From Amycolatopsis sp. 195334CR (lineage in GTDB: Bacteria > Actinomycetota > Actinomycetes > Mycobacteriales > Pseudonocardiaceae): a DNA stretch of 64,000 nt. The position numbers and the translations under genes are program-made. The DNA lies in the NCBI RefSeq assembly GCF_017309385.1, contig NZ_JAFJMJ010000002.1, positions 868,001 to 932,000 of the forward strand. Reading direction: 5' to 3'. The notes beneath the pieces were generated by a model that saw only the letters and a program-made list of their open reading frames with translations, was not told the DNA's origin and made no database searches. How positions within the stretch are numbered: the first letter of the stretch is position 1; each line of letters begins with the position of its first letter. Below, piece after piece: positions 1-64,000 of this stretch.

Positions 1-196
1 TGTCGGTGGCGCCGGTGTCGGCGGAGACCACCGCGGCGGGCAGCTTGTTCAGCCTGCCGTACGGGTCGTAGTTCGCGTAGAGGTAGAAGGAGGCGTAGAG
101 CAGCGGGACCAGCACCAGCGCGAGCATCGCCAGCTTGGGCAGCTTCCCGGAGCTCAGCCTCCGCAGTTCGTTGAGGGCGATCCGGACGCTGCTCAC
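1..196 (-). CDS. YhgE/Pip-family membrane protein, N-terminal fragment
   Basis: Only the first 65 codons are inside the window; the gene runs off the left edge. The peptide starts VSSVRIALNELRRL, followed by a hydrophobic segment at about residues 20-37 and then the sequence YANYDPYGRLNKLP. A basic N-terminus, one membrane span and a Tyr/Asn/Pro-rich extracellular start is the usual beginning of YhgE/Pip (phage-infection-protein-like) ABC-2-type membrane proteins. The GTG start overlaps the stop of the upstream ABC-like gene (GTGA), so the two are probably translated together. This is the classic actinobacterial pair of YhgE protein plus small ATP-binding protein. The family is thought to act in export or envelope functions; the substrate is unknown. 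Confidence 0.7.
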   Translation of the reverse strand, partial: MSSVRIALNELRRLSSGKLPKLAMLALVLVPLLYASFYLYANYDPYGRLNKLPAAVVSADTGATD

Positions 197-867
197 TGCT
201 CTTCTCCTTCGGGGTCTTCTTCCGGCTCCGGCTCGGGCAGGGGAGCGCACTGCCGCGGTTCCGGCTGCGTCAGCTCACCGGCCACGGCCGGGGTGAACGG
301 CAGCGCGGAGACGGGCGTGGTCGCGCTCAGCACGACCACCGCGAGCCCGCGTTCGGCGTGCTCCACCGCCAGCGACGACCAGCTCTCCACGTCGCTGGTG
401 TGCCGGTCGGGGGTGTCCAGCACCAGCAGCTCGACGCCCTTCCGGCTCGCCGCGAGCGCGGTCAGCAGCCGGGTGCGCACCACCGGGGCGAGGTTCTCGA
501 AGCGGGTGTCCGCGAACGGGCCGACGTCGTTCGCCGCCAGCCAGCGGCGCACGTCCTCCTTGGCCGACGGGCGGCGCGCCAGCGCCAGCTCCTCGCCGAC
601 CACCACGCTCAGGCTCAGCGCGCCGTCCGGTTCGCTCACCCCGGGTGCGTCCACCACGGCCGAGACCTCGCGCAGCTTCGACGGCCCGGTGACCGTGCCG
701 GTGGCCGGCTTGAACCGCCCGGCCAGCGCCAGCCCGAACGCGGTCAGCCCGGCGCCCGGCTCGCCGTGCAGCACCGCCAGCTGCCCGGCGGCGACGGTCA
801 ACGAGGTCGGTGGCAACAACGTGCCGTGCGGTCCGGTGACGGACACGCGATCGGCGTGAACCTGCAC
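193..867 (-). CDS. degenerate ABC ATP-binding protein, partner of YhgE/Pip protein
   Basis: 224-residue ABC-ATPase-like protein. The P-loop region reads GEPGAGLTAF, so the invariant Walker A lysine is replaced by leucine. A Walker B-like LLVLDTPD is present at about residues 145-152, but no canonical LSGGQ signature is visible. The C-terminus is a Pro/Glu-rich acidic tail. I chose the GTG at 867 because it has GGGAG 6 nt upstream; the longer reading frame to 951 would place the palindromic operator at 887-900 inside the gene. It overlaps the YhgE/Pip gene by 4 nt. Loss of the Walker lysine suggests weak or no ATP hydrolysis, with a structural or regulatory role in the complex (inference). Confidence 0.75.
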   Translation of the reverse strand: MQVHADRVSVTGPHGTLLPPTSLTVAAGQLAVLHGEPGAGLTAFGLALAGRFKPATGTVTGPSKLREVSAVVDAPGVSEPDGALSLSVVVGEELALARRPSAKEDVRRWLAANDVGPFADTRFENLAPVVRTRLLTALAASRKGVELLVLDTPDRHTSDVESWSSLAVEHAERGLAVVVLSATTPVSALPFTPAVAGELTQPEPRQCAPLPEPEPEEDPEGEEQ

Positions 868-886
868 GGGGGCTCCCGGTATTTGA

Positions 887-900
887 ACTGACTGGTCAGT
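887..900. promoter_or_regulatory. palindromic operator, TetR-type
   Basis: ACTGAC-TG-GTCAGT, a perfect 6-bp inverted repeat with a 2-bp spacer. It sits 20 bp upstream of the GTG start of the ABC/YhgE pair. This is a common layout for TetR-family operators that repress such export genes. No matching TetR gene is next to it inside the window; it may lie beyond the left edge. Confidence 0.55.
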
Positions 901-964
901 GCAAAAGTAGGCCCGGAGCTGGGAGTGGGCAAGTTCAACCGGGCAGAACACCCCGGTTGAGTGA

Positions 965-1798
965 CTACCGCAACAGCGAGGCCGGGCGAACCTCCCAGAT
1001 CGTCCAAAGTGGACGATAGCCCCGTCGGTGCCAGAACACCGAGGACAGCGGGTTGGGCGGGTTGTAGTAGAGGTAGGTGCCCGCCGCCCCGCGCTCGTGG
1101 AAGTACGCGTGCGCCGCGGCCGCCAGTGTCCGCCCGATCCCGTGCCCGCGCACTTCGCGCGCGGTGCCGACGTTGTTCAGGTAGCCCCAGCTGCCCGGCG
1201 GCAGCAGTTCGCCGGCCCCGGCCTCCCCGGCCACGTCCACCCAGGAGCAGTCGGCGAGCCCCGCCACCAGGCCGTCGACCTCGGCCACCCAGACCGTGCC
1301 GGTGTCCTGCGCCAGCTTGGCCCGCAGCCGCGGCGCGAGCAGTTCCTCGGTGTGCTCGCGGCGCGGGAGGGCGACCAGCGCGGAGTAGTCGAAGACCTCC
1401 AGCGCCAGGTCCAGCACCGCGGCGAAGTCGTCCGGCCGCGCCTGGCGGACGGTCACGCCGGGCTGGCCGAAGGTGTCCGGCGGGCCGGTGCGCGTGGCCA
1501 GCGCCGTGACCGGGGCGAGGCCGTGGTCGAGGAAGGCGCGGATCGCCTCGGCGTCGTGGCTCGGCCAGGTCACCACGCAGGCCGAGTCCTCACCGGGCGA
1601 CTCGGTGTCGAGTTCGGCCCGCCACGCCCGGAGCAGCGCGTCCATGCCCGCCGTCCCGGTGGTGCCGATCTCCGGGAACAGCCGCCACACCCGCTCGGCC
1701 GACCACAGCAGTTCCAGCGAGCCGGGCTCGTGCCGTTCCCGGCGCAGCACGGCGGACACGCGCTCGCCGTCGGCGGTCACCGCGTGCAGTTCGGTCAT
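965..1798 (-). CDS. GNAT-family N-acetyltransferase (first of tandem pair)
   Basis: 277-residue protein starting MTELHAVTADGERV. The C-terminal half is a GNAT fold: an acetyl-CoA-binding motif at about residues 206-220 (VRGHGIGRTLAAAA, the R/Q-x-x-G-x-G/A loop), followed by a C-terminal segment with YYNPPNPLSSVFWHRRGYRP that is nearly repeated in the neighbouring gene. The N-terminal 110 residues are not recognisably GNAT and may form a second, degenerate lobe. The ATG overlaps the stop of the upstream acetyltransferase (ATGA). The strong C-terminal similarity to its neighbour points to tandem duplication. The acceptor substrate cannot be read from sequence. Confidence 0.85.
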   Translation of the reverse strand: MTELHAVTADGERVSAVLRRERHEPGSLELLWSAERVWRLFPEIGTTGTAGMDALLRAWRAELDTESPGEDSACVVTWPSHDAEAIRAFLDHGLAPVTALATRTGPPDTFGQPGVTVRQARPDDFAAVLDLALEVFDYSALVALPRREHTEELLAPRLRAKLAQDTGTVWVAEVDGLVAGLADCSWVDVAGEAGAGELLPPGSWGYLNNVGTAREVRGHGIGRTLAAAAHAYFHERGAAGTYLYYNPPNPLSSVFWHRRGYRPLWTIWEVRPASLLR

Positions 1799-2829
1799 GC
1801 CCTCATCTCCCCCGCCGGGGTCACGTCCCAGATGGTCCACAGTGGACGATAACCCTGGCGGTGCCAGAACACCGAGGAGAGCGGGTTGCACGGGTTGTAG
1901 AAGAGGAAGGTGCCGCGCACGCCGGACTCGGCCAGCGCGCGGTGCGCCACCGCCATCAGCGCCCGGCCCACGCCGCGGCCCCGGCTGTCCTCGGCCACCG
2001 AGAGGGTGGAGACGTACCCCCAGCGCCCGCCGGGCAGCCGGTTGGCCAGCGGGCCGCCCGCCTCGGGGAGCACGCAGCGGGTGCTCGCCATGCCGACCGC
2101 CAGCCCGTCCGCCTCGGCGAGCCAGACGTGGCCCTCGGCCAGCAGGCGCCGCAGTCCGGGTTCGAGCAGGCGGGCGGCGTTGTCGAGCGGGCGCGCGGTG
2201 CCGACCAGCGCGGCGTAGCGCAGCTCGGCGACCTCCAGCGCGAGCAGTTCCTCGAGATCGGCTTCCTTCGCCGGGCGCACGAGCAGGCCGGGCGGGCCCG
2301 ACGATCCGGCGTGGCCGGTGCTGGTGGTGCTGATGCCGGTGCCGGGGCCGTGGCTGTGGCCGGTGCCGGGGTCGGTGCCGGGGCCGTGGCTGTGGCCGGT
2401 GCCGTGGGCGATCGTGCCGGTGCCGGTGCCGGTGCCGGTGCCGGTGTCGGTGCCGGGGTCGGCGCTGGTGCGCACGCCGATCGCGGTCCGCGGCAGGAAG
2501 CCGTGCCGGGGCAGCACCCCGGCCACCGGCGCGTCCAGGCTCGGCCACGCCAGCACGCACGCCGAATCGGGGCCGGGCCGCTCGGCCAGCAGGCGCACCC
2601 GGACCGTCGGCAGCAGCGCGCGCAGCCCGGCCACGTCCCCGGCGTCCAGCAGCGGGGTGACTTCCCAGGTGCGGGCGGGGGAGAACAGCCGCTCCACCGC
2701 GCCGGCAGGCAGCTTGCTCCGGTAGAGCACCGCGCTGACCTGGCGGCCGTCGCGGACGCGGGCGTGGACGCGCTCTCCCGCCGGGGCACTCGCCTCCGGC
2801 AGCAGCGGGTCCAGCCCGGCGAAGCTCAC
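1795..2829 (-). CDS. GNAT-family N-acetyltransferase with Gly/Thr/His repeat linker
   Basis: 344-residue paralogue of the next gene. The C-terminal GNAT domain has the acetyl-CoA loop SRGRGVGRALMAVA at about residues 285-298 and ends in YNPCNPLSSVFWHRQGYRP. Between the N-terminal lobe and the GNAT domain lies a 50-residue low-complexity linker of GT, GPGT and GHSH units, encoded by tandem DNA repeats. The histidine-containing part could bind metal, but may only be the product of repeat slippage. GTG start at 2829 overlaps the methyltransferase stop (GTGA), so methyltransferase and both acetyltransferases form one translationally coupled unit. Function beyond acetyl transfer is unknown. Confidence 0.8.
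   Translation of the reverse strand: MSFAGLDPLLPEASAPAGERVHARVRDGRQVSAVLYRSKLPAGAVERLFSPARTWEVTPLLDAGDVAGLRALLPTVRVRLLAERPGPDSACVLAWPSLDAPVAGVLPRHGFLPRTAIGVRTSADPGTDTGTGTGTGTGTIAHGTGHSHGPGTDPGTGHSHGPGTGISTTSTGHAGSSGPPGLLVRPAKEADLEELLALEVAELRYAALVGTARPLDNAARLLEPGLRRLLAEGHVWLAEADGLAVGMASTRCVLPEAGGPLANRLPGGRWGYVSTLSVAEDSRGRGVGRALMAVAHRALAESGVRGTFLFYNPCNPLSSVFWHRQGYRPLWTIWDVTPAGEMRA
2338..2452. repeat. in-frame tandem repeats inside the acetyltransferase gene
   Basis: Two copies of a 36-bp unit begin at 2338 and 2374 (each opening GGTGCCGGGGCCGTGG), followed by a run of GGTGCC hexamers at about 2414-2452. All keep the reading frame, so they only change linker length. Repeat number probably varies between strains. 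Confidence 0.85.
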
Positions 2830-3671
2830 CCCGGCTTCCGGGTCCGGAAGATCGCGGTGCCGGGGAAGAGCTTGCCGCGCAACGGGCTCCACTGGCCCCA
2901 GACGCGGGTGTGCCCCTCCGGCCACTCCGGCTCGATCAGGTCGAGCAGCTCCAGCCCGGCCCCGGCCAGGCCGCGGACGTAGTCGCCGAGCGTGCGGTGG
3001 TACTCCACATAGGTCGCCGTGCCCGTACCGTCCACTTCGACGTACGGGGTGCGGTCGAAGTAGGGCTGGGTGGCGGTCAGCCCGCCGGGGCCGGGGTCGT
3101 CCGGGAAGATCCAGCGCATCGGGTGGGTGACCGCGAAGACCCAGGGCGCGCCCGGCCGCAGCACCCGGTGCACCTCGGCGAACACCGCGTCCACCGAGGA
3201 CACGAACGGCACCGCGCCGAAGGCCGAGCAGGCCGCGTCGAAGCTGGCGTCGGCCAGCGGCAGGTACTCGGCGTTGGCCTGGACCAGCGGGACGTGGATG
3301 CCGGTGCGCTCGGCGGCCTCGCGGGCGTAGCGCAGCATGCCGGCGGACAGGTCGAGCGCCACCGTGCGCGCGCCCTGCGCGGTCAGCCAGCGCGCGCACG
3401 GCGCCGAGCCGCAGCCGACCTCCAGCACCCGGCGGCCGTCGACCGGGCCGAGCAGGCCGAGATCGGCTTCGCGCAGGCCCTCGGGGCACCAGAGGAAGTC
3501 GGCCTCGCCGAGGAACTCGCCGTGCGTGGCGTGGTAGTCGTCGGCATCGGCGTCCCACCAGGCCAGATTGGCCGCGGCGGCCTCCGACGAGCCCACCTCG
3601 CGGTAGGCGACGGCGGCGGTGCCGAGGCGTTCTTCGGCGCGGTCGTGACGATCAGCGGGCGGGGAGTTCAC
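2826..3671 (-). CDS. class I SAM-dependent methyltransferase
   Basis: 281-residue methyltransferase of the UbiE/Methyltransf_11 type. The SAM-binding motif I reads VLEVGCGSAPCARWL at about residues 86-100, motif II is ARTVALDLSAGML, and the post-I region LPLADASFDAA is typical. GTG at 3671 was chosen because GGGAGGA lies just upstream; the preceding ATG is out of frame and meets a stop at once. It is the first gene of a three-gene coupled set with the two acetyltransferases and is divergent from rpsA. Substrate unknown; small-molecule methylation is more likely than RNA or protein methylation. Confidence 0.85.
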   Translation of the reverse strand: MNSPPADRHDRAEERLGTAAVAYREVGSSEAAAANLAWWDADADDYHATHGEFLGEADFLWCPEGLREADLGLLGPVDGRRVLEVGCGSAPCARWLTAQGARTVALDLSAGMLRYAREAAERTGIHVPLVQANAEYLPLADASFDAACSAFGAVPFVSSVDAVFAEVHRVLRPGAPWVFAVTHPMRWIFPDDPGPGGLTATQPYFDRTPYVEVDGTGTATYVEYHRTLGDYVRGLAGAGLELLDLIEPEWPEGHTRVWGQWSPLRGKLFPGTAIFRTRKPG

Positions 3672-3721
3672 CGGCTCATCCTCCCGCAGGCGCCATAGCC
3701 GACGACGTGTGTGGACCCTGT

Positions 3722-3751
3722 TTGTGCCCTGCCCAGTGGGCCGCGTAGGAT
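3722..3751 (+). promoter_or_regulatory. putative rpsA promoter
   Basis: TTGTGC at 3722-3727 and TAGGAT at 3746-3751 with an 18-bp spacer, a good match to the vegetative sigma-70/HrdB pattern of actinomycetes. It would give a leader of about 190 nt for rpsA, long enough for the autoregulation known for S1 mRNAs in other bacteria (inference). Nothing else was recognised in 3672-3944. Confidence 0.5.
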
Positions 3752-3944
3752 ACTCACTAGCGCAGTGGGTTCGCGCTACCTCTCCCTCCGGCCTCCGTGC
3801 TGGGGTCCGGGTCGCGCACCAGCCGTCGGTGATGCACGTGGCCGATTTCTTCGGGAACGCAGCAGAATCGCTCGTCCGGTTTCCCGGTGCGCGCGCAAAC
3901 AGCAAACCTACTATCCCCAAGCCGTTACCGGAGCAACCCGCCTA

Positions 3945-5447
3945 ATGACCATCGACACCGCCACCGCCCCGACTGCGTCCACCCCGCAGCAAGTCGCCAT
4001 CAACGACATCGGGTCGGAGGAAGACTTCCTCGCCGCGATCGACAAGACGATCAAGTACTTCAACGATGGCGACATCGTCGAAGGCACCATCGTCAAGGTC
4101 GATCGCGACGAAGTGCTGCTCGACATCGGGTACAAGACCGAGGGCGTCATCCCCTCGCGTGAGCTGTCCATCAAGCACGATGTCGACCCGGCCGAGGTGG
4201 TCACCGTCGGCGACGAGGTCGAGGCCCTGGTCCTCCAGAAGGAGGACAAGGAAGGCCGCCTGATCCTCTCCAAGAAGCGCGCGCAGTACGAGCGCGCCTG
4301 GGGCACCATCGAGGAGCTCAAGGAGAAGGACGAGCCGGTCAAGGGCACCGTCATCGAGGTGGTCAAGGGCGGCCTGATCCTGGACATCGGCCTGCGCGGC
4401 TTCCTGCCCGCGTCGCTGGTCGAGATGCGCCGCGTGCGCGACCTGCAGCCCTACGTCGGCCGCGAGCTCGAGGCGAAGATCATCGAGCTGGACAAGAACC
4501 GCAACAACGTGGTCCTGTCCCGCCGCGCCTACCTGGAGCAGACCCAGTCCGAGGTGCGCAGCGAGTTCCTCAACGCGCTCGCCAAGGGCCAGGTCCGCAA
4601 GGGCGTGGTGTCCTCCATCGTCAACTTCGGTGCCTTCGTGGACCTGGGTGGCGTCGACGGCCTGGTGCACGTCTCCGAGCTGTCCTGGAAGCACATCGAC
4701 CACCCGTCCGAGGTGGTCGAGGTCGGCCAGGAGGTCACCGTCGAGGTGCTCGACGTGGACATGGACCGCGAGCGCGTGTCCCTGTCGCTGAAGGCGACCC
4801 AGGAAGACCCGTGGCGCCAGTTCGCCCGCACCCACGCGATCGGCCAGATCGTGCCGGGCAAGGTCACCAAGCTCGTCCCGTTCGGTGCGTTCGTGCGCGT
4901 CGAGGAGGGCATCGAGGGCCTGGTGCACATCTCCGAGCTGGCCGAGCGCCACGTGGAGATCCCGGAGCAGGTCGTGCAGGTCAACGGCGACGTGATGGTC
5001 AAGGTCATCGACATCGACCTGGAGCGCCGCCGCATCTCGCTGTCGCTGAAGCAGGCGAACGAGGGCTTCACCACCGAGTCCGAGTTCGACCCGACGCAGT
5101 ACGGCATGGCCGCCGAGTACGACGACCAGGGGAACTACATCTACCCCGAGGGCTTCGACCCGGACACCCAGGAGTGGCAGGAAGGCTTCGACAAGCAGCG
5201 TGAGGAGTGGGAGCGCCAGTACGCCGAGGCGCACACCCGCTACGAGGCGCACATGAAGCAGATCGCCAAGGCCGCCGAGCAGGACGCCGAAGCCGCCGCC
5301 AACGCGGCGACCGGTGGCGACCCGTCCGGTGGGGAGCAGAGCTACACCTCCGCCCCGGCCGACTCCGGCTCGAAGAGCAGCGGTGGCACCCTCGCCTCCG
5401 ACGAGCAGCTCGCCGCCCTGCGCGAGAAGCTCTCCGGCGGCGCGTGA
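3945..5447 (+). CDS. rpsA: 30S ribosomal protein S1
   Basis: 500-residue S1 protein that binds mRNA on the small ribosomal subunit during initiation. Four S1 RNA-binding repeats are visible at about residues 37-105, 123-185, 206-274 and 291-360, each opening with a V-x-G-x-V/I-x-x-V pattern and ending near LSxKxxx. The C-terminal 130 residues are acidic and low-complexity (EEWERQYAEAHTRYEAH, then a Gly/Ser-rich tail), as in other actinobacterial S1 proteins. The ATG at 3945 starts MTIDTATAPTAS; a weak GGAG lies about 11 nt upstream. In M. tuberculosis coaE follows rpsA directly; here a biosynthetic cluster lies between them. Confidence 0.97.
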   Translation: MTIDTATAPTASTPQQVAINDIGSEEDFLAAIDKTIKYFNDGDIVEGTIVKVDRDEVLLDIGYKTEGVIPSRELSIKHDVDPAEVVTVGDEVEALVLQKEDKEGRLILSKKRAQYERAWGTIEELKEKDEPVKGTVIEVVKGGLILDIGLRGFLPASLVEMRRVRDLQPYVGRELEAKIIELDKNRNNVVLSRRAYLEQTQSEVRSEFLNALAKGQVRKGVVSSIVNFGAFVDLGGVDGLVHVSELSWKHIDHPSEVVEVGQEVTVEVLDVDMDRERVSLSLKATQEDPWRQFARTHAIGQIVPGKVTKLVPFGAFVRVEEGIEGLVHISELAERHVEIPEQVVQVNGDVMVKVIDIDLERRRISLSLKQANEGFTTESEFDPTQYGMAAEYDDQGNYIYPEGFDPDTQEWQEGFDKQREEWERQYAEAHTRYEAHMKQIAKAAEQDAEAAANAATGGDPSGGEQSYTSAPADSGSKSSGGTLASDEQLAALREKLSGGA

Positions 5448-5463
5448 CGCCACGGTTCCGACC

Positions 5464-5502
5464 GGGAAGCCCCGGGACCCGTTCAGGGTTCCGGGGCTTC
5501 CC
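5464..5502 (+). terminator. rho-independent-type terminator of rpsA
   Basis: A perfect 12-bp stem (GGGAAGCCCCGG with CCGGGGCTTCCC) and a 15-nt loop, beginning 17 nt after the rpsA stop codon. There is only a short T run after it, as is common in GC-rich actinomycetes. Confidence 0.8.
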
Positions 5503-5675
5503 CGTTTCCGGGGTCCGCCCGTGTCCATCCCGCGGCCCGCTGCCGCCGTCCGCGCGGCTCCGGCGCTCGTGACCCCGGCGGCGCCACCCGCATCGCCGCC
5601 CGCGCCACCCGCACAGCCCCCGCACCCCCCGCACGGCCCCCCGCGCCACCTGCGCCGCCGCTCGCGCCCTCGCCA

Positions 5676-5734
5676 GGTGCAGTGAATGTGGCTTTCACTG
5701 CCGATTCCGCAGTGAAAGCCACATTCACTGCACC
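5676..5734. repeat. long perfect palindrome, copy 1 of a dispersed element
   Basis: Two 26-bp arms, perfectly complementary, around a 7-nt loop (CGATTCC). The arm core is GTGAATGTGGCTTTCACTGC. The same core occurs at 63031-63083 in another intergenic gap. It lies in the 568-bp gap between rpsA and the SARP gene. Apart from the rpsA terminator, this palindrome and a C-rich tract at about 5565-5680, that gap shows no gene. Confidence 0.9.
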
Positions 5735-5891
5735 CGGCGGCTCCGTAGCGCGAGAGAAAGCCCGGCTCACCCGGGGGAGGTAGTTGCCCGCGGCTGATCG
5801 GCGCTGGGTACCTACGAGTGATGGACTCCCTGATGGTGGGAAATTTGCGTGTCCGGAAGTATTCACTAGTGTGCGTTCCGTGGTGATGGTG

Positions 5892-5920
5892 ATGGACGCG
5901 GCCCCGATCCGGCGTAATAC
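5892..5920 (+). promoter_or_regulatory. possible SARP gene promoter
   Basis: A good -10 hexamer TAATAC at 5915-5920, with a poor -35 (ATGGAC, 5892-5897) 17 bp upstream. A weak -35 is typical of promoters that need an activator. It lies 95 nt before the SARP start codon. Confidence 0.35.
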
Positions 5921-6015
5921 TCAGGGATGACAGCGGGACGTGCCGCCTGTCGTCACCCGCACCGCCGGTGCTCGCGGGTTGTCGGATCTTCGGACCGCTG
6001 ATTCGGGGTGGGTGA

Positions 6016-7842
6016 ATGACTGTCGGCGTGCGGGTCCTCGGCGAGCTCGAGGTCGTGCGTGATGGCCTGCTGGTCACGCCATCACAGCCGAAGGTGCGCC
6101 AGCTGCTCGCCCTACTGGCGGTCAACTGGAACAAGGTGGTCCGCACCGAACAGCTGCGCACCGAACTGTGGGGCGGCAACCCGCCCCCGAAGGCCAGCAC
6201 CACGCTCCAGGTCTACGTCTCCAACATCCGCCGCATGCTGGCCGGTGAGCCGCGCTCGGCGAGCGGGACCGTGGTCCACCGGCCCCGCGTCGGCTACGCG
6301 CTGAACCTCCCCGAGCACACGCTCGACATCGCGCGCTTCGCCGAGCTGGCCCGCTCGGGCCGCGCCGAGCTGGACGCCGGTCGTCTCGAAGAAGCCTCCG
6401 CCGCCTTCCGCGGCGCGCTGGAGGAGTGGCGCGGCGGCCCCCTCTGCGACCTCGATCCCGGCGAGGTGCTCGCCCCGCACGTGGCCCGGCTCCGCCAGGA
6501 ACGCGCGAGCGTGCTGGAGCAGCGCATCGAGGTCGACCTGGTGCTCGGCCGCCACCTCGACCTGATCGGCGAGCTGCGCGTGCTGGTCCAGGAGTACCCG
6601 ACGCACGAGGGCCTGCACGCCAAGCTGATGCTCGCGCTGCACCGCTCGGGCATGCGCTCGGAGGCGCTGAGCGTGTTCCAGCGCCTGCGCACCGACCTGA
6701 TCGACCAGCTCGGCCTGGAGCCGAGCGCCTCCACCCGCCGCCTGCACCAGGACCTGCTCGACGGCGAGGTCAACCAGGACCAGCCACCCGGCAGCACCAG
6801 CATCCGCCGCGCCAAGTCGTGGTGGCACCCGCCCGCGCAGCTGCTGCCCGACCCGGTCGAGGTGATCGGCCGCGACACCGAGGCCGAGCGGATCGCCGGC
6901 GAACTGCGGGAAACCGCGAAGCTGGCCGTGGTGACCGTGGCCGGCGGACCGGGCGTGGGCACCTCCACCCTCTGCGCGCACGTGGCGAACCAGGTCCGCG
7001 AGTCCTTTCCGGACGGTCAGGTGTACGCCGACCTGCTGGCCCACGAGTCGCCCGGCGACGTGCTGGCCGGGTTCCTGCGGGCCATCCGCGGCCCGGACTG
7101 CTGGCTGCCCGCCAGCGAACAGGAGCGCGCGGACCTGTTCCGCAGCTGGACCGCCCGCCGCCGGATGCTGGTGGTGCTGGACAACGTCACCGCCGCCGAC
7201 CAGTTCTCCCTGCTCCTGCCCGGCGGCGAGGGCAGCGCGGTGCTCGCCGGGTGCCGCCGCCGGATCGCCGATCCGAACGGCCTCGCGGTGACGCTGCGCC
7301 CGCTGTCCGCCGCGGACTCGCGCCGCCTGCTCGAAACGATGATCGGCGCCCAGGTGGAACGGGAACCCGACGCCGCCACCGAACTGGCCGAGCTGTGCGG
7401 CGGCCTGCCCGCGGCGCTGATCGGCGCGGCGACCCGGCTCGCGCTGCGGCCGCACTGGTCGATCTCGCGCGTGGTGCACCGCCTGCGCGCGCCGGGCGAC
7501 CGCCTCGGCGAGCTGTCCGCGGGCAGGCTCGACCTCCTGGCCAGCGTGGAACGCACCTCGTCGCTGCTCGACGACGACCAGGCCGACGCGTTCCAGCGGT
7601 TCGCCGGCCTCTTCGTCACCGCGGTGTCGGTGCCGGAGTTCGCCCGCGCCTGCCTGATCGGGGAGCGGGCCGCGGAGTCCCGGCTGGAGCAGCTGGTCGA
7701 ACTGCAGCTGATCGAGGTCGAGGAGAACCGCCCGCAGCCGGGCACCGGGTACTTCACCTACCGCATGCACCCGCTGGTCCGGCTGGCCGCGCTGGCCATC
7801 GGCGAACGCCGTCAGGAATCCTTGCGCGCCACCATCCGGTAG
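6016..7842 (+). CDS. SARP/AfsR-family transcriptional activator with degenerate NB-ARC domain
   Basis: 608-residue regulator. Order of domains: OmpR-type winged helix (about 1-95, with RVLGELEVVRDG and the QVYVSNIRRML recognition region), bacterial transcriptional activation domain (about 100-245, ending DLIDQLGLEPS), then an NB-ARC-like ATPase (about 275-510). In the P-loop AGGPGVGTST the Walker lysine is replaced by threonine, while Walker B (MLVVLDNV) is intact, so ATP binding may be altered. The TPR region of full AfsR proteins is missing. The gene converges on the PKS operon and overlaps the last gene of it by 31 bp, so it is the natural candidate activator for that operon, where a matching repeat array lies at 21589-21632 (inference). 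Confidence 0.9.
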   Translation: MTVGVRVLGELEVVRDGLLVTPSQPKVRQLLALLAVNWNKVVRTEQLRTELWGGNPPPKASTTLQVYVSNIRRMLAGEPRSASGTVVHRPRVGYALNLPEHTLDIARFAELARSGRAELDAGRLEEASAAFRGALEEWRGGPLCDLDPGEVLAPHVARLRQERASVLEQRIEVDLVLGRHLDLIGELRVLVQEYPTHEGLHAKLMLALHRSGMRSEALSVFQRLRTDLIDQLGLEPSASTRRLHQDLLDGEVNQDQPPGSTSIRRAKSWWHPPAQLLPDPVEVIGRDTEAERIAGELRETAKLAVVTVAGGPGVGTSTLCAHVANQVRESFPDGQVYADLLAHESPGDVLAGFLRAIRGPDCWLPASEQERADLFRSWTARRRMLVVLDNVTAADQFSLLLPGGEGSAVLAGCRRRIADPNGLAVTLRPLSAADSRRLLETMIGAQVEREPDAATELAELCGGLPAALIGAATRLALRPHWSISRVVHRLRAPGDRLGELSAGRLDLLASVERTSSLLDDDQADAFQRFAGLFVTAVSVPEFARACLIGERAAESRLEQLVELQLIEVEENRPQPGTGYFTYRMHPLVRLAALAIGERRQESLRATIR

Positions 7843-8855
7843 GCGTTGGACAGCCGCGCGCGCCCGGCGAACGGCCGCACCAGCCGGTCCGCGACGGCGG
7901 CCAGCACCACCCCGAGCGCTCCGGCCAGGAGCACCCCGCCGCGCGCGATCCGGCGGAATCGCCCGGGGGAGCGCGGGTGCCACGGCGCGTCCTCGCGCGG
8001 GGCGAGGTCGTCGAGCGAGAGCCAGGCCGCGGCCACCAGGTCGATCGGGTCGTGCGCCTCGGCCCGCTGTTCGAGCACCACGGTGAAGCCGAGCGATTCC
8101 AGGCGCTGCCGCAGGTTCGCCAACGGCACGAAGTGCAGGTGCTGCGGCTGCAACCACGGCAGCCAGCGGCGCCCGAGCAGCCGGGCGTACCGGCTCTCCG
8201 GATCGGGCACCTCGATCACCAGGTGCCCGCCGTCGCGCAGCACGCGGTGCGCGGCATCGAGTTCGGCCTGCGGCGCGGTGCTGTGCTCCAGGTAGTGGTA
8301 CATGCTGACCACGTCGTAGCGGTCCGCCAGCTCGTCGGCCAGTTCGACGAACAACCCGCGGTACCCGGTGGACACGCGGCCGTGCTCCTCCGCCAGCTTC
8401 ACCCCGTCGGACAGGTCCAGCCCGTCGAACCGGGTTTCCGGGAACACCTCGCGCGCGGATTCGCAGAAGTGGCCGTGCCCGGTGCCCACGTCGAGCCAGT
8501 TCGACGGCGTGACCAAGCCGGAGACCGCCGAAGCGCGCCCCAAGTAGGTCTTGCCACGGCCTTCGAACTGCCCGGCGAGTTGCTTCTCGCCGAGGCCGTC
8601 GTAGAAGTCGCGGTAGTAGAACTCCAGCCCGGCCGGGCTCAGCCGCGGGTTCTGGAAGATGTGCGCGCAGTCCTGGCACTGGTCGAGGGTGAACCGGCCC
8701 GGCTTGTGCTGCAGGAAGTCCTTGGTGCGCAGCCGGACCGACAACCGCTCGGACGAGCACCACGGGCAGGCCGGGGACCGCGGCTCGAAGAACCGGTCGA
8801 GCCCGCCGGCGAGGTCGGCCTGGTAACCCGGCCGGAGCCGGTCGATCTCGGTCAT
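7812..8855 (-). CDS. class I methyltransferase with N-terminal zinc motif, last gene of PKS operon
   Basis: 347-residue protein. A Cys pair CPWC at about residues 30-33 and a second pair CQDC at about 60-63 suggest a small zinc ribbon. The SAM-binding domain follows (LDVGTGHGHF at about 124-133, YDVVSMYHYLEH, and VLRDGGHLVIEVPD), as in the Methyltransf_23 group of tailoring enzymes. A hydrophobic stretch at about residues 305-325 may be a membrane anchor. The ATG overlaps the glycosyltransferase stop (ATGA). Likely O- or C-methylates the polyketide or its sugar. Its last 31 bp lie antisense to the 3' end of the SARP gene. Confidence 0.85.
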   Translation of the reverse strand: MTEIDRLRPGYQADLAGGLDRFFEPRSPACPWCSSERLSVRLRTKDFLQHKPGRFTLDQCQDCAHIFQNPRLSPAGLEFYYRDFYDGLGEKQLAGQFEGRGKTYLGRASAVSGLVTPSNWLDVGTGHGHFCESAREVFPETRFDGLDLSDGVKLAEEHGRVSTGYRGLFVELADELADRYDVVSMYHYLEHSTAPQAELDAAHRVLRDGGHLVIEVPDPESRYARLLGRRWLPWLQPQHLHFVPLANLRQRLESLGFTVVLEQRAEAHDPIDLVAAAWLSLDDLAPREDAPWHPRSPGRFRRIARGGVLLAGALGVVLAAVADRLVRPFAGRARLSNAYRMVARKDS

Positions 8856-9982
8856 GCGCGCACTCCCGCCGTGGTCAGGGCTTCCAGGTGCCCGGCTGCC
8901 GCGGCGGCGCCACCGGCCGCGCGGAAGGACCGGCCGATGCGGGCCGCGTTGGCCCGCATGCCGCTGCCGGGGTCGAGCACGGTGCTGATCGCGACCCGCA
9001 GGTGGTCCGCGGTCGCCTTGGTGAACCGGACCCGCACACCCGCGCCCGCCTCGGCCACCTGCTCGGCGATCACCGGCTGGTCGTCGCGGATCGGCGCGAC
9101 CACCAGCGGCAGTTCGTGCCAGAGCGCTTCGCAGACGGTGTTGTGCCCGCCGTGGCAGATCACCGCGTCCATTTTCGGCAGCAGTTCGAGCTGCGGCACG
9201 TGCGGTCGCGACAGCACGGTGTCCGACGACGGGAGCACCCCGGCCGGGTCGGCGACCACGGCCCGCACGCCGGTGGCGGCGCATTCGGTGAGGAACCGGG
9301 CGCCCGCGTCGACGTTGGCCGTGCCGAGGGTGACCAGCACGGTGGGCCGGTGGTCGAGCCACTCCCACGGGAAGTCCTTTTCGGACTCGCGGTCGGTGAT
9401 GGACGGCCCGACGAAGTGCACCCCGCGCATCTCCCCGGCCAGCTCGGCGGTGGTGAAGGCGAGCACGCCGTGCGGGGAGAAGCGGGGATCGGCGGTGCTC
9501 GCCGGATCGCCGATCGACGCCCGCAGCCCGGCCAGCCGGTCGAGCACCCAGTCCCGGACCTTCGGCATCGAGGCGAGCGGATCGGTCAGTTCGGCGGAGG
9601 TGGTGGCCGAGGTCAGCCACGGCAGGCCGAGGCGGTCGGCGATCAGGCCACCGGCCACCGCCTGCTGGTCGACCAGCAGCGCGTCCGGCCGGAAGTCGGC
9701 GATCGCCGCTTCCACACCCGGCGCCATGGCGGCGGCCAACGGCAAGAAGCCCTCTTCCCACAGGAACTTCAGCGCCGCCGCGCCCCGCAGCTCGGGCGGG
9801 CGCGGGGTGGCGGGCGGCAGCGCGCAGTCGTAGGCGCGGACCGCGCCGGCCAGGCGGGTGATCAGTTCACCGTGCCCCGCCCAGGCCACCTCGTGCCCGC
9901 GCCGGGTCAGCTCGGCGGCCACCCCGACGACCGGGTTGACGTGCCCGACCAGCGGGGGCACCACCAGCAGGAACCGGCTCAT
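8852..9982 (-). CDS. family-1 (GT-B, UGT/MGT-like) glycosyltransferase
   Basis: 376-residue enzyme starting MSRFLLVVPPLVGHVNPVVG, the usual N-terminus of actinomycete natural-product glycosyltransferases, with the GHVNP loop near residue 13. The C-terminal nucleotide-sugar site is clear: ICHGGHNTVCEALWHELPLV at about residues 264-283, followed by DDQPVIAEQVAEAGAG. It resembles macrolide and zeaxanthin glucosyltransferases. No sugar biosynthesis genes are nearby, so it probably uses a housekeeping donor such as UDP-glucose. Start codon overlaps the hydrolase stop (ATGA). Likely attaches a sugar to the PKS product, giving a glycolipid-like metabolite (inference). Confidence 0.9.
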   Translation of the reverse strand: MSRFLLVVPPLVGHVNPVVGVAAELTRRGHEVAWAGHGELITRLAGAVRAYDCALPPATPRPPELRGAAALKFLWEEGFLPLAAAMAPGVEAAIADFRPDALLVDQQAVAGGLIADRLGLPWLTSATTSAELTDPLASMPKVRDWVLDRLAGLRASIGDPASTADPRFSPHGVLAFTTAELAGEMRGVHFVGPSITDRESEKDFPWEWLDHRPTVLVTLGTANVDAGARFLTECAATGVRAVVADPAGVLPSSDTVLSRPHVPQLELLPKMDAVICHGGHNTVCEALWHELPLVVAPIRDDQPVIAEQVAEAGAGVRVRFTKATADHLRVAISTVLDPGSGMRANAARIGRSFRAAGGAAAAAGHLEALTTAGVRA

Positions 9983-10767
9983 CCGGTCTCCACCAGGGTG
10001 TGCTCGCGCACCCAGCCGAGCACCAGTTCCCTGGTCAGCTCGGTCCGTTCGACCAGCACCGAATGCCGCTGGCCCGGCACCACCACGGTCCGGCAGACCG
10101 GCAGCAGCTCCGCCAGCACCGGCGCCTGCTCGGCGAGGTCCGACTCGGCACCGTAGATCGCCAGCACCGGCGCGGTCACCGCGGCGATCTCGCCGGGGGT
10201 CAGCACCGCGCTGGCCGGGATGTCGTCGGCGAGCGTGCTGGAGCGCAGGACTTTTCCGGCCGAGCGCGCCAGCCTGCTGGTGTGCGCGCCGTGGTTCGCG
10301 GTGATCCACTCGAAGGCGGCTTCGTCGGCCAGCTGTTCGCGGGCGCGGCCGAGGTTCGCCGCCATCTTCGTGGCCCAGGCGGCGGTCGCGGGTTCCGACT
10401 CGATCATCGTCACCGACGCCACCCGGCCCGGGAGGCGGGCGGCGAAGCCGAAGGCGATGGTGCCGCCGAAGGAGTTGCCGACCAGGTGCACCGGCTCGGT
10501 GACGGCCAGCTCGCCGAGCAGCGCGGTGAGGTCGTCGACGAAGGTCTCCAGCCGGTACCCGGCGGGCGGGCGCTCGCTGCGGCCGTGCCCGCGCAGGTCG
10601 TACATCACCACGTCGTGCCCGGCCGCGGCGAACGCCGGGCCGAGGGTGAAGTAGTAGCTGGCCAGGCTGTCCGTGCCGAGGCCGTGCAGGAACACCACCG
10701 GCGAGCCTTTTCCGGCGCTGCCGAGGCGCTGGACGTGCACGCCGATGCCGTTCGCGGTCAGCTTCAC
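9979..10767 (-). CDS. alpha/beta hydrolase, possible chain-releasing thioesterase
   Basis: 262-residue single-domain alpha/beta hydrolase. The oxyanion region FLHGLGTD is near residue 27, the nucleophile elbow is GNSFGG (Ser at about residue 97), the acid is probably in YGAESD, and the catalytic His is in GQRHSV near residue 236. Neither megasynthase carries a thioesterase domain, so this enzyme is the best candidate to release the product by hydrolysis or transfer. It starts in the stop of the ACP gene (ATGA). An editing or unrelated esterase role cannot be excluded. Confidence 0.85.
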   Translation of the reverse strand: MKLTANGIGVHVQRLGSAGKGSPVVFLHGLGTDSLASYYFTLGPAFAAAGHDVVMYDLRGHGRSERPPAGYRLETFVDDLTALLGELAVTEPVHLVGNSFGGTIAFGFAARLPGRVASVTMIESEPATAAWATKMAANLGRAREQLADEAAFEWITANHGAHTSRLARSAGKVLRSSTLADDIPASAVLTPGEIAAVTAPVLAIYGAESDLAEQAPVLAELLPVCRTVVVPGQRHSVLVERTELTRELVLGWVREHTLVETG

Positions 10768-11051
10768 CGGGCCGCCCCCACCAGCGAACCCTCCACGTGC
10801 CGCACCAGCGCGCCGACGGTCAGCCCGATGATCTCGTCGAGCTCCAGCCCGGCGATGAACTCGGCGAAGTTGACCTGCTCGCCGTAGCGCTCCTGCAGCT
10901 GGCCCGCGAGCGCCACCAGGTCGATGCTCTCCATCTCGAGATCGTCGGTGAACAGGGTGTCCATGCCGATCTCCACGTCCCCGGTGCCGTAGTCGGCCAG
11001 CACCACCTCGATCATCTCGGTGATCTCGGCCAGGATCCGCTCGGTGCTCAT
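10764..11051 (-). CDS. free-standing acyl carrier protein
   Basis: 95-residue acidic protein. The phosphopantetheine site is the serine of DDLEMESIDLVALA (about residue 40); the usual DSL is replaced by ESI, which occurs in some PKS carrier proteins. Its spacing and helical pattern fit a normal type II ACP. It lies directly after the KS-AT-DH protein, with ATGA overlaps on both sides. PKS2 has no internal ACP, so this protein may be the carrier that PKS2 works with, or a loading or transfer ACP. Confidence 0.9.
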   Translation of the reverse strand: MSTERILAEITEMIEVVLADYGTGDVEIGMDTLFTDDLEMESIDLVALAGQLQERYGEQVNFAEFIAGLELDEIIGLTVGALVRHVEGSLVGAAR

Positions 11052-14000
11052 ACCCCAGCTCCTTCCTCCGCCGCCTGCGCGGCGATCCGGTCCAGCGCGG
11101 TGCCGCCCGGGTCGACCATGGCCACCGCGGTGGTGCCGTGGCAGGCCGCGCCGACGGTCAGGGGTGGCAGCACCCGGCCGTGCGCCCCGGTCACCGTGGT
11201 TTCGCCGGTGACCTGGATTTCGGCGGGGAACAGCTCGCCCTCGCCGCGGTTCCACAGCCACCACCGCACCGCGTCCTTGATCGCGATCCGCCGCAGCAGC
11301 CACTGCCGTTTTTCCCGTGGTGGCACGCGTTCGTAGTCCGCGCGCTCGGCCTTGCCGAGGTGGTTGCGCATGATCAGCTCACGTGAAGCCAGATCCGGCC
11401 ACTGCTCGCGCAGCACCACCCAGCCGCCTTCCTCGGGCACGGAAAGCGTGTTGCGGCTGGGGAAGCGGTCGGCCGAGCGGGTGTGCGGCGTGCTGTCGAA
11501 GCGCCGGTCGCGCCAGCCGGTGATCTCCGCCCACGGCCTGCCACCGGCGGACAGCTGCACGTCGGCGTCCAATGTGGACTCGGTCAGCGCGGTGATCCGG
11601 ATGAAGCAGTCGAGGCGCTCCCCGGTGGCCGGGTGCGGGCCGAAGAACCGGATCCGCCGCATCTGCACCGGGAACACCACGTCGCGCTCCGGGTGGTGCG
11701 AGATGATCCAGTAACCGAGCAGCTGGCCCACGTTGTCCAGCAGCGCGCCCGGTGCCGGTGGGGTGGTCAGCACCCCGCGCACGTGCCGCGGTCCGATCGC
11801 GGTCAGTTCCGAAACACCTTGGTAGCGCGGGCCGTGGAACATCCAGTGCTCGTCGTACAGCTGGGCCGCGGTCATCTCCGGTGCGCGTTCCGCGCCCGGC
11901 CGCCACAACGCGAGCGGCGCGGGGTAGCCGGTGGCGAGTTCGATCTCGGCGCGGGCGTACCCGGTCAGCTCCACCGCCACCCGGCCGGGCGCGGTCACCT
12001 TGACGTCCACGGGGATCTCGGTGGCCGGGATGGCGGCGAGCCACCGGGAGAGGCGGACGTCGTGCACGCCGATCGCCCTGGTGCCGGGCACCGCGCGCTC
12101 GGCGAACTCGATCAGGTGCTGGATGACCGTGGTGGCGGGCACGATCGGCCAGCGGTCCTCCAGGTCGGGCCAGTCCGGGCGCTGGCGGAAGAAGCAGTGG
12201 TCGGCGAGGTAGGGCATCGCGTCGACGGAGACCCGGAGGCTGGGTGGTTTGCTCGCGGCCAGCAGTTCGGCCGCGGTGTTCGCGGTCTCGCGCATCAACG
12301 CGGACAACTCGGCGGCGATGGGGGAAGCGTGGGCCAGCGAGTCCAGTTCGGACGGACCGCCCAGGTTCGGCTGCTGGCCCAGTTTTAGGCGGACGGAGCC
12401 ACCGAGGCGCACCATCGGCGTATCGAGGCTGATCGGCACGGTCTTGCGCCGGGGTGCTTCCGGCCGCCGTGTGTCGAGCTCGCCCGGCACGGTCCCGTGC
12501 CGAGATGCCGTCGGCTGCGGTGTCTCCAGCAGGTCCGGGTCGCCGCCTTCTGCCCACAGTGCCAGTGCCACCCGCCGCAGTTGGGCGAGGCCGGGGCGCT
12601 TGGCCGAGTTCGCCGCGACCACCAGGTGCGGTGAACCGGCCAGCGTGTCGCCGATCAGCGAGCCCACCTGCCCGGCACCCAGCTGGACGAACGCCCGGAA
12701 CCCGGCCGCGTGCATGGCCTCGATCATCGGCCGGAACCGCACCGGTTCGAGCAGGTGCCGCACGAACAGCTCGCGCACCTCACCCGGCGCCGACGGGAAC
12801 TCCGCGGCGGTGGTCGCCGACCATACCCCGACCGCGGGCCGGTGCAGCTCGAACCGGTCGGCGGCGGCGCGGATCGGCTCCAGGTACGGCTCCAGCATCG
12901 GCGTGTGGAAACCCGACTGGAACGGCAGCACCTGGCTGATCACCCCGGCCGCGCGCATGCTCCGCACCAGCTCGTCCACCGGCCCGGCCGGCCCGCAGAC
13001 CATCGCCTGCTTCGGCGCGTTGTCGTGGGACAGCACGACCTCCGGCGGCAGCACGCGGGCGAGCTCGGCCGCCGACGTGCCGATCACCGCGAACGCCAGC
13101 CCCGGCACCCGCAACCCGGCCGGGTCGAAGGAACCCAGGAACTCGTCCACAGCGGACTGGTCGTAGATGCCACCGCAGGCCATCGCGGTCCATTCGCCGA
13201 CGCTGTGCCCGGCGACCGCGTCCGGGACCACGTTCATCCGGCGCAACGCGGCGTCGAGCAGCCTGCCCAGCTGGAAGACCCCGGCGCCGTGCCCGCCGAG
13301 CACCGAGGCGTCCGGCGCCGACCACGGCAGGCCGAAGTGCGCGGCCACGTCCTCGGCGCGGGGCTCGAACTCGGCCTCGAGCCCCGGGAAGACAAACGCG
13401 ATCTTGCCGCCACCGGACAGCAGCGGCTCCGGGCTGAACCAGATGTCGTTGCGCCCCCGCCACGGCTTGCCCCTGGCGACGGCCTTCCGCGCGGTGGCAA
13501 GGCGTTTCGGCGTCGGGTCGGCGACGGCCAGGCGCACCGGACCGGTGCCGCCGGTCACCGGTTCACCTTCCAGCGCGCGGGCCAGTTCGTCCACAGAGGA
13601 CGCGGCGAGGCGCAGCGCGCGTTCCGGCTCACGGACTTCGACCACCGGCTGGGCCCGGCCCGCCTGTTCGAGCACGACGTGGGCGTTGATCCCGCCGAAG
13701 CCGAACGCGTTCACGCCCGCGAGCCGGTGGCCCGTCCACTCCTCGGCACGGCCGGTGGTCCGGAAACGCGTGTCCGCCAGACCGGGGTGCGGGTCGTCGC
13801 AGTGCAGGGTCGGCGGCAGCACGCCGTGGTAGACCGCGAGCGCCGCCTTGACCAGCCCGGCCACCCCGGCGGCGGGCATGGTGTGCCCGATCATCGACTT
13901 GACCGAGCCGAGCACCGCGCGCGGCCCGTCGGCCGGGCCGAACACCTCCGCGAGCGTGGCCAGTTCGGCGCCGTCCCCGGCCGGGGTGGCGGTGCCGTGG

Positions 14001-14995
14001 GCCTCCAGCAGGCCGATCGACGCCGGGTCGAGGTCGGCGGCCCGCCAGGCCGCCCGCACGGCGGTGACCTGACCGCCGGAGTCGGGGTTGACCAGGCTGG
14101 CGGTGCGCCCGTCGCTGGCCACCCCGCTGCCGCGGATCACCGCGTAGACCCGGTCGCCGTCGCGCTCGGCGTCGGCGAGCCGTTTGAGCACCACCACGCC
14201 GGTGCCCTCACCGATCAGGATGCCGTCGGCCTCGCGGTGGAACGGCCGGATGCGCTCACTCGGCGAAAGCGCCTTGAGCTGGGAGAACACGCTCCACAGG
14301 GTGATGTCGTGGCAGTGGTGCACACCGCCGGCGAGCATCAGGTCGCACCGGCCGCTCGCCAGTTCGCGCACCGCGTGGTCCACCGCGATCAGCGAGGAGG
14401 CGCACGCGGCGTCCACTGTGTACGCCGGGCCGCGCAGGTCGAGCCGGTTGGCCACCCTGGATGCGGCGAGGTTCGGCACCAGGCCGATCGCGGACTCGGG
14501 GGAGTGCGGGCCGAGCGCGTCGGTGAACGCCGAGCGCACCCGCTCCAACTGGTCGGCGCCCAGTTCGGGGAGCAGTTCGCCGAGCGTGTGCGTGAGCTGC
14601 CTGGCGGTGCGCACGCGCTGGTCGAGCCGGACCAGCCCGGGGGTGAGGTAGCCACCGCGGCCGAGGATCACCCCGGCGCGCTGCCGGTCCGGCAGGCGGC
14701 CGCCCGCGTCGGCGAGCGCCTCGGCCGCCACCCGCAGCGCGATCAGCTGGTCGGGTTCGGTGCCGGGCACCGAATTCGGCATGATCCCGAACTTGGTCAC
14801 GTCGATCTCGGCACCGTCGACGAAGCCGCCGCGACGGCAGTAGACCTCGGATCCGCCGGCTTCCCAGCGTCCGCCGGGCACCTCGCTGATCGCGTCGACA
14901 CCGCCGGTGATGTTGCGCCAGTAGGTGGCCAGGTCGGGCGCGCCGGGCAGCAGGACCGACATGCCGACGATGGCCACGGGCGTCACGGTGCTCAC
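11048..14995 (-). CDS. PUFA-synthase-like megasynthase 2: KS-AT-DH-PPTase-like
   Basis: 1315 residues. KS at about 1-450 with a complete catalytic triad (Cys in DAACASS at about 196, His in EAHGTATPAGD and in GHTMPAAG), so it is not a chain-length-factor type. AT at about 525-810 with nucleophile motif GHSVGE and GFHTP in the specificity region. Hotdog dehydratase at about 920-1145 (His in YLADHCFF, Asp in LLDNVGQLLGYW). The C-terminus (about 1190-1290) resembles an AcpS-type phosphopantetheinyl transferase, with RIAIKDAV replacing the usual KEA motif. No ACP, KR or TE. The GTG start at 14995 lies in the stop of PKS1 (GTGA). The domain set recalls PfaA/PfaC and the DH-PPTase end of enediyne PKSs, but is split differently. 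Confidence 0.9.
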   Translation of the reverse strand: MSTVTPVAIVGMSVLLPGAPDLATYWRNITGGVDAISEVPGGRWEAGGSEVYCRRGGFVDGAEIDVTKFGIMPNSVPGTEPDQLIALRVAAEALADAGGRLPDRQRAGVILGRGGYLTPGLVRLDQRVRTARQLTHTLGELLPELGADQLERVRSAFTDALGPHSPESAIGLVPNLAASRVANRLDLRGPAYTVDAACASSLIAVDHAVRELASGRCDLMLAGGVHHCHDITLWSVFSQLKALSPSERIRPFHREADGILIGEGTGVVVLKRLADAERDGDRVYAVIRGSGVASDGRTASLVNPDSGGQVTAVRAAWRAADLDPASIGLLEAHGTATPAGDGAELATLAEVFGPADGPRAVLGSVKSMIGHTMPAAGVAGLVKAALAVYHGVLPPTLHCDDPHPGLADTRFRTTGRAEEWTGHRLAGVNAFGFGGINAHVVLEQAGRAQPVVEVREPERALRLAASSVDELARALEGEPVTGGTGPVRLAVADPTPKRLATARKAVARGKPWRGRNDIWFSPEPLLSGGGKIAFVFPGLEAEFEPRAEDVAAHFGLPWSAPDASVLGGHGAGVFQLGRLLDAALRRMNVVPDAVAGHSVGEWTAMACGGIYDQSAVDEFLGSFDPAGLRVPGLAFAVIGTSAAELARVLPPEVVLSHDNAPKQAMVCGPAGPVDELVRSMRAAGVISQVLPFQSGFHTPMLEPYLEPIRAAADRFELHRPAVGVWSATTAAEFPSAPGEVRELFVRHLLEPVRFRPMIEAMHAAGFRAFVQLGAGQVGSLIGDTLAGSPHLVVAANSAKRPGLAQLRRVALALWAEGGDPDLLETPQPTASRHGTVPGELDTRRPEAPRRKTVPISLDTPMVRLGGSVRLKLGQQPNLGGPSELDSLAHASPIAAELSALMRETANTAAELLAASKPPSLRVSVDAMPYLADHCFFRQRPDWPDLEDRWPIVPATTVIQHLIEFAERAVPGTRAIGVHDVRLSRWLAAIPATEIPVDVKVTAPGRVAVELTGYARAEIELATGYPAPLALWRPGAERAPEMTAAQLYDEHWMFHGPRYQGVSELTAIGPRHVRGVLTTPPAPGALLDNVGQLLGYWIISHHPERDVVFPVQMRRIRFFGPHPATGERLDCFIRITALTESTLDADVQLSAGGRPWAEITGWRDRRFDSTPHTRSADRFPSRNTLSVPEEGGWVVLREQWPDLASRELIMRNHLGKAERADYERVPPREKRQWLLRRIAIKDAVRWWLWNRGEGELFPAEIQVTGETTVTGAHGRVLPPLTVGAACHGTTAVAMVDPGGTALDRIAAQAAEEGAGV

Positions 14996-17900
14996 CACTC
15001 GGACGCGCTGTAGACCACGGACCGCGCCGAATCCTCGCCCCAGGCCAGTTCGCGCAGCAGGGCGAGCGCGCCCTCCTCCTGGTCGATCAGGCCGATCCCG
15101 CGCCGCTGGTAGGAGCGCATCAGCTCGGGGGAGACCATGCCGCCGTGCGTGCCGCCGGGTGCCCACGGTCCCCAGTGGACGGTCAGCGCGCGCCGCTCGG
15201 GCGTGGACCATCGGCGGCCGATGGCTTCGAGCGCGTCGTTCGCCGCCGCGTAGTCGCACTGCCCGCGATTGCCGAGCACCGCGGCGATGCTGCCGAACAG
15301 GACCGCGAACCGAGGTGCCACCGGCAGTTCCGCACCGGCCGCCAGCAACGCCCTCGCACCGTCCACTTTGGTGTCGAACACCCGGCGGAAGGACTCCGGG
15401 TCCTTCTCCGCCAGCAGCTTGTCCTCGATCACGCCCGCCGCGTAGACCAGTCCGTCGAGCCTGCCGTGCTCGGTGTGGATCTCCTTGACCAGCCGGTGCA
15501 CGGCTTCGGCGTCGCGGACGTCGAGCGCGTGGTAGCGGGCCTGGCTGCCGAACTCGGCCAGTTTCGCCAGGGTGGCGGCGACTTCGCGCTGGGCGAGCAG
15601 GCGGTTCGCCTCGCGGTCGACCTCGGCCGGGGTGCGGCCGGGGGCGGCCAGCGCGCGGCGGAGTTCGGCGAGGGTGGTCGCGCTGGCGGTCGCCGGGTCC
15701 TCCGGTCCGCTGGGCAGCGAGGTCCGGCCGACGAGCTCGATCCGGCAGCGGCTCGCGGCGGCCAGGGTCTCGGCGAAGTGCGCGGTGATGCCACGGCCGC
15801 CGCCCGCCAGCAACACCACCGAATCCGAGTCCAGGCCGAGCGCGGCGGCTTCGGCGGCGCCGTCCCCGGCGGGTCCGGCGCCGGTCGAGCCGAGCAGGCC
15901 CAGCGGGGTTTCCACCAGTTCCAGCGACTGCCGCCCGGCCGGCGAGCGCAGCACCACCGGCGCGCCCTCACCGGTCAGGAGCTCATCGAGGATGGCGTCG
16001 GACGGGTCCTCGCCGTCGATCTCGACCAGCCGGATCGCGCTCTCCGGGTACTCGCGGGCGAGGGTGCGGAAGAAGCCGCGCAGGCCGTCGGTGCGTTCGG
16101 TCAGCCCGGCGGGCACACCGGCGATCACCGTGCTGGGGTTCCCGGCCAGTGCCTCGCGGAAGGTGCCGAACGCCTCGGGGAACAGCGGATCCGTACCGGT
16201 GAAGGCATCGAGGTGGATCAACAACTCCACAGTGGACTCACCGGGGTGGGCGCCGTGTTCGGTGAGCAGTGCGCTCAGGCGGTCGGCGTGGGCGCCGCCG
16301 CCGAGGAGGCGAAAGGACCGGCCCGCCAGCCCGTCCGGGGTCGCCGGGGTGCCGTTCAGCGCGGTGGGCACGAGTTCGAACCGCTTGGGCGCGACGCCAC
16401 CGGCTTCGAGTTCGGGCTCGGGTGCGGGGGCCGTGGCCGGGGTGGTGAGCTTGGCTTCCAGCAGTTCGGCGATCGAAGCCGCGGTCCTGGCCTTGGACAG
16501 TTCCTCCAACTCCTCGTCGGAACCGGAGGACAGGCCGAGGCGCACCGCCAGCTCACCGGCGATCTCGGCGCGCTTGATCGAGTCGACGCTCAGATCGGCT
16601 TCGAGGTCCAGGTCCGGCTCGATCATGTCGGCGGGGTAACCGGTGCGCTCACCGATGATCTCGACCACGGCCTGCATCACGTCGAGCGCACCCCGGGCCG
16701 TCACCTCCGCCACCTCCGGCACCGGCTCGGGGGTGGCGACGGCGAGCTGGGAGGGCGCGGGGGCCGGGAGCACCGGCGCGGGCAGGGACGGCACGCCCTG
16801 CTGCGTGCCGAGATAACCGAGCAGCACGTCGCGCTGGGCGGCGACCATTTCCCGGCTGCTGCGCAGGAACTCGGCGATGAGCGCGTCGGCTCCGGTCACG
16901 GGTGCCTCCTGGGTGCTGGCTAGCTGGACTCGGTGCGCGGGCCGCAGTGCGCCCGCCGGGATGCTGCCGTCGGCGGTCCGCACCAGCTGCCCGTCGACCG
17001 TCCACCCCGGACGCTTCGCGGGTTGCGCGGTGACCGCGTCCCGGCCGTCGAACAGGTGGCTCGCGGTGACCTCGGCCCCGGCCAGCGCCAGCTTGGCCAG
17101 CGCCTCCAGGAAACCGCGGAGCCCGCCGTCGCAGGTCACCGTCTGGTGTGGACGGTCACCGAGCACGGCCGCGGTCAGCTTGGTGAGCACCGACCCCGGT
17201 CCCGCTTCGACAAAAACCCGGGCACCGGCCGCGTACATCGCTTCGATCTGCTCGGCGAACCGGACCGGGGCGCCGATCTGCGCGGCCAGTTCGGCGCGGA
17301 CCTCGTCCGGGTGCGCCGGGTACTCGGCCGCCGTGCGGTTCGACCAGACCGGCAGCCGCGGCGTGCCGACCTCGTGGTCCGCCAGCACGTCGGCGAACAG
17401 GCCGGTCGCGCCGGCCACCACCGGGCTGTGGAAGGCACACGCGACCGGGATCCGCTTCGCGCTGAACCCCGCTGCCCGCAGCACCTCGATGGCTTTGTCC
17501 ACTTCGGTCGTCGGCCCGGAAATGACCGTCTGCCCGGGGGAGTTCCGGTTCGCCGTCACCACGTCGAGCCCGGCCAGTGCGGACTCGACCGCGTCGGCAC
17601 CGGCGGAGACGGCGGCCATCGTGCCGGGATCGTCCCCGGCCGCGGCCAGGATCGACTCGGCACGCGCGGCGGACAGCTCCAGCAGGGTCGCGGGATCGAG
17701 CACGCCCGCGACGCTGAGCGCGACCAGTTCACCGTAGCTGTGCCCGGCGGTCATCGCGGGCCGGACACCCGCCTGGGCCAGCAGCTCGGCCACCGCGAGC
17801 CCGGCGATGCCGAGCGTCGGCTGCGCCACCCGGGTGTCGGTGATCGCGGCCTTGCGCGCGGCCGCCGCGTCGCGGTCGAAGTCGGCGGGCGGGAACAGGT

Positions 17901-20900
17901 CACCGAGCCAGCGCTCACCGAGGCTGAGGTACCGCCGCAGTTCCGGGAAGTTGACGAACAACTCCGCGAGCATCCCCGGCTTCTGGCTGCCCTGCCCGGG
18001 GAACAGGAACGCGATGTCGCCGGTGACCTGCGGCTCCGGCACGGGCTCGGTCAACCGCGTGACCAGTTCACCGACACTGCTCGCCACCACCGCGATCCGG
18101 ATCGGGCCGGTGCGCGTGTCCGACCGGCGCGCCGCCACCAGCGCGAGGTCGCGCAGCCGCCAGTGACCCGTGCGGGCCTGCTCCAGCAGCTTCTCCGCGT
18201 CGGCGGGATCCCGGAACAGGAACAGTTCAGCGGGCCACGCGTCCTGCGTGTGCCGCGGCGGCGGGCCCTCGTCGTGGGCGGTCAGCACGGCGTGGAAGTT
18301 CGTGCCGCCGAAGCCGAACGCGCTGACCCCGGCGATCCGCTCGCCCGACGCCCACGGGCTCGGCGTGGCGCGGAACTCGAACGGGCTGGTTTCGGCCTGC
18401 CACGCCGCGTTCGGCTTGCTCACGTGCAGCGTCGGCGGCTTGACCCCGGTGTGCAGCGCCAGCGCCGCCTTGATCAGCCCGGCCAGGCCCGCCGCGCACT
18501 TGGTGTGCCCGATCTGGGACTTCACCGAACCGAGCGCGCAACTCGACGGCGCGGCACCGGCTTCGGTGAACACGTTCGTCAGCGTGGTCAGCTCGGTGCG
18601 GTCGCCGACCACCGTGCCGGTGCCGTGGGCTTCGAGCAGCCCGACCGCCGCCGGGGAGACCCCGGCCGAGGTGTACGCGCGCTCCAGCGCGGCGCGCTGT
18701 CCTTCCGGCCGGGGTGCGGTCAACCCGAGCGAACGGCCGTCGCTCGCGCTGCCGACCCCCTTGACCACGGCGTAGACCCGGTCGCCGTCGCGTTCCGCAT
18801 CGGACAGTCGCTTGAGGACCAGGCAGGCCACGCCCTCGCCGAGCGCGATGCCGTCGGCCGAGTCGTCGAAGGTGCGCGAGCGGCCGGTCGGCGACAGCGC
18901 GTGCACCGAGGAGAAGAGCACGTAGTCGTTGATCCCGTTGTGCAGGTCGGCGCCACCGCACAGGACCACGTCGCTGGTCCCGGCCACCAGTTCCTTGCAG
19001 GCCACGTCGAGCGCGGCGAGCGAGGAGGCGCAGGCGGCGTCGACGGTGTAGTTCGCGCCGCCGAGGTCGAGCCGGTTCGCGATCCGCCCGGCGATCACGT
19101 TCGCCAGCATGCCGGGGAACGAGTCCTCGGTCAGCTCCGGCAGCTGCCCGGCCAGCGCGGACGGCACCTGGTCCACATAGGACGGGAGCACCGCGCCGAG
19201 GGTGGCCGCGTTCGACAGGTCGCTGCCCGCCTCGGCGCCGAAGACCACCGAGGTGCGGGTGCGGTCGAACGCACCGAGCGCGGCGTCGTCCAGCGCGCGC
19301 CGCGCGGCCTCCAGCGCGAGCAGCTGCACCGGCTCGATGCTGCCGAGCGACGCGGGCGGAATGCCGTACCGCAGCGGGTCGAACGGGATCTCCGGCAGGA
19401 AGCCGCCCCATTTGGACTTGCTGGCGCCGGATTCGTAGTGCACCGCGGGATCCCACCGGTGTGGTGGCACCTCGGTCACCGAATCGGTGCCCGCCAGCAC
19501 GTTCGCCCAGAACTCGGCGAGGTCGGCGGCACCGGGGAACATGCCCGCCATGCCGACGATCGCCACGTCCAGCGGTTTCGCGACCGGCTCGGGTGCTTCC
19601 TCACCGCGCAGCCGTCGCGTGCTCTCGCCCAGGTACGCGGCGGCCCCCGTGCTGACGGACTCGTGCAGCTTCGCGAGCGTGGTCACCGAAGACCGGAGCA
19701 CGGCGACCTCACCGGCCATGAACATGCCCTCGGCGAGCTGGCGGTCTTCCTCGACCTGCCGCAGTTCGTCGCCGACGCGCTCGACGCCCTTGCTGGCCAG
19801 CCGGAGCCTGCCGACGTTGAGCTGCTCCAACTCGGCCCACGCCTGCTTGTCCGGCACGCCTTCGGCCCGCAACCGGTCGCGGATGCCGGTGAAGTCCTCG
19901 GTGAACGGGCTGCGCACGCAGCGGGTGGCGTGGCCGGGCGCGGTCTCCAGCAACGCGGTCCCGGTCGCGGCGACCACCTCCCGCTGGAACGCGGGCAGGA
20001 TCGCGCCGTGGTCCACGGCCTCCTCGGTGAACAGGTACGCGGTGCCCATCAGCACCCCGAACTTCGCGCCGCGCCCGGTCAGCGGCGCGGCCATCGCGGC
20101 CACCATCGCCGCCGAGCGCTCGTCGTGGATGCCGCCGGCGAAGTAGACCTCGACCCCGTCCAGGTCGCCGGAATCGAGCAGGGTGTCGAGCTGCGCCTCC
20201 CACAGCGGGAAGCTGGTGCGCGGGCCCACGTGCCCGCCGCATTCGGCGCCCTCGAAGACGAATCGCCGCGCGCCCGAGCGCAGGAACTGGGCCAGCAGCC
20301 CGGGGGAGGGCACGTGCAGGTAGGTGCGGATGCCCGCGGCTTCGAGCGCGCTCGCCTGCGCGGGACGGCCACCGGCCACGATGGCGTGCGTCGGCCGCAG
20401 CTCGTGCACGGCTTCGAGCTGCGCGGACCGGGTCTCCTCCGGCGCGAACCCGAGCACGCCGACGCCCCACGGCCGGTCGCCGATCGTGGCCTTCGTGCGC
20501 GCCAGCAGTTCGCGGGTCTGGTCGCGGCCGGACAACGCGAGCGCGACGAACGGCAATGCGCCCGCCTCGGCGACCGCGACGGCGAATCCGGCGCGATCAC
20601 TCACCCGGGTCATCGGGCCCTGGGCAATCGGCAATTCCGCGCCGAACCCGGAATTCACACTTTTCACGGCTTCGCGAATACCGCGAATCGCGGCCCGGAC
20701 GGTGCCCCAGCGGTCGGCGAATTTCCGCGCGAGAAATCCGTCCTGCCCGATTTCCAGCACGTGCCCACCGCGCTGGAGCACGCGGCGGCCGTCGACCACG
20801 GTGGTTTCCGAGCCGTCCATTCCGGTCAGCGCGGCGGCGATTCCGGCGGGCAACCCGGTTTCCTCGAGCAGCGCCAGCTGGGAATCGAGCACCACGCCCG

Positions 20901-21417
20901 CAGCACCGCCGACCATCGCCGCCACGGCGGTCCGCGGGCCGATGCCACCGCACGCCCACACCGGTGCCCCGGTGGCTTCGACCAGGCGTTGCAGCAACAC
21001 GAACGTGCTCAGCTCGCCCACCGGCCCGGCGCACTCGTGACCGCGCGCGATCAGCCCGTGCGCTCCCGCGGCGAGGGCCCGCTCGGCTTCCTCGAGGCTG
21101 GTGACTTCGGCCAATACCACGAAATCACTGGGGATTTCCCCAATCTCCCAAGGGGAATCCGCGCCGACCAGCACCGTCCGCGCCCGCTCGGGCAGGTCGC
21201 CGGGCCGCAGTTCGCACCCCGGAACCGGGCGCACGCCGAACTCGCGCGAGGTCCAGCCCGCCGTGCGGTCGAGTTCTTCGCGGCCACGCGCGCCGAGTTC
21301 CAGCACGCCGAGCGCGCCGGCCTGGCAGGCCGCGGCCACGAGCCGAGCGCCGGAAAAGCCGCGGGGGCCCAGTGCGAGGACGAGGCCGGCCGCCGATCGG
21401 GTATTCACCGAATTCAC
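14992..21417 (-). CDS. PUFA-synthase-like megasynthase 1: tandem PfaD-like ER-KS-AT-ACP-KR
   Basis: 2141 residues. Two consecutive nitronate-monooxygenase/PfaD-type TIM-barrel domains fill residues 1-555: the second has the canonical GAECGGHVG motif (about 391), the first has GHECAGPVG (about 125), with Pro in place of the catalytic His. KS at about 615-1045 (Cys in DAACASS near 795, EAHGTGTVVGD, GHTKCAAG). AT at about 1130-1440 (GHSYGE; AFHS, which usually marks malonyl-CoA). ACP with the PUFA-type site LSVDSIKRAEI (Ser about 1611). KR from about 1865 (GGGRGITA, then Ser/Tyr in SIAAVLGNRGQCDYAAAN). GTG start with GAGGAA 6 nt upstream. First gene of the operon. The fused flavin enoyl reductase suggests a reduced or partly unsaturated chain. 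Confidence 0.93.
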   Translation of the reverse strand: MNSVNTRSAAGLVLALGPRGFSGARLVAAACQAGALGVLELGARGREELDRTAGWTSREFGVRPVPGCELRPGDLPERARTVLVGADSPWEIGEIPSDFVVLAEVTSLEEAERALAAGAHGLIARGHECAGPVGELSTFVLLQRLVEATGAPVWACGGIGPRTAVAAMVGGAAGVVLDSQLALLEETGLPAGIAAALTGMDGSETTVVDGRRVLQRGGHVLEIGQDGFLARKFADRWGTVRAAIRGIREAVKSVNSGFGAELPIAQGPMTRVSDRAGFAVAVAEAGALPFVALALSGRDQTRELLARTKATIGDRPWGVGVLGFAPEETRSAQLEAVHELRPTHAIVAGGRPAQASALEAAGIRTYLHVPSPGLLAQFLRSGARRFVFEGAECGGHVGPRTSFPLWEAQLDTLLDSGDLDGVEVYFAGGIHDERSAAMVAAMAAPLTGRGAKFGVLMGTAYLFTEEAVDHGAILPAFQREVVAATGTALLETAPGHATRCVRSPFTEDFTGIRDRLRAEGVPDKQAWAELEQLNVGRLRLASKGVERVGDELRQVEEDRQLAEGMFMAGEVAVLRSSVTTLAKLHESVSTGAAAYLGESTRRLRGEEAPEPVAKPLDVAIVGMAGMFPGAADLAEFWANVLAGTDSVTEVPPHRWDPAVHYESGASKSKWGGFLPEIPFDPLRYGIPPASLGSIEPVQLLALEAARRALDDAALGAFDRTRTSVVFGAEAGSDLSNAATLGAVLPSYVDQVPSALAGQLPELTEDSFPGMLANVIAGRIANRLDLGGANYTVDAACASSLAALDVACKELVAGTSDVVLCGGADLHNGINDYVLFSSVHALSPTGRSRTFDDSADGIALGEGVACLVLKRLSDAERDGDRVYAVVKGVGSASDGRSLGLTAPRPEGQRAALERAYTSAGVSPAAVGLLEAHGTGTVVGDRTELTTLTNVFTEAGAAPSSCALGSVKSQIGHTKCAAGLAGLIKAALALHTGVKPPTLHVSKPNAAWQAETSPFEFRATPSPWASGERIAGVSAFGFGGTNFHAVLTAHDEGPPPRHTQDAWPAELFLFRDPADAEKLLEQARTGHWRLRDLALVAARRSDTRTGPIRIAVVASSVGELVTRLTEPVPEPQVTGDIAFLFPGQGSQKPGMLAELFVNFPELRRYLSLGERWLGDLFPPADFDRDAAAARKAAITDTRVAQPTLGIAGLAVAELLAQAGVRPAMTAGHSYGELVALSVAGVLDPATLLELSAARAESILAAAGDDPGTMAAVSAGADAVESALAGLDVVTANRNSPGQTVISGPTTEVDKAIEVLRAAGFSAKRIPVACAFHSPVVAGATGLFADVLADHEVGTPRLPVWSNRTAAEYPAHPDEVRAELAAQIGAPVRFAEQIEAMYAAGARVFVEAGPGSVLTKLTAAVLGDRPHQTVTCDGGLRGFLEALAKLALAGAEVTASHLFDGRDAVTAQPAKRPGWTVDGQLVRTADGSIPAGALRPAHRVQLASTQEAPVTGADALIAEFLRSSREMVAAQRDVLLGYLGTQQGVPSLPAPVLPAPAPSQLAVATPEPVPEVAEVTARGALDVMQAVVEIIGERTGYPADMIEPDLDLEADLSVDSIKRAEIAGELAVRLGLSSGSDEELEELSKARTAASIAELLEAKLTTPATAPAPEPELEAGGVAPKRFELVPTALNGTPATPDGLAGRSFRLLGGGAHADRLSALLTEHGAHPGESTVELLIHLDAFTGTDPLFPEAFGTFREALAGNPSTVIAGVPAGLTERTDGLRGFFRTLAREYPESAIRLVEIDGEDPSDAILDELLTGEGAPVVLRSPAGRQSLELVETPLGLLGSTGAGPAGDGAAEAAALGLDSDSVVLLAGGGRGITAHFAETLAAASRCRIELVGRTSLPSGPEDPATASATTLAELRRALAAPGRTPAEVDREANRLLAQREVAATLAKLAEFGSQARYHALDVRDAEAVHRLVKEIHTEHGRLDGLVYAAGVIEDKLLAEKDPESFRRVFDTKVDGARALLAAGAELPVAPRFAVLFGSIAAVLGNRGQCDYAAANDALEAIGRRWSTPERRALTVHWGPWAPGGTHGGMVSPELMRSYQRRGIGLIDQEEGALALLRELAWGEDSARSVVYSASEW

Positions 21418-21497
21418 CGTAAATTCCTCAATGTCGACCAGTGCTGGGGGGTGACCTGCTTTGCGTGACCTGCTGTGCCGGTCCGCCGGGAAATCAT

Positions 21498-21509
21498 CAC
21501 TCGTGAGTG
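21498..21509 (-). promoter_or_regulatory. small inverted repeat in the PKS operon leader
   Basis: CACTC-GT-GAGTG, a perfect 5-bp-arm palindrome between the predicted -10 box and the PKS1 start codon. It could be a small hairpin or an operator for a further regulator. Confidence 0.3.
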
Positions 21510-21542
21510 GCGGCGATGAACTCAGAAGTGTGATGCCGGGTC

Positions 21543-21572
21543 AATTTAGGTTGGCCTTGGCCACCACGTCAA
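21543..21572 (-). promoter_or_regulatory. predicted PKS operon promoter
   Basis: Read on the minus strand: TTGACG (21572-21567), 18-bp spacer, TAAATT (21548-21543). It would start transcription near 21536 and give a leader of about 120 nt before the GTG of PKS1. A weaker TTGACG-based candidate lies further upstream at about 21640-21675. Confidence 0.6.
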
Positions 21573-21588
21573 CGGGGCTGACCTGGGG

Positions 21589-21632
21589 GTCAAGCCGCAG
21601 CCAAGTGGCGGCCAAGTGCTCGGCAAGCCGCC
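21589..21632. promoter_or_regulatory. four direct repeats at 11-bp spacing, candidate SARP operator
   Basis: Units start at 21589 (GTCAAGCC), 21600 (GCCAAGTG), 21611 (GCCAAGTG) and 21622 (GGCAAGCC), each exactly 11 bp from the last, with an invariant CAAG. Direct heptamer-type repeats spaced by one helical turn are the recognised binding mode of SARP regulators. The array ends 17 bp upstream of the predicted -35 box of the PKS operon. The SARP gene at the other end of the operon is the likely binder. Confidence 0.65.
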
Positions 21633-21712
21633 GCGAAATAGCCGGCTATTCCGCGTGTAACCAGCACGTCAACAATTCATGAATCCGAGTGGGTGAACCT
21701 GACCGCGACCGG

Positions 21713-22345
21713 TCAGCCGAACCGGGCGTCCAGTCCGGTGGTGATGGCCAGCACGCCGTCGGTGTAGACCTGCTCGCGGGCCTGGTCGTCGGGGTCGACG
21801 AACCAGCCGGGCAGCGGGCTGCGCGCGGCGTTGGTCAGCTCCACGCTGATCAGCCCGTGCATGGTGGTCCAGAGCAGGTACGAGTACCGCCTGCCGTCCT
21901 CAGCGGACAGTCCCTCGGGGCTGGCGCGGTCCACCACCTGGGTGAAACTGGACCGCAGCACGCTCAGCCGCAGCGCCGGGTCCGGGTCGAAGTCGGCCAC
22001 CGGGCGCTCGAACATGAACGCGTACCGGGCCGGGTTCTCCAGCGCGAAGCGGCGGTAGACCAGCGCGAGGGCGAGCACGTCCGCCCGCCGGTCACCCGTT
22101 CGTGGCGGCAGCGTGGCGTACGCCGCGTCGAGCTGCTCGAAGGCCCGTTCGTACAGCGCGTCGAGCACCCCGGCGCGCCCGCCGAACCGGCTGTACACCC
22201 CGATCGTGGAGGAGCCGGCGGCGTCGGCGAGGTTGCGCACGGTCAGCCCGGCGACGCCCTGCTCGGCCAGCACGCGGATGGCGGCGCGCAGGAACCGCTC
22301 CCTGGTCTCGGCGGCCGATCGCGCCGCGCCCTCCCGTGCCGCCAT
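21713..22345 (-). CDS. TetR-family transcriptional regulator
   Basis: 210-residue repressor-type protein. The N-terminal helix-turn-helix is clear at about residues 14-60 (RERFLRAAIRVLAEQG, LTVRNLADAAGSST, VYSRFGGRAGVLDAL). The C-terminal ligand-binding part is of the WHG/TetR_C_25 type. It lies on the same strand immediately upstream of the PKS operon, 296 bp from PKS1, and has an 11-bp-arm inverted repeat 10 bp before its own start. It may repress itself and sense the product or an intermediate (inference). Confidence 0.88.
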   Translation of the reverse strand: MAAREGAARSAAETRERFLRAAIRVLAEQGVAGLTVRNLADAAGSSTIGVYSRFGGRAGVLDALYERAFEQLDAAYATLPPRTGDRRADVLALALVYRRFALENPARYAFMFERPVADFDPDPALRLSVLRSSFTQVVDRASPEGLSAEDGRRYSYLLWTTMHGLISVELTNAARSPLPGWFVDPDDQAREQVYTDGVLAITTGLDARFG

Positions 22346-22355
22346 GACTGTCCCC

Positions 22356-22380
22356 GTTTCCTCGGCCCCGCCGGGGAAAC
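22356..22380. promoter_or_regulatory. TetR operator candidate
   Basis: Inverted repeat GTTTCCTCGGC-CCC-GCCGGGGAAAC, 11-bp arms with one mismatch, centred about 23 bp upstream of the TetR start codon. The length and symmetry fit binding of a TetR dimer pair, so autoregulation is likely. Confidence 0.6.
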
Positions 22381-22388
22381 ATAACCCA

Positions 22389-22604
22389 TCAGGTGGTGGC
22401 GGGCGCCCACATGCGATCGATGGTGGCGGCGGCGCGCGCCCGCCGCTTCAACCCGGCGAGGCTGTGCTTGGCAGGCACGAGCAACGCGGTCAGCCAGGTG
22501 CGGCGGTACTCCACCAGTGCCTCGGCCACCGGCCGATGCCGGACGCAGTGCACCAGGCCCGGGGTGCCGAGCCGGTGCCTTCCGGTGTGCTTGCTCGCGG
22601 GCAT
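22389..22604 (-). CDS. small basic hypothetical protein
   Basis: 71 residues, rich in Arg, His and Ala (MPASKHTGRHRLGTPG... ending RMWAPATT). No known domain was recognised. It is accepted because an excellent ribosome binding site (GGAGGA) lies 4 nt before the ATG and because it ends just upstream of the TetR gene on the same strand. The opposite-strand frame here lacks a good binding site. It could be a leader or a cotranscribed accessory peptide. Confidence 0.5.
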   Translation of the reverse strand: MPASKHTGRHRLGTPGLVHCVRHRPVAEALVEYRRTWLTALLVPAKHSLAGLKRRARAAATIDRMWAPATT

Positions 22605-22624
22605 CGTTCCTCCGTGAATCGATC

Positions 22625-22650
22625 ACCGGCACCGTACGCAACGTGCCGGT
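22625..22650. promoter_or_regulatory. inverted repeat in the coaE divergent promoter region
   Basis: ACCGGCAC and GTGCCGGT, perfect 8-bp arms around a 10-nt centre. It lies in the 137-bp gap between the small ORF and coaE, so it could be an operator for either. Confidence 0.35.
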
Positions 22651-22741
22651 CGTTCCGGCGCACTCGCGCGGCGTGTCACCCAAATCGGTTCGGTAACGAC
22701 CACTCACCGTGGCACCGGGGGTGAGCTGGTTGAATGCGGCC

Positions 22742-23656
22742 ATGCTGCGTGTGGGGCTGACCGGCGGGATCGGTGCGGGCAAGTCGACGGTGGCGACCCG
22801 GCTCGCCGAGCACGGGGCGCTGGTGATCGACGCCGACCGGCTCGCCCGCGAGGTGGTCGAACCGGGGACCGAGGGCCTGGCCGAGGTGGTGGCCGCGTTC
22901 GGCGAGGACGTGCTGGCCGAGGACGGTTCGCTGAACCGCCCGGCGCTGGCCGCCAAGGCGTTCGCCGACGACGAGTCGCGGCGGCGGCTCAACGCGATCG
23001 TCCACCCCAGGGTGGGCGCGCGCACCGCCGAGCTGATGGGCCAGGCCGCCGCCGACGGCATCGTGGTGCACGACGTGCCGCTGCTGGTGGAGAACGGCCT
23101 CGCCCCGCACTACCACCTGGTGCTGGTGGTCGACGCCGAGCCGGAGGTCCGGGTGCGGCGGCTGGTCGAGTCCCGCGGCATGGCCGAGGCCGACGCGCGG
23201 GCCAGGATCGCCGCCCAGGCCGGCCCCGAGCAGCGCCGCCTGGTCGCCGACGTGTGGCTGGACAACGGCGGCACCCCCGACCTCGTGCTGTCCGAAGTGG
23301 ACCGGCTGTGGGCCGACCGGATCGTGCCGTTCGAGGCGAACGTCCGGCTGCGCCGGGTGCGCCCGCGGCCCTCGCTCAAACCGGTGCCCCACGACGACAC
23401 CTGGCCGGTGCAGGCCGAGCGGGCGATCGCGCGGATCCGCGCGGCGGTCGGGGCCAAGGGCGAGAACATCGAGCACGTCGGGCCGACCGCCGAACCGGGC
23501 ACCGAGGCACCCGACGTGATCGACCTCCGGCTGACCGCGAACGCCGACGTGACCGAGGAACTGGCCGGGGCGGGCTTCCCGCACGACCCCGAGGACCCGC
23601 CGGGCCTGCACCGCGGCGCCGACCCCGGCCGCCCGGTCACCCTCGCCGTGGTGTGA
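22742..23656 (+). CDS. coaE: dephospho-CoA kinase with truncated GrpB-like tail
   Basis: 304 residues. Catalyses the last step of coenzyme A synthesis, phosphorylation of dephospho-CoA. The P-loop GGIGAGKST is at about residues 8-16, followed by DADRLAREV and, later, [11 protein letters not shown] and RRLVESRGM, all typical of CoaE (residues 1-200). The C-terminal 100 residues resemble the start of the GrpB/UPF0157 domain fused to actinobacterial CoaE ([27 protein letters not shown]), but stop short of the complete domain, so the tail is truncated compared with the roughly 400-residue mycobacterial form. Overlaps the convergent response-regulator gene by 20 bp. Confidence 0.96.
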
Positions 23657-24269
23657 GCAGGCCGCGTTCGTAGGCCGCGGCCACCGCCGCGGCCCGGTCC
23701 TTCACCCCGAGCTTCGCGTAGGCGTGCAGCAGGTGCGTCTTGACCGTGGCCTCGCTGATGAACAGCTTCGCCGCGGCGTCCTTGTTGGTCGATCCGCGCG
23801 CGATCAGCCCGAGCACCTCCAGCTCGCGCCCGCTCAGCGGTTCCTTCGCCGGGGCGCGCATCTGCGCCATCATCCGGCTGGCCACCGCGGGGGAGAGCAC
23901 CGACTCGCCGCGCGCGGCCGCCCGCACCCCGCGGAACAGGTCCTCCCGCGGCGAGTCCTTGAGCAGGTACCCGGTGGCGCCGGCCTCGATCGCGGGCAGC
24001 ACGTCGGAGTCGGTGTCGTAGGTGGTCAGCACCAGCACCCTGGCGGGATTGCCCCGCTTGGCCAGCTCGGTGATCGCGGCGACCCCGTCCACGCCCGGCA
24101 TCCGCAGGTCCATCAGCACCACGTCCGGGCGCAGCCGCTCGGCCAGGTCGACCGCCTCGGCGCCGTCGGCGGCCTCACCCAGCACCTCGAACCCGTGCTC
24201 CGGGGTGAAGATGCCCCGCAGGCCGTCGCGGACCACCGGGTGGTCGTCGGTGATCAGCAGCTTGATCAT
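23637..24269 (-). CDS. NarL/LuxR-type response regulator
   Basis: 210 residues. The receiver domain has the acidic pair in TDDHPVV near the N-terminus, the phosphoacceptor Asp in [10 protein letters not shown] (about residue 54) and Lys in YLLKDS. The C-terminal LuxR helix-turn-helix reads [20 protein letters not shown]...[18 protein letters not shown]. The ATG overlaps the sensor-kinase stop (ATGA). It is the last gene of the ABC-exporter operon and probably controls it. Its 3' end overlaps the convergent coaE gene. Confidence 0.93.
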
Positions 24270-25543
24270 TCTTCCTCCGGGGCGGTGATGGCGGGCAGGT
24301 TCACCGAGATCGCCGTGCCCGCGCCCGGCTCGGACTCCACGTGCAGTTCCCCGGCCAGCCGTTCCGCGCGCTGGCGCATCCCGCTGAGCCCGTAGCCGTC
24401 CGGCCGCGGGGCCGCCGGGTCGAACCCGCGCCCGTCGTCACGCAGGTCGAGGGTCACCTGATCCTCCATGTAGGACAGCGTCAGGCCGGTGCGGGCCGCC
24501 GCCGCGTGCTTGTCCACATTGGTCAGCGCCTCCTGGGTGATCCGCAGCAGGGTGGCCTCCACCTCCGGGTGCAACCGGCGCACCGTGCCGGTGGTGGTGA
24601 ACTCGACCTGCACCCCGGAGCGTTCGGACCAGCGCCCGGCCACCCCGCGCAGGGCTTCCGGCAGCTTCGCCGAGTCCAGCGCCTCGGGCCGCAGCGCGTG
24701 CACCGCGCGCCGCGCTTCGGCGAGGTTCTCCCTGGCCAGCGCGGTCGCGGTGGCCAGGTGCCGCTCGCGCTCGGCCGGATCGCTGCGGGCGGCTTCGAGC
24801 TGGGTGATGATGCCGGTGAAGCCCTGGGCCAGCGTGTCGTGGATCTCGCGGCTGAGCCGCTGCCGCTCGTCGAGCACCCCGGCCTCCCTGGCCTGCGCGA
24901 GCAGCTGCCGGTGCAACCCGGCGTTCTCGGTCATCGCGGCTTCCAGCTTCTTCATCGCTTCCCGGCGCTTGGCGCTCTGCTCCATCAGCTTGTCGCCCAT
25001 CAGCGAACCCCCGGCGATGGCCAGCGTCTGCACCAGCACCACCGGGATGAACAGCTCGGGGTTGGTGAGCAGCGCCTCGTCGGGCCCGCCCGAGGCCAGG
25101 CTGTTGATCAGCACCGAGGTGGCCAGCAGGCCGAGCAGCATCAGCCAGACCGGGCGCAGGCGCAAGGCGTGGAAGAAGCCGACGATCAGGAACAGCAGGT
25201 AGAGCGTCTCCCTGGCCATCAGCACCCCGGCCAGCGCCAGCAGGCCGGCCATCGAGAGCACCGGCAGCCAGCGGTTGTCCGGCGCGCGCAGCCGCGGCAG
25301 CGTGTCGGTCAGCACCACCCAGCACAGCGCCACGCCCGCCAGCAGCAGCGTGACGCGCTGGTGTTCGGCGGAGTGCGTGGAGGTGGTCAGCTGGATCACC
25401 ACGCTCAGACCGAGCATGAAGTACGGGAACCACCGCTCCAGCCGGATCGCCCACGGGCTCCAGTGGGTGGGCGTGTCCTCCGACACCCCCACCCAGCTGG
25501 GCTTCGCCTTGGTCTCCACCACGGCATTATCCGCCACGGTCAC
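24266..25543 (-). CDS. membrane sensor histidine kinase (HisKA_3 type)
   Basis: 425 residues. N-terminal half with about five to six membrane spans and no large extracellular loop, suggesting that it senses within the membrane. A short coiled coil leads to the dimerisation helix with the phospho-His in RLSREIHDTLAQGF (about residue 235). The ATPase domain has ITQEALTNVDKH (N box), DDGRGFD (G1) and GLSGMRQRAERL (G2). GTG start at 25543 overlaps the upstream glycosyltransferase stop (GTGA). Partner of the following response regulator. Kinases of this kind next to ABC exporters often respond to envelope stress or antibiotics (family knowledge). Confidence 0.92.
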   Translation of the reverse strand: MTVADNAVVETKAKPSWVGVSEDTPTHWSPWAIRLERWFPYFMLGLSVVIQLTTSTHSAEHQRVTLLLAGVALCWVVLTDTLPRLRAPDNRWLPVLSMAGLLALAGVLMARETLYLLFLIVGFFHALRLRPVWLMLLGLLATSVLINSLASGGPDEALLTNPELFIPVVLVQTLAIAGGSLMGDKLMEQSAKRREAMKKLEAAMTENAGLHRQLLAQAREAGVLDERQRLSREIHDTLAQGFTGIITQLEAARSDPAERERHLATATALARENLAEARRAVHALRPEALDSAKLPEALRGVAGRWSERSGVQVEFTTTGTVRRLHPEVEATLLRITQEALTNVDKHAAAARTGLTLSYMEDQVTLDLRDDGRGFDPAAPRPDGYGLSGMRQRAERLAGELHVESEPGAGTAISVNLPAITAPEEE

Positions 25544-27051
25544 AGCGCGAGGTCGCGGAACGCCGGCCACAACTCCGGCAGCGGTGACGACGGGCCGGTG
25601 GCCAGCCACAGCGGCGCGCCCTGGGTGAACATCGGGGCCGACGGAAGCTTCGTGTCGACCGCACCCACCGGCACGACCTGGGCGAAGTGCGTGCGCAGCA
25701 CCGGGCTGTCCGCGCCGACGTAGAGCACGGTGTCCGCCGAAGCCGGTGGTGTGGCCAGCGTCCAGTAACCGCGGTTGCCGCTGTACGGCTCCGGCAGCCC
25801 GCGTTCGGGGCCGTAGTGGTCCAGCGCGGACGCCTGCCAGTACACCTGCGTGACGATCGCCGTGCGCTCCCGCTGTTCCGGCGGCAGGGAGTGGTAGACC
25901 GCGGCGACCGCGTCGGTGAACTCGGGCCAGCCCCGCTCGGCGTCGGCGAAGATCGGCCGCGGCAGGCCGGGGTTGGCGTCGAGCACCGAAGCCGGCAGGA
26001 CCGGCAGCGTCGACGGCACGGCGATCACCGCGGTGAGCGCGTACACCGGCCACGTCGCCATCCACCGCCACCAGCGCTGTGCCTGCCCGGCCTCGAGCCG
26101 GACCGCGGCGACCGCCCAGCACAGCGGGAACAGGCCCGCCACGTAGTAGAAGCGGCCGCCGGTCACCGCGAAGAGCACGGTCAGCACCAGCAGGGTCCAC
26201 CCGAGGAAGCGCAGGGACGGCGTGCGCAGCAGCCGCCACAGTCCGTAGAGGACCAGCACCAGCCCGACCCCGACGCCCGCCGTCGCCAGCGCGAGGACCG
26301 GGAAGGAGAGCGCGGCGGCCAGCTTGTCCGGGTTCTCGTCCCCGATCGCCTCGCCCATCTCCAGCTGCGGCCAGCCGTTGTTCGCCTGCCACACCACCGT
26401 CGGCACGGCCATCAGCAGCGCGATCCCCGCGCCGAACCACAGCTTCGGCCGGGCGAGCAGGTCACGCGGCCCGAGCCAGGCGGCGAAGGCCAGCGCCACC
26501 ACCCAGAACGCCGGGACCAGGAACTTCACGTTCAGCGCCAGCCCGGTGACCACGCCCGCCCAGAGCAGCAGGTCGTCCGACCGGGTGCGCAGCCAGCGGG
26601 TGAGCAGCCACAGCAGCACCGTCCACAGGAACGGGTCCATGGTGGACGTCGCGAGGTAGTGGCCGCTGCCGAGGAACTGCATGCTGACCGCGAACGCGCC
26701 GGCGGCCAGCACCTGCGCCCGCCTGCCGCCGCCGAGTTCCCTGGCGATCAGCGCGGTGCACACCACCGACACGACCATCGCCAGCACCGAAGGCAGCCGC
26801 AACGCCCACACCGAACCCGGCGCCAGCAGGTCCATCAGGTGCGCGAGCAGCGGGAGCCCCGGCGGCTGGTCGGCATACCCCCAGTCGAGATGCCGTCCGG
26901 CCGCCAGGAAGTAGAGCTCGTCGCCGAAGTAGCCGTAACCGCCGTTGACCAGCAGCAGCACCGCCGCCATCGCGCCCGCCACGGCGAACACCGGTCCTGT
27001 GGCGAACGGCCGGAGCACCGGGTCCGCCGTCCGCTCCCGGGTGATCGTCAT
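25540..27051 (-). CDS. GT39/ArnT-like membrane glycosyltransferase
   Basis: 503 residues with about ten to eleven predicted membrane spans. The first extracytoplasmic loop carries FGDELYFLAAGRHLDWGYADQPP, with the acidic Asp-Glu pair expected in PMT/ArnT-type enzymes that use a polyprenyl-phosphate sugar. The C-terminal 150 residues are a soluble extracytoplasmic domain. It probably transfers mannose or a related sugar to a lipid, protein or cell-wall acceptor outside the membrane. It starts 4 nt after the ABC permease stop and is cotranscribed with the two-component system. Confidence 0.85.
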   Translation of the reverse strand: MTITRERTADPVLRPFATGPVFAVAGAMAAVLLLVNGGYGYFGDELYFLAAGRHLDWGYADQPPGLPLLAHLMDLLAPGSVWALRLPSVLAMVVSVVCTALIARELGGGRRAQVLAAGAFAVSMQFLGSGHYLATSTMDPFLWTVLLWLLTRWLRTRSDDLLLWAGVVTGLALNVKFLVPAFWVVALAFAAWLGPRDLLARPKLWFGAGIALLMAVPTVVWQANNGWPQLEMGEAIGDENPDKLAAALSFPVLALATAGVGVGLVLVLYGLWRLLRTPSLRFLGWTLLVLTVLFAVTGGRFYYVAGLFPLCWAVAAVRLEAGQAQRWWRWMATWPVYALTAVIAVPSTLPVLPASVLDANPGLPRPIFADAERGWPEFTDAVAAVYHSLPPEQRERTAIVTQVYWQASALDHYGPERGLPEPYSGNRGYWTLATPPASADTVLYVGADSPVLRTHFAQVVPVGAVDTKLPSAPMFTQGAPLWLATGPSSPLPELWPAFRDLAL

Positions 27052-27055
27052 CGGC

Positions 27056-27799
27056 TCACTCCCACCGGAAGAACCGGGCGGCGAGACCGGCGCAGACCAC
27101 CGTGACCAGCGCCAGCGCGCCGAGCTGCAGCAGCTCGGGACTGCCGCCCGCCCAGGTCTCGCGCATGCCGTTGAACGTCGCGCCCATCGGCAGCACGTCG
27201 GCCACCGGCTGCAGGAAGCCCGGCAGGTCCTCCTTGCGCACCCACACCCCGCCGAGCGCCAGCATCGGGAAGAACACCGCGGTCCCGACGCCGTTCGCGG
27301 CCCGCCCGGTCGGCACCAGCGCCGCGATCAGCAGGCCGACCGAGAACAGCGCCGCGGTGCCGAGCACCGCGACCACCGCGAACCCGGCGAAGTTGGCCGG
27401 CAGCGACATGCCCAGCACCAGCGCGCCGAAGCCGACGATCAGCAGCAGCACCACCAGTGCCGCGGCCAGGTTCACCAGCAGTTGCGCGGTGAGCAGCCGC
27501 GCCGGCGGCACCGGGCTGGCCGACAGGCGGCGCAGCACGCCCTTCTCCCGGTAGATGGCCATGATCGCCGGGAACGCCGTCACCGCCAGGATGGCCAGCA
27601 GGATCGACACCGCCAGCGGCGCGATGAAGGTGTCCAGCGGGACCTGCCCGCCGAACTCCTCGGACGGCTCGCCCGCGCCCGGCACCAGGCCGAACACCAC
27701 CAGCAGCGCGAGCGGGATGCCGAGCACCACCACCGTGGTGCCGGGATCGCGCAGGTACAGCTTCGCCTCGACCGCGGTCAGTTTCGCCAGCGCGCCCAT
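27056..27799 (-). CDS. ABC-2-type exporter permease
   Basis: 247 residues, six membrane spans. ABC-2 signature region RRLSASPVPPARLLTAQLL at about residues 92-110 after the second span, and a short extracellular loop with VWVRKEDLPGFLQPVADVLP near the C-terminus, as in DrrB/YadH permeases. ATG overlaps the ATPase stop by one base (TGATG). With the upstream ATPase it forms a homodimeric drug- or lipid-type exporter. Confidence 0.92.
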   Translation of the reverse strand: MGALAKLTAVEAKLYLRDPGTTVVVLGIPLALLVVFGLVPGAGEPSEEFGGQVPLDTFIAPLAVSILLAILAVTAFPAIMAIYREKGVLRRLSASPVPPARLLTAQLLVNLAAALVVLLLIVGFGALVLGMSLPANFAGFAVVAVLGTAALFSVGLLIAALVPTGRAANGVGTAVFFPMLALGGVWVRKEDLPGFLQPVADVLPMGATFNGMRETWAGGSPELLQLGALALVTVVCAGLAARFFRWE

Positions 27800-28710
27800 C
27801 ACACGTCCTCCAGTTTCCGGCCGGTCAGCGCCACGAAGGCGTCGTCCAAAGTGGTCTGTTCCACCCGCAGCTCGCTGGCGATGACCTGGCGCCTGGCCAG
27901 CACCGCGGTGACCGCGTGCAGCACGTTGCCGTTGCCGGTGATCACCACCTGCCCGCCCTGGCGCTCCACCCGCCGCACCTCGGGCAGCGCGGTGAACGCC
28001 TCGTCCTCGATCGCCGCCGACGGGCGGAACCGGATGCGCTGCTCGTCGTTCACGCCCGCGACCAGCCCGGCCGGGGTGTCGATGGCCACCACGCGGCCGG
28101 CGTCGATCACCGCGATCCGGTCGCAGAGCCGCTCGGCCTCCTCCATGAAGTGGGTGACCAGCACGATGGTCACGCCACGGGCGCGGATGCCCTCGATCAG
28201 CTCCCAGGTGTCGCGGCGGGCCTGCGGGTCCAGCCCGGTGGTCAGCTCGTCGAGCACGGCCACCTCGGGGCTGCCGATCAGCGCCAGCGCGATGGACAGC
28301 CGCTGCTTCTGCCCGCCGGAGAGCTTCTTGTACGCGGTGTCCTTCTTGTCCGAGAGCCCGAGATCGGCCAGCAGCTTCGCCGGATCGGCGGGATTCCGGT
28401 AGAAGGAGGCGTAAAGGTCGAGCGCCTCGCGCACCTTCAGCTTGTCCGGCAGTTCGCTCTCCTGGAGCTGCACGCCGAGGCGCTGGCGCAGTTCGGCGGT
28501 GTCGCGCCGCGGGTCGAGCCCGAGCACCGAGATGGTGCCCTCGTCGGCCTCGCGCAGCCCCTCCAGGCATTCCACCGTGGTCGTCTTGCCCGCCCCGTTC
28601 GGCCCCAGGATGCCGAAGATCTCGCCGCGTTCGACGGTGAACGAGACCCCGTCGACGGCCAGTTTGTCCCCATACCGCTTGCGTAGCCCGGATACCTCGA
28701 TGATCGGCAT
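27799..28710 (-). CDS. ABC exporter ATP-binding protein (DrrA-like)
   Basis: 303 residues. Walker A GPNGAGKTT at about 41-49, Q-loop QLQESELP, signature LSGGQKQRLSIA, Walker B VAVLDELTTGLD and the switch His in LVTHFMEEAERL. The DUF4162-type C-terminal extension of drug-exporter ATPases follows at about 215-303. ATG at 28710 chosen for its AAAGGGGA ribosome binding site; an upstream in-frame extension lacks one. First gene of the exporter/glycosyltransferase/two-component operon. The usual DEP of Walker B is DEL. Confidence 0.93.
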   Translation of the reverse strand: MPIIEVSGLRKRYGDKLAVDGVSFTVERGEIFGILGPNGAGKTTTVECLEGLREADEGTISVLGLDPRRDTAELRQRLGVQLQESELPDKLKVREALDLYASFYRNPADPAKLLADLGLSDKKDTAYKKLSGGQKQRLSIALALIGSPEVAVLDELTTGLDPQARRDTWELIEGIRARGVTIVLVTHFMEEAERLCDRIAVIDAGRVVAIDTPAGLVAGVNDEQRIRFRPSAAIEDEAFTALPEVRRVERQGGQVVITGNGNVLHAVTAVLARRQVIASELRVEQTTLDDAFVALTGRKLEDV

Positions 28711-28732
28711 TCGCGCGTCCCCTTTCCTGTGT

Positions 28733-28746
28733 GCGAACAGGTTCGC
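28733..28746. promoter_or_regulatory. palindromic operator before ABC exporter operon
   Basis: GCGAAC-AG-GTTCGC, a perfect 6-bp inverted repeat with 2-bp spacer, 23 bp upstream of the ATPase start codon. It may be the site of the operon's own response regulator or of another repressor. Confidence 0.45.
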
Positions 28747-28811
28747 GCGGGAAGGGGGTCGCGCGGATCGCCTCGGCGGCCAGAACACCGGTCCACCGGC
28801 GGTCGCCGCGC

Positions 28812-28829
28812 CTCCACCGATCGGTGGAG
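28812..28829 (-). terminator. hairpin after endonuclease V gene
   Basis: Perfect 18-bp palindrome: stem CTCCACC/GGTGGAG with a GATC loop, 7 nt beyond the endonuclease V stop. No T run, so either a weak terminator or an mRNA 3' end stabiliser. Confidence 0.5.
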
Positions 28830-28836
28830 CGGCGGG

Positions 28837-29472
28837 TCAGCCCCGGGAGAGCCGGTCCGCGGTGCGCGTGGTCTCCGGCAGGCGGAAGCGCGGGGTCAGG
28901 CGGAGCACCAGCGAGCACGCGGTGGCCAGGTCCATCCGGTGCCCGATCGAGACGAACACCGGTTTCACGCCGTCGCGGGTGCGCAGCGCGCGGCCGACCA
29001 CCTCACCGTCGTCACGCAGTTCCGACCACGCACCGCGTTCGGGCGCGGGCGGTTCGTAGGCGCCCAGCGCGTTCTTGCCGACGCCCAGGGACGGCAGGCC
29101 GGTCAGCACACCCGCGTGGCAGGCGAGGCCGAAGCGCCGCGGATGGGCCAGGCCCTGGCCGTCGCAGACGAGGACGTCCGGTGCGGTGGTCAGCTCCTCG
29201 AGGGCGTCGAGCAGCGCGGGCAGCTCGCGGAAGGCGAACAACCCCGGTACGTAAGGGAATCCGGCTTCACCTTCGACGACGGCCTGGTCGACGACGGCCA
29301 GTGTGTCCAGGTCCAGCACGGTCACCGCGGCACGCAGCACGTCCCCGTAGGACACGTCGAGACCGGCCGCCGTGCGCGGTGCGAACCCCGCGGGCGCCTC
29401 GCGCACCACGGACGGCGCGAGGCGCTCCTGGACAGCCACCGCATCCTCCACAGTGGACGGCCAGTCGGTCAT
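28837..29472 (-). CDS. nfi: endonuclease V (deoxyinosine 3' endonuclease)
   Basis: 211 residues. Repairs deaminated bases by cutting next to deoxyinosine. Typical features: catalytic Asp in AGLDVSYG (about residue 38), the YVPGLFAFRELPALLDAL segment, and the second acidic cluster VCDGQGLAHPRRFGLACH (about 103-120), followed by GVGKNALG. Length fits the family (about 210-230). The ATG overlaps the stop of the DUF402 gene, so the two are translated together. Confidence 0.93.
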   Translation of the reverse strand: MTDWPSTVEDAVAVQERLAPSVVREAPAGFAPRTAAGLDVSYGDVLRAAVTVLDLDTLAVVDQAVVEGEAGFPYVPGLFAFRELPALLDALEELTTAPDVLVCDGQGLAHPRRFGLACHAGVLTGLPSLGVGKNALGAYEPPAPERGAWSELRDDGEVVGRALRTRDGVKPVFVSIGHRMDLATACSLVLRLTPRFRLPETTRTADRLSRG

Positions 29473-29981
29473 TTCCGCTGCCACGTCAGGTGTTCCCCGG
29501 TGGTGGCGAGCCAGTCCCGCAGGTGGTACCCGTGCGCGGCCAGGCCCTCGACGGTGGCGTAGGTGGTCTCCAGCGCGCGCTGGGCCGCCTTCTCGGTGAT
29601 CAACCCGGCGACGGTGGCTTCGAGCAGTTCGTCGGTGTCGATCACTTCGAGGCGGACGCCGTCGCGCAGCACGATGTCGACGTAGAGGTCGGTGGCGCGC
29701 CAGATCCGCCCGTCCTGCTCCACCTCCACCACGTCGAGGTAGAAGTCCTGGTCGCGTTCGTGACCGGGGCTGAACCAGAAGTCGGTGACCCGCAGCCCGC
29801 GGGCGGGCAGCAACCACGATTCGAGGTAGTGGAACTGCGCGCGGCCGGGTGCCGGGCGCGCCATGTAGAGCCCGTACGGCTCGACCTGGAAGCGCTCGAC
29901 CTCGCGGACGATGCCCTTGTTGTCGATGTTCGCGGCTTTGTCCGGATCGAAGGTCTCCACTTTGGGCGGATGTGGGCTCAT
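29469..29981 (-). CDS. DUF402 family protein
   Basis: 170 residues. DUF402 proteins (FomD/Ntdp-like fold) are nucleoside di- or triphosphate or nucleotidyl-linkage phosphohydrolases. The family pattern is visible in the aromatic and acidic core: WLLPARGLRVTDFWF, DQDFYLDVVEV, WRATDLYVDIVL and VIDTDELLEA (metal-binding acids). Divergent from the DUF5685 gene and coupled to endonuclease V through an ATGA overlap, which may hint at a nucleotide clean-up role (inference). Confidence 0.8.
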   Translation of the reverse strand: MSPHPPKVETFDPDKAANIDNKGIVREVERFQVEPYGLYMARPAPGRAQFHYLESWLLPARGLRVTDFWFSPGHERDQDFYLDVVEVEQDGRIWRATDLYVDIVLRDGVRLEVIDTDELLEATVAGLITEKAAQRALETTYATVEGLAAHGYHLRDWLATTGEHLTWQRK

Positions 29982-30031
29982 GCGCCCATCTTCCCGGTTA
30001 AGGTCGGCGCGGGAAGATCGAGGGGAAGCAC

Positions 30032-31240
30032 ATGTTCGGCATCATCCGGCCCTGCCGCCACCGCCTGTCCGACGGCCTGCACGCGGACTGGCTGGCCCAC
30101 CTGTGCGGCCTGTGCCTGGCCCTGCGCGACGAGCACGGGCAGCTGGCGCGCGTGGTCACCAACTACGACGGCCTGGTCATCTCGGCGCTGGTCGAGGCGC
30201 AGTCACCGAAGGCGGACGGACGGCGCGACGCCGGGCCGTGCCCGTTGCGCGCGATGCGCCCGACGTCGGTGGCCCGCGGGTCCGGGGCGCAGCTGGCGGC
30301 CGCGGTCTCGCTGGTGCTCGCCTCGGCCAAGGTCAGCGACCACGTCGAGGACGGCGACGGCGCCTTCGGCCGCCGCGCGGTGGCGGGCGCGGCTCGCCGG
30401 GTGGCCTCGCGCTGGGCCGAGCAGGGCAGCCGCACCGGATCGCGGATCGGCTTCGACACCGCCGTGCTGCTCGACGCGGTCGACCGGCAGGGCGAGGTCG
30501 AGCGCGCGGTCCGCCTCGGCGACCCGGTCCTGCTGGCCACCGAGCCCACCGAGGAAGCCACGGCGGCGGCGTTCGCGCAGACCGCGGTGCTGGCCGGGCG
30601 GCCGGGCAACGTGGCGCCGCTGACCGAGGTGGGCAGGCTCTTCGGCCGCGCGGCGCACCTGCTCGACGCGGTCGAGGACCTGGCGGAGGACACCGAGACC
30701 GGGGCGTGGAACCCGCTGCTGGCCACCGGCGCGACGGTGGCCGACGTGCGCCGCCACTGCGACGACGCGGTGCTGGGTGTCCGGCTGGCCATGCGGGAGG
30801 CCACCTTCGAAAACGGCAAGCTGGTGCACGCGCTGCTCGTGCACGAGCTGGAGCAGGCGGTCCGGCGGACCTTCGGGCACCTGGAGATCGAGGCGCACCA
30901 CCCGGGCGGGCAGCCGCAGTCGCCGTACGGGCACCCGGGCCACTACGGGCCGTACGGGCAGCAGCCCCCGCCAGGGGCGACCGGTCCCGGCGGCAAGCCG
31001 CCCAAGAAGAAGAAACGCGGTCCCGGCCCGCACGACGGGGACGGCGGCTGCTGCTGGGTGCCGAAGTTCCGGGTGCCGCCGCGCAGGCGGAACGCCGTGT
31101 TCGGCTGCCTGGTCGCCTTCTACCAGTGCTGCAGCTGCCAGGTCTGCTGCCGCGACCCGTACCCCGGGGCGTGGAGCGGCAAGCCGAAGGACGCCTGGTG
31201 TGACAGCTGCGACGGCTGTGACTGCGGCTGCGACTGCTGA
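30032..31240 (+). CDS. DUF5685 family protein with Cys-rich tail
   Basis: 402 residues. Starts MFGIIRPCRHRL, with CGLCLALRDEHG near residue 28, the typical opening of DUF5685 proteins, which are helical and have been annotated as regulators in Streptomyces. Residues 1-290 are helical. They are followed by a Pro/Gly/Tyr-rich linker with a PPKKKKRG basic patch, then a cysteine cluster: CCW, CLVAFYQCCSCQVCC, and the terminus CDSCDGCDCGCDC. The cysteine tail could bind metal or be lipid-modified. Precise function is unknown. Confidence 0.75.
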   Translation: MFGIIRPCRHRLSDGLHADWLAHLCGLCLALRDEHGQLARVVTNYDGLVISALVEAQSPKADGRRDAGPCPLRAMRPTSVARGSGAQLAAAVSLVLASAKVSDHVEDGDGAFGRRAVAGAARRVASRWAEQGSRTGSRIGFDTAVLLDAVDRQGEVERAVRLGDPVLLATEPTEEATAAAFAQTAVLAGRPGNVAPLTEVGRLFGRAAHLLDAVEDLAEDTETGAWNPLLATGATVADVRRHCDDAVLGVRLAMREATFENGKLVHALLVHELEQAVRRTFGHLEIEAHHPGGQPQSPYGHPGHYGPYGQQPPPGATGPGGKPPKKKKRGPGPHDGDGGCCWVPKFRVPPRRRNAVFGCLVAFYQCCSCQVCCRDPYPGAWSGKPKDAWCDSCDGCDCGCDC

Positions 31241-31264
31241 TCTGAAACTGTCGGTGGGTGCGCC

Positions 31265-31270
31265 TACCCT
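31265..31270 (+). promoter_or_regulatory. -10 box for leaderless uvrB mRNA
   Basis: TACCCT ends 6 nt before the uvrB GTG, the normal -10 to start-site distance, so transcription would start at the start codon itself. No Shine-Dalgarno sequence is seen. A TTGAAA-like -35 (CTGAAA) lies 17 bp upstream. Confidence 0.5.
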
Positions 31271-31276
31271 GGACCC

Positions 31277-33433
<2,157 letters not shown>

Positions 33434-33473
33434 CCGACGCCTCGGCAGCTCCCCGCCCTCCCCGCGACGAACG

Positions 33474-33496
33474 CCGGGCCGCGGTGGGTGGCCCGG
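33474..33496 (+). terminator. hairpin downstream of uvrB
   Basis: CCGGGCC and GGCCCGG, 7-bp stem with a 9-nt loop, 40 nt after the uvrB stop. No T run. Confidence 0.4.
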
Positions 33497-33503
33497 TGCC
33501 GCT

Positions 33504-33563
33504 CACCGTGGTGCCGCCCACCGTGGTGCCACCCACCGTGGTGCCACCCACCGTGGTGCCGCT
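33504..33563. repeat. four 15-bp tandem repeats
   Basis: Four units of CACCGTGGTGCCRCC in direct tandem. The 364-bp gap 33434-33797 otherwise holds only the uvrB hairpin and GC-rich sequence with no convincing gene. Reading frames through it give low-complexity peptides only. Confidence 0.85.
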
Positions 33564-33797
33564 CACCGCGGGGCGCCCCCGCGGGGCGCACTCCCGCCCC
33601 GCCGGGACCGGTCGATTCGTGCAGCGGTCCGCTGCCGCCCGCCCCGCACCCGCGCCGCGCCCACGCCGTAGCACTGGCCTGCGCCGCACTGGGCCTGAGG
33701 CAGGCCCGAGGGCGGTGATCCCGGGCTGTGCCCGTCACCCCGTGGTGGGCCGCGGTACGCCAAGATCATGGGAGCGGGCGGGGAGGAAGGCGCACCC

Positions 33798-34196
33798 ATG
33801 ACGGTGATCGACAAGATTGCGTGGATCCGGCTGGAGAACGGCAAGGTCCTCAGCACGCGTTCACGGGGCAAGGACGTGTACTACCTCCCCGGCGGCAAGC
33901 GCGAGCCCGGCGAGACCGACGTCCAGACCCTCGTCCGGGAGATCGACGAGGAACTCACCGTCGCCATCTCGCCGGCCAGCGCGGTGTACGTCGGCACCTT
34001 CCAAAGCCAGGCACACGGCCACGCGACCGGTACCACCGTGCGGATGACCTGCTACACCGCCGACTACCGGGGAAGCCTGGCCCCCAGCAGCGAGATCGAG
34101 GAACTCACCTGGCTGACCTACGCCGACCGCGAGCGCGTTTCGCCCGTTGACCAGATCATCTTCGACCACCTGCACCGGGCGGGCCGGCTCACCTGA
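33798..34196 (+). CDS. Nudix hydrolase
   Basis: 132 residues. The Nudix box GGKREPGETDVQTLVREIDEEL at about residues 33-54 fits the G-x5-E-x7-REUxEE pattern completely, so the metal-binding glutamates are intact. GGAGGAAGG precedes the ATG. Members hydrolyse nucleoside diphosphates linked to another group; this short single-domain form is of the MutT/ADP-ribose pyrophosphatase type. Substrate cannot be assigned. Converges on the S37 peptidase gene with a 4-bp gap. Confidence 0.93.
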   Translation: MTVIDKIAWIRLENGKVLSTRSRGKDVYYLPGGKREPGETDVQTLVREIDEELTVAISPASAVYVGTFQSQAHGHATGTTVRMTCYTADYRGSLAPSSEIEELTWLTYADRERVSPVDQIIFDHLHRAGRLT

Positions 34197-34200
34197 ACCG

Positions 34201-35577
34201 CTAGAGCCGCGGCCGGTTCTCCATCAGCGGATCAGCATCGAGACCCGTCGTGTCCAAGCGCGCGGTGGGAGCCGGGACACCCGCCCACCGCCGGACCGTG
34301 TCCGTGGCCGCGGTGGCATCAGCAGCCGGCAACTGTCCGATCTTCGAGCCGTGGTTTCCGCCCGGCACCACGTACCGGTACGAGTCCCGCGAACCGAAGC
34401 CCAGCCGGAACGGCTCGGCGCTCCACGGATCGTTCTCCCCGTCCACGAACAGCAACCGCGAACCCCGCGACCGCACCCAGAAGTCGACGTCCGGCATGGC
34501 GAGGTGGTCGAACCGCGGCAACCGCACCGAATCCGGCACATACGTCGCCGCGACGTTCGAGCCCGGGTAGCGCAGCAGGTCCCGCAGGTGCCGCTCGTAC
34601 GACGCGGGTATGCCCAGCTGCACCGCCGCCTGGTAGTAGTACGGCACGTACTGCGCCAGCTCCTGGTCCGCGTACGTGTTCAGGCTCTCCACCCGCACGA
34701 AGAAGTCCCAGATCTCCTGCGTGGACGCCGAAGGCCCCGGCACCGACGCGCAGTCCGCCTGCTTCTGGTACTGCCAGAAGGTGAAGTACGAGTCGATGAT
34801 CGCGATCTCCATCGCCTTGTCCTGCGACCCCACGACGTCGAAGGTGTACCCCTTCGCCGAAGCCTCCGCCGAAGCCAGCGCGCCCAGCTCGTCCCGCCGC
34901 TTCAGCGACTCCCGCTGGTTGGCGCGCAACGCCTCCCGGCACGCCGGGTCATCGCCCACAGTGGACAGGAACCGGTCGTACCCATCCAGCCCGTCGACCA
35001 CGTCGTTCGGGGCCACGTAAGCGATCGTGCCCTGCACGTCCGACGGGTAGAACCGCCGGAAGTACACCGCGGTCATGCCGCCCTTGCTCCCGCCGGTGGC
35101 CAGCCAGTTCGCCCCGTACAACGCCTTGAACGCGGCCGCCACCCGGTGCTGGTCGGTGGCCGCCTGCCAGATGGTCAGCTGCCTGCCCCAGTCGGCGGGC
35201 TCCGGCCGCGACGGCGTGAAGTACCGGTACTCCATGGACAACTGGTTCCCGTCGACCAGCTGCGTCGGCTCCGACCGGTTCGGGCTCGCCGACACGTTGT
35301 ACCCGCTGGTGTACATCACCATCGGCGCGCGCACGTCCCGGTGCAGCAGGGTCAGCCGCTGTTCGAACGTGCCCGCCCCGGGGTTCCGGTGGTCGGCGGG
35401 CTGGGTGAAGGTCAGCTTGAAGAACCGGAACCCCTCGGGCGCCTGTTCCTCCGAGACCACGGTCAGCCCCGGCACCCGCTTCAACGCCGAACCGATGTCC
35501 TCGGCCGCGTGCGCGGTGGGGGAGACCAGCACGACCGCCATCAGCAACGCCGCCACCGCGGCCCCGAACCTGCGCAT
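34201..35577 (-). CDS. secreted S37-family (PS-10 type) aminopeptidase
   Basis: 458 residues with a clear Sec signal peptide (MRRFGAAVAALLMAVVLVSPTAHA, cleavage after AHA at about residue 24). Matches the Streptomyces secreted tripeptidyl-aminopeptidase family S37: nucleophile in TGGSKGGMTA (about residue 143), Asp in DGENDPWS, His in GGNHGSKI. Two Cys residues could form a disulfide outside the cell. Probably digests peptides or proteins outside the cell for nutrition or as a transglutaminase-processing enzyme, as in Streptomyces. Confidence 0.88.
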   Translation of the reverse strand: MRRFGAAVAALLMAVVLVSPTAHAAEDIGSALKRVPGLTVVSEEQAPEGFRFFKLTFTQPADHRNPGAGTFEQRLTLLHRDVRAPMVMYTSGYNVSASPNRSEPTQLVDGNQLSMEYRYFTPSRPEPADWGRQLTIWQAATDQHRVAAAFKALYGANWLATGGSKGGMTAVYFRRFYPSDVQGTIAYVAPNDVVDGLDGYDRFLSTVGDDPACREALRANQRESLKRRDELGALASAEASAKGYTFDVVGSQDKAMEIAIIDSYFTFWQYQKQADCASVPGPSASTQEIWDFFVRVESLNTYADQELAQYVPYYYQAAVQLGIPASYERHLRDLLRYPGSNVAATYVPDSVRLPRFDHLAMPDVDFWVRSRGSRLLFVDGENDPWSAEPFRLGFGSRDSYRYVVPGGNHGSKIGQLPAADATAATDTVRRWAGVPAPTARLDTTGLDADPLMENRPRL

Positions 35578-35634
35578 CGCCGAATCCTCACAGAACCCGG
35601 CCGCGGTGGGCAATCGGCTATCCGGACGCGAAAA

Positions 35635-35665
35635 GCCCCGGCCGTCCACGGGGGACGACCGGGGC
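35635..35665 (-). terminator. rho-independent terminator of the ABC/hydrolase operon
   Basis: 13-bp stem with one mismatch (GCCCCGGCCGTCC with GGACGACCGGGGC), 5-nt loop, and a TTTT run directly after it on the minus strand. Begins 11 nt past the permease stop codon. Confidence 0.85.
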
Positions 35666-35676
35666 CGGGAACGGGT

Positions 35677-36639
35677 TCAGCTGGTGATGTCCTTGGTGGC
35701 GAACCGGCGCGCGGCCAGCAGGCCGAACACCGTGCCGAACAGCACCGAGGACAACGCCCCGCTGGCCATGTTGGACCAGTCGATGTCCGTGGAGATCAGG
35801 TCGATCCACGCGAACGAGTAGTGCGTCGGCAGGTAGTTCCGCAGGTCCTCGAGCGCGGTGATCTGGTCCAGGATCTGCGAGACGATCGCCACCAGCACCG
35901 CACCGCCGACCGCGCCCAGCGGCGCGTCGGTGAGCACGCTGAGCAGCAGCGCCAGCCCGGCCACCCAGGCCAGCTGGATCACGATGTAGACGATCGACAT
36001 GCCCAGCGCGAGCAGGCTGTCGGCGAAGGTGACCGCGTCACCGGTCGGGCTGATCGCGTCGCCCGCGCCGTACCAGACCACCCCGACCAGCAGTGACACC
36101 AGCGGGAGCAGCACCAGCGCGATCGCCGAGAGCAGCGCCGAGACGATCGCCTTCTGCCGCAGCACCCGGTGCCGCGGCACCGGGATGGCGAGCAGGTACT
36201 TCAGGCTCGACCACGACGCCTCGCTGGCGATGGTGTCCCCGAAGAACAACGCGACGATCATCGGCAACAGGAACGTGCCCGAGACGAACAACGCCAGCAC
36301 CACGAAGTTCGGCGCGCTGGCGGTGGCCAGGTCGACGAACCCGCCCGAGCGCCGGTTCGGGTTCGCCTCGCCGATTTCGAAGGCGATCACCAGGATGAAC
36401 GGCAGCAGCGCGACAAAACCGAGCACCAGCTGCGTGCGCCGCCGCTTCAGCTGCCGCCGCAGTTCCACGCCGAGGCGCAGGGTGCGCCCGGCCCGGTACC
36501 CCGCCACGGCCCCGTCCGCGCCCACCTCGGTGGGCTCGGCGCTGGCCGCGTCGGTCAGTTCCTGCAGCGCGGCCGGATCGGTGTGCACGCCGTGGTCGAC
36601 CGCGGCGTTGGCCTCGGCCAGTTTCTCCGCCTTGCTCAT
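35677..36639 (-). CDS. ABC-2-type permease
   Basis: 320 residues. A 65-residue cytoplasmic N-terminal extension precedes about six membrane spans. Typical features are FGDTIASEASWSSLKYLLAIPVPRHRVLRQK at about residues 130-160 (cytoplasmic ATPase-contact region of ABC-2/NatB-type permeases) and a large hydrophobic C-terminal half. The ATG overlaps the stop of the hydrolase-ABC fusion gene (ATGA), which must supply its ATPase. Substrate unknown; the extracellular hydrolase domain of the partner may act on the exported compound. Confidence 0.88.
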   Translation of the reverse strand: MSKAEKLAEANAAVDHGVHTDPAALQELTDAASAEPTEVGADGAVAGYRAGRTLRLGVELRRQLKRRRTQLVLGFVALLPFILVIAFEIGEANPNRRSGGFVDLATASAPNFVVLALFVSGTFLLPMIVALFFGDTIASEASWSSLKYLLAIPVPRHRVLRQKAIVSALLSAIALVLLPLVSLLVGVVWYGAGDAISPTGDAVTFADSLLALGMSIVYIVIQLAWVAGLALLLSVLTDAPLGAVGGAVLVAIVSQILDQITALEDLRNYLPTHYSFAWIDLISTDIDWSNMASGALSSVLFGTVFGLLAARRFATKDITS

Positions 36640-39554
36640 GCGTTCGCCTCCTCTCCGACCAGTTGCAGGAACGCGTCTTCCAGCCGCCGCCGCGGTCCGG
36701 CCTGCTCGACCGCGATGCCGGCCTTGACCAGCACGGCCACCGCGTCGGCCCGGTCCATGCCCGCCAGATCGGCGTGCACCAGCCTGCCTTCGGTGACCAC
36801 CTCGGTCACCCCGGCTTCGCGCAGCGTCTCGGCGGCCGCGTCCGGGCGGTCCACCCGGAAGGTCGCCTCACCACCCGCCGCGACGATGTCGTTGACCTCG
36901 CCCGCGGCGACCAGCTTGCCGCGGTGCATCACCACCACGTGCGTGCAGGTCTGCTCGACCTCGGCGAGCAGGTGGCTGGACACCACCACGGTGCGGCCGG
37001 TCGCGGCGTAGCGCTGCAGCACCTCGCGCATCTGGTGGATCTGTGGCGGGTCGAGCCCGTTGGCCGGTTCGTCGAGCACGAGCAGCTCCGGCAGGCCGAG
37101 CATGGCCTGGGCGATCGCCAGCCGCTGCCGCATGCCCTGGCTGTAGGTGCGGACCTTGCGGTGCACCGCGTCGCCGAGCCCGGCGATCTCCAGCGCCTCG
37201 GTGAAGTGCGCCTTGTCCGCGGGCCGCCCGGTGGCGTCCCAGTACAGCCGCAGGTTGTCCTGGCCGGACAGGTGCGGCAGGAAGCCGGACCCCTCGACGA
37301 ACGAGCCGATCCGCGACAGCACCGGCGCCCCCGAGGTGACCTTGTGCCCGAACACCCGGATGGACCCGGCGCTCGGGGAGATCAGGCCCATCAGCATGCG
37401 CAGCGTGGTGGTCTTCCCGGCGCCGTTCGGCCCGAGCAGGCCGAGCACCTGACCCGGTTCCACCCGGAAGGACAGGTCCTTCACCGCGGTGAGCCCGCCG
37501 GGGTAGGACTTGGTCAGGTTGTCGATCACCAGCGGCGTGTCCGCCAGTTCCTCGTCCAGCACGTGCGACCGCTTGCGCCGGATGCCCGCGATCACGGCCA
37601 CCACCAGCGCGGCGAGCAGCGTGCCGGCGATGCCGAGCACCTGCCCGAGCGGCCAGCCGGTGCTGACCGCGGTACCCGGCACCACCGGCACCCCGAGCGC
37701 GCTGCCCTCGGCCAGCGAAACCCGGTAGGTGGCCGGCTGCACCGGCGTGGCATACGCCTGGTCGGTGGTGCTGACCACGAGGACCAGCGAATGCCCCGCC
37801 TCGACCGGCCGCACGATCGGCGGCAGGGTCACGGTGACCTCCGCGGCCGAACCGTCGGCGGGCAGCGCCGGGATCCGGATCGGGGCGACCCCGTTGCCCG
37901 GCAGCGTGCGCGTGCCGTCCTGGCTGGCGTCGTACAGCTTCGCGAACAGCACCGCGCCCTCGGGCGGGACCGGGCCGTTCGCCGCGACGCGCAGCCGGAC
38001 CGTCGACGATCCGGCGACCAGCACCTGCGACTCGACCGGCGCGGAGGCGAAGCGCGCGGACTGGCCCGGCGGTTCGACCGAGAACAACCCGGCCAGCCGC
38101 GAGGAGCCGGCGGCGATCCCGTTGAGCCCCGGAATGCCGCTCACCGCCGCCGGATTGCCGCCCGGCGGGTTCACGATCGGCTGTTCCTGGCCCAGTAGCG
38201 GGATCTGCCGCCGCTCGGCCGGTGGCGCGCCGATGCCCGGGTAGGCCGGGGCCTCGACGGTGCGCACCGACGGCGCGCCGTCCGTGCGCAGCGCGCCCTG
38301 GACGTCGTAGGCGAAGCCGGTGCCCGGGTCGCTGCCCTCGCCCTTGAGGTGGAAGGCCATCCAGTCGCCGATCTGCGCCCGCAGCTTCGGGCCGGGGCGG
38401 CCGCCGTCGTGCCCGCCGGCGAACCAGATCGACTTGACCTTGCCGCCGGTGGCGGCGATCTGGCGGGCGGTGGCGTCGGACTGGTCCAGCCCGAACAGGG
38501 TGTCGCGCTCGCCCTGCACCAGCAGCGTCGGCGCGGTGATGTTCGAGGTCACCGACACCGGCGAGACGCGGCGAAGGAGGTTCAGCGTCTCCGGCCCCGC
38601 CTTACCCGTCGCGGCGACGTCGGCGTAGGCGCGGCAGACGGCTTCGGTGAACCGCCCGCATGGGTCGCCCGCGCCGGGCGGCGCACCGGGACCACCCGGT
38701 CCGCCCTGGCCACCGGGCGCGCCCGCCATCGCCCCGGCGGCGGCCGCGGCGTCCTGGCCGCCACCCATGCCGCCGCCGGTCGAGCCGCTGTCGTCCTGCT
38801 CCTGCCCGGCTTCGGGTGCCTCGTTGCCCGGTTCCCCGGAGGAAGCGCCACCGGAACCGGCGGAGAAGAAGATGCCAGCCCAGGACCGCTTGAACACCCC
38901 GTCCGGGGCGAACGCGTTCTCGGCGGGGGTGCCCGCCGCGGCGGCCGCCGGGGTCGCCGAGTTCGGGATCAGGCCCTGGCTCAGGTCGTTGTAGGTGATC
39001 ACCGGCGCGATGCTGTCCACGCGCTTGTCGATCCCGGCGAGCAGCAGCGAAAGCGCACCGCCGTAGGACCCGCCGGTGACCCCGACGCGCGGGTCACCGG
39101 GCCCGTCGGTCCGCACCTCGGGCCGTTCGGCCAGGTTGTCCAGCAGGCGCTGCGCGTCGGCGACCTCGTAATCGGGGTCGTTGAGCGCGATCTGCCCGGT
39201 GCTACGGCCGAACCCGCGCGCGGACCAGGCCAGCACGACGAACCCGCGTTCGGCCATTTCGCGCGCGTCGGCGGCGACGCTGTTCTTGCTGCCGCCGAAG
39301 CCGTGGGGCATCAGCACCGCGGGCGCGGGCGTCACCTCGGGGAGGTACAGCGTGGTGTCCAGGCGCACACGATCGGGCGAACCGGGCGCCGCGGCGACCT
39401 CGACGGTGGCATCTTCGGTGCGGATCGGCGAGGCTTCCTCACCGGTCTGCGACCAGACGAGCACACCGGCCGCGGCGACCACGGCGACCAGCACCAGTGC
39501 GATCACCCGGCGACGCCGAGGTGGCGTATCTCGGAGTAGTGGAAGTGGGGGCAC
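36636..39554 (-). CDS. extracellular alpha/beta hydrolase fused to ABC ATPase through a membrane anchor
   Basis: 972 residues. TM1 at about 18-36 (after RRRR), then an S15/X-Pro-peptidase-like hydrolase (about 45-420; Ser in GGSYGG, Asp in GERDTLF, His in AGGHDGG) with a 65-residue Gly/Pro/Ala insertion at about 225-290. A beta-rich S15 C-terminal-like domain follows (about 470-625), then TM2 (about 636-656, followed by RRKRSH) and a complete ABC ATPase (about 670-890: GPNGAGKTT, YSQGMRQRLAIA, LLVLDEP). Positive charges place the hydrolase outside and the ATPase inside. GTG 39554 has a TACGGT -10 box at leaderless distance and no Shine-Dalgarno. Operon with the permease. Confidence 0.88.
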   Translation of the reverse strand: MPPLPLLRDTPPRRRRVIALVLVAVVAAAGVLVWSQTGEEASPIRTEDATVEVAAAPGSPDRVRLDTTLYLPEVTPAPAVLMPHGFGGSKNSVAADAREMAERGFVVLAWSARGFGRSTGQIALNDPDYEVADAQRLLDNLAERPEVRTDGPGDPRVGVTGGSYGGALSLLLAGIDKRVDSIAPVITYNDLSQGLIPNSATPAAAAAGTPAENAFAPDGVFKRSWAGIFFSAGSGGASSGEPGNEAPEAGQEQDDSGSTGGGMGGGQDAAAAAGAMAGAPGGQGGPGGPGAPPGAGDPCGRFTEAVCRAYADVAATGKAGPETLNLLRRVSPVSVTSNITAPTLLVQGERDTLFGLDQSDATARQIAATGGKVKSIWFAGGHDGGRPGPKLRAQIGDWMAFHLKGEGSDPGTGFAYDVQGALRTDGAPSVRTVEAPAYPGIGAPPAERRQIPLLGQEQPIVNPPGGNPAAVSGIPGLNGIAAGSSRLAGLFSVEPPGQSARFASAPVESQVLVAGSSTVRLRVAANGPVPPEGAVLFAKLYDASQDGTRTLPGNGVAPIRIPALPADGSAAEVTVTLPPIVRPVEAGHSLVLVVSTTDQAYATPVQPATYRVSLAEGSALGVPVVPGTAVSTGWPLGQVLGIAGTLLAALVVAVIAGIRRKRSHVLDEELADTPLVIDNLTKSYPGGLTAVKDLSFRVEPGQVLGLLGPNGAGKTTTLRMLMGLISPSAGSIRVFGHKVTSGAPVLSRIGSFVEGSGFLPHLSGQDNLRLYWDATGRPADKAHFTEALEIAGLGDAVHRKVRTYSQGMRQRLAIAQAMLGLPELLVLDEPANGLDPPQIHQMREVLQRYAATGRTVVVSSHLLAEVEQTCTHVVVMHRGKLVAAGEVNDIVAAGGEATFRVDRPDAAAETLREAGVTEVVTEGRLVHADLAGMDRADAVAVLVKAGIAVEQAGPRRRLEDAFLQLVGEEANA

Positions 39555-39560
39555 GCAGTG

Positions 39561-39590
39561 ACCGTATGGGACGTTTGCTGAGAGTGTCCT
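39561..39590 (-). promoter_or_regulatory. promoter for leaderless fusion-gene mRNA
   Basis: On the minus strand: AGGACA (39590-39585), 18-bp spacer, TACGGT (39566-39561), then 6 nt to the GTG start. This spacing predicts a transcript that begins at the start codon. Confidence 0.5.
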
Positions 39591-39694
39591 GTGGGTATCA
39601 GGTTGCCTGGACGTGACGCAGGTTACGCCAGGCAAAACGGTGACACCGGTGACCCTGGCTGGCGTTCGACCCGCTCAACGGCCAAGATGGTCAA

Positions 39695-39800
39695 GCACGT
39701 GGAGGGGAGTATTCCTTCGCGATGGCGTCGTCAGCACGGCCGTCCTCAGTGACGCCCGGCGCCATCGGCCGGTTCCGCACCGGTGGAAGAGACCTCCGGG
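39695..39800 (+). ncRNA. yybP-ykoY-type manganese riboswitch candidate
   Basis: The region carries the conserved pieces of the yybP-ykoY class in order: GGAGGGGAGTA at 39701-39711, GTCGTCAGCACGG at about 39728-39740 and AGAGACCTCC at 39788-39797. GGAGG (39701-39705) can pair with CCTCC (39793-39797) as the closing P1 stem. The class is known to sit upstream of TerC/Alx-type manganese exporters, and a terC gene starts 40 nt downstream. The assignment is by eye, without a covariance model. Confidence 0.7.
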
Positions 39801-39840
39801 TAGTGGTTGGTCGTCCCCGCTATACCGGAGGGTAGTTTTC

Positions 39841-40866
39841 ATGACGGTTCCATTGTGGCTATGGATCGCTACGATCGGCGGCCTGCTGGTCCTGATCGCC
39901 ATCGACCTCGTTGTCGTCGATCGCAAGCCGCACCAGGTGACGACCGGTGAAGCCGCCCGGTGGGTCACCTTCTACGTCGCCTGCGCGGTCCTGTTCGGGA
40001 TCGGGGTGTGGATCTTCGGCGGGCACGACCCCGGCGTCGAGTTCTTCACCGGCTACATCACCGAGTACTCGCTCAGCGTGGACAACCTGTTCATCTTCAT
40101 GGTGATCATGTCCTCGTTCAAGGTGCCCGCCATCCACCAGCACCGCGTGCTGCTGATCGGCATCCTGCTCGCGCTGGTCATGCGCGGCGCGTTCATCGCC
40201 GTCGGCGCGGCCCTGATCGCCCAGTTCGTCTGGGTCTTCTTCCTCTTCGGCGCGATCCTGATCTGGACCGCGGTCAGCATGGTGCGCGGCAACGACGACC
40301 ACGAGGAATACCACGAGAACGCGGTCACCAAGTGGGTCCGCAAGATCTTCCCGGTGACCGACGACTACGTGGGCCACAAGTCCTTCGTCAAGCGCGACGG
40401 CAAGCGCTGGATCACCCCGATGTTCGTGGTGATCGTCGCCATCGGCAGCGCCGACCTGCTCTTCGCGGTCGACTCCATCCCCGCCATCTTCGGCATCACC
40501 CAGGACGCGTACCTGGTCTTCGCCGCCAACGCCTTCGCGCTGATGGGCCTGCGGCAGTTGTACTTCCTGCTCGGCGGCCTGGTCACCAAGCTGGTCTACC
40601 TGTCCTACGGGCTGGCGATCATCCTCGGCTTCATCGGCGCCAAGCTGTTCCTGCACGCGCTGCACGAGTACCACCTGGTGCCGGACTGGCTCGACATCAA
40701 CAACTGGGTCTCGCTCGGCGTGATCGTCACCGTGCTGACCCTGACCACGGTGCTCAGCCTGCGCAAGGCCAAGAAGGACCCGGAGTCGGTCCAGGGCCCG
40801 AACCTCGACCTGAACGCCAAGTCACCCGAGGAGCGCGAGGCCGAAGCGGCCCAGCCCGAGCGCTGA
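39841..40866 (+). CDS. TerC/Alx-family membrane protein, probable Mn2+ exporter
   Basis: 341 residues, about nine membrane spans. The two acidic signatures of the family are present: EYSLSVDNLFIFMVI at about residues 73-87 and SADLLFAVDSIPAIFGIT at about 201-218. GGAGGG precedes the ATG. TerC/Alx proteins are linked to manganese efflux and metal loading of secreted enzymes; control by the riboswitch just upstream fits that role. The C-terminal 40 residues are hydrophilic and acidic. Confidence 0.93.
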   Translation: MTVPLWLWIATIGGLLVLIAIDLVVVDRKPHQVTTGEAARWVTFYVACAVLFGIGVWIFGGHDPGVEFFTGYITEYSLSVDNLFIFMVIMSSFKVPAIHQHRVLLIGILLALVMRGAFIAVGAALIAQFVWVFFLFGAILIWTAVSMVRGNDDHEEYHENAVTKWVRKIFPVTDDYVGHKSFVKRDGKRWITPMFVVIVAIGSADLLFAVDSIPAIFGITQDAYLVFAANAFALMGLRQLYFLLGGLVTKLVYLSYGLAIILGFIGAKLFLHALHEYHLVPDWLDINNWVSLGVIVTVLTLTTVLSLRKAKKDPESVQGPNLDLNAKSPEEREAEAAQPER

Positions 40867-40905
40867 TCCCCCGCCGGAGCGGGCGGAAGTTGTACGGTCG
40901 GCATC

Positions 40906-42837
40906 GTGCTTCCCACTGACATCGAACTGCTGACCGCACCTCGTTCGCCCGCTCTGCACGGTGATCTGCTGCTGACCGGGCTGTCCCGGCCCGATCTGAA
41001 GGCGAACCGCGCCCACGGCGTGGTCCGCCGGGTGAGCCCGGCCGGCGGTGACCGGCCGTGGACCCACGGCCCGCGCGACAGCGAGCCCGCCATTTCCCCG
41101 GACGGCACGCAGGTCGCCTTTCTCCGGGTGACCGGCGAACGCGGCGCCCAGCTGCACGTGATGCCCGCCGACGGTGGTGAAGCCAAGCGCGTCACCGACG
41201 TGCCGCTGGGCGTCGAAGGCTTCCGCTGGGCGCCGGATTCGCGCCGGATCGCCTTCACCGCCCGGATTCCCGAAGCCGGGCGGTACGGCACGCCCGACGC
41301 CGACGGGGAGACCGTCGAGGCCGCGGCCGAGGCGCCGCGCCGGATCACCCGGTTCGACTACCGGATCGACGACATCGGCTTCCTGCGCGACCGTCCACAA
41401 CGGCTGTTCGTGGTGGACGGTTCCGTCGAGGAGCCGGTCGAGCTGACCCCGCTGACCGACGAGCAGGTGGACGTCCACGATCCCGAGTGGACCCCGGACG
41501 GCGAGTTCGTGCTGGTCGTCGCGCCCCGCGACTGGGGCCGGGTGGAGACGTTGAACGCCGATCTCTACGCCGTGCCGGTCGCCGGCGGTGAGCCGGTGCT
41601 CGCCGTCCGCACCGCGGGCGACGCGGCGGCGCCGCTGGTCACCGCGGACGGCGTCGTCTACTTCCACGGCATCGAGTTCACCGGTCCCGACATGGTGCGC
41701 AACCGCGGCCTCTGGGCGGCGCCGCTGCGCACCGACGGCGAACCGGCCACCCCGCGGCGGCTGACCGACGCCGAGACCGTCGACACCGACGCCGGTGCGG
41801 GCAGGCCCGCGGTGCTCGGTGACGAGGTGCTGGTGGTCGTCCGCACGCGCGGCGCGGCCGAACTGCGCGCGGTGCCGTCCGACGCGGACCAGGCTGAACT
41901 GGCCGGGCTGCGCCGCCTGCTCGGCGAGAAGGCCGCGGTCCGCGGGTTCTCCGTGGACGGTGACCGGGTCGCCGCCGTGGTGGCTTCGCCGGTGGACTCC
42001 GGGGAAGTGGTGCTGCTGGAGCACGGCGAGGCCCGCACGCTGACCGACTTCTCCGCGCCGCTGCGGGAGAACGTGCGCCCGGCGGTCGAGCTGACCGCCA
42101 CCGCGGCGGACGGGCACCCGGTGCACGGCTGGGTCGTGCTGCCGGCGGGGGAGGGGCCGCACCCGGTCCTGCTGGTGATCCACGGCGGGCCGTTCGCGCC
42201 GTACGAGTGGTCGCTGTTCGACGAGGCCCAGGTGTACGCGTCGGCCGGGTACGCGGTGGTGATGGCGAACCCGCGTGGTTCGGCCGGTTACGGCGAGTCG
42301 CACGGGCGGGCGATCGTCCGCGCGTTGTGCACTGTGGACGTCACGGACCTGCTGAGCTTCCTCGACGCCGCGCTGGAACGGTCCGATTTGGACGCTTCGC
42401 GGGTCGGTGTGATGGGTGGTTCGTACGGCGGGCTGATGACCACGTGGCTGTCCGCGCACCACGGCGACCGGTTCCGCGCGGCGTGGAGCGAGCGCGCGGT
42501 CAACGCGTGGGATTCGTTCGCCGGGAGTTCGGACATCGGGTGGGAGTTCGTCGAGTGCTACGTGGGGACCGATCCGGAGGTGCAGCGGGAACGCAGCCCG
42601 CTCACCTACGCGGCGAAGATCGGCATCCCGTTCGCCGTGGTGCACTCCGAAGAGGACTGGCGGTGCCCGGTGGAGCAGGCGCAGCGGTTGTTCGTGGCGC
42701 TGCGGGGCAACGGGGTGGAGACGGAGTTCCTGCTGTTCCCCGGTGAAGGGCACGAGCTGAGCCGGTCCGGGCGGCCGCGGCACCGGGTGCAGCGGTTCGA
42801 AGCGGTTCTCGAGTGGTGGGGGCGGCACCTGGGATGA
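40906..42837 (+). CDS. S9-family prolyl-oligopeptidase-like peptidase
   Basis: 643 residues without a signal peptide. N-terminal beta-propeller (about 1-380, WD40/PD40-like repeats such as EPAISPDGTQVAFLR and DPEWTPDGEFVLVV), then the catalytic alpha/beta hydrolase domain: Ser in GGSYGGLM (about residue 506), Asp in SEEDWRCP and His in GEGHELSR. Acylaminoacyl-peptidase/dipeptidyl-peptidase type. TACGGT at 40893-40898 is a possible -10 box 7 nt before the GTG, suggesting a leaderless mRNA. Coupled to the following acetyltransferase by ATGA. Confidence 0.93.
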   Translation: MLPTDIELLTAPRSPALHGDLLLTGLSRPDLKANRAHGVVRRVSPAGGDRPWTHGPRDSEPAISPDGTQVAFLRVTGERGAQLHVMPADGGEAKRVTDVPLGVEGFRWAPDSRRIAFTARIPEAGRYGTPDADGETVEAAAEAPRRITRFDYRIDDIGFLRDRPQRLFVVDGSVEEPVELTPLTDEQVDVHDPEWTPDGEFVLVVAPRDWGRVETLNADLYAVPVAGGEPVLAVRTAGDAAAPLVTADGVVYFHGIEFTGPDMVRNRGLWAAPLRTDGEPATPRRLTDAETVDTDAGAGRPAVLGDEVLVVVRTRGAAELRAVPSDADQAELAGLRRLLGEKAAVRGFSVDGDRVAAVVASPVDSGEVVLLEHGEARTLTDFSAPLRENVRPAVELTATAADGHPVHGWVVLPAGEGPHPVLLVIHGGPFAPYEWSLFDEAQVYASAGYAVVMANPRGSAGYGESHGRAIVRALCTVDVTDLLSFLDAALERSDLDASRVGVMGGSYGGLMTTWLSAHHGDRFRAAWSERAVNAWDSFAGSSDIGWEFVECYVGTDPEVQRERSPLTYAAKIGIPFAVVHSEEDWRCPVEQAQRLFVALRGNGVETEFLLFPGEGHELSRSGRPRHRVQRFEAVLEWWGRHLG

Positions 42838-43343
42838 GCGTGAGGTGGGCCGTCCGCCGGGCTGTCGCCGCCGATGCCGACCGGCTGGCGGCGATCTGCC
42901 TCGACGGCTGGCGGACGGCCTACCGCGGCATCCTGCCCGACGACCACCTCGATTCTTTGCGGCGGCCGGAGTGGGAGGAGATGTTCGCCGCGCGCATCGC
43001 CGCGTCGACGGACCGCAGCACCATGCTGGTCGCGGTCAACGCCGATGGGGAGATCGGCGCCTACGCGGGCGTGCTGGGGGACGGTTCGCCGGGCATGCTC
43101 GGCGCGCTGTACGCCGCCGCGGAATGGCACGGAACCGGCGCGGGGCACGCCGCGCACGAAGCCGCCATCGCCCACCTGGCTGCCTGCGGCTTCGGGCACG
43201 CCGTGCTGTGGGTGTTCGAGCGGAATGCCCGGGCGCGCCAGTTCTACGAAGCCCACGGGTGGCTGTGTGACCAGGTGACCCAATCCACCAAGTTCGCCGA
43301 CGGGTCAGCGGTGGAGATCCGCTACTCGCGCTTACTGCCGTAA
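42834..43343 (+). CDS. GNAT-family N-acetyltransferase
   Basis: 169 residues. RimI-like GNAT: N-terminal RRAVAADADRLAAI, acetyl-CoA loop region WHGTGAGHAAHEAAI at about residues 98-112, and C-terminal LWVFERNARARQFYEAHGW. The ATG overlaps the S9 peptidase stop. A TTA leucine codon occurs at 43332-43334, three codons before the stop; TTA is rare in such genomes and depends on the bldA tRNA in Streptomyces. Confidence 0.9.
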   Translation: MSVRWAVRRAVAADADRLAAICLDGWRTAYRGILPDDHLDSLRRPEWEEMFAARIAASTDRSTMLVAVNADGEIGAYAGVLGDGSPGMLGALYAAAEWHGTGAGHAAHEAAIAHLAACGFGHAVLWVFERNARARQFYEAHGWLCDQVTQSTKFADGSAVEIRYSRLLP

Positions 43344-43406
43344 CTTCCGGCCACCCGTGCGAGTGAGCTTGCGCTCGACCTATAAGGACTGCATTATGGT
43401 TCGGGA

Positions 43407-43778
43407 GTGGTCTGGGAAATCGAGTTGCACGCGGAGGTCGACCGGTGGTTCTCCGGGTTGTGCGAAGCGGATCCGGTCAGTGCGGATCTGGTCGAAGAAG
43501 CCATTGACCTGCTCGCCGATCAGGGGCCCGCGCTCGGGCGCCCGCTGGTCGACCGGATCAAGGGAGCGAGGTACCACAACCTGAAGGAGTTGCGCCCAGC
43601 CTCCTCGGGGAACACCGAGGTCCGGATCTTGTTCGTCTTCGATTCCCGCCGGCGGGCGATCCTGTTGGTGGCCGGGGACAAGGCAGGCGACTGGCGAGGC
43701 TGGTACAGCACGAACATCCCGGTCGCGGAACGGCGATACGAACGGCATCTGCGCCGGTTGGAGGAGGCGGGGACATGA
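43407..43778 (+). CDS. HigB/RelE-superfamily toxin
   Basis: 123 residues of the phage-derived Gp49/HigB group: WEIELHAEVDRWFSGL at the N-terminus, then YHNLKELRPASSGNTEVRILFVFD and LLVAGDKAGDWRGWY, with the basic and aromatic residues expected of a ribosome-dependent mRNA interferase. Start GTG at 43407, shortly after an AT-richer tract (TATAAG, TTATGG at 43381-43399) that probably holds the promoter. The antitoxin follows with an ATGA overlap; toxin-first order is typical of HigBA. Confidence 0.88.
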   Translation: MVWEIELHAEVDRWFSGLCEADPVSADLVEEAIDLLADQGPALGRPLVDRIKGARYHNLKELRPASSGNTEVRILFVFDSRRRAILLVAGDKAGDWRGWYSTNIPVAERRYERHLRRLEEAGT

Positions 43779-44107
43779 GCCGATCTTGGCGGGAAGTCAA
43801 GGCGGAGAAGAACGCCAGGGACCGCGCCGCGGGCCGGGACGTGGAGGCCGCGCGTGCCCGGGCGAAAGAGGTGACCGAGGCCCACCTCGTCGGCTTCCGC
43901 TTGGCGCAGCTCCGCGAGCAGGCCGGGGTGAGCCAAACCGAACTCGCCCGGCGGATCGGGGTCAGCCAGCCGCGGGTCAGCCAGCTGGAGAACGGCGACC
44001 TCGCCCAGATGGAACTGGACACGGTCCGGCGCTACATCGCCGCGCTGGGCGGGCGGTTGCGGGTGGTCGCCGGGTTCGACGACCGCGACGTCGTGGTGAG
44101 CGCCTAG
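43775..44107 (+). CDS. HigA-type XRE antitoxin
   Basis: 110 residues. Charged helical N-terminus, then an XRE helix-turn-helix at about 40-95 (LRLAQ-type start, GVSQTELARRIGVSQPRVSQLENG). It would neutralise the preceding toxin and repress the pair. Its last 4 bp overlap the end of the convergent RES gene. Confidence 0.9.
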   Translation: MSRSWREVKAEKNARDRAAGRDVEAARARAKEVTEAHLVGFRLAQLREQAGVSQTELARRIGVSQPRVSQLENGDLAQMELDTVRRYIAALGGRLRVVAGFDDRDVVVSA

Positions 44108-44760
44108 TTGACCATGTCGTAGTTGAGCTCGTGGCAGACGCGGCCCAGCGGCACGTCCAGCCCCGGGTGGTCCAGCGGAAGCAGGACCTCCGGCTTCAAC
44201 GGCAGCGCGCCACCCGCCGGCGGGTCCCACAGGCACAGGGCCGGGTCACCCGAGTCCATCGACGAGCGATACCACAGGCCGTCCAGGTCGCCGAAGGCCG
44301 AGCGGATGGCGCGCGCCCAGGCCTGCGTGATCTTCTTCGGCCCGCTGGAGATCTCCTGCGACGCCCCGACCCTGGTCGGCCAGAGGCCACCGAGGTCGAG
44401 CAGGCGCAGCGTGCGCGTCGGCCGGACCACCACCAGGCGCGGGCCGCGGGTCTTGCGGTCCACCGTGGACGTGGTCTGGTACACCTCCGCGACGCTCGTG
44501 CGCACGGTGAGCCCGAAGTAGAGCACCCCGTTCTTCTGGTCGGTCACCGGCACGCCGCCGCGGCCCGGCCGCTGCTGGTCGAAGCGGCCGTGCGGGAGCG
44601 GACCGGTGTAGCGGAACGAGTTCCACTGCTGCGGGTGGTTGCCGTGCGCGGTGAAGATGCGCACCAGCCTGGTCGCCGGGTGCACCGCGACGACGTCCTC
44701 GGTACGCCGCAGTTCCCTGACCAGGACGGCACGCGCGGGTGGCAGGGGGAGCCTGGCCAT
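44104..44760 (-). CDS. RES-domain toxin
   Basis: 218 residues. RES (Arg-Glu-Ser) domain NAD+-degrading toxins: conserved Arg in LVRIFTAHG (about residue 34), aromatic FRYTGPLPHGRFD, YFGLTVRTSVAEVY with the Glu (about residue 91), and the Ser near WYRSSMDSGDPALCLWD (about 165). The partner gene lies upstream on the same strand with a 51-bp gap. Mycobacterial MbcT is the best known member; it phosphorolyses NAD+ and kills the cell unless bound by MbcA. Confidence 0.85.
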   Translation of the reverse strand: MARLPLPPARAVLVRELRRTEDVVAVHPATRLVRIFTAHGNHPQQWNSFRYTGPLPHGRFDQQRPGRGGVPVTDQKNGVLYFGLTVRTSVAEVYQTTSTVDRKTRGPRLVVVRPTRTLRLLDLGGLWPTRVGASQEISSGPKKITQAWARAIRSAFGDLDGLWYRSSMDSGDPALCLWDPPAGGALPLKPEVLLPLDHPGLDVPLGRVCHELNYDMVN

Positions 44761-44811
44761 GCGTGGGGTTCAACACTTTCTCGTGCGGACAGGTGATCTC
44801 TCGAGACGCGG

Positions 44812-45396
44812 TCAGGCGGGGGTGCCCAAGGTCTCGGTCAGCCGGGCGACGGGCTCGGGATCACCACCCGCCAGCAACCACTGCCGGGGAGTGGCCGGCC
44901 GGTCGTTGATCACCAGATCGGGCTGCGGGGTGCTGATGAACGCGGCCACCACCAGCGGCGGCTGGTCCTCGGGCACCGCGCGCAGCACCACGTCCAGCCC
45001 GGGCAGCAGCCCGGAGGAGGTGAACTGCCACGACGGCAGCCGCCAGCCGCCCTGCGCCTTCCAGGCGGCGAGCCTGCGGTCCTTGATCTTGTGCCGGATG
45101 CGGCTGTCGTCCACGCCCAGCCGTTCGGCGGCGGCGAGCACGGTCAGCGAGGACTCGGCGAGCACCGCGTGCGCGGCGACCGTCCTGGCCCGCATGTCCG
45201 GCTCGCTCTCCGCCTGTGGCGCGAGGTCCAGCCCGACGTCGATGAGCGCGTCGCGCTGCTCGGCGGAGAAATAATCCGATGGGTCCGGATTCGGCGGGGA
45301 CAGTTTGCGAGCGGCGTCCTCCACGTGCGTGAGGAACTCGGTCGCGTCCACCTTGAGCCCGGCTTTCGCCAGTACGGTCTCCAGCGCCACAGACAT
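44812..45396 (-). CDS. RES-type antitoxin candidate (Xre/MbcA-like)
   Basis: 194 residues. A helical N-terminus is followed by a helix-turn-helix segment at about residues 80-115 (LTVLAAAERLGVDDSRIRHKIKDRRL). The C-terminal part (TPRQWLLAGGDPEPVARLTETL) resembles the toxin-binding DUF2384/MbcA segment. It directly precedes the RES toxin gene, which supports an antitoxin role. It is longer than most Xre antitoxins. The ATG has TAGTCT 6 nt upstream, so the mRNA may be leaderless. Confidence 0.7.
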   Translation of the reverse strand: MSVALETVLAKAGLKVDATEFLTHVEDAARKLSPPNPDPSDYFSAEQRDALIDVGLDLAPQAESEPDMRARTVAAHAVLAESSLTVLAAAERLGVDDSRIRHKIKDRRLAAWKAQGGWRLPSWQFTSSGLLPGLDVVLRAVPEDQPPLVVAAFISTPQPDLVINDRPATPRQWLLAGGDPEPVARLTETLGTPA

Positions 45397-45402
45397 GCAC
45401 CC

Positions 45403-45408
45403 AGACTA
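45403..45408 (-). promoter_or_regulatory. -10 box for leaderless RES antitoxin mRNA
   Basis: TAGTCT on the minus strand, ending 6 nt before the ATG. No Shine-Dalgarno sequence precedes the start. Confidence 0.45.
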
Positions 45409-45484
45409 TCCTGTGTGTGCGGGTTCGTGCGTTTTCGTGCCGCTATTGTGTGTCAAGTCACCAAAGATCGACACAGAACGCACA

Positions 45485-45518
45485 TAACCCAACACGTACG
45501 GTAGACGAACGTGGGTTA
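45485..45518. promoter_or_regulatory. inverted repeat in the divergent RES/ASCH promoter region
   Basis: TAACCCA and TGGGTTA, perfect 7-bp arms 20 bp apart, with ACGT present next to each arm. It is placed between the RES antitoxin and the ASCH gene, so it may be the antitoxin operator or the ASCH-protein site. Confidence 0.4.
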
Positions 45519-45579
45519 GTCTGACCGTCCCGGGTGCGGTTGTCCAGAGTCCTTTGGCGGTTCGTGACGGAGGAGGCTC

Positions 45580-46164
45580 GTGCTTATTCCGCGAGTGACG
45601 CTCGAGCGCATCATGGCGGGGGAAGTCACGCTCGCCTTCCGTCGCTGGCGCCGCCCCACCGTCCGAGCAGGGGGAACCCTGCGCACCGCGCTGGGCGTGG
45701 TGGCCGTGCGTTCGGTCGATCCGGTCGCTGTCGCTGACATCTCCGAAGAGGATGCCCGGCGGGCGGGCTACGAAAACACCGCCGAACTGCGGCATTTCCT
45801 GAGTGGACGGCCGGACGGACAGGTCTTCCGGATGGAACTCGGGCCCGGTGGCGCGGATCCGCGGGTGGCGCTGCGGGACGAGGTGCCCGCCGGTGAGCAA
45901 TTGTCCGAATTGCTCAGCAAGTTGAACAAAAAGGACGCAACGAGCAAACGTGGCCCGTGGACGCGGGCCTTCCTCGCCGAGATCGCGGCGCGTCCCGGGG
46001 TGCGCGCGGCGGAGCTGGCCGAGCGGTTCGGCCTGGCCACGCCCGTGTTCAAGGCCGACGTCCGCAAGCTCAAGGAGCTGGGCCTGACCGAGAGCCTGGA
46101 GGTCGGCTACCGCCTGTCGGCCCGCGGCCGGGCCGTACTTGACACCCCCGGCGAGGGCCCCTAG
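45580..46164 (+). CDS. ASCH/PUA-like domain protein with winged helix
   Basis: 194 residues. The N-terminal 85 residues have the ASCH pattern (ERIMAGEVTLAFRRWRRPTV, TALGVVAVRSV, ENTAELRHFL); ASCH domains bind RNA or modified nucleotides. The C-terminal part (about 125-185) looks like a winged helix (GVRAAELAERFGLATPVFKADVRKLKELGL), so the protein may bind nucleic acid with both domains. GTG start has GGAGG 5 nt upstream. Located between the RES module and the sugar importer; function unknown. Confidence 0.75.
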   Translation: MLIPRVTLERIMAGEVTLAFRRWRRPTVRAGGTLRTALGVVAVRSVDPVAVADISEEDARRAGYENTAELRHFLSGRPDGQVFRMELGPGGADPRVALRDEVPAGEQLSELLSKLNKKDATSKRGPWTRAFLAEIAARPGVRAAELAERFGLATPVFKADVRKLKELGLTESLEVGYRLSARGRAVLDTPGEGP

Positions 46165-46168
46165 CTTC

Positions 46169-46184
46169 GGGTAATCGATTTCTC
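46169..46184. promoter_or_regulatory. LacI-type operator A (sugar importer)
   Basis: GGGTAATCGATTTCTC. The CG-centred core GTAATCGATTTC is nearly palindromic, the usual LacI-family pattern. Its complement matches operator B at 51277-51292 in 14 of 16 positions. Located 27 bp upstream of the importer ATPase start. Confidence 0.75.
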
Positions 46185-46210
46185 AGGCCACCTGCCGGCA
46201 GGGGACGGGC

Positions 46211-47776
46211 ATGACCGATCGAGCACCGCTGGTCGCCATGACGGCCATCAGCAAGTCCTACGGCGGGGTGCGCGCGATCCGGGACGCCGACTTCACCGTG
46301 CACGCCGGCGAGGTGCACGCGCTGCTCGGCGAGAACGGCGCCGGGAAGTCCACCCTGATGAAGGTGCTCGCCGGCGAGGTCGGCGGCCACCACGGCGAGA
46401 TCCGGATCGACGGCGAGCCGGTGCGCTTCGCCGGCCCGGCCGACGCGCAGCGCGCGGGCATCTCGATGATCCCGCAGGAACTCGACCTGGTCCCGGCGCT
46501 TTCGGTGGCGGAGAACATCTTCCTCGGCCGGGAACCCCGCACCCGGATCGGCGCGCTGGACCGGCGGCGCATGCTGGCCACCGCGCGCGACCTGCTCGCC
46601 CGCACCGGCGTCGACCTCGACCCGAAGCGGCCGGTGGAGCACCTGCGCACCGGTGAGCAGCAGCTGGTCACCATCGCCAAGGCGCTCTCGCTCGACGCGC
46701 GCGTGCTGATCATGGACGAGCCGACCTCCGCGCTGCCGCCCGCCGAGGCCGAGCGGCTGTTCCGGGTGATCGCCGGACTGCGGGCGAACGGTGTCGGCAT
46801 CGTCTACATCTCGCACCGCATGGCGGAGATCGGCCAGGTCGCCGACCGCGCCACGGTGCTGCGCAACGGCCAGGTGGTGGCCGAGTTCGACGCCCGCGAG
46901 ATGACCGCCGAACAGGCGTCCGAGGCGATGGTGGGCCGCCGGGTGGACCTGCTGTTCCACACCGAGACCGGCGCGGCGGGCGGCCGCGAGCTGCTGGCGG
47001 TGGACGACCTGGTGTTGCGCCCGCGCCGCCCGATACCCGGCCGGCGTGAACCCGCCGGGATCTCGCTGCGCGTCGCCGAAGGGGAGATCGTCGGCCTGGC
47101 CGGGTTGCTCGGTTCCGGACGCACCGAACTGCTGGAGACGCTCTACGGCGTGGGCACCCCCGGCCGTCGGACGGGCAGCGTGCGGTTGCACGGCACGGAG
47201 GTTCACCCGAAAGGGCCGCGGGACGCACTCCGCCGGGGGATCGCCTTCGTGCCGGAGGACCGCCGCACGTCCGGGCTGGCGCTCGACCACTCGGTGCTGG
47301 CGAACACGGTGCTGTCCGTGGTCGACCGGATCGGGCGCTTCGGCGTGGTGCCGCCCGCCCGCGAACGCCGGGCCGCGCTGGGCACCGCGGACCGGCTCGG
47401 CATCAAGCTGTCCGGGCTGGCCGCTCCGGCGGGCTCGCTGTCCGGCGGCAACCAGCAGAAGGTGGTGCTCGGCCGGAACCTGCTCACCGAACCGGCGTTG
47501 CTGCTGCTCGACGACCCGACCCGCGGCGTCGACGTCGGTGCCAAGGCGGAGATCTACCAGCTGCTGTCCGAAATCGCCGGGCAGGGCGTCGGCGTGCTGC
47601 TGGCGTCCTCGGAACTCGCGGAGCTGATGGGGGTGTGCGACCGGGTGGTGGTGCTGCGCGAAGGGCGGAGCGTGCGCGAACTGCACACCGCCGAAGCCGG
47701 CGAGGCCGAACTGCTCGCCGCGTCGATGGGCGAGGCGGAGGCGCTGGCACCGGACTCGCGGGAGGAGGCCGGATGA
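46211..47776 (+). CDS. RbsA-type sugar ABC transporter ATP-binding protein
   Basis: 521 residues with two ABC domains in tandem, as in all RbsA/XylG/AraG proteins. First: GENGAGKSTL at about 41-50, LRTGEQQLVTIAKAL, VLIMDEPTSAL. Second: Walker A-like GLLGSGRTEL at about 297-306 (degenerate, normal in this family), LSGGNQQKVVLGRNL, LLLLDDPTRGVDVG. Energises import of a pentose or hexose. The ATG is 42 nt after the ASCH gene with operator A between. The stop overlaps the permease start (ATGA). Confidence 0.95.
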   Translation: MTDRAPLVAMTAISKSYGGVRAIRDADFTVHAGEVHALLGENGAGKSTLMKVLAGEVGGHHGEIRIDGEPVRFAGPADAQRAGISMIPQELDLVPALSVAENIFLGREPRTRIGALDRRRMLATARDLLARTGVDLDPKRPVEHLRTGEQQLVTIAKALSLDARVLIMDEPTSALPPAEAERLFRVIAGLRANGVGIVYISHRMAEIGQVADRATVLRNGQVVAEFDAREMTAEQASEAMVGRRVDLLFHTETGAAGGRELLAVDDLVLRPRRPIPGRREPAGISLRVAEGEIVGLAGLLGSGRTELLETLYGVGTPGRRTGSVRLHGTEVHPKGPRDALRRGIAFVPEDRRTSGLALDHSVLANTVLSVVDRIGRFGVVPPARERRAALGTADRLGIKLSGLAAPAGSLSGGNQQKVVLGRNLLTEPALLLLDDPTRGVDVGAKAEIYQLLSEIAGQGVGVLLASSELAELMGVCDRVVVLREGRSVRELHTAEAGEAELLAASMGEAEALAPDSREEAG

Positions 47777-48750
47777 TCGCCTGGCTGTTCCGCTTCCAGA
47801 GCCTGTTCGGGCTGGTGCTGGTGTTCGTCGCGGCGGTGGTGTTCTCGCCGGTCCGCGACGGCGAACTGCTCTTCCTCGACAGCGGCAACCTGTTCAACGT
47901 GGTGCGCGCGATGTCGGAGATCGGCATCCTCGCGGTCGGCATGACCTTCGTGATCCTGGTCGGCGGCATCGACCTCTCGGTGGGCTCGGTGCTCGGCCTG
48001 GCCAGCGTGGGCGCGGCGGTGCTGCTGGTGCGCCAGGACTTCGGCGTGCTGCCCGCGGTGCTGGTGGTGCTCGCCGCCGGGCTGGTCTTCGGCCTGCTGC
48101 AGGGCGTGGTCACCGCGAAACTGGGCATCCAGGCGTTCATCGTCACGCTGGCCGGCATGCAGATCGCCCGCGCGCTGGCGCGGATCTGGTCGGGCGGGCA
48201 GGGGGTGGAGATCGCCTACGGGGACGCGCCTGGCCGCGCGCCGATGGCCTTCTCCCTGCTCGGCGAGCGGACGTTCAACGGGCTGGTGCCGATCCCCGCG
48301 CTCATCTTCGCCGTGGTCGCCGGGCTGGCCGCGCTGCTGCTGCGGGTCACCGCGTTCTCCCGGCACGTCTACGCCATCGGTGGCAACGAGAAGGCGGCGC
48401 GCCTGTCGGGGGTGCCGGTGAACCGGGTGAAGATCCTGGTCTTCGGCCTGTGCGGGCTGCTCGCCGCGCTGGCCGGGATCGTGCACGCGGGGCAGTTGAA
48501 CTACGGCGGTCCCAACGACGGGTCGATGGCCGAGCTGGACGCCATCGCCGCGGTGGTGATCGGCGGGGCGGGCCTGTCCGGCGGGCGGGGCACGGTGGTC
48601 GGTACCGTCGCCGGGGCGCTGCTGGTCGGGGTGCTGCGCAACATCCTGACCCTGAACAACGTGGATTCGAACGTCCAGCTGTTGATCATCGGACTGGTGA
48701 TCGTGGCGGCCGCGGGGCTGCAGCGCCTGCGGCCGGCCGCGGTGGGGTAG
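47773..48750 (+). CDS. RbsC-type sugar ABC transporter permease
   Basis: 325 residues, about eight to ten spans. The family signatures are present: GILAVGMTFVILVGGIDLSVGSVLGL at about residues 52-77 and the ATPase-contact loop AIGGNEKAARLSGVPVNRVKIL at about 207-228, followed by GGAGLSGGRGTVVGTVAGALL. Works with the adjacent ATPase and lipoprotein. Confidence 0.95.
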   Translation: MIAWLFRFQSLFGLVLVFVAAVVFSPVRDGELLFLDSGNLFNVVRAMSEIGILAVGMTFVILVGGIDLSVGSVLGLASVGAAVLLVRQDFGVLPAVLVVLAAGLVFGLLQGVVTAKLGIQAFIVTLAGMQIARALARIWSGGQGVEIAYGDAPGRAPMAFSLLGERTFNGLVPIPALIFAVVAGLAALLLRVTAFSRHVYAIGGNEKAARLSGVPVNRVKILVFGLCGLLAALAGIVHAGQLNYGGPNDGSMAELDAIAAVVIGGAGLSGGRGTVVGTVAGALLVGVLRNILTLNNVDSNVQLLIIGLVIVAAAGLQRLRPAAVG

Positions 48751-48762
48751 AGGGAGGAACTC

Positions 48763-49770
48763 ATGCCGAAACGAGCGCGTGGCGCGCTTTCACTGCTGGT
48801 GGGCGTGGCGCTGGTGGCTACGGTGGCTGCCGCCTGTGGCACCACCAGCGAGAACGCCGGTGGTGGTCCGGCCGAGCCCAAGCCGTGCGGCGGGGCGGGC
48901 GGGAAGTACACGATCGGGGTGAGCCAGGCCAATGTCGCCGAGCCGTACCGCGAGCGGATGGACGCCGACATCCGGCAGGCCGCGGCCGGCGTGCCCCAGT
49001 TCACGGTGAACTTCGCCGACGCGCAGCAGGACAACTCCAAGCAGGTCGAGCAGGTGGAGAACTTCCTCACCCAGAAGATCGACCTGCTGATCATCAGCCC
49101 GAACGAGGCCACCCCGCTGACTTCGGTGGTGAAGAAGGCCTACGAGCAGGGCGTGCCGGTGCTGGTGCTGGACCGCAAGGTCAACGGCGATTCGTTCACC
49201 TCGTTCATCGGCGCGGACAACTTCGACATCGGCCGCAAGGCGGGGGAGTTCGTGGCGCAGACGCTGCTGCCCGGTGGGGGCCGGGTGGCCGAGATCAAGG
49301 GGCTGTCCGGGTCGAGCCCGGCCAAGGAGCGCAGCGACGGGTTCAAGCTGGGGATCGGGGGCCGGAACATCGAGATCGTGGCGAGCGCCGACGGTGACTG
49401 GCTGCGGGACCGGGGGCGGCAGCAGGCCGACGCGCTGCTCAAGGGGACGCCGGGGATCCAGGTGGTCTACGCGCACAACGACCCGATGGGGGAGGGCGCG
49501 TACCTGGCCGCGCAGGACGCCGGGCTGAGCGGGATCAAGATCGTCGGGATCGACGGCCTGCCGATCGAGGCGGGCGGCATCAAGGCGGTGGAGGCGGGCA
49601 GGCTGGCCGCCACCTTCGTCTACCCGACGGGCGGCAAGGAGGCCGTCGAAGCCGCCCGCAAGATCCTGGTCGACTGCCAGCAGGTGCCGAAGGTGCAGGG
49701 CCTGCCGATCGAACGAGTCACCCCGGAAAACGCGGCGGAGGTCTACGCGCGGCTGAACGCGGGGAGCTGA
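48763..49770 (+). CDS. sugar-binding lipoprotein of the ABC importer
   Basis: 335 residues. Lipoprotein signal peptide (KRARG, hydrophobic core) with lipobox VAAAC, Cys at about residue 25. The mature part is a RbsB/XylF-like periplasmic-binding fold (IGVSQANVAEPYRERM, KIDLLIISPNEATPL, GADNFDIGRKAGEFVAQ, YAHNDPMGEGAYLAAQDAG). GAGGGAGGAACTC precedes the ATG, 12 nt after the permease stop. Captures the sugar outside the cell; the sugar identity is not evident. Confidence 0.95.
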   Translation: MPKRARGALSLLVGVALVATVAAACGTTSENAGGGPAEPKPCGGAGGKYTIGVSQANVAEPYRERMDADIRQAAAGVPQFTVNFADAQQDNSKQVEQVENFLTQKIDLLIISPNEATPLTSVVKKAYEQGVPVLVLDRKVNGDSFTSFIGADNFDIGRKAGEFVAQTLLPGGGRVAEIKGLSGSSPAKERSDGFKLGIGGRNIEIVASADGDWLRDRGRQQADALLKGTPGIQVVYAHNDPMGEGAYLAAQDAGLSGIKIVGIDGLPIEAGGIKAVEAGRLAATFVYPTGGKEAVEAARKILVDCQQVPKVQGLPIERVTPENAAEVYARLNAGS

Positions 49771-49808
49771 CTCGGGGCTCGCCCGCCGCGGTGGTAGCGG
49801 CCAGACAG

Positions 49809-49936
49809 CCGCGACGGTGCTGCCCCCTCGGCTCCGCCTGTCGCGACGGTGGCTGCCCCCTCGGCTCCGCCTGTCGCGACGGTGGCTGCCCCCTCGGCTC
49901 CGCCTGCCGCGACGATGGCTGCCCCGGCTCCGCCTG
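49809..49936. repeat. 33-bp minisatellite
   Basis: Four tandem units at 49809, 49841, 49874 and 49907. Units 2 and 3 are identical over 33 bp (opening TCGCGACGGTGGCTGCCCCC), unit 1 is one base shorter and unit 4 is 30 bp. Similar degenerate sequence continues to about 49975. There are no spacers, so it is not a CRISPR array. It lies in the 451-bp gap between the importer and lacI. Confidence 0.9.
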
Positions 49937-50050
49937 GTGCGATGGTGGCTGGCCCTCGGCTCGGCAGCCGCAGCGCTCGGTTTTCGCGGTGGCTGGCCAC
50001 CAGCCCGGCCGTCGCGTCGGCGGGTGATCGCCGGTCTGGCTTGGCGGCGG

Positions 50051-50140
50051 GTGGCTAGTGCCACCCCGGTCCGGCGACGGGTGGCTGGTGCCACCCCGGT
50101 CCGGCGGCGGGTGGCTGACCACGGCCCGGCGGCCGCGACG
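50051..50140. repeat. 30-bp minisatellite
   Basis: Three tandem 30-bp units at 50051, 50081 and 50111, all opening GTGGCT. The first two differ at two positions; the third is more diverged, and a partial unit follows at 50141. The 3' end of lacI begins 80 bp later. Confidence 0.85.
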
Positions 50141-50221
50141 GTGGCTGGCTACCCGCCTCGCCACCGCTTCGGTGGCCAATCGCCGCCGCCGCCGCGGGCG
50201 GGCTGGTGACCAGCCGCCGGG

Positions 50222-51211
50222 TCAGCGGTGGCTGCTGTCCCGTTCGATCAGTTCGGCGGCCAGTTCCCGGGCCTCCGGCGGCCGGGTGCTGTCGGCGATC
50301 CGGTCGAGCAGCAGCCGAGCGGCGATGCTCCCGATCTCGTAAGCGGGCTGCGCCACCACGGTCAGCGGCGGATCGAGCAACGCCGCCCACGGCGCGTCGT
50401 CGAAGCTGACCAGGCCGAACTCGCTGCCCGGCCGGATTCCGCGTTCGCGCAGCGCCTCCAGCACGCCGATGGCCATCGTGCTGTTGGCGATCAGCAGCGC
50501 GTCCGGCGGATCGGCGTCGTCGAGCAGGTCCAGTGCCGCCGCCTTGGCGTGCGCGGTGCGCAGCTCGCACCGCCGGACGCAGGTGGTCTCCTGGGCCGCC
50601 GACGCCGCGATCGCGCTCTCGTACCCGGCCAGCCGATCGTCCGCGGTGCGCACGCCCTCCGGCCCGGTCAGGCAGCCGATCCGCCGGTACCCCGCCGCCA
50701 GCAGGTGCCGCGTCGCCTCGTCGGCCGCGCACCGGGTGTTCACCAGCACCTGGTCACCATCGACCGCGTGCAGCGGCCGGTCCACCGCCACCACCGGCGT
50801 GCCGCGGGCGAGCAACCCGGTGACATCGGTGTCGCCGCCGGTGGGCGAGAGCACCACCCCGGCCACCCGCTCCTGCAACGCCACGTCGAGGTACCGGCGC
50901 TCCTTCTCGGCGTTCTCGTCCGAATTGCACAGCACCACCGAGTACCCCGCGGTCTGGGCCACGTCCTCCACCCCGCGCGCGATCGCGGTGAAGAACGGGT
51001 TCTCCACGTCGGAGATGACCAGCGCGAGCACCGCGGTCTCCTGCCGCCGGAGGTTCCTGGCCAGCCCGTTCGGCTGGTAGCCGAGGTAGGCGGCGGCCTC
51101 GCGCACCTTCTCCGCCAGCGCCGGGTCCACAGTGGACTTCCCGTTCAGCGCTCTGGAGACGGTCGCGGTGGACACGCCTGCTCTGGCCGCCACGTCGCTG
51201 ATGGTCGCCAT
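50222..51211 (-). CDS. LacI-family repressor of the sugar locus
   Basis: 329 residues. N-terminal LacI helix-turn-helix with hinge: TISDVAARAGVSTATVSRAL, then YLGYQPNGLARNLR. The rest is a periplasmic-binding-protein-like sensor domain (LVISDVENPFFTAIARGVED, GVVLSPTGGD, IGVLEALRERGIRPGSEFGLVSFDDAPWAALLDPPLT). Divergent from the isomerase-kinase pair with operator B in the 121-bp gap; a matching operator precedes the importer genes. Likely releases both sites when the sugar or its phosphate binds. Confidence 0.93.
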   Translation of the reverse strand: MATISDVAARAGVSTATVSRALNGKSTVDPALAEKVREAAAYLGYQPNGLARNLRRQETAVLALVISDVENPFFTAIARGVEDVAQTAGYSVVLCNSDENAEKERRYLDVALQERVAGVVLSPTGGDTDVTGLLARGTPVVAVDRPLHAVDGDQVLVNTRCAADEATRHLLAAGYRRIGCLTGPEGVRTADDRLAGYESAIAASAAQETTCVRRCELRTAHAKAAALDLLDDADPPDALLIANSTMAIGVLEALRERGIRPGSEFGLVSFDDAPWAALLDPPLTVVAQPAYEIGSIAARLLLDRIADSTRPPEARELAAELIERDSSHR

Positions 51212-51244
51212 GGCGGGCCCCCTTTCCTCGTGCCGCGGCGGCTA

Positions 51245-51273
51245 TTGACACTACTCAACCCGCACAATAGCGT
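51245..51273 (+). promoter_or_regulatory. isomerase-kinase promoter
   Basis: TTGACA (51245-51250), 17-bp spacer, TAGCGT (51268-51273). Operator B starts 4 bp later and covers the expected transcription start, a classic repression geometry. Confidence 0.75.
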
Positions 51274-51276
51274 CTT

Positions 51277-51292
51277 GAGTAAACGATTACCC
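51277..51292. promoter_or_regulatory. LacI-type operator B (isomerase-kinase)
   Basis: GAGTAAACGATTACCC. In reverse complement it aligns with operator A (46169-46184) with two mismatches. Placed immediately downstream of the -10 box of the isomerase promoter. Confidence 0.8.
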
Positions 51293-51332
51293 AGAGCGCC
51301 CCCCCCGCCCAACCCGACGCCTGGAGGACCCG

Positions 51333-52748
51333 GTGGCCCGGATCGGTGTGCTCAGTGTTTCCGACGGACGCGGCCACGTGCACGAGCGCAACGCCGCGTT
51401 CATCCAGTCCACACTGGACGCTCTGGTCAGCGCGCTGACCAGAGCGGGCCACCAGGTGGTGACCGGTGCGGCACCGTTGTCCGACAACGCGCTGGCCGTC
51501 TCCGTACCCAGGGAAATCGCCGCGGCCGGGGTGGATGTCACGGTGTTCCACTACCCCGTCTGGAGCTTCCCGCACTTCTCCATGCTCGCCGCGGACGCCA
51601 CCCCCGGCCCGCTGGTGCTGCTGGCCAGCACCGACCCGACCGAACCCGGCCTGGTCGGCATGCTCGCCGCCGGGGGCGCGCTGGACCAGATCGGCCGCGA
51701 GCACGTGCGGCTCTGGGGTGCGCCCGACGACACCGGGGTGATCACCCGGATCGGGGTGCTGGCCACCGCCGCGGCCGCGGTCGCCGACCTGCGCGGGTCC
51801 ACCTTCGGCCGGTTCGGCGGGCGCCCGATGGGCATGAACACCGCGGTGGCCAACACCGACCAGTGGATGCGCCAGTTCGGCATCGACGTCGAGGAGATCG
51901 ACCAGTACGAACTGGTTTCCCGCGCGGAGACCGCCGACGCGGGCGAGGCGCGCCGGGCCAGGGAGTGGATCGAGGCGCACGCGGCCGGGGTGCACTACGA
52001 CGGCAAGAAACTGACCCCGGAACTGCTGGAGCGCCAAATCCGCTCGTACCTGGCCGTCCGCGACATCATCGAGGAGCGGAAGCTGGACTTCTCCGGCATC
52101 AAGGGGCAGCCGGAGCTGACCGAGCGCTTCGCCACGATGGACGTCACCGAGGCCTTCCTCAACGACCCGTACGACTGGAACGGCCCGAAACCCGTGCACG
52201 TCACCGCGACCGAGGCCGACATGGACGGCGCGCTGACCATGCAGCTGATGCACCGGCTCTCCGGCGACCCGGTGCTCTTCGCCGACGTCCGGCACTACCA
52301 CGCCGACCGCGACATCTGGGACCTCTGCAACTCCGGCCAGCACGCCACCTGGTACGCCGCCCGCAGCGCGGACCCGGCGGAGAACCTGCGCCACGTCAAC
52401 TTCTACCCCGAGGTGTTCTTCTTCCCGGCGGGCGGCGCGTCGGTGCAGCACGTGGCCGCGCCGGGGGAGATGACGCTGGGCAGGCTCACCCGGCAGGATG
52501 GCCAGTACCGGCTGCAGGTGATGCTGGGTACGTTCGAGAACTATGACGAGCGGACCACGGAGGAACTCGTGCGGCAGTCGACGCCGGAATGGCCGCACGC
52601 CTTCGCGCGGCTGGACGTGGCGGCGGAGACGTTCCTGAGCCGGTTCGGGGCGAACCACATCCACGCGGTGCCCGGTGACCTCCGGGCGGAACTGCGGGCG
52701 GCGGCGGAGTTGATGGGCGTGCGGTGGGAGGAATGGACGCGTGGTTAA
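51333..52748 (+). CDS. L-fucose/L-arabinose isomerase-family sugar isomerase
   Basis: 471 residues. Aldose-ketose isomerase of the FucI/AraA superfamily (COG2407-like): IGVLSVSDGRGHVHERN at the N-terminus, VTVFHYPVWSFPHFSML, RFGGRPMGMNTAVANTDQW, then the metal-site region with EADMDGALTMQLMH and DVRHYHADRDIWDLCNSGQH at about residues 290-340. It would convert the imported aldose to a ketose for the kinase encoded next. GTG start has GGAGGA 6 nt upstream. Which sugar is used (arabinose, fucose, xylose-like or a rare sugar) cannot be told. Confidence 0.88.
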   Translation: MARIGVLSVSDGRGHVHERNAAFIQSTLDALVSALTRAGHQVVTGAAPLSDNALAVSVPREIAAAGVDVTVFHYPVWSFPHFSMLAADATPGPLVLLASTDPTEPGLVGMLAAGGALDQIGREHVRLWGAPDDTGVITRIGVLATAAAAVADLRGSTFGRFGGRPMGMNTAVANTDQWMRQFGIDVEEIDQYELVSRAETADAGEARRAREWIEAHAAGVHYDGKKLTPELLERQIRSYLAVRDIIEERKLDFSGIKGQPELTERFATMDVTEAFLNDPYDWNGPKPVHVTATEADMDGALTMQLMHRLSGDPVLFADVRHYHADRDIWDLCNSGQHATWYAARSADPAENLRHVNFYPEVFFFPAGGASVQHVAAPGEMTLGRLTRQDGQYRLQVMLGTFENYDERTTEELVRQSTPEWPHAFARLDVAAETFLSRFGANHIHAVPGDLRAELRAAAELMGVRWEEWTRG

Positions 52749-54240
52749 TGGCGCTGACGGGCTTCTGCTCGGCATCGACATCGGCACGGCGAGTTCCAAG
52801 GGGGTGCTCGTCGACGCGCGGGGAACGATCGTGGCCCGCACGTCGAGGCCGCACGAAACCTCCCAGCCGCATCCCGGTTGGGTGGAGCACGACGCGGAAT
52901 CGGTGTGGTGGCGGGATTTCACCGCGATCGCCGGGGAACTGGCCGCGGCGGCGGGCGATCGGCCGCTGGCCGGGCTCGGGGTCAGCGGGATCGGCCCGGT
53001 GCTGCTGCCCGCCGACGCCGAGGGCAGGCCGTTGCGGCCCGCGGTGCTCTACGGCGTGGACACCAGGGCGAGCCGCGAGATCGACGAGCTGACCGCCGAA
53101 CTCGGCGCCGAGTCCATTGTGGAACGTGGTGGCACGGTGCTGTCCTCACAGGCGGTCGGGCCGAAGTGGCGCTGGCTGGCCCGGCACGAGCCGGAGGTGT
53201 TCGGCGCCTCCCGGCTGTTCCTGATGGCGAGTTCCTACCTGGTGCACCGGCTGACCGGGGAGTACGTGCTGGACCACCATTCGGCCAGCCAGTCCGACCC
53301 GATGTACGACCTGCGCGCGGCGGACTGGGCCGGTGACTGGGCGGAGGCGGTGGCGCCGGGGATCCGGTTGCCGCGGTTGTGCTGGCCGACCGAGATCGCG
53401 GGCACCGTCACCGCCGCCGCGGCGGCGGAAACCGGGTTGCCGGAAGGACTTCCGGTCACCGCGGGCACGGTGGACGCCTGGGCGGAGGCGGCCAGCGTCG
53501 GCGTGACCGAGCCCGGCGACACCATGGTCATGTACGGCACGACCATGTTCCTGATCCAGTTGCTCGCCGACCCGAACCCGCATCCGGGGCTGTGGACCAC
53601 GCGCGGGGTCAGCGACGGCAGCTATTCGCTCGCGGCGGGCATGGCCACCTCCGGCGCGATCACCGACTGGCTCCGGAAGCTGGCCGGTCGCGACTTCGGG
53701 GAGCTGGTGTCGGCCGCCGCCGAGGTGCCCGCGGGCAGCCGTGGGTTGCTGATGCTGCCGTACTTCGCCGGGGAACGCACGCCGCTGTTCGATCCGGACG
53801 CGCGCGGGGTGTTCGCCGGGCTGACCACCGGACACGGCATCGGCGAGCTGTACCGGGCGGCGCTGGAAGGCATCGCCTACGGCGTGCGGCACAACCTCGA
53901 GGTGATGGCCGACGCGGGTGGCCGCGCGCGGCGGCTGGTCGCCGTCGGCGGTGGTGTCCAAGGTGGACTGTGGACGCAGATCGTCAGCGATGTCACCGGG
54001 ATCGAGCAGGAGATCCCGGCGGAGACCGTGGGCGCCGCTCTCGGTGACGCCTACCTGGCCGCGGTCGCGCTCGGCTGGTCACCCGACATCGGCGCGTGGA
54101 ACCCGGTGCGCTCGGTGGTCCGCCCCGACGCCGGACGCGGGGAGGTCTACGAGCGCTTCTACCAGCGCTACCGCGCGCTTTACCCGGCCACCAGCGAAAT
54201 CGCGCACTTCCTCGCCGCGGAGCAACGCGCGGCCGAATGA
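52741..54240 (+). CDS. FGGY-family carbohydrate kinase
   Basis: 499 residues. ATP-dependent ketose kinase of the xylulokinase/ribulokinase family: LLLGIDIGTASSKGVLVD (phosphate 1 loop) at about residues 7-24, GVSGIGPVLLPAD, catalytic base Asp in AGTVDAWAEAASVG (about residue 244), GTTMFLIQL, and C-terminal adenosine motif VAVGGGVQGGLWTQIVSDV. Overlaps the isomerase stop by 8 bp. Completes import, isomerisation and phosphorylation. No downstream epimerase or aldolase is present in the window. Converges on the next gene with a 2-bp gap. Confidence 0.93.
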   Translation: MVNGADGLLLGIDIGTASSKGVLVDARGTIVARTSRPHETSQPHPGWVEHDAESVWWRDFTAIAGELAAAAGDRPLAGLGVSGIGPVLLPADAEGRPLRPAVLYGVDTRASREIDELTAELGAESIVERGGTVLSSQAVGPKWRWLARHEPEVFGASRLFLMASSYLVHRLTGEYVLDHHSASQSDPMYDLRAADWAGDWAEAVAPGIRLPRLCWPTEIAGTVTAAAAAETGLPEGLPVTAGTVDAWAEAASVGVTEPGDTMVMYGTTMFLIQLLADPNPHPGLWTTRGVSDGSYSLAAGMATSGAITDWLRKLAGRDFGELVSAAAEVPAGSRGLLMLPYFAGERTPLFDPDARGVFAGLTTGHGIGELYRAALEGIAYGVRHNLEVMADAGGRARRLVAVGGGVQGGLWTQIVSDVTGIEQEIPAETVGAALGDAYLAAVALGWSPDIGAWNPVRSVVRPDAGRGEVYERFYQRYRALYPATSEIAHFLAAEQRAAE

Positions 54241-54242
54241 CT

Positions 54243-55112
54243 TCACGGCCGGCTGTGGAGATCGGCGACGAAGCCGGTCGTGTTCCACAGGAGGTACCCG
54301 ACGGTGGTGGGCACGTCATTTCCCTCGGCGGTCGTCGCGACGAGTTCCGTGGCCAGGAGCTGCCCGGTGTCCGGGGCGATCAACAGGTAGCGGCGCTGAT
54401 CGGGAAACCCGCGGTCAGGCTGGTAGGAGTGCGCCGACACGGCAACCGCGGCCCGGCCGCGCCGATCGGTGGTGTGCCCTTCGACGGTGAGCCCGGGTTG
54501 TTCGGCGAGCACGTCCAGGTAGGCCGCGGCGGTCGCGGGCACGTGCAGCTGCGCACCCCAGCGCAAGGTCGCTTCGAGCCACCACTCCGCGGATTTGCCC
54601 TGTCCCTCCTGTCGAAGTGCCGCTTCCTGATCGGTTCCCGGCAGCAGGCCCTGTGCGGACAGTGGGCGCTCCATCGCCGGTGGCCCGTGGCCGTCTTCGG
54701 GATTTTGGTGTTCGCGCCCAGTGCCGTCGGCCGCCAGCCAGGTCTGGATGGTGCGCTCGACCAGTTCGCTGCCGAGGTCCCGGCCGTGGACGTCGAGCTT
54801 CGTGACGAAGAGCCATTGGCTGCGTTCGGAGTAGAGCACGCCGCCGGATCCGGGCGGACCGCCGTGCTGGCGCGCTCGTGCGGCGAGTTCGTGCAGCAGC
54901 GTCGCCGGGTCGGAAGCCACTGCCGTGGGTGAGAACTGCAGCAGCGGCGGGGCCGATTCGGTACCACGGAAGGTGAAGGTGCCGGCGGCGGCCGCGAGCA
55001 CGGCGGCCCCGGCGGTGAGAAGCACGCGTCGTCGTGGGACGTCCTTGCGGGCCGGCCCGGGCAGCCCCTGGGCCGAAAGTCGTTCCATCGCTTCGGTGAC
55101 CCGGGTCCTCAT
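54243..55112 (-). CDS. membrane-anchored protein paired with ECF sigma factor (CU044_5270-like)
   Basis: 289 residues. Cytoplasmic N-terminus (about 1-27), one membrane span (VLLTAGAAVLAAAAGTFTF at about 30-48), then a large extracytoplasmic domain containing LLHELAARA, QTWLAADGTG, LPGTDQEAALRQEGQG and RYLLIAPDTGQLLATELV. This layout and the position behind an ECF sigma gene fit the CU044_5270 family, thought to act as sensor or anti-sigma-like partner. No zinc anti-sigma motif (HxxxCxxC) is visible. Coupled to the sigma gene by TGATG. Confidence 0.75.
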   Translation of the reverse strand: MRTRVTEAMERLSAQGLPGPARKDVPRRRVLLTAGAAVLAAAAGTFTFRGTESAPPLLQFSPTAVASDPATLLHELAARARQHGGPPGSGGVLYSERSQWLFVTKLDVHGRDLGSELVERTIQTWLAADGTGREHQNPEDGHGPPAMERPLSAQGLLPGTDQEAALRQEGQGKSAEWWLEATLRWGAQLHVPATAAAYLDVLAEQPGLTVEGHTTDRRGRAAVAVSAHSYQPDRGFPDQRRYLLIAPDTGQLLATELVATTAEGNDVPTTVGYLLWNTTGFVADLHSRP

Positions 55113-55651
55113 CACACGACCTTCCCGTCGATCGGAGCTTGCGCGTCGGCGTGCGGTGCCGCGTCCAGGCGGGCCAGCACATCGGTGAACCGGCGGCGCG
55201 CGCGGTGCAGCCGGACCGCGAACGTGGCCGCCGAGCAGCCACTGACCTGGGCCGCCTCTCGCGTGGTCAAGCCGTCCCACTGCGCCAGGACCAGCACCTC
55301 CCGATCCTTGGCGGCGAGCTCGGCCAGCGCGGCGAGCACGGTCATCCGCTCGACCACGGCCGCCCCGACGTCCCCCGAATCCGCGAGGGCCGACAGCCGC
55401 GCCAGCTCGGCGGTGAGCGCGTCCTGGTAACGCCCGCGCCGCCGCCGATCGGCGAGTACGTTCCGCGTGGTCACCAGCAACCAGGGGAGCACCCGGCTCT
55501 CCGGGATTTCGGCGCGTTTGCGCCAGGCGATCAGGAATGCCTCGTCCACCGCGTCGTGGGCCGCGTCCGCGGAAGCGCGATGCAACGCGTACCGCACCAC
55601 CCGGGGATGCAATTCGGCGTAGCGCCGGGTAAAGCTCTCCTCGTCGATCAC
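55112..55651 (-). CDS. ECF RNA polymerase sigma factor
   Basis: 179 residues. Region 2 at about 8-75 (RRYAELHPRVVRYALHRA, DAVDEAFLIAWRKRAEIP, VLPWLLVTTRNVLADRRRR) and region 4 at about 110-160 (LAELAAKDREVLVLAQWDGLTTREAAQVSGCSAATFAVRLHRAR). GTG 55651 was chosen because AGGAAGG lies just upstream. Expressed with its membrane partner. Divergent from the secreted HAF-like gene, which may be a target (inference). Confidence 0.92.
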   Translation of the reverse strand: MIDEESFTRRYAELHPRVVRYALHRASADAAHDAVDEAFLIAWRKRAEIPESRVLPWLLVTTRNVLADRRRRGRYQDALTAELARLSALADSGDVGAAVVERMTVLAALAELAAKDREVLVLAQWDGLTTREAAQVSGCSAATFAVRLHRARRRFTDVLARLDAAPHADAQAPIDGKVV

Positions 55652-55770
55652 CGTCCGCCTTCCTGCCACCAGCCCGACCTGTTCGGTACTGGCGCGACGC
55701 CCCCGCGAAATTACCCGGCTCGGGCAGGTATTCACGGCTGCAAATCCACTGGGCGGATACGGGCCACAGG

Positions 55771-55790
55771 TATAGGCCGGTTATAGCCGG
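55771..55790. promoter_or_regulatory. short direct repeat upstream of HAF-like gene
   Basis: TATAGGCCGG at 55771 and TATAGCCGG at 55782, 11 bp apart, just before the HAF-like gene. It could be a promoter or activator site. No clear ECF-type promoter was identified. Confidence 0.25.
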
Positions 55791-55808
55791 TTGCCCGCCA
55801 ATGGGCGC

Positions 55809-56789
55809 ATGTCGAATCACAAGTTGAGACGGGTGTTCGCGGCCGCCGTGTTCGGTGCCGCGCTGGTGACGTTGCCCGCGGGCCAGGCCACGGCCGAGAC
55901 GGCAGCCTGCACCTGGCAGAAGACCGCGTGGGAGATCCCCGCCGGGGACGAGGTCGGCGAGATCTTCGGTTACGACGGCAGCCGGTACGCGGTGGGCGTC
56001 AGCGGGTTCGAGGCCTGGGAGGGCGAGGGCGTCTGGGAGGCCAAAGCCACCCTCTGGGACCGCGGGAAGGTGGTCTACCGCGCCGACGAGCTGCTCCCGC
56101 ACTTCCGCGACGTCAACGCCGCCGGGCTGATCGTCGGCGACACCATCGTCGACAACCGGTTCATCGGCATCACCGCCACCCACGACGGCCGTACCACCCC
56201 GCTGCCCGCCAATCCCGCGTGGCGCAGCTACTCGGCCTGGCAGGTCAACAACGCCGGCGACATCGCCGGGTGGGCCAGTAACGCGGACCAGAGTTGGCTG
56301 GTGGTGTGGCCGGCGAACGCGCCGGGCACCTACCGCGAGTTCCCCCATGAGCCCACCAGCCTCGCGGACCTCGACGAACAGGGCCGCGTGCTCATCCTGA
56401 CGTCCTCCAGCGAGGGCGGCGGTTCCGTGCTGGACGTCGACGGCCAGTGGCGAGTGCTCGTCCCGCACGGCACCGCCACCTACAGCAGACCGCACGACCT
56501 CCGGGACGGCCGCGTCGTCGGGGCGAGCGGAGGCAGCGCGATCGAGTGGGATGCGCAGGGGAAGGTGGTCCGCGCCTTCGGCGGCGGCATCACCGACGCG
56601 GCGGCCATCGGCGGCAACGGCACGATCGCCGGTTACGGCGGTTCACCGAGGGGCGTGGTGCTCTGGCGCGGCGGCGCGGTCGTGGAGCAGCCCATCGCCG
56701 GCGAGTTCCTGGTGAACGGCTTCAGCGACGACGAGCGCACCATCGTCGGGCGCGAGTCGGCGATTCCCACGCAGTACCACTGTTCCTGA
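55809..56789 (+). CDS. secreted HAF-repeat-like protein
   Basis: 326 residues with a Sec signal peptide (KLRR, hydrophobic core, cleavage after GQATA near residue 28). The mature part has repeated motifs such as VNNAGDIAGWA, VNAAGLIVGDTI and IGGNGTIAGYGG, like the HAF repeats of extracellular beta-propeller-type proteins. Three Cys residues, one near each end of the mature chain. Function unknown. ATG 55809 preferred to an in-frame TTG at 55791. Confidence 0.75.
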   Translation: MSNHKLRRVFAAAVFGAALVTLPAGQATAETAACTWQKTAWEIPAGDEVGEIFGYDGSRYAVGVSGFEAWEGEGVWEAKATLWDRGKVVYRADELLPHFRDVNAAGLIVGDTIVDNRFIGITATHDGRTTPLPANPAWRSYSAWQVNNAGDIAGWASNADQSWLVVWPANAPGTYREFPHEPTSLADLDEQGRVLILTSSSEGGGSVLDVDGQWRVLVPHGTATYSRPHDLRDGRVVGASGGSAIEWDAQGKVVRAFGGGITDAAAIGGNGTIAGYGGSPRGVVLWRGGAVVEQPIAGEFLVNGFSDDERTIVGRESAIPTQYHCS

Positions 56790-56792
56790 CCG

Positions 56793-57782
56793 TCAGCGCA
56801 GGCTGCCCTCACCGGCTGGCGCGAACTCGCGAAGTGCTTCGTCGATTCGCGCCAGCGTGGTGCCGGTGAGCACCAGCCGCGCGGCTTCGAGGTTCTCGGT
56901 GATGTGCGCGGGCGTCCGCGAACCGGGGATCGGCACCACGGCCGGATCCTGGTGCAGCAGCCAGGCCAGCGCGAGCTGTCCCGGGCTGACGCCGATCTCC
57001 GCGGCGACCGCGCGCACCGGGGCGTACTTGTCGTTGTTGGCGGCCAGTTTCGCGGCGTCGAAGCGCGGGATGTTGCTGCGGAAGTCCGATGTGGACACCG
57101 AATTGACCTGACCGGTGAGGAAACCGCTGCCGAGCGGGCTCCAGGCCACCACGCCGACGCCGAGCTCCCGCGCGGTGGCGAGCAGTTCGGGCTCGATCGG
57201 CTGCCACATCGACCACTGCGCCTGCACCGCGCTGACCGGGTGCACGGCGTGCGCCAGCCGCAGTTGCGCGGAATCCACATTGGACAAACCGAGGTGCCGG
57301 ACCAGCCCGGCGCCGATCAGTTCGGCCACCGCGCCGACGGTGTCCTCGATCGGCACCGCCGGGTCGGGGAAGTGCGGGTAGTACAGGTCGATCCGGTCGG
57401 TGCCGAGGTTGCGCAGGCTCTGCTCGGCGTACCCGCGGACGTACCGCGGTTCGGCGTTCACCGCGAGCTCCCCGAACGCGTAGTTCACCGGGAAGGCGTG
57501 TGCTTCGGCGCCTTCGGGCACGCGGAAGCCGAACTTCGTGGCCAGCACGACCTCGTCGCGGCGACTGCGGACGGCCTCACCGATGAGCTTCTCGTTGTGC
57601 CCGTCCACGCCGTAGCCGTCGCTGGAGTCGATCAGCGTGGCCCCGGCGTCGACGGCGTGGTTCAGCGCGCGGGCGGCGGTCCGGTCGTCGATCTCGCCGT
57701 ACATGCCGGGGGAGAGCACCATCGCGCCGAAGCCGATGGCGGAGACGTCGAGGCCGCCGAGCGAGCGGGAGGGGAGGTTCAT
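56793..57782 (-). CDS. aldo/keto reductase
   Basis: 329 residues, TIM-barrel NADPH-dependent carbonyl reductase. Catalytic Asp and Tyr in LIDSSDGYGV (about residues 51-57), Lys in VVLATKFGF, His position in LYYPHFPD, and the C-terminal NADPH site PGSRTPAHITENLEAA. Resembles the AKR11/YhdN group. Convergent with the HAF-like gene (3-bp gap). Substrate unknown. Confidence 0.93.
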   Translation of the reverse strand: MNLPSRSLGGLDVSAIGFGAMVLSPGMYGEIDDRTAARALNHAVDAGATLIDSSDGYGVDGHNEKLIGEAVRSRRDEVVLATKFGFRVPEGAEAHAFPVNYAFGELAVNAEPRYVRGYAEQSLRNLGTDRIDLYYPHFPDPAVPIEDTVGAVAELIGAGLVRHLGLSNVDSAQLRLAHAVHPVSAVQAQWSMWQPIEPELLATARELGVGVVAWSPLGSGFLTGQVNSVSTSDFRSNIPRFDAAKLAANNDKYAPVRAVAAEIGVSPGQLALAWLLHQDPAVVPIPGSRTPAHITENLEAARLVLTGTTLARIDEALREFAPAGEGSLR

Positions 57783-57841
57783 GCCCCCCATCCTGACGCC
57801 GGACCGCGGGCCCGTCGAAGACCTGCCGTGATAACCAGGAG

Positions 57842-58273
57842 CTATGGCGACCAGACCAGCTTGACGTCCGGCTCGCCTTCCTCGTTGCCGCTGCCGTCGG
57901 TCCACTCCACCTCGGTGAACCCGTGCCGCCGGTAGAACCGCCGCGCCGGTGCGTTGACCTGGAACGTCCGCAGTTCCAGGCCATCGGGCCGCTGTCGTTT
58001 CGCCAGCGCCACGAACCGGTCACCGAGGCCCTGCCCGCGCCGGTCCGGATCGAGGTAGAGCTGCGCGAGCTCCGGCCCGTCCAGCACGAGCAGCCCGGTG
58101 ACCGAGCCGTCGTCCACCGACACCCAGGTTTCCAGCCGTGGCACCACGAATCCGGCGAACCAGGCGCGCACCTCGTCGGCCGGATGCGCCTGCCGGACCC
58201 CGAGCGTGGCGAACGAGCGCAACCACACCTCGGCCGCGGCGGGCGCGTCGGCCGCACCGGCCCGCCGGATCAC
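57842..58273 (-). CDS. GNAT-family N-acetyltransferase
   Basis: 143 residues. Compact GNAT with acetyl-CoA loop DRRGQGLGDRFVALA at about residues 77-91 and C-terminal VNAPARRFYRRHGFTEVEW. Starts at a GTG directly after the stop of the toroid-protein gene, with no gap, so it is the last gene of the AraC-toroid-GNAT operon. Confidence 0.88.
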   Translation of the reverse strand: MIRRAGAADAPAAAEVWLRSFATLGVRQAHPADEVRAWFAGFVVPRLETWVSVDDGSVTGLLVLDGPELAQLYLDPDRRGQGLGDRFVALAKRQRPDGLELRTFQVNAPARRFYRRHGFTEVEWTDGSGNEEGEPDVKLVWSP

Positions 58274-59149
58274 TCAGCGGCCATAGGCGTTGAGCTGACT
58301 GATCGCGTGCAGGGTGATCACACCGCGCCATTCCAGTTCGGCCGCGGGCCCCGGCGGCGCCCAGGCGACCGGCCAGCCGCCGTCGTCCTGCTGCTCCTTT
58401 TCGAGCCGGTCCAGATGCGCCTCGACGGCTTCGCGCGGGAACAGCCGGGCCCGCGGGCTTTCCGGGCTCGGCACGAAATCCAGCGGGGTGAGCCCGTAAC
58501 CGGCACCGGGGTAGAGGTGGAACAGCGTCAGCTCCGGCACCTTGGCCTCGAACGCGGCCATCAGCTCCTTCTCGTCCGTGCTCTCCAGGTAGGTCAGCAC
58601 GTTGATCGCGGTGTGCGCGTCCAGCTCCCCCTCCAGCGCGCGCTCGATTTCGGTGCGGCAGAAGCGATCCGCCTCGTCGAGCCAGGCCGAGGACAAGCCG
58701 AGCGCCCGCAGCCGGGCGACGAGGTTCGCGGTCGGGTTGAGCCCCGGCGGGAACTCCCCGGAGCCCCAGTGCTCGGCTCGCGGGTGCGCGGCGATCGACG
58801 GCGTCACGATGGGCAGGCCACCGCCCGGCGCCGCCACGGATTCGAGGTAGGGCAGCAGACCGGCGGCGAACTCCCGCGCCTCATCACGGATCGACGGCAC
58901 CGCCTCGACCAGCTCGGCCAGCACCATCAGGCCGAAATCGACCGCCAGGGGCTGGCTTCCCGGCGCGCGGACGTCGGGTTCCAGCGCCTGGCCGAGCCCG
59001 CCGTCGGGGTTGCGGTAGGCGGCGAGCGCCGCGATCACCGCGGGCGCGGCCTCGGGCGCCCCACCGCGCACCTCGGCGATCCGCCGCTCCAGCAAGCGTG
59101 CGTGCGTGGCCAGGAACTCCCCGGCCCGGACCTTGTTTTCGGTGTTCAT
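58274..59149 (-). CDS. prenyltransferase/squalene-cyclase-like alpha-toroid protein
   Basis: 291 residues. Helical repeats with QW-like motifs: YRNPDGGLGQALEPD at about residues 46-60 and KEQQDDGGWPVAW near the C-terminus, as in the alpha/alpha toroid of terpenoid cyclases and protein prenyltransferases. The catalytic DxDD and DCTAE motifs are not seen, so it is probably a binding protein or a family of unknown activity rather than a true cyclase. ATGA overlap with the AraC gene upstream. Confidence 0.7.
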   Translation of the reverse strand: MNTENKVRAGEFLATHARLLERRIAEVRGGAPEAAPAVIAALAAYRNPDGGLGQALEPDVRAPGSQPLAVDFGLMVLAELVEAVPSIRDEAREFAAGLLPYLESVAAPGGGLPIVTPSIAAHPRAEHWGSGEFPPGLNPTANLVARLRALGLSSAWLDEADRFCRTEIERALEGELDAHTAINVLTYLESTDEKELMAAFEAKVPELTLFHLYPGAGYGLTPLDFVPSPESPRARLFPREAVEAHLDRLEKEQQDDGGWPVAWAPPGPAAELEWRGVITLHAISQLNAYGR

Positions 59150-59874
59150 GCCGAAGACCGTAGGCGCGGCCGCGCGGCCCCGTCTTGAACAGAACGGAAG
59201 TACGCCGACGGGGTGACACCGGTCAGCTCGCGGCAGTCCCGGCTCAGGTGCGCCTGGTCGGCGTATCCGGCTTCGGCCGCGAGACCGGCCAGATCCGGGA
59301 CCTCCCCGGCCAGCTCGATCGCCCGCCGCAGCCGCGCCACCCTCAGGTAGGTGGCCGGACCGTAGCCGACGGCCGCGCCGAACCGGCGGCGGAACTGGCG
59401 GGCTCCCAGGTCCAGCCCGGTGAGCGCGGCGGAGACCCGGGGTACCCCGCGGTCCAGCCTGGCCAGCACCACGTCCAGCGCCGGATCCGCGTCGTCGTCC
59501 GGCACGCCGACGACTTCGAGCAGGTCGCCGGGGGAGTTCAGCACGCGCTCGGTGAGCTGCCGCCCGCGCGCACCCCACAGTTCGGCCAGGTCGACCCGCT
59601 GGTCGCGCAGTTCGTCCGCGGGCACCCCGAGCACCCGCGGCGCGTGCCCGGGCCGGAACCGCAGGCCGTGCAGCCTGGTCCCGGGCGGTTGCCGCGACCA
59701 CCAGGCCTCGGTGTCCGGCCCGGCGACGAAGACCCGGCCGCCACCGGCGATCAGGTCGAGGCAGCCGTCCGGCACGATCCGCTTGGCATCCCCGGCCACC
59801 GACAGCCACCGGCAGCGCACCACCGAGCGCAGTGGGGCGGGTGCGGGCAGTTCGCGGTACACGTCCGCCATCAT
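59146..59874 (-). CDS. AraC-family transcriptional regulator
   Basis: 242 residues. The N-terminal half is a sensor region with RIVPDGCLDLI, common in AraC proteins of the DUF6597 type. The C-terminal half has the double helix-turn-helix: RRRFGAAVGYGPATYLRVARLRRAI, then AEAGYADQAHLSRDCRELTGVTPSAYF. ATG 59874 chosen over an in-frame TTG further upstream. Divergent from the threonine dehydratase-like gene 41 bp away. First gene of the toroid-GNAT operon, which it may control. Confidence 0.9.
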   Translation of the reverse strand: MMADVYRELPAPAPLRSVVRCRWLSVAGDAKRIVPDGCLDLIAGGGRVFVAGPDTEAWWSRQPPGTRLHGLRFRPGHAPRVLGVPADELRDQRVDLAELWGARGRQLTERVLNSPGDLLEVVGVPDDDADPALDVVLARLDRGVPRVSAALTGLDLGARQFRRRFGAAVGYGPATYLRVARLRRAIELAGEVPDLAGLAAEAGYADQAHLSRDCRELTGVTPSAYFRSVQDGAARPRLRSSA

Positions 59875-59915
59875 GCCCCGGACCCCCGACAATTTCGCGG
59901 GGTACCGTCGGGGAC

Positions 59916-60857
59916 GTGGCTCTGGTGACCATCGACGACATCTTCGACGCCGCCGCCCGCATCGACGGACTGGTGCTGCGCACCCCGCTGGTCGGCAACC
60001 AGCGGCTGTCCGAGGAGTTCGGCACGCGGCTGCTGCTCAAGGCCGAGAACCTCCAGCACGCGGGCAGTTTCAAGGTCCGCGGTGCGCTGAACGCCCTGCT
60101 CACCTGGCAGGAACGGGGTGAACTGCCCGAGGGCGTGGTCAGCTTCTCGGCGGGCAACCACGCCGCCGCGATCTCCTACGCGGGCAGACGGCTCGGGGTG
60201 CGCGTGATCGTCGCGATGCCGAGCGACCCGGTGCCGTCCAAGGTGGCGAACGTGGAGCGGTTCGGCGGGGAGATCGTGCGCACCGACGACCTCGCCGGGA
60301 CGCTGGACGAGCTGGCCGAGCAGCACGGTTTCCCGATCCTGCACCCGTTCGACCTGCCCGAGGTGATCGCCGGGCAGGGCACCACCGGGCTGGAGCTGTG
60401 CGCCGACGGGCCGTCACCCGATCTGGTGCTGGTGCCGGTCGGCGGGGGCGGGCTGCTCAGCGGGGTGGCCGCCGCGGTGCGCAAGCTGGCGCCGTCGGCC
60501 CGCGTCGTCGGCGTGGAACCGGCCACCTCGAACGCGATGGGCCAGGCGCTGGCCGCCGGCGAGGTGGTGCGGATCGGCAACCCGTCGGCGACCGTGGCGG
60601 ACGGGCTCAGCGCACCCTTCTCCGGTGAGCACACGCTTCCGCACGTCCAGGCCTATGTGGACGAAGTGGTCGAAGTGGACGAGGACGCGATCCGGGCGGC
60701 GTGGCGCGAGCTGGTCGAGTCGAGCAAGCTGCTGGTCGAACCGGCGTCGGCGGTCTGCCTGGCGGCGCTGCGCACCGGGGTGGTCGAAGCGCCGGAGGGC
60801 GGGGTGACCGTGCTGGTCGTCTCGGGCGGCAACGCCGACCTGTCCCGGCTCGGCTGA
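59916..60857 (+). CDS. threonine/serine ammonia-lyase-like PLP enzyme
   Basis: 313 residues, fold-type II PLP enzyme. The PLP lysine is in HAGSFKVRGA (about residue 50), the substrate loop is SAGNHAAA, the glycine-rich phosphate site is VPVGGGGLLSGVA, and the C-terminal Ser is in VVSGGNADL. It lacks the ACT regulatory domain of biosynthetic IlvA, so it is of the catabolic threonine dehydratase or serine racemase type. Divergent from the AraC gene. Confidence 0.9.
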   Translation: MALVTIDDIFDAAARIDGLVLRTPLVGNQRLSEEFGTRLLLKAENLQHAGSFKVRGALNALLTWQERGELPEGVVSFSAGNHAAAISYAGRRLGVRVIVAMPSDPVPSKVANVERFGGEIVRTDDLAGTLDELAEQHGFPILHPFDLPEVIAGQGTTGLELCADGPSPDLVLVPVGGGGLLSGVAAAVRKLAPSARVVGVEPATSNAMGQALAAGEVVRIGNPSATVADGLSAPFSGEHTLPHVQAYVDEVVEVDEDAIRAAWRELVESSKLLVEPASAVCLAALRTGVVEAPEGGVTVLVVSGGNADLSRLG

Positions 60858-60896
60858 ACCCTGCCGGATCGCTTCCGGTGCCCGAGAATGGCGAGA

Positions 60897-62354
60897 ATGC
60901 GCTGTCTGGTCACCGGGGCTACCGGTTACATCGGGGGAAGACTCGTCCCCAGTCTGCTGGAAGCGGGGCACTCGGTGCGCTGCGTGGTGCGGGATCCGGC
61001 GAAGCTGCGGGATGTGCCGTGGGCCGGTGAGGTCGAGATCGTGCGCGGGGACGTGCTCGACGCGGACAGCCTGCACGCGGCCACCGAAGGCGTCGACGTC
61101 CTCTACTACCTCGTGCACTCGCTCTCGCAGAAGGGTTTCGCCGGGATCGACCGCCAGGCGGCGCTGCTCACCGCGGAAGCCGCCCGCGACAACGGCGTCG
61201 GCCGGATCGTCTACCTCGGCGGACTGAAACCCGATGGCGAGGAGCTGTCCGACCACCTCGCCTCGCGCGCGGAGGTCGGCGAGATCTTCCTGCGCTCCGG
61301 CGTACCGACCGCGGTGCTGCAGGCGGCGATCATCCTCGGCTCCGGCTCGGCCAGCTTCGAGATGCTGCGGTACCTGACCGAACGGCTGCCGGTGATGGTG
61401 GTGCCGAAGTGGGCGCACAACCGCGTGCAGCCGATCGCCATCCGGGACGTGCTCCGCTACCTGACCGGCTGCGCGGAGCTGCCCGCCGAGGTGAACCGGA
61501 CCTTCGACATCGGCGGCCCGGACGTGTGCACCTACCAGGAGTTGATGCGCCGCTACGCCGTTGTTTCCGGATTAATCCGGAGGGTGATGGTGCCGGTTCC
61601 GGTGCTCACGCCCCGGCTTTCGTCGCACTGGGTGAACCTGGTGACGCCGGTTCCCCGCGGGATCGCCCGGCCCCTGATCGATTCACTGGTGCACGAGATG
61701 GTCTGCCGCGAGCACGACATCGAGCGGTACGTGCCCGCGCCGCCGGAGGGCCTGGTCAGTTACGAACGGGCGGTTGAGCTGGCCCTGGCCAGGATCCGGG
61801 ACGCCGAGGTGCCGACGCACTGGGCGGGTGCGTCGGTGCCGGACGCGCCAGCCGAGCCGCTGCCGTCGGATCCGGAGTGGAGCGGCGGCTCGGTCTACAC
61901 CGATCACCGGCGGTCACCGTGCGCGGCTTCGCCGGAGGCGCTGTGGCGGGTGGTCGAGGGCGTCGGCGGCAGCAACGGCTGGTACTCGTTCCCACTGGCC
62001 TGGGCGGTGCGCGGCTGGCTGGACCGGCTGGCGGGCGGGGTCGGCCTCCGGCGCGGACGCCGTGACCAGCAGCGGCTGCACCTCGGCGAGGCGCTCGACT
62101 GGTGGCGGGTGGAGGCGATCGAACGCGGCGAGCTGCTGCGGTTGCGCGCGGAGATGAAGGTGCCGGGGCAGGCGTGGCTGGAGCTGGCGGTGGAGCCTTC
62201 CGAGTCGGGCTCGACCTACCGCCAGCGGGCGGTCTTCGTGCCGAAGGGCCTGGCCGGGCACCTGTACTGGTGGTCGGTCGCGCCGTTCCACGGGCTGGTG
62301 TTCGGCGGCATGGTCCGCAACATCGTGCGGACCGCAGAACGCCCGAAAGAGTGA
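60897..62354 (+). CDS. NAD(P)-binding SDR fused to DUF2867
   Basis: 485 residues. Atypical SDR with nucleotide-binding motif VTGATGYIGGRL at about residues 5-16 and RDPAKLRDVPW, DVLDADSL, YYLVHSL (NmrA/complex-I-like group, no clear YxxxK). From about residue 320 the DUF2867 domain follows (WRVVEGVGGSNGWYSFPLAW, LRLRAEMKVPGQAWLELAVE, LYWWSVAPFHGLVFGGM). This two-domain form is known in actinobacteria; its function is not. ATG at 60897 preferred; an in-frame ATG lies 3 codons upstream. A TTA codon occurs at 61572-61574. Confidence 0.88.
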   Translation: MRCLVTGATGYIGGRLVPSLLEAGHSVRCVVRDPAKLRDVPWAGEVEIVRGDVLDADSLHAATEGVDVLYYLVHSLSQKGFAGIDRQAALLTAEAARDNGVGRIVYLGGLKPDGEELSDHLASRAEVGEIFLRSGVPTAVLQAAIILGSGSASFEMLRYLTERLPVMVVPKWAHNRVQPIAIRDVLRYLTGCAELPAEVNRTFDIGGPDVCTYQELMRRYAVVSGLIRRVMVPVPVLTPRLSSHWVNLVTPVPRGIARPLIDSLVHEMVCREHDIERYVPAPPEGLVSYERAVELALARIRDAEVPTHWAGASVPDAPAEPLPSDPEWSGGSVYTDHRRSPCAASPEALWRVVEGVGGSNGWYSFPLAWAVRGWLDRLAGGVGLRRGRRDQQRLHLGEALDWWRVEAIERGELLRLRAEMKVPGQAWLELAVEPSESGSTYRQRAVFVPKGLAGHLYWWSVAPFHGLVFGGMVRNIVRTAERPKE

Positions 62355-62457
62355 ATGTTCAAATATTCCGACCTTCGGGGGTAACAGGCCAACGCGATTA
62401 AGCGAGTATTAGACAGCGTGCCCGACCTGGGGCGCGGTGACGTGGGGAGCGGCACCT

Positions 62458-62949
62458 GTGACAGCGACCGAGGACCCCGAAGCGGCGAAGCTGCGTGCCG
62501 AGCGCCGAGCGCGCCGGTTGCTGGGCGGGGTGTCCCTGGTGCTCGGCGTGGCCGTGGTCGGCGCCGCCAGCATCGTGCTGCAGGTGACCGCCGGGGAGCG
62601 GCCGGCCAGGTCGAACCAGCAGCAGCCGCGCGTGCGCGCCGACCACGTGGCGCCCGTGGTGCCGCCGACGCCGTCGAAGTACGTCACCTACGAGCTCAGC
62701 GGGGACAACGGCGCGCGGAACATCACCTACGTGGGCAACGAGCTGACCGTGGCGCAGGAGATGAGCGCCGAACTGCCGTGGTCGCGCACGCTGGAGCAGC
62801 TGACCCCCAGCTCGGGGTACTTCAGCATCTCGGCGCAGAACCCGGCGGCGGGCAGTCTCACCTGCCGCATCGTGGTCGACGGCCAGGTGGTCTCGCAGAA
62901 GTCGACGACAGTGGCCAAGAACGTGGTTACCTGCTCGCACAGCCGGTAA
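62458..62949 (+). CDS. MmpS-family membrane accessory protein
   Basis: 163 residues. Cytoplasmic N-terminus, one span (LLGGVSLVLGVAVVGAASIVL at about 23-43), then the MmpS beta-sandwich: YVTYELSGDNGARNITYVGN, SAELPWSRTLEQL, FSISAQNP, LTCRIVVDGQVV and C-terminal VVTCS, with the two conserved Cys. GTG 62458 has GGGGAG 8 nt upstream. MmpS proteins assist MmpL exporters of lipids and siderophores; no MmpL gene is in the window. Confidence 0.85.
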   Translation: MTATEDPEAAKLRAERRARRLLGGVSLVLGVAVVGAASIVLQVTAGERPARSNQQQPRVRADHVAPVVPPTPSKYVTYELSGDNGARNITYVGNELTVAQEMSAELPWSRTLEQLTPSSGYFSISAQNPAAGSLTCRIVVDGQVVSQKSTTVAKNVVTCSHSR

Positions 62950-62960
62950 CCACTTTCCGA

Positions 62961-63001
62961 GCGCCGCATGCCGTGAGCGCCGCCAGCACGGCATGCGGCG
63001 C
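62961..63001 (+). terminator. strong hairpin terminator after MmpS gene
   Basis: Perfect 15-bp stem (GCGCCGCATGCCGTG with CACGGCATGCGGCGC) and an 11-nt loop, 11 nt after the MmpS stop. Confidence 0.8.
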
Positions 63002-63030
63002 ACCCAGCCCGCGTCCACACCGCCCGATGT

Positions 63031-63083
63031 GCGGTGAATGTGGCTTTCACTGCCGAATCCGCTGTGAAAGCCACATTCACCGC
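63031..63083. repeat. long palindrome, copy 2 of dispersed element
   Basis: 20-bp perfectly complementary arms (GCGGTGAATGTGGCTTTCAC and its complement) with a 13-nt loop, TGCCGAATCCGCT. The arm core and the loop closely match the copy at 5676-5734. Placed between the MmpS terminator and the FetB-type gene. Confidence 0.9.
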
Positions 63084-63121
63084 GGGCGGCGCCGGGCGCC
63101 GGTGTCCGGCAGGATCACCTT

Positions 63122-63859
63122 GTGAACGCAGCCATCGAGGCGGGACCCCTGCTCGCCGTCGTGCTCGGGTTCTTCGTGCTGGTCGCGGCCGCCGTGGTGT
63201 GGCGCGGCGGGCTCGGGTCCGGCTGGTCGGTGCTGATCGCGGCGGTGCGCGCGGTGGTCCAGCTGGCCGCCGTCTCGCTGGTGATCACCGCGATCCTGCG
63301 TTCCGGCTGGTGGACGGCGGGTTTTGTGCTGTTCATGTTCGCCGTGGCCTCGTTCACCGCCTACCGGCGCGTGGCGGCGCCCGGCGGCTGGCCGTGGTTC
63401 GCCGCGGCCATCGCCGCCGGGGTGGTGCCGGTGCTCGCCCTGGTGCTGGCGACCGGCGTCGTCCCGTGGAAGCCGATCGTGGTGGTGCCGATCGCCGGCA
63501 TCGTCATCGGCGGCGCGATGACCGCCACCGCCCAGGCCGGCCGCCGCGCGCTCGACGAGCTCAAGACCCGCCACGGCGAGTACGAGGCGGCCCTGGCGCT
63601 CGGGTTCATGCCGCGCGCCGCCGCGCTGGAGATCTGCCGCCCGTCCGCGGGCCATGCCCTCATCCCCGGCCTCGACCAGACGCGCACGGTCGGCCTGGTC
63701 ACCCTGCCCGGCGCGTACGTCGGCATGCTGCTCGGCGGCGCGAGCCCGGTGCAGGCCGGCGTGGCGCAGCTGCTGGTGCTGATCGGCCTGCTCGCCGCGC
63801 AGTCGGTCGCCGTGCTGGCCACCGTGGAGTTCGTGGCGTTCGGGCGGATCAGCTGGTGA
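63122..63859 (+). CDS. FetB/UPF0014-type ABC permease
   Basis: 245 residues, about seven membrane spans. Matches the FetB (iron export) family: AAVRAVVQLAAVSLVI near residue 40, IVVVPIAGIVIGGAMTATAQAGRRALDEL, and the conserved coupling segment EYEAALALGFMPRAAALEICR with LIPGLDQTRTVGLVTLPGAYVGMLLGGASP. No FetA ATPase gene lies beside it in the window. Overlaps the end of the convergent phosphatase gene by 11 bp. Confidence 0.88.
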   Translation: MNAAIEAGPLLAVVLGFFVLVAAAVVWRGGLGSGWSVLIAAVRAVVQLAAVSLVITAILRSGWWTAGFVLFMFAVASFTAYRRVAAPGGWPWFAAAIAAGVVPVLALVLATGVVPWKPIVVVPIAGIVIGGAMTATAQAGRRALDELKTRHGEYEAALALGFMPRAAALEICRPSAGHALIPGLDQTRTVGLVTLPGAYVGMLLGGASPVQAGVAQLLVLIGLLAAQSVAVLATVEFVAFGRISW

Positions 63860-64000
63860 GGTGCGCGATGTCGTTGTACCGCCGGACGATCCACTGCGGA
63901 CCGTGCACCACGAGCTGCGAGATCGACCCGTTGTCCGCGCCGACGAAGGCGAACGGCCTCGACCGCGCCGCCAGCGCGAGCGCCTGCCCGATCACGCCCC
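63849..64000 (-). CDS. histidine phosphatase-family protein, C-terminal fragment
   Basis: Only the last 50 codons are inside the window. The peptide contains VIGQALALAARSRPFAFVGA, then DNGSISQLVVHGPQWIVRRY and ends NDIAHLTS, a pattern typical of the C-terminus of actinobacterial phosphoglycerate-mutase-like histidine phosphatases, in which the residues after the second catalytic His end in RYND..HL. Catalytic residues lie beyond the right edge. Confidence 0.65.
   Translation of the reverse strand, partial: GVIGQALALAARSRPFAFVGADNGSISQLVVHGPQWIVRRYNDIAHLTS

Follow-up and report, generated by a model that had tools for sequence, protein, structure and literature searches.

A secondary-lipid synthase operon of Amycolatopsis with a predicted glycolipid product, possibly a macrolactone

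The six-gene operon inserted between rpsA and coaE of Amycolatopsis sp. 195334CR probably represents a secondary-lipid (glycolipid) synthase cassette, with a macrolactone as the most likely final form of its product. Two large proteins related to polyunsaturated fatty acid (PUFA) synthases are followed by a free ACP, a hydrolase and a glycosyltransferase in an order that recurs among actinomycetes, and it is from these genes, together with an optional methyltransferase, that the product is predicted, very likely a sugar-bearing long-chain fatty acid.

Composition and conservation of the operon

In the window, which is the whole 64,000-nucleotide stretch of DNA analyzed, the domain make-up, the intact and lost active sites, the structure of the operon and the conservation of its core genes are read from the sequence itself. 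Six coupled genes, as had been described beforehand, lie on a single strand (−) with 4-bp overlaps between neighbors, in the order PKSA, PKSB, free ACP, alpha/beta-hydrolase, GT1-type glycosyltransferase (GT) and methyltransferase (MT). The insert is bordered by rpsA (ribosomal protein S1; 3945..5447, +; four PF00575 stretches, searched on 3711-5447) and coaE (dephospho-CoA kinase; 22721..23656, +; PF01121). According to gene calling, the interval between these borders carries only the operon and two regulators, namely a convergent SARP/BTAD regulator (6016..7842, +; PF03704), whose gene shares 31 bp with the MT gene, and a TetR-type regulator directly upstream of PKSA (21713..22345, −; PF00440/PF13305). 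Both regulators are retained in one relative (G004).

Conservation was assessed in the best 80 of 310 confirmed related loci (the named loci), a choice by which divergent members are under-sampled, and in 20 Amycolatopsis loci hand-picked from the genus PKSA matches and originating from 18 genomes, two of these used twice. Two duplicates (L092=L013, L099=L068) reduce the 90 counted loci with enough downstream DNA to 88 distinct ones, and the active-site residue counts include both twice. The order PKSA-PKSB-ACP-hydrolase-GT is identical in 88/88 of these distinct actinomycete loci. An apparent absence of the GT in L066 and L086 was a gene-caller miss, since tblastn placed a GT at 55-56% identity directly after the hydrolase.

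PKSA (14992..21417, −) is 2141 aa in length, or 2115 aa from an alternative start at 21339; a GAGG, judged by eye, stands 8-9 nt 5' of the GTG start at 21417. Its domains are an ER-like barrel, an ER barrel, KS, AT, ACP and KR. The first FabK/PfaD-type TIM barrel (20668..21417, −) is degenerate and has lost the catalytic His motif, reading ARGHECAGPVG where the second barrel reads EGAECGGHVG; it was assigned through the FabK model (E=1.7e-13, residues 24-191), because the ER-model fold rows cover residues 200-610 and barely probe it. The second barrel (19600..20649, −) is an active-type FMN enoyl reductase (ER), the active site of which is invariant or nearly so across relatives. In 97/97 rows, the catalytic residues are kept in KS1 (18280..19569, −; PF00109/PF02801; Cys796/His931/His971), as are the Ser, Arg and His of AT1 (17173..18009, −; PF00698; GHSYGE, Arg1252, His1330) and the Ser of the internal ACP (16498..16674, −; PF00550; site LSVDSIKRAE), while the catalytic Ser, Tyr and Asn of the KR (15160..15819, −; PF08659) are each kept in 93 of 97. 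By a simple regular expression applied to 101 PKSA rows, one ACP site was found in 80, two to three in 20 and none in 1.

PKSB (11048..14995, −; 1315 aa) consists of KS, AT, DH and a truncated PPTase. KS2 (13658..14980, −) has an intact Cys198/His333/His371 and is not of the chain-length-factor type; across 89 rows, Cys198 and His371 are present in all and His333 in 88. The Ser of AT2 (12680..13249, −; GHSVGEW; partial match to PF00698) is likewise kept in 89/89 rows. The double-hotdog DH (11492..12259, −; His933/Asp1087), for which matches were listed in a fold search on the end of PKSB, has an active site that is invariant or nearly so across relatives. The final part (11048..11428, −) corresponds to the N-terminal half of an Sfp-type PPTase, aligning with a Beijerinckia DH-PPTase protein as far as the GVDIE of the latter and then stopping. 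PF01648 was not listed for the window PKSB at E<=0.1 and both PPTase motifs are absent; a working PPTase in this protein was ruled out on the grounds of the missing C-terminal half and the decayed motifs. Among 96 PKSB rows screened with simple regular expressions, 67 contain both motifs, 27 neither and 2 KEA only, some of the 27 being cut by contig ends and two loci being counted twice.

The four smaller genes begin with the free-standing ACP (10764..11051, −; 95 aa; PF00550), whose Ser42 occurs in 92/92 rows. The thioesterase-like alpha/beta-hydrolase follows (9979..10767, −; 262 aa; PF00561), with Ser as its nucleophile in 84 of 91 rows and Cys in the remaining 7, which fits the requirement of an acyl-enzyme, and with His235 in all 91. 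The GT1/MGT-type GT (8852..9982, −; 376 aa; PF06722, with TIGR01426 below its cut-off) retains its GH and RDDQ motifs in 90% or more of the 88 rows. The class I MT (7812..8855, −; PF13489), which has an N-terminal CPWC...CxxC region and a hydrophobic C-terminal stretch, is an optional member of the operon, being located immediately 3' of the GT in 41/80 named loci and 1/20 genus loci.

Relationship to known synthases

The domain content and the conserved active sites bear out the earlier proposal of an iterative, PUFA-synthase-like (secondary-lipid) machinery. A TIM-barrel ER, the KS-AT-ACP-KR order and an AT-bearing second protein are common to the window operon and PfaA-E, and in NCBIfam both large proteins match TIGR02813 (PfaA) best; the scores of 842.7 and 411.2 bits, however, both fall below the cut-off of 1010.1. 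A PUFA synthase proper, whose polyunsaturated fatty acid would then be glycosylated, is very unlikely in view of these scores and of several structural differences. The ER of the window is fused to the N-terminus of PKSA and duplicated, whereas the Pfa ER is the separate PfaD; PKSA has one internal ACP site in place of the tandem ACPs of PfaA; KS2 keeps its Cys, while the second Pfa KS is a Cys-less chain-length factor; one DH was found, compared with two in PfaC, and the PPTase is decayed. Additionally, the grouping of KS1 is with Type P, a type with a known relative that produces the alkyl chains of phenolic lipids.

The ArsA/ArsD systems of Type P (Azotobacter vinelandii; Beijerinckia indica plasmid pBIND02) carry two ER barrels at the N-terminus, followed in the same chain by KS-AT-ACP-KR, as in PKSA. 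Beijerinckia indica ATCC 9039 appears as Type P in Table 1 of Shulse & Allen, whose type letters follow KS phylogeny, with Type M near P. PKSA is colinear with the Beijerinckia Type P protein (42% identity, 675/1612 columns; same Pfam order), and the Beijerinckia DH-PPTase (ArsD-like) protein matches the end of PKSB; this comparison covers the Beijerinckia proteins only. The domain split of the window, described at first as new, is thus the layout of an existing protein, and its relatives are very many. In contrast to Type P, the window operon has a second KS-AT fused ahead of the DH, a truncated PPTase, and a free ACP, hydrolase, GT1 and MT, and it lacks type III PKSs.

According to PMC4824345, ArsA produces C23-C25 fatty acids, and in A. 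vinelandii the ArsA chain is handed to type III PKSs encoded in its own operon; the Beijerinckia relative also adjoins two type III PKS-like genes. Such arrangements speak for a synthase that makes a starter unit for unrelated tailoring genes elsewhere, with the GT and MT acting on another aglycone. For the window operon this explanation is highly improbable: type III PKS acceptor genes were found neither within it nor among the families common to many loci, no such acceptor family belongs to the conserved neighbors, and the rpsA-coaE interval holds nothing besides the operon and its regulators.

Within the scheme of Shulse & Allen, the operon is likely Type M, the secondary-lipid synthases of this type being described as also actinobacterial and as having PUFA-synthase-like core genes; no product for Type M was reported in the literature searched. 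Kutzneria kal28 perhaps belongs to the same uncharacterized synthase group. The enediyne-like character ascribed to the DH-PPTase was not upheld, since the KS-AT region is 31% identical to the PKSE of an enediyne-annotated cluster, the DH-PPTase region could not be aligned locally with the same PKSE in any meaningful way, and the ArsD-like DH-PPTase matches better. Moreover, PKSE is a single chain (KS-AT-ACP-KR-DH-PPTase), whereas two proteins are present here. HglE-type heterocyst glycolipid synthases are marked by an HglE-like KS and by release of an alcohol through reduction; as regards the latter trait, no reductase-type release gene was found within the operon. A characterized cluster with the same gene set was absent from the literature searched, in agreement with the preliminary description.

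These relationships were examined further in a KS tree, to which ten KS of the same genome were added and from which three rows with long branches (L125, the second L115 KS and L112) were removed. KS1 is the sister of two Type P KS (support 95/93) and is not nested among them, and both KS1 and KS2 are placed apart from the enediyne PKSE pair (100/100). Eight type I KS, picked from the 55 PF00109 matches of the genome and labelled modular by the analyst, form one clade (100/99) with KS1 and KS2 outside it, which confirms the expectation that the KS domains would lie outside ordinary modular type I PKSs. The branch uniting the Type P/KS1 group with the Pfa-like group is weak (83/80), and the position of KS2 is not fixed by the tree, which covers Type P, Pfa-like, enediyne and modular KS. 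In an earlier tree of 36 rows, from which modular KS had been dropped by a length filter, the KS nearest to the KS1 clade was that of L112, a long branch placed between KS1 and Type P (96/85). Plasmid matches in pSCAT, R. opacus and Azospirillum, which are unannotated, were used for the KS tree only.

Predicted pathway and product

From these genes we infer the order of steps, the chain length, the sugar and the macrolactone. PKSA and PKSB would act as one iterative, fully reducing synthase, in which AT1 would load malonyl units, KS1 and KS2 would elongate the chain on the internal ACP, and the KR, the DH and the second ER barrel would carry out reduction in every cycle, the degenerate first barrel possibly serving as a built-in dimer partner of the second. 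The resulting chain is predicted to be saturated and very long (~C20-C28), with a beta-hydroxyl remaining wherever dehydration is skipped, at least in the last cycle. The free ACP may pass on the 3-hydroxyacyl chain, the GT would attach a hexose (probably glucose) to the hydroxyl, the optional MT would methylate, probably on the sugar, and the hydrolase-fold protein would act as an acyl-enzyme thioesterase to release the product. Which sugar is added and where the methyl group goes are guesses drawn from motif and chemistry. Conservation of the GT equals that of the synthase (88/88 distinct loci), and glycosylation therefore belongs to the core function. Of the glycosylated, methylated lipid proposed in the preliminary description, glycosylation is retained as a prediction and methylation as a possibility; the earlier interpretation as a whole is partly supported.

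The final form would most likely be a macrolactone in which glycosyl-hydroxyacyl units are joined via the sugar, like fattiviracin, cycloviracin and glucolipsin. Fattiviracins and cycloviracins are described as ring-closed compounds of glucose-bearing trihydroxy fatty acids with more than 20 carbons, the outer sugars of cycloviracin being O-methylated (PMC4365757), a chemistry that suits the five core genes and the optional MT. The structures of these compounds and of glucolipsin, as reviewed there, call for a hydroxy acid of very long chain, its glucosylation, in some cases O-methylation of the sugar, and ring closure by an enzyme of thioesterase type, all of which the operon could provide; glucolipsin differs in its 2-methyl branch, iso-branched end and shorter chain (~C18). 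No gene cluster for fattiviracin, cycloviracin or glucolipsin, and no connection between a producer and its genes, was found in the literature searched. It is tentatively proposed that the five-gene core is the missing machinery of these macrocyclic glycolipids, and perhaps of macroviracins and arthrobacilins. The iterative synthase would then fix how long the chain is and which odd-numbered positions carry hydroxyls, a single GT would add sugars to the hydroxyls, one Ser/Cys thioesterase would close the ring, and the optional MT would lead to O-methyl-sugar forms; several hydroxyls per chain would demand skipping of DH/ER in set cycles, which counts against a macrolactone of this kind. A lead to glucolipsin in Amycolatopsis keratiniphila was discarded, as the word "glucolipsin" occurs in PMC10221244 in the reference list only.

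If the macrolactone link is true, a very large number of actinomycetes would carry the genes for these orphan antivirals. The link to these products would likewise make an antiviral, glucokinase-activating class of glycolipids minable across many genomes and open a compact iterative synthase, with a possible built-in pseudo-dimer ER, to study.

Distribution among actinomycetes

The layout of the operon is common in soil actinomycetes and is not new. In a search with the KS1 region, 7986 of the 7990 candidates scored were at E<=1e-40, and among the 120 matches listed, Streptomyces proteins with PF03060+KS+AT+KR predominate. PKSA has a match at E=0 in 34 of 40 genus genomes, including that of the window; 35 match at E<=1e-100, and the count was set at 34 because the match in G012 comprises KS-AT only. 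A survey of the phylum with PKSA residues 1-610 gave matches at E<=1e-60 in 8/296 genomes, again with the window genome included.

This distribution bears on a simpler explanation, in which the same machinery would produce a linear glycolipid (a glycosylated 3-hydroxy acid of very long chain) that serves the envelope or acts as a surfactant, with the hydrolase only releasing it. The same genes would suffice, no sequence feature requires a ring, the hydrolase could do no more than edit a linear glycolipid acid or set it free, and the presence of PKSA in 34/40 genus genomes is what might be expected of a generally useful envelope lipid. However, the patchy occurrence outside the genus, the changing neighbors and the plasmid copies are more like those of a specialized metabolite, and a linear product is considered rather unlikely, although not as improbable as the PUFA or starter-unit explanations. 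Even this simple reading would give a testable function to a very common actinomycete lipid operon. After the core genes, the commonest neighbor family is found in 15/80 named loci. ABC or MFS transporter genes adjoin some of the relatives.

The five-gene core and its distribution

The six-gene synthase observed in the preliminary description at 7812..21417 comprises PKSA (an ER-like barrel, an ER barrel, KS1, AT1, an internal ACP and KR), PKSB (KS2, AT2, DH and a truncated PPTase), ACP, hydrolase and glycosyltransferase (GT) genes as a core, with an optional methyltransferase (MT) gene as the sixth, and that observation was correct. The claim that the domain split is new does not hold, PKSA being colinear with a Beijerinckia indica protein encoded on plasmid pBIND02 (WP_012382816; 675/1612 columns identical, both ER barrels included) and the operon being widespread, with 310 related loci confirmed by a PKSA search of genome contigs. 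Among secondary-lipid synthases the operon represents a widespread, as yet uncharacterised variant, nearest to ArsA/ArsD and with a conserved glycosylation gene.

Among the best 80 of these 310 loci, the core is in order in 68 and, by gene calls, strictly consecutive in 66; for 10 of the remaining 12 the contig stops before the core could be complete, and in the last two (L066, L086) GT was recovered by tblastn. The core is also present in 20/20 genus loci of our choosing, two of which are already among the 80, so that the 90 counted loci (68, the two rescued and these 20) are 88 distinct, and every distinct locus whose downstream DNA is long enough to show the core has it (88/88). MT directly follows GT in 41 of the best 80 loci and in 1/20 genus loci, the next commonest neighbour family occurs in 15 of the 80, and transporter genes adjoin the operon in some loci. 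With the window genome included, PKSA is matched at E=0 in 34/40 genus genomes, and its residues 1-610 at E<=1e-60 in 8/296 genomes of the phylum. Two Streptomyces plasmids bear a relative covering 99% of PKSA length; the one of them that was examined, a linear plasmid (L110), carries the six genes in identical order.

Two genus genomes, G031 and G007, each hold two diverged core copies (L090 and L091; L092 and L093). One subfamily (L101, L102, L104-L106) seems to be without the first ER barrel, because it aligns to PKSA from residue 258 onward only. The mobilizable Rhodobacteraceae plasmid pSC52_2 (L112) encodes another protein akin to PKSA residues 259-1231, whose gene neighbours dioxygenase, MT and PPTase-bearing genes.

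Active sites and relationship to phenolic-lipid synthases

Residues were counted in alignments of 97 PKSA and 89 PKSB rows, with short sequences removed by length filters, Beijerinckia rows uncounted and two loci counted twice. KS1 Cys796 and both His, AT1 Ser, Arg and His, and His396 of the second ER barrel are kept in 97/97 rows, and KR Ser, Tyr and Asn in 93/97 each; the GGH motif is gone from the first barrel. In PKSB, KS2 Cys198 and His371 and DH His933 and Asp1087 are kept in 89/89 rows and KS2 His333 in 88/89. Because these residues are kept, PKSA/PKSB appears to be an iterative, fully reducing synthase in which both KS domains are competent, and differs from PfaC, whose second KS is by definition a chain-length factor. 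Of the 91 hydrolase rows, 84 carry a Ser nucleophile and 7 a Cys, and all 91 have the His; the seven Cys rows represent six distinct loci (L046, L019, L024, L050, L068, counted again as L099, and L037).

A KS phylogeny, as proposed in the preliminary description, was run with enediyne KS included. In the 43-row tree, Type P, the ArsA-like phenolic-lipid synthases, is sister to KS1 (95/93), and KS2 forms a separate clade (100/100). Both lie apart from the enediyne pair (100/100) and from eight type I KS of the same genome (100/99), which carry the label "modular" by our own choice. In an earlier tree, the long-branch L112 KS adjoined KS1. Another KS of the genome (L127, G000:C1:3902664-3903524) groups with the PKS of an enediyne-annotated cluster in the 43-row tree (100/100), so the genome may hold an enediyne-type cluster besides.

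The WP_012382816 gene adjoins two type III PKS-like genes and a DH-PPTase gene. The relevant passages of Shulse and Allen (PMC3098273) place the B. indica strain in Type P, with phenolic-lipid alkyl chains, and the pBIND02 genes are, by our own identification, that cluster. For A. vinelandii, part of PMC4824345 describes ArsA as the synthase of C23-C25 fatty acids and ArsD as the PPTase. The operon family is probably Type M, a class given in the same passages of PMC3098273 as actinobacterial with products not known. PUFA-synthase-like genes are reported from Kutzneria and Nocardia, with no product in the consulted portions (PMC4210621, PMC4035055).

PKSB residues 929-1309 align at 28% with the 629-aa Beijerinckia DH-PPTase protein (domains PS-DH plus ACPS), and PKSB ends at about the position of its GVDIE motif; a search of the window PKSB found neither GVDxE nor KEA. 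Among 96 PKSB rows, the window included, both motifs occur in 67, KEA alone in 2 and neither in 27, several of these being cut by contig ends. The one PF01648 match elsewhere in the genome is a candidate trans-acting PPTase.

Predicted product

Glycosylation belongs to the core function, because GT is constant across loci. The product is very probably a glycosylated long-chain lipid made by an iterative route, and its membership of the macrolactone glycolipid class is proposed tentatively. According to review passages (PMC4365757, PMC9693975), such actinomycete compounds include fattiviracins, with C22-C28 trihydroxy acids (FV-8 having two such acids and four glucoses), cycloviracins, with O-methylated outer sugars, and glucolipsins, which are 2-methyl-3-hydroxy and iso-branched. 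The FV-8 figure legend there gives n=5, m=13 and o=11; if these are, as we read them, CH2 groups between hydroxyls, the hydroxyls would all fall on odd, polyketide beta carbons. The five core genes and the optional MT suit this chemistry. A literature search of titles and abstract openings found no gene cluster for fattiviracins, cycloviracins or glucolipsins. Arthrobacilins, and the macroviracins with them, may belong to the same class. Macroviracins are named as kin of these glycolipids in part of PMC8171317. In the part of PMC7918646 consulted, a mass from an Actinokineospora and Rhodococcus co-culture is assigned to glucolipsin A and listed for neither strain alone; the operon is present in an Actinokineospora of another species (L077), a weak link.

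Probable insertion between rpsA and coaE

The operon and its SARP and TetR regulator genes are flanked by rpsA (3945-5447) on the left and coaE (22721-23656) on the right. The two lie 545-3657 bp apart in 18 further genus genomes; the gap is 17276 bp in the window genome (G000) and 17041 bp in G004, from which the cassette was probably inserted there in one lineage. Such an insertion gives the cassette's borders and suggests that it is mobile as a unit. The convergent SARP and MT genes overlap tail-to-tail by 31 bp (7812-7842).
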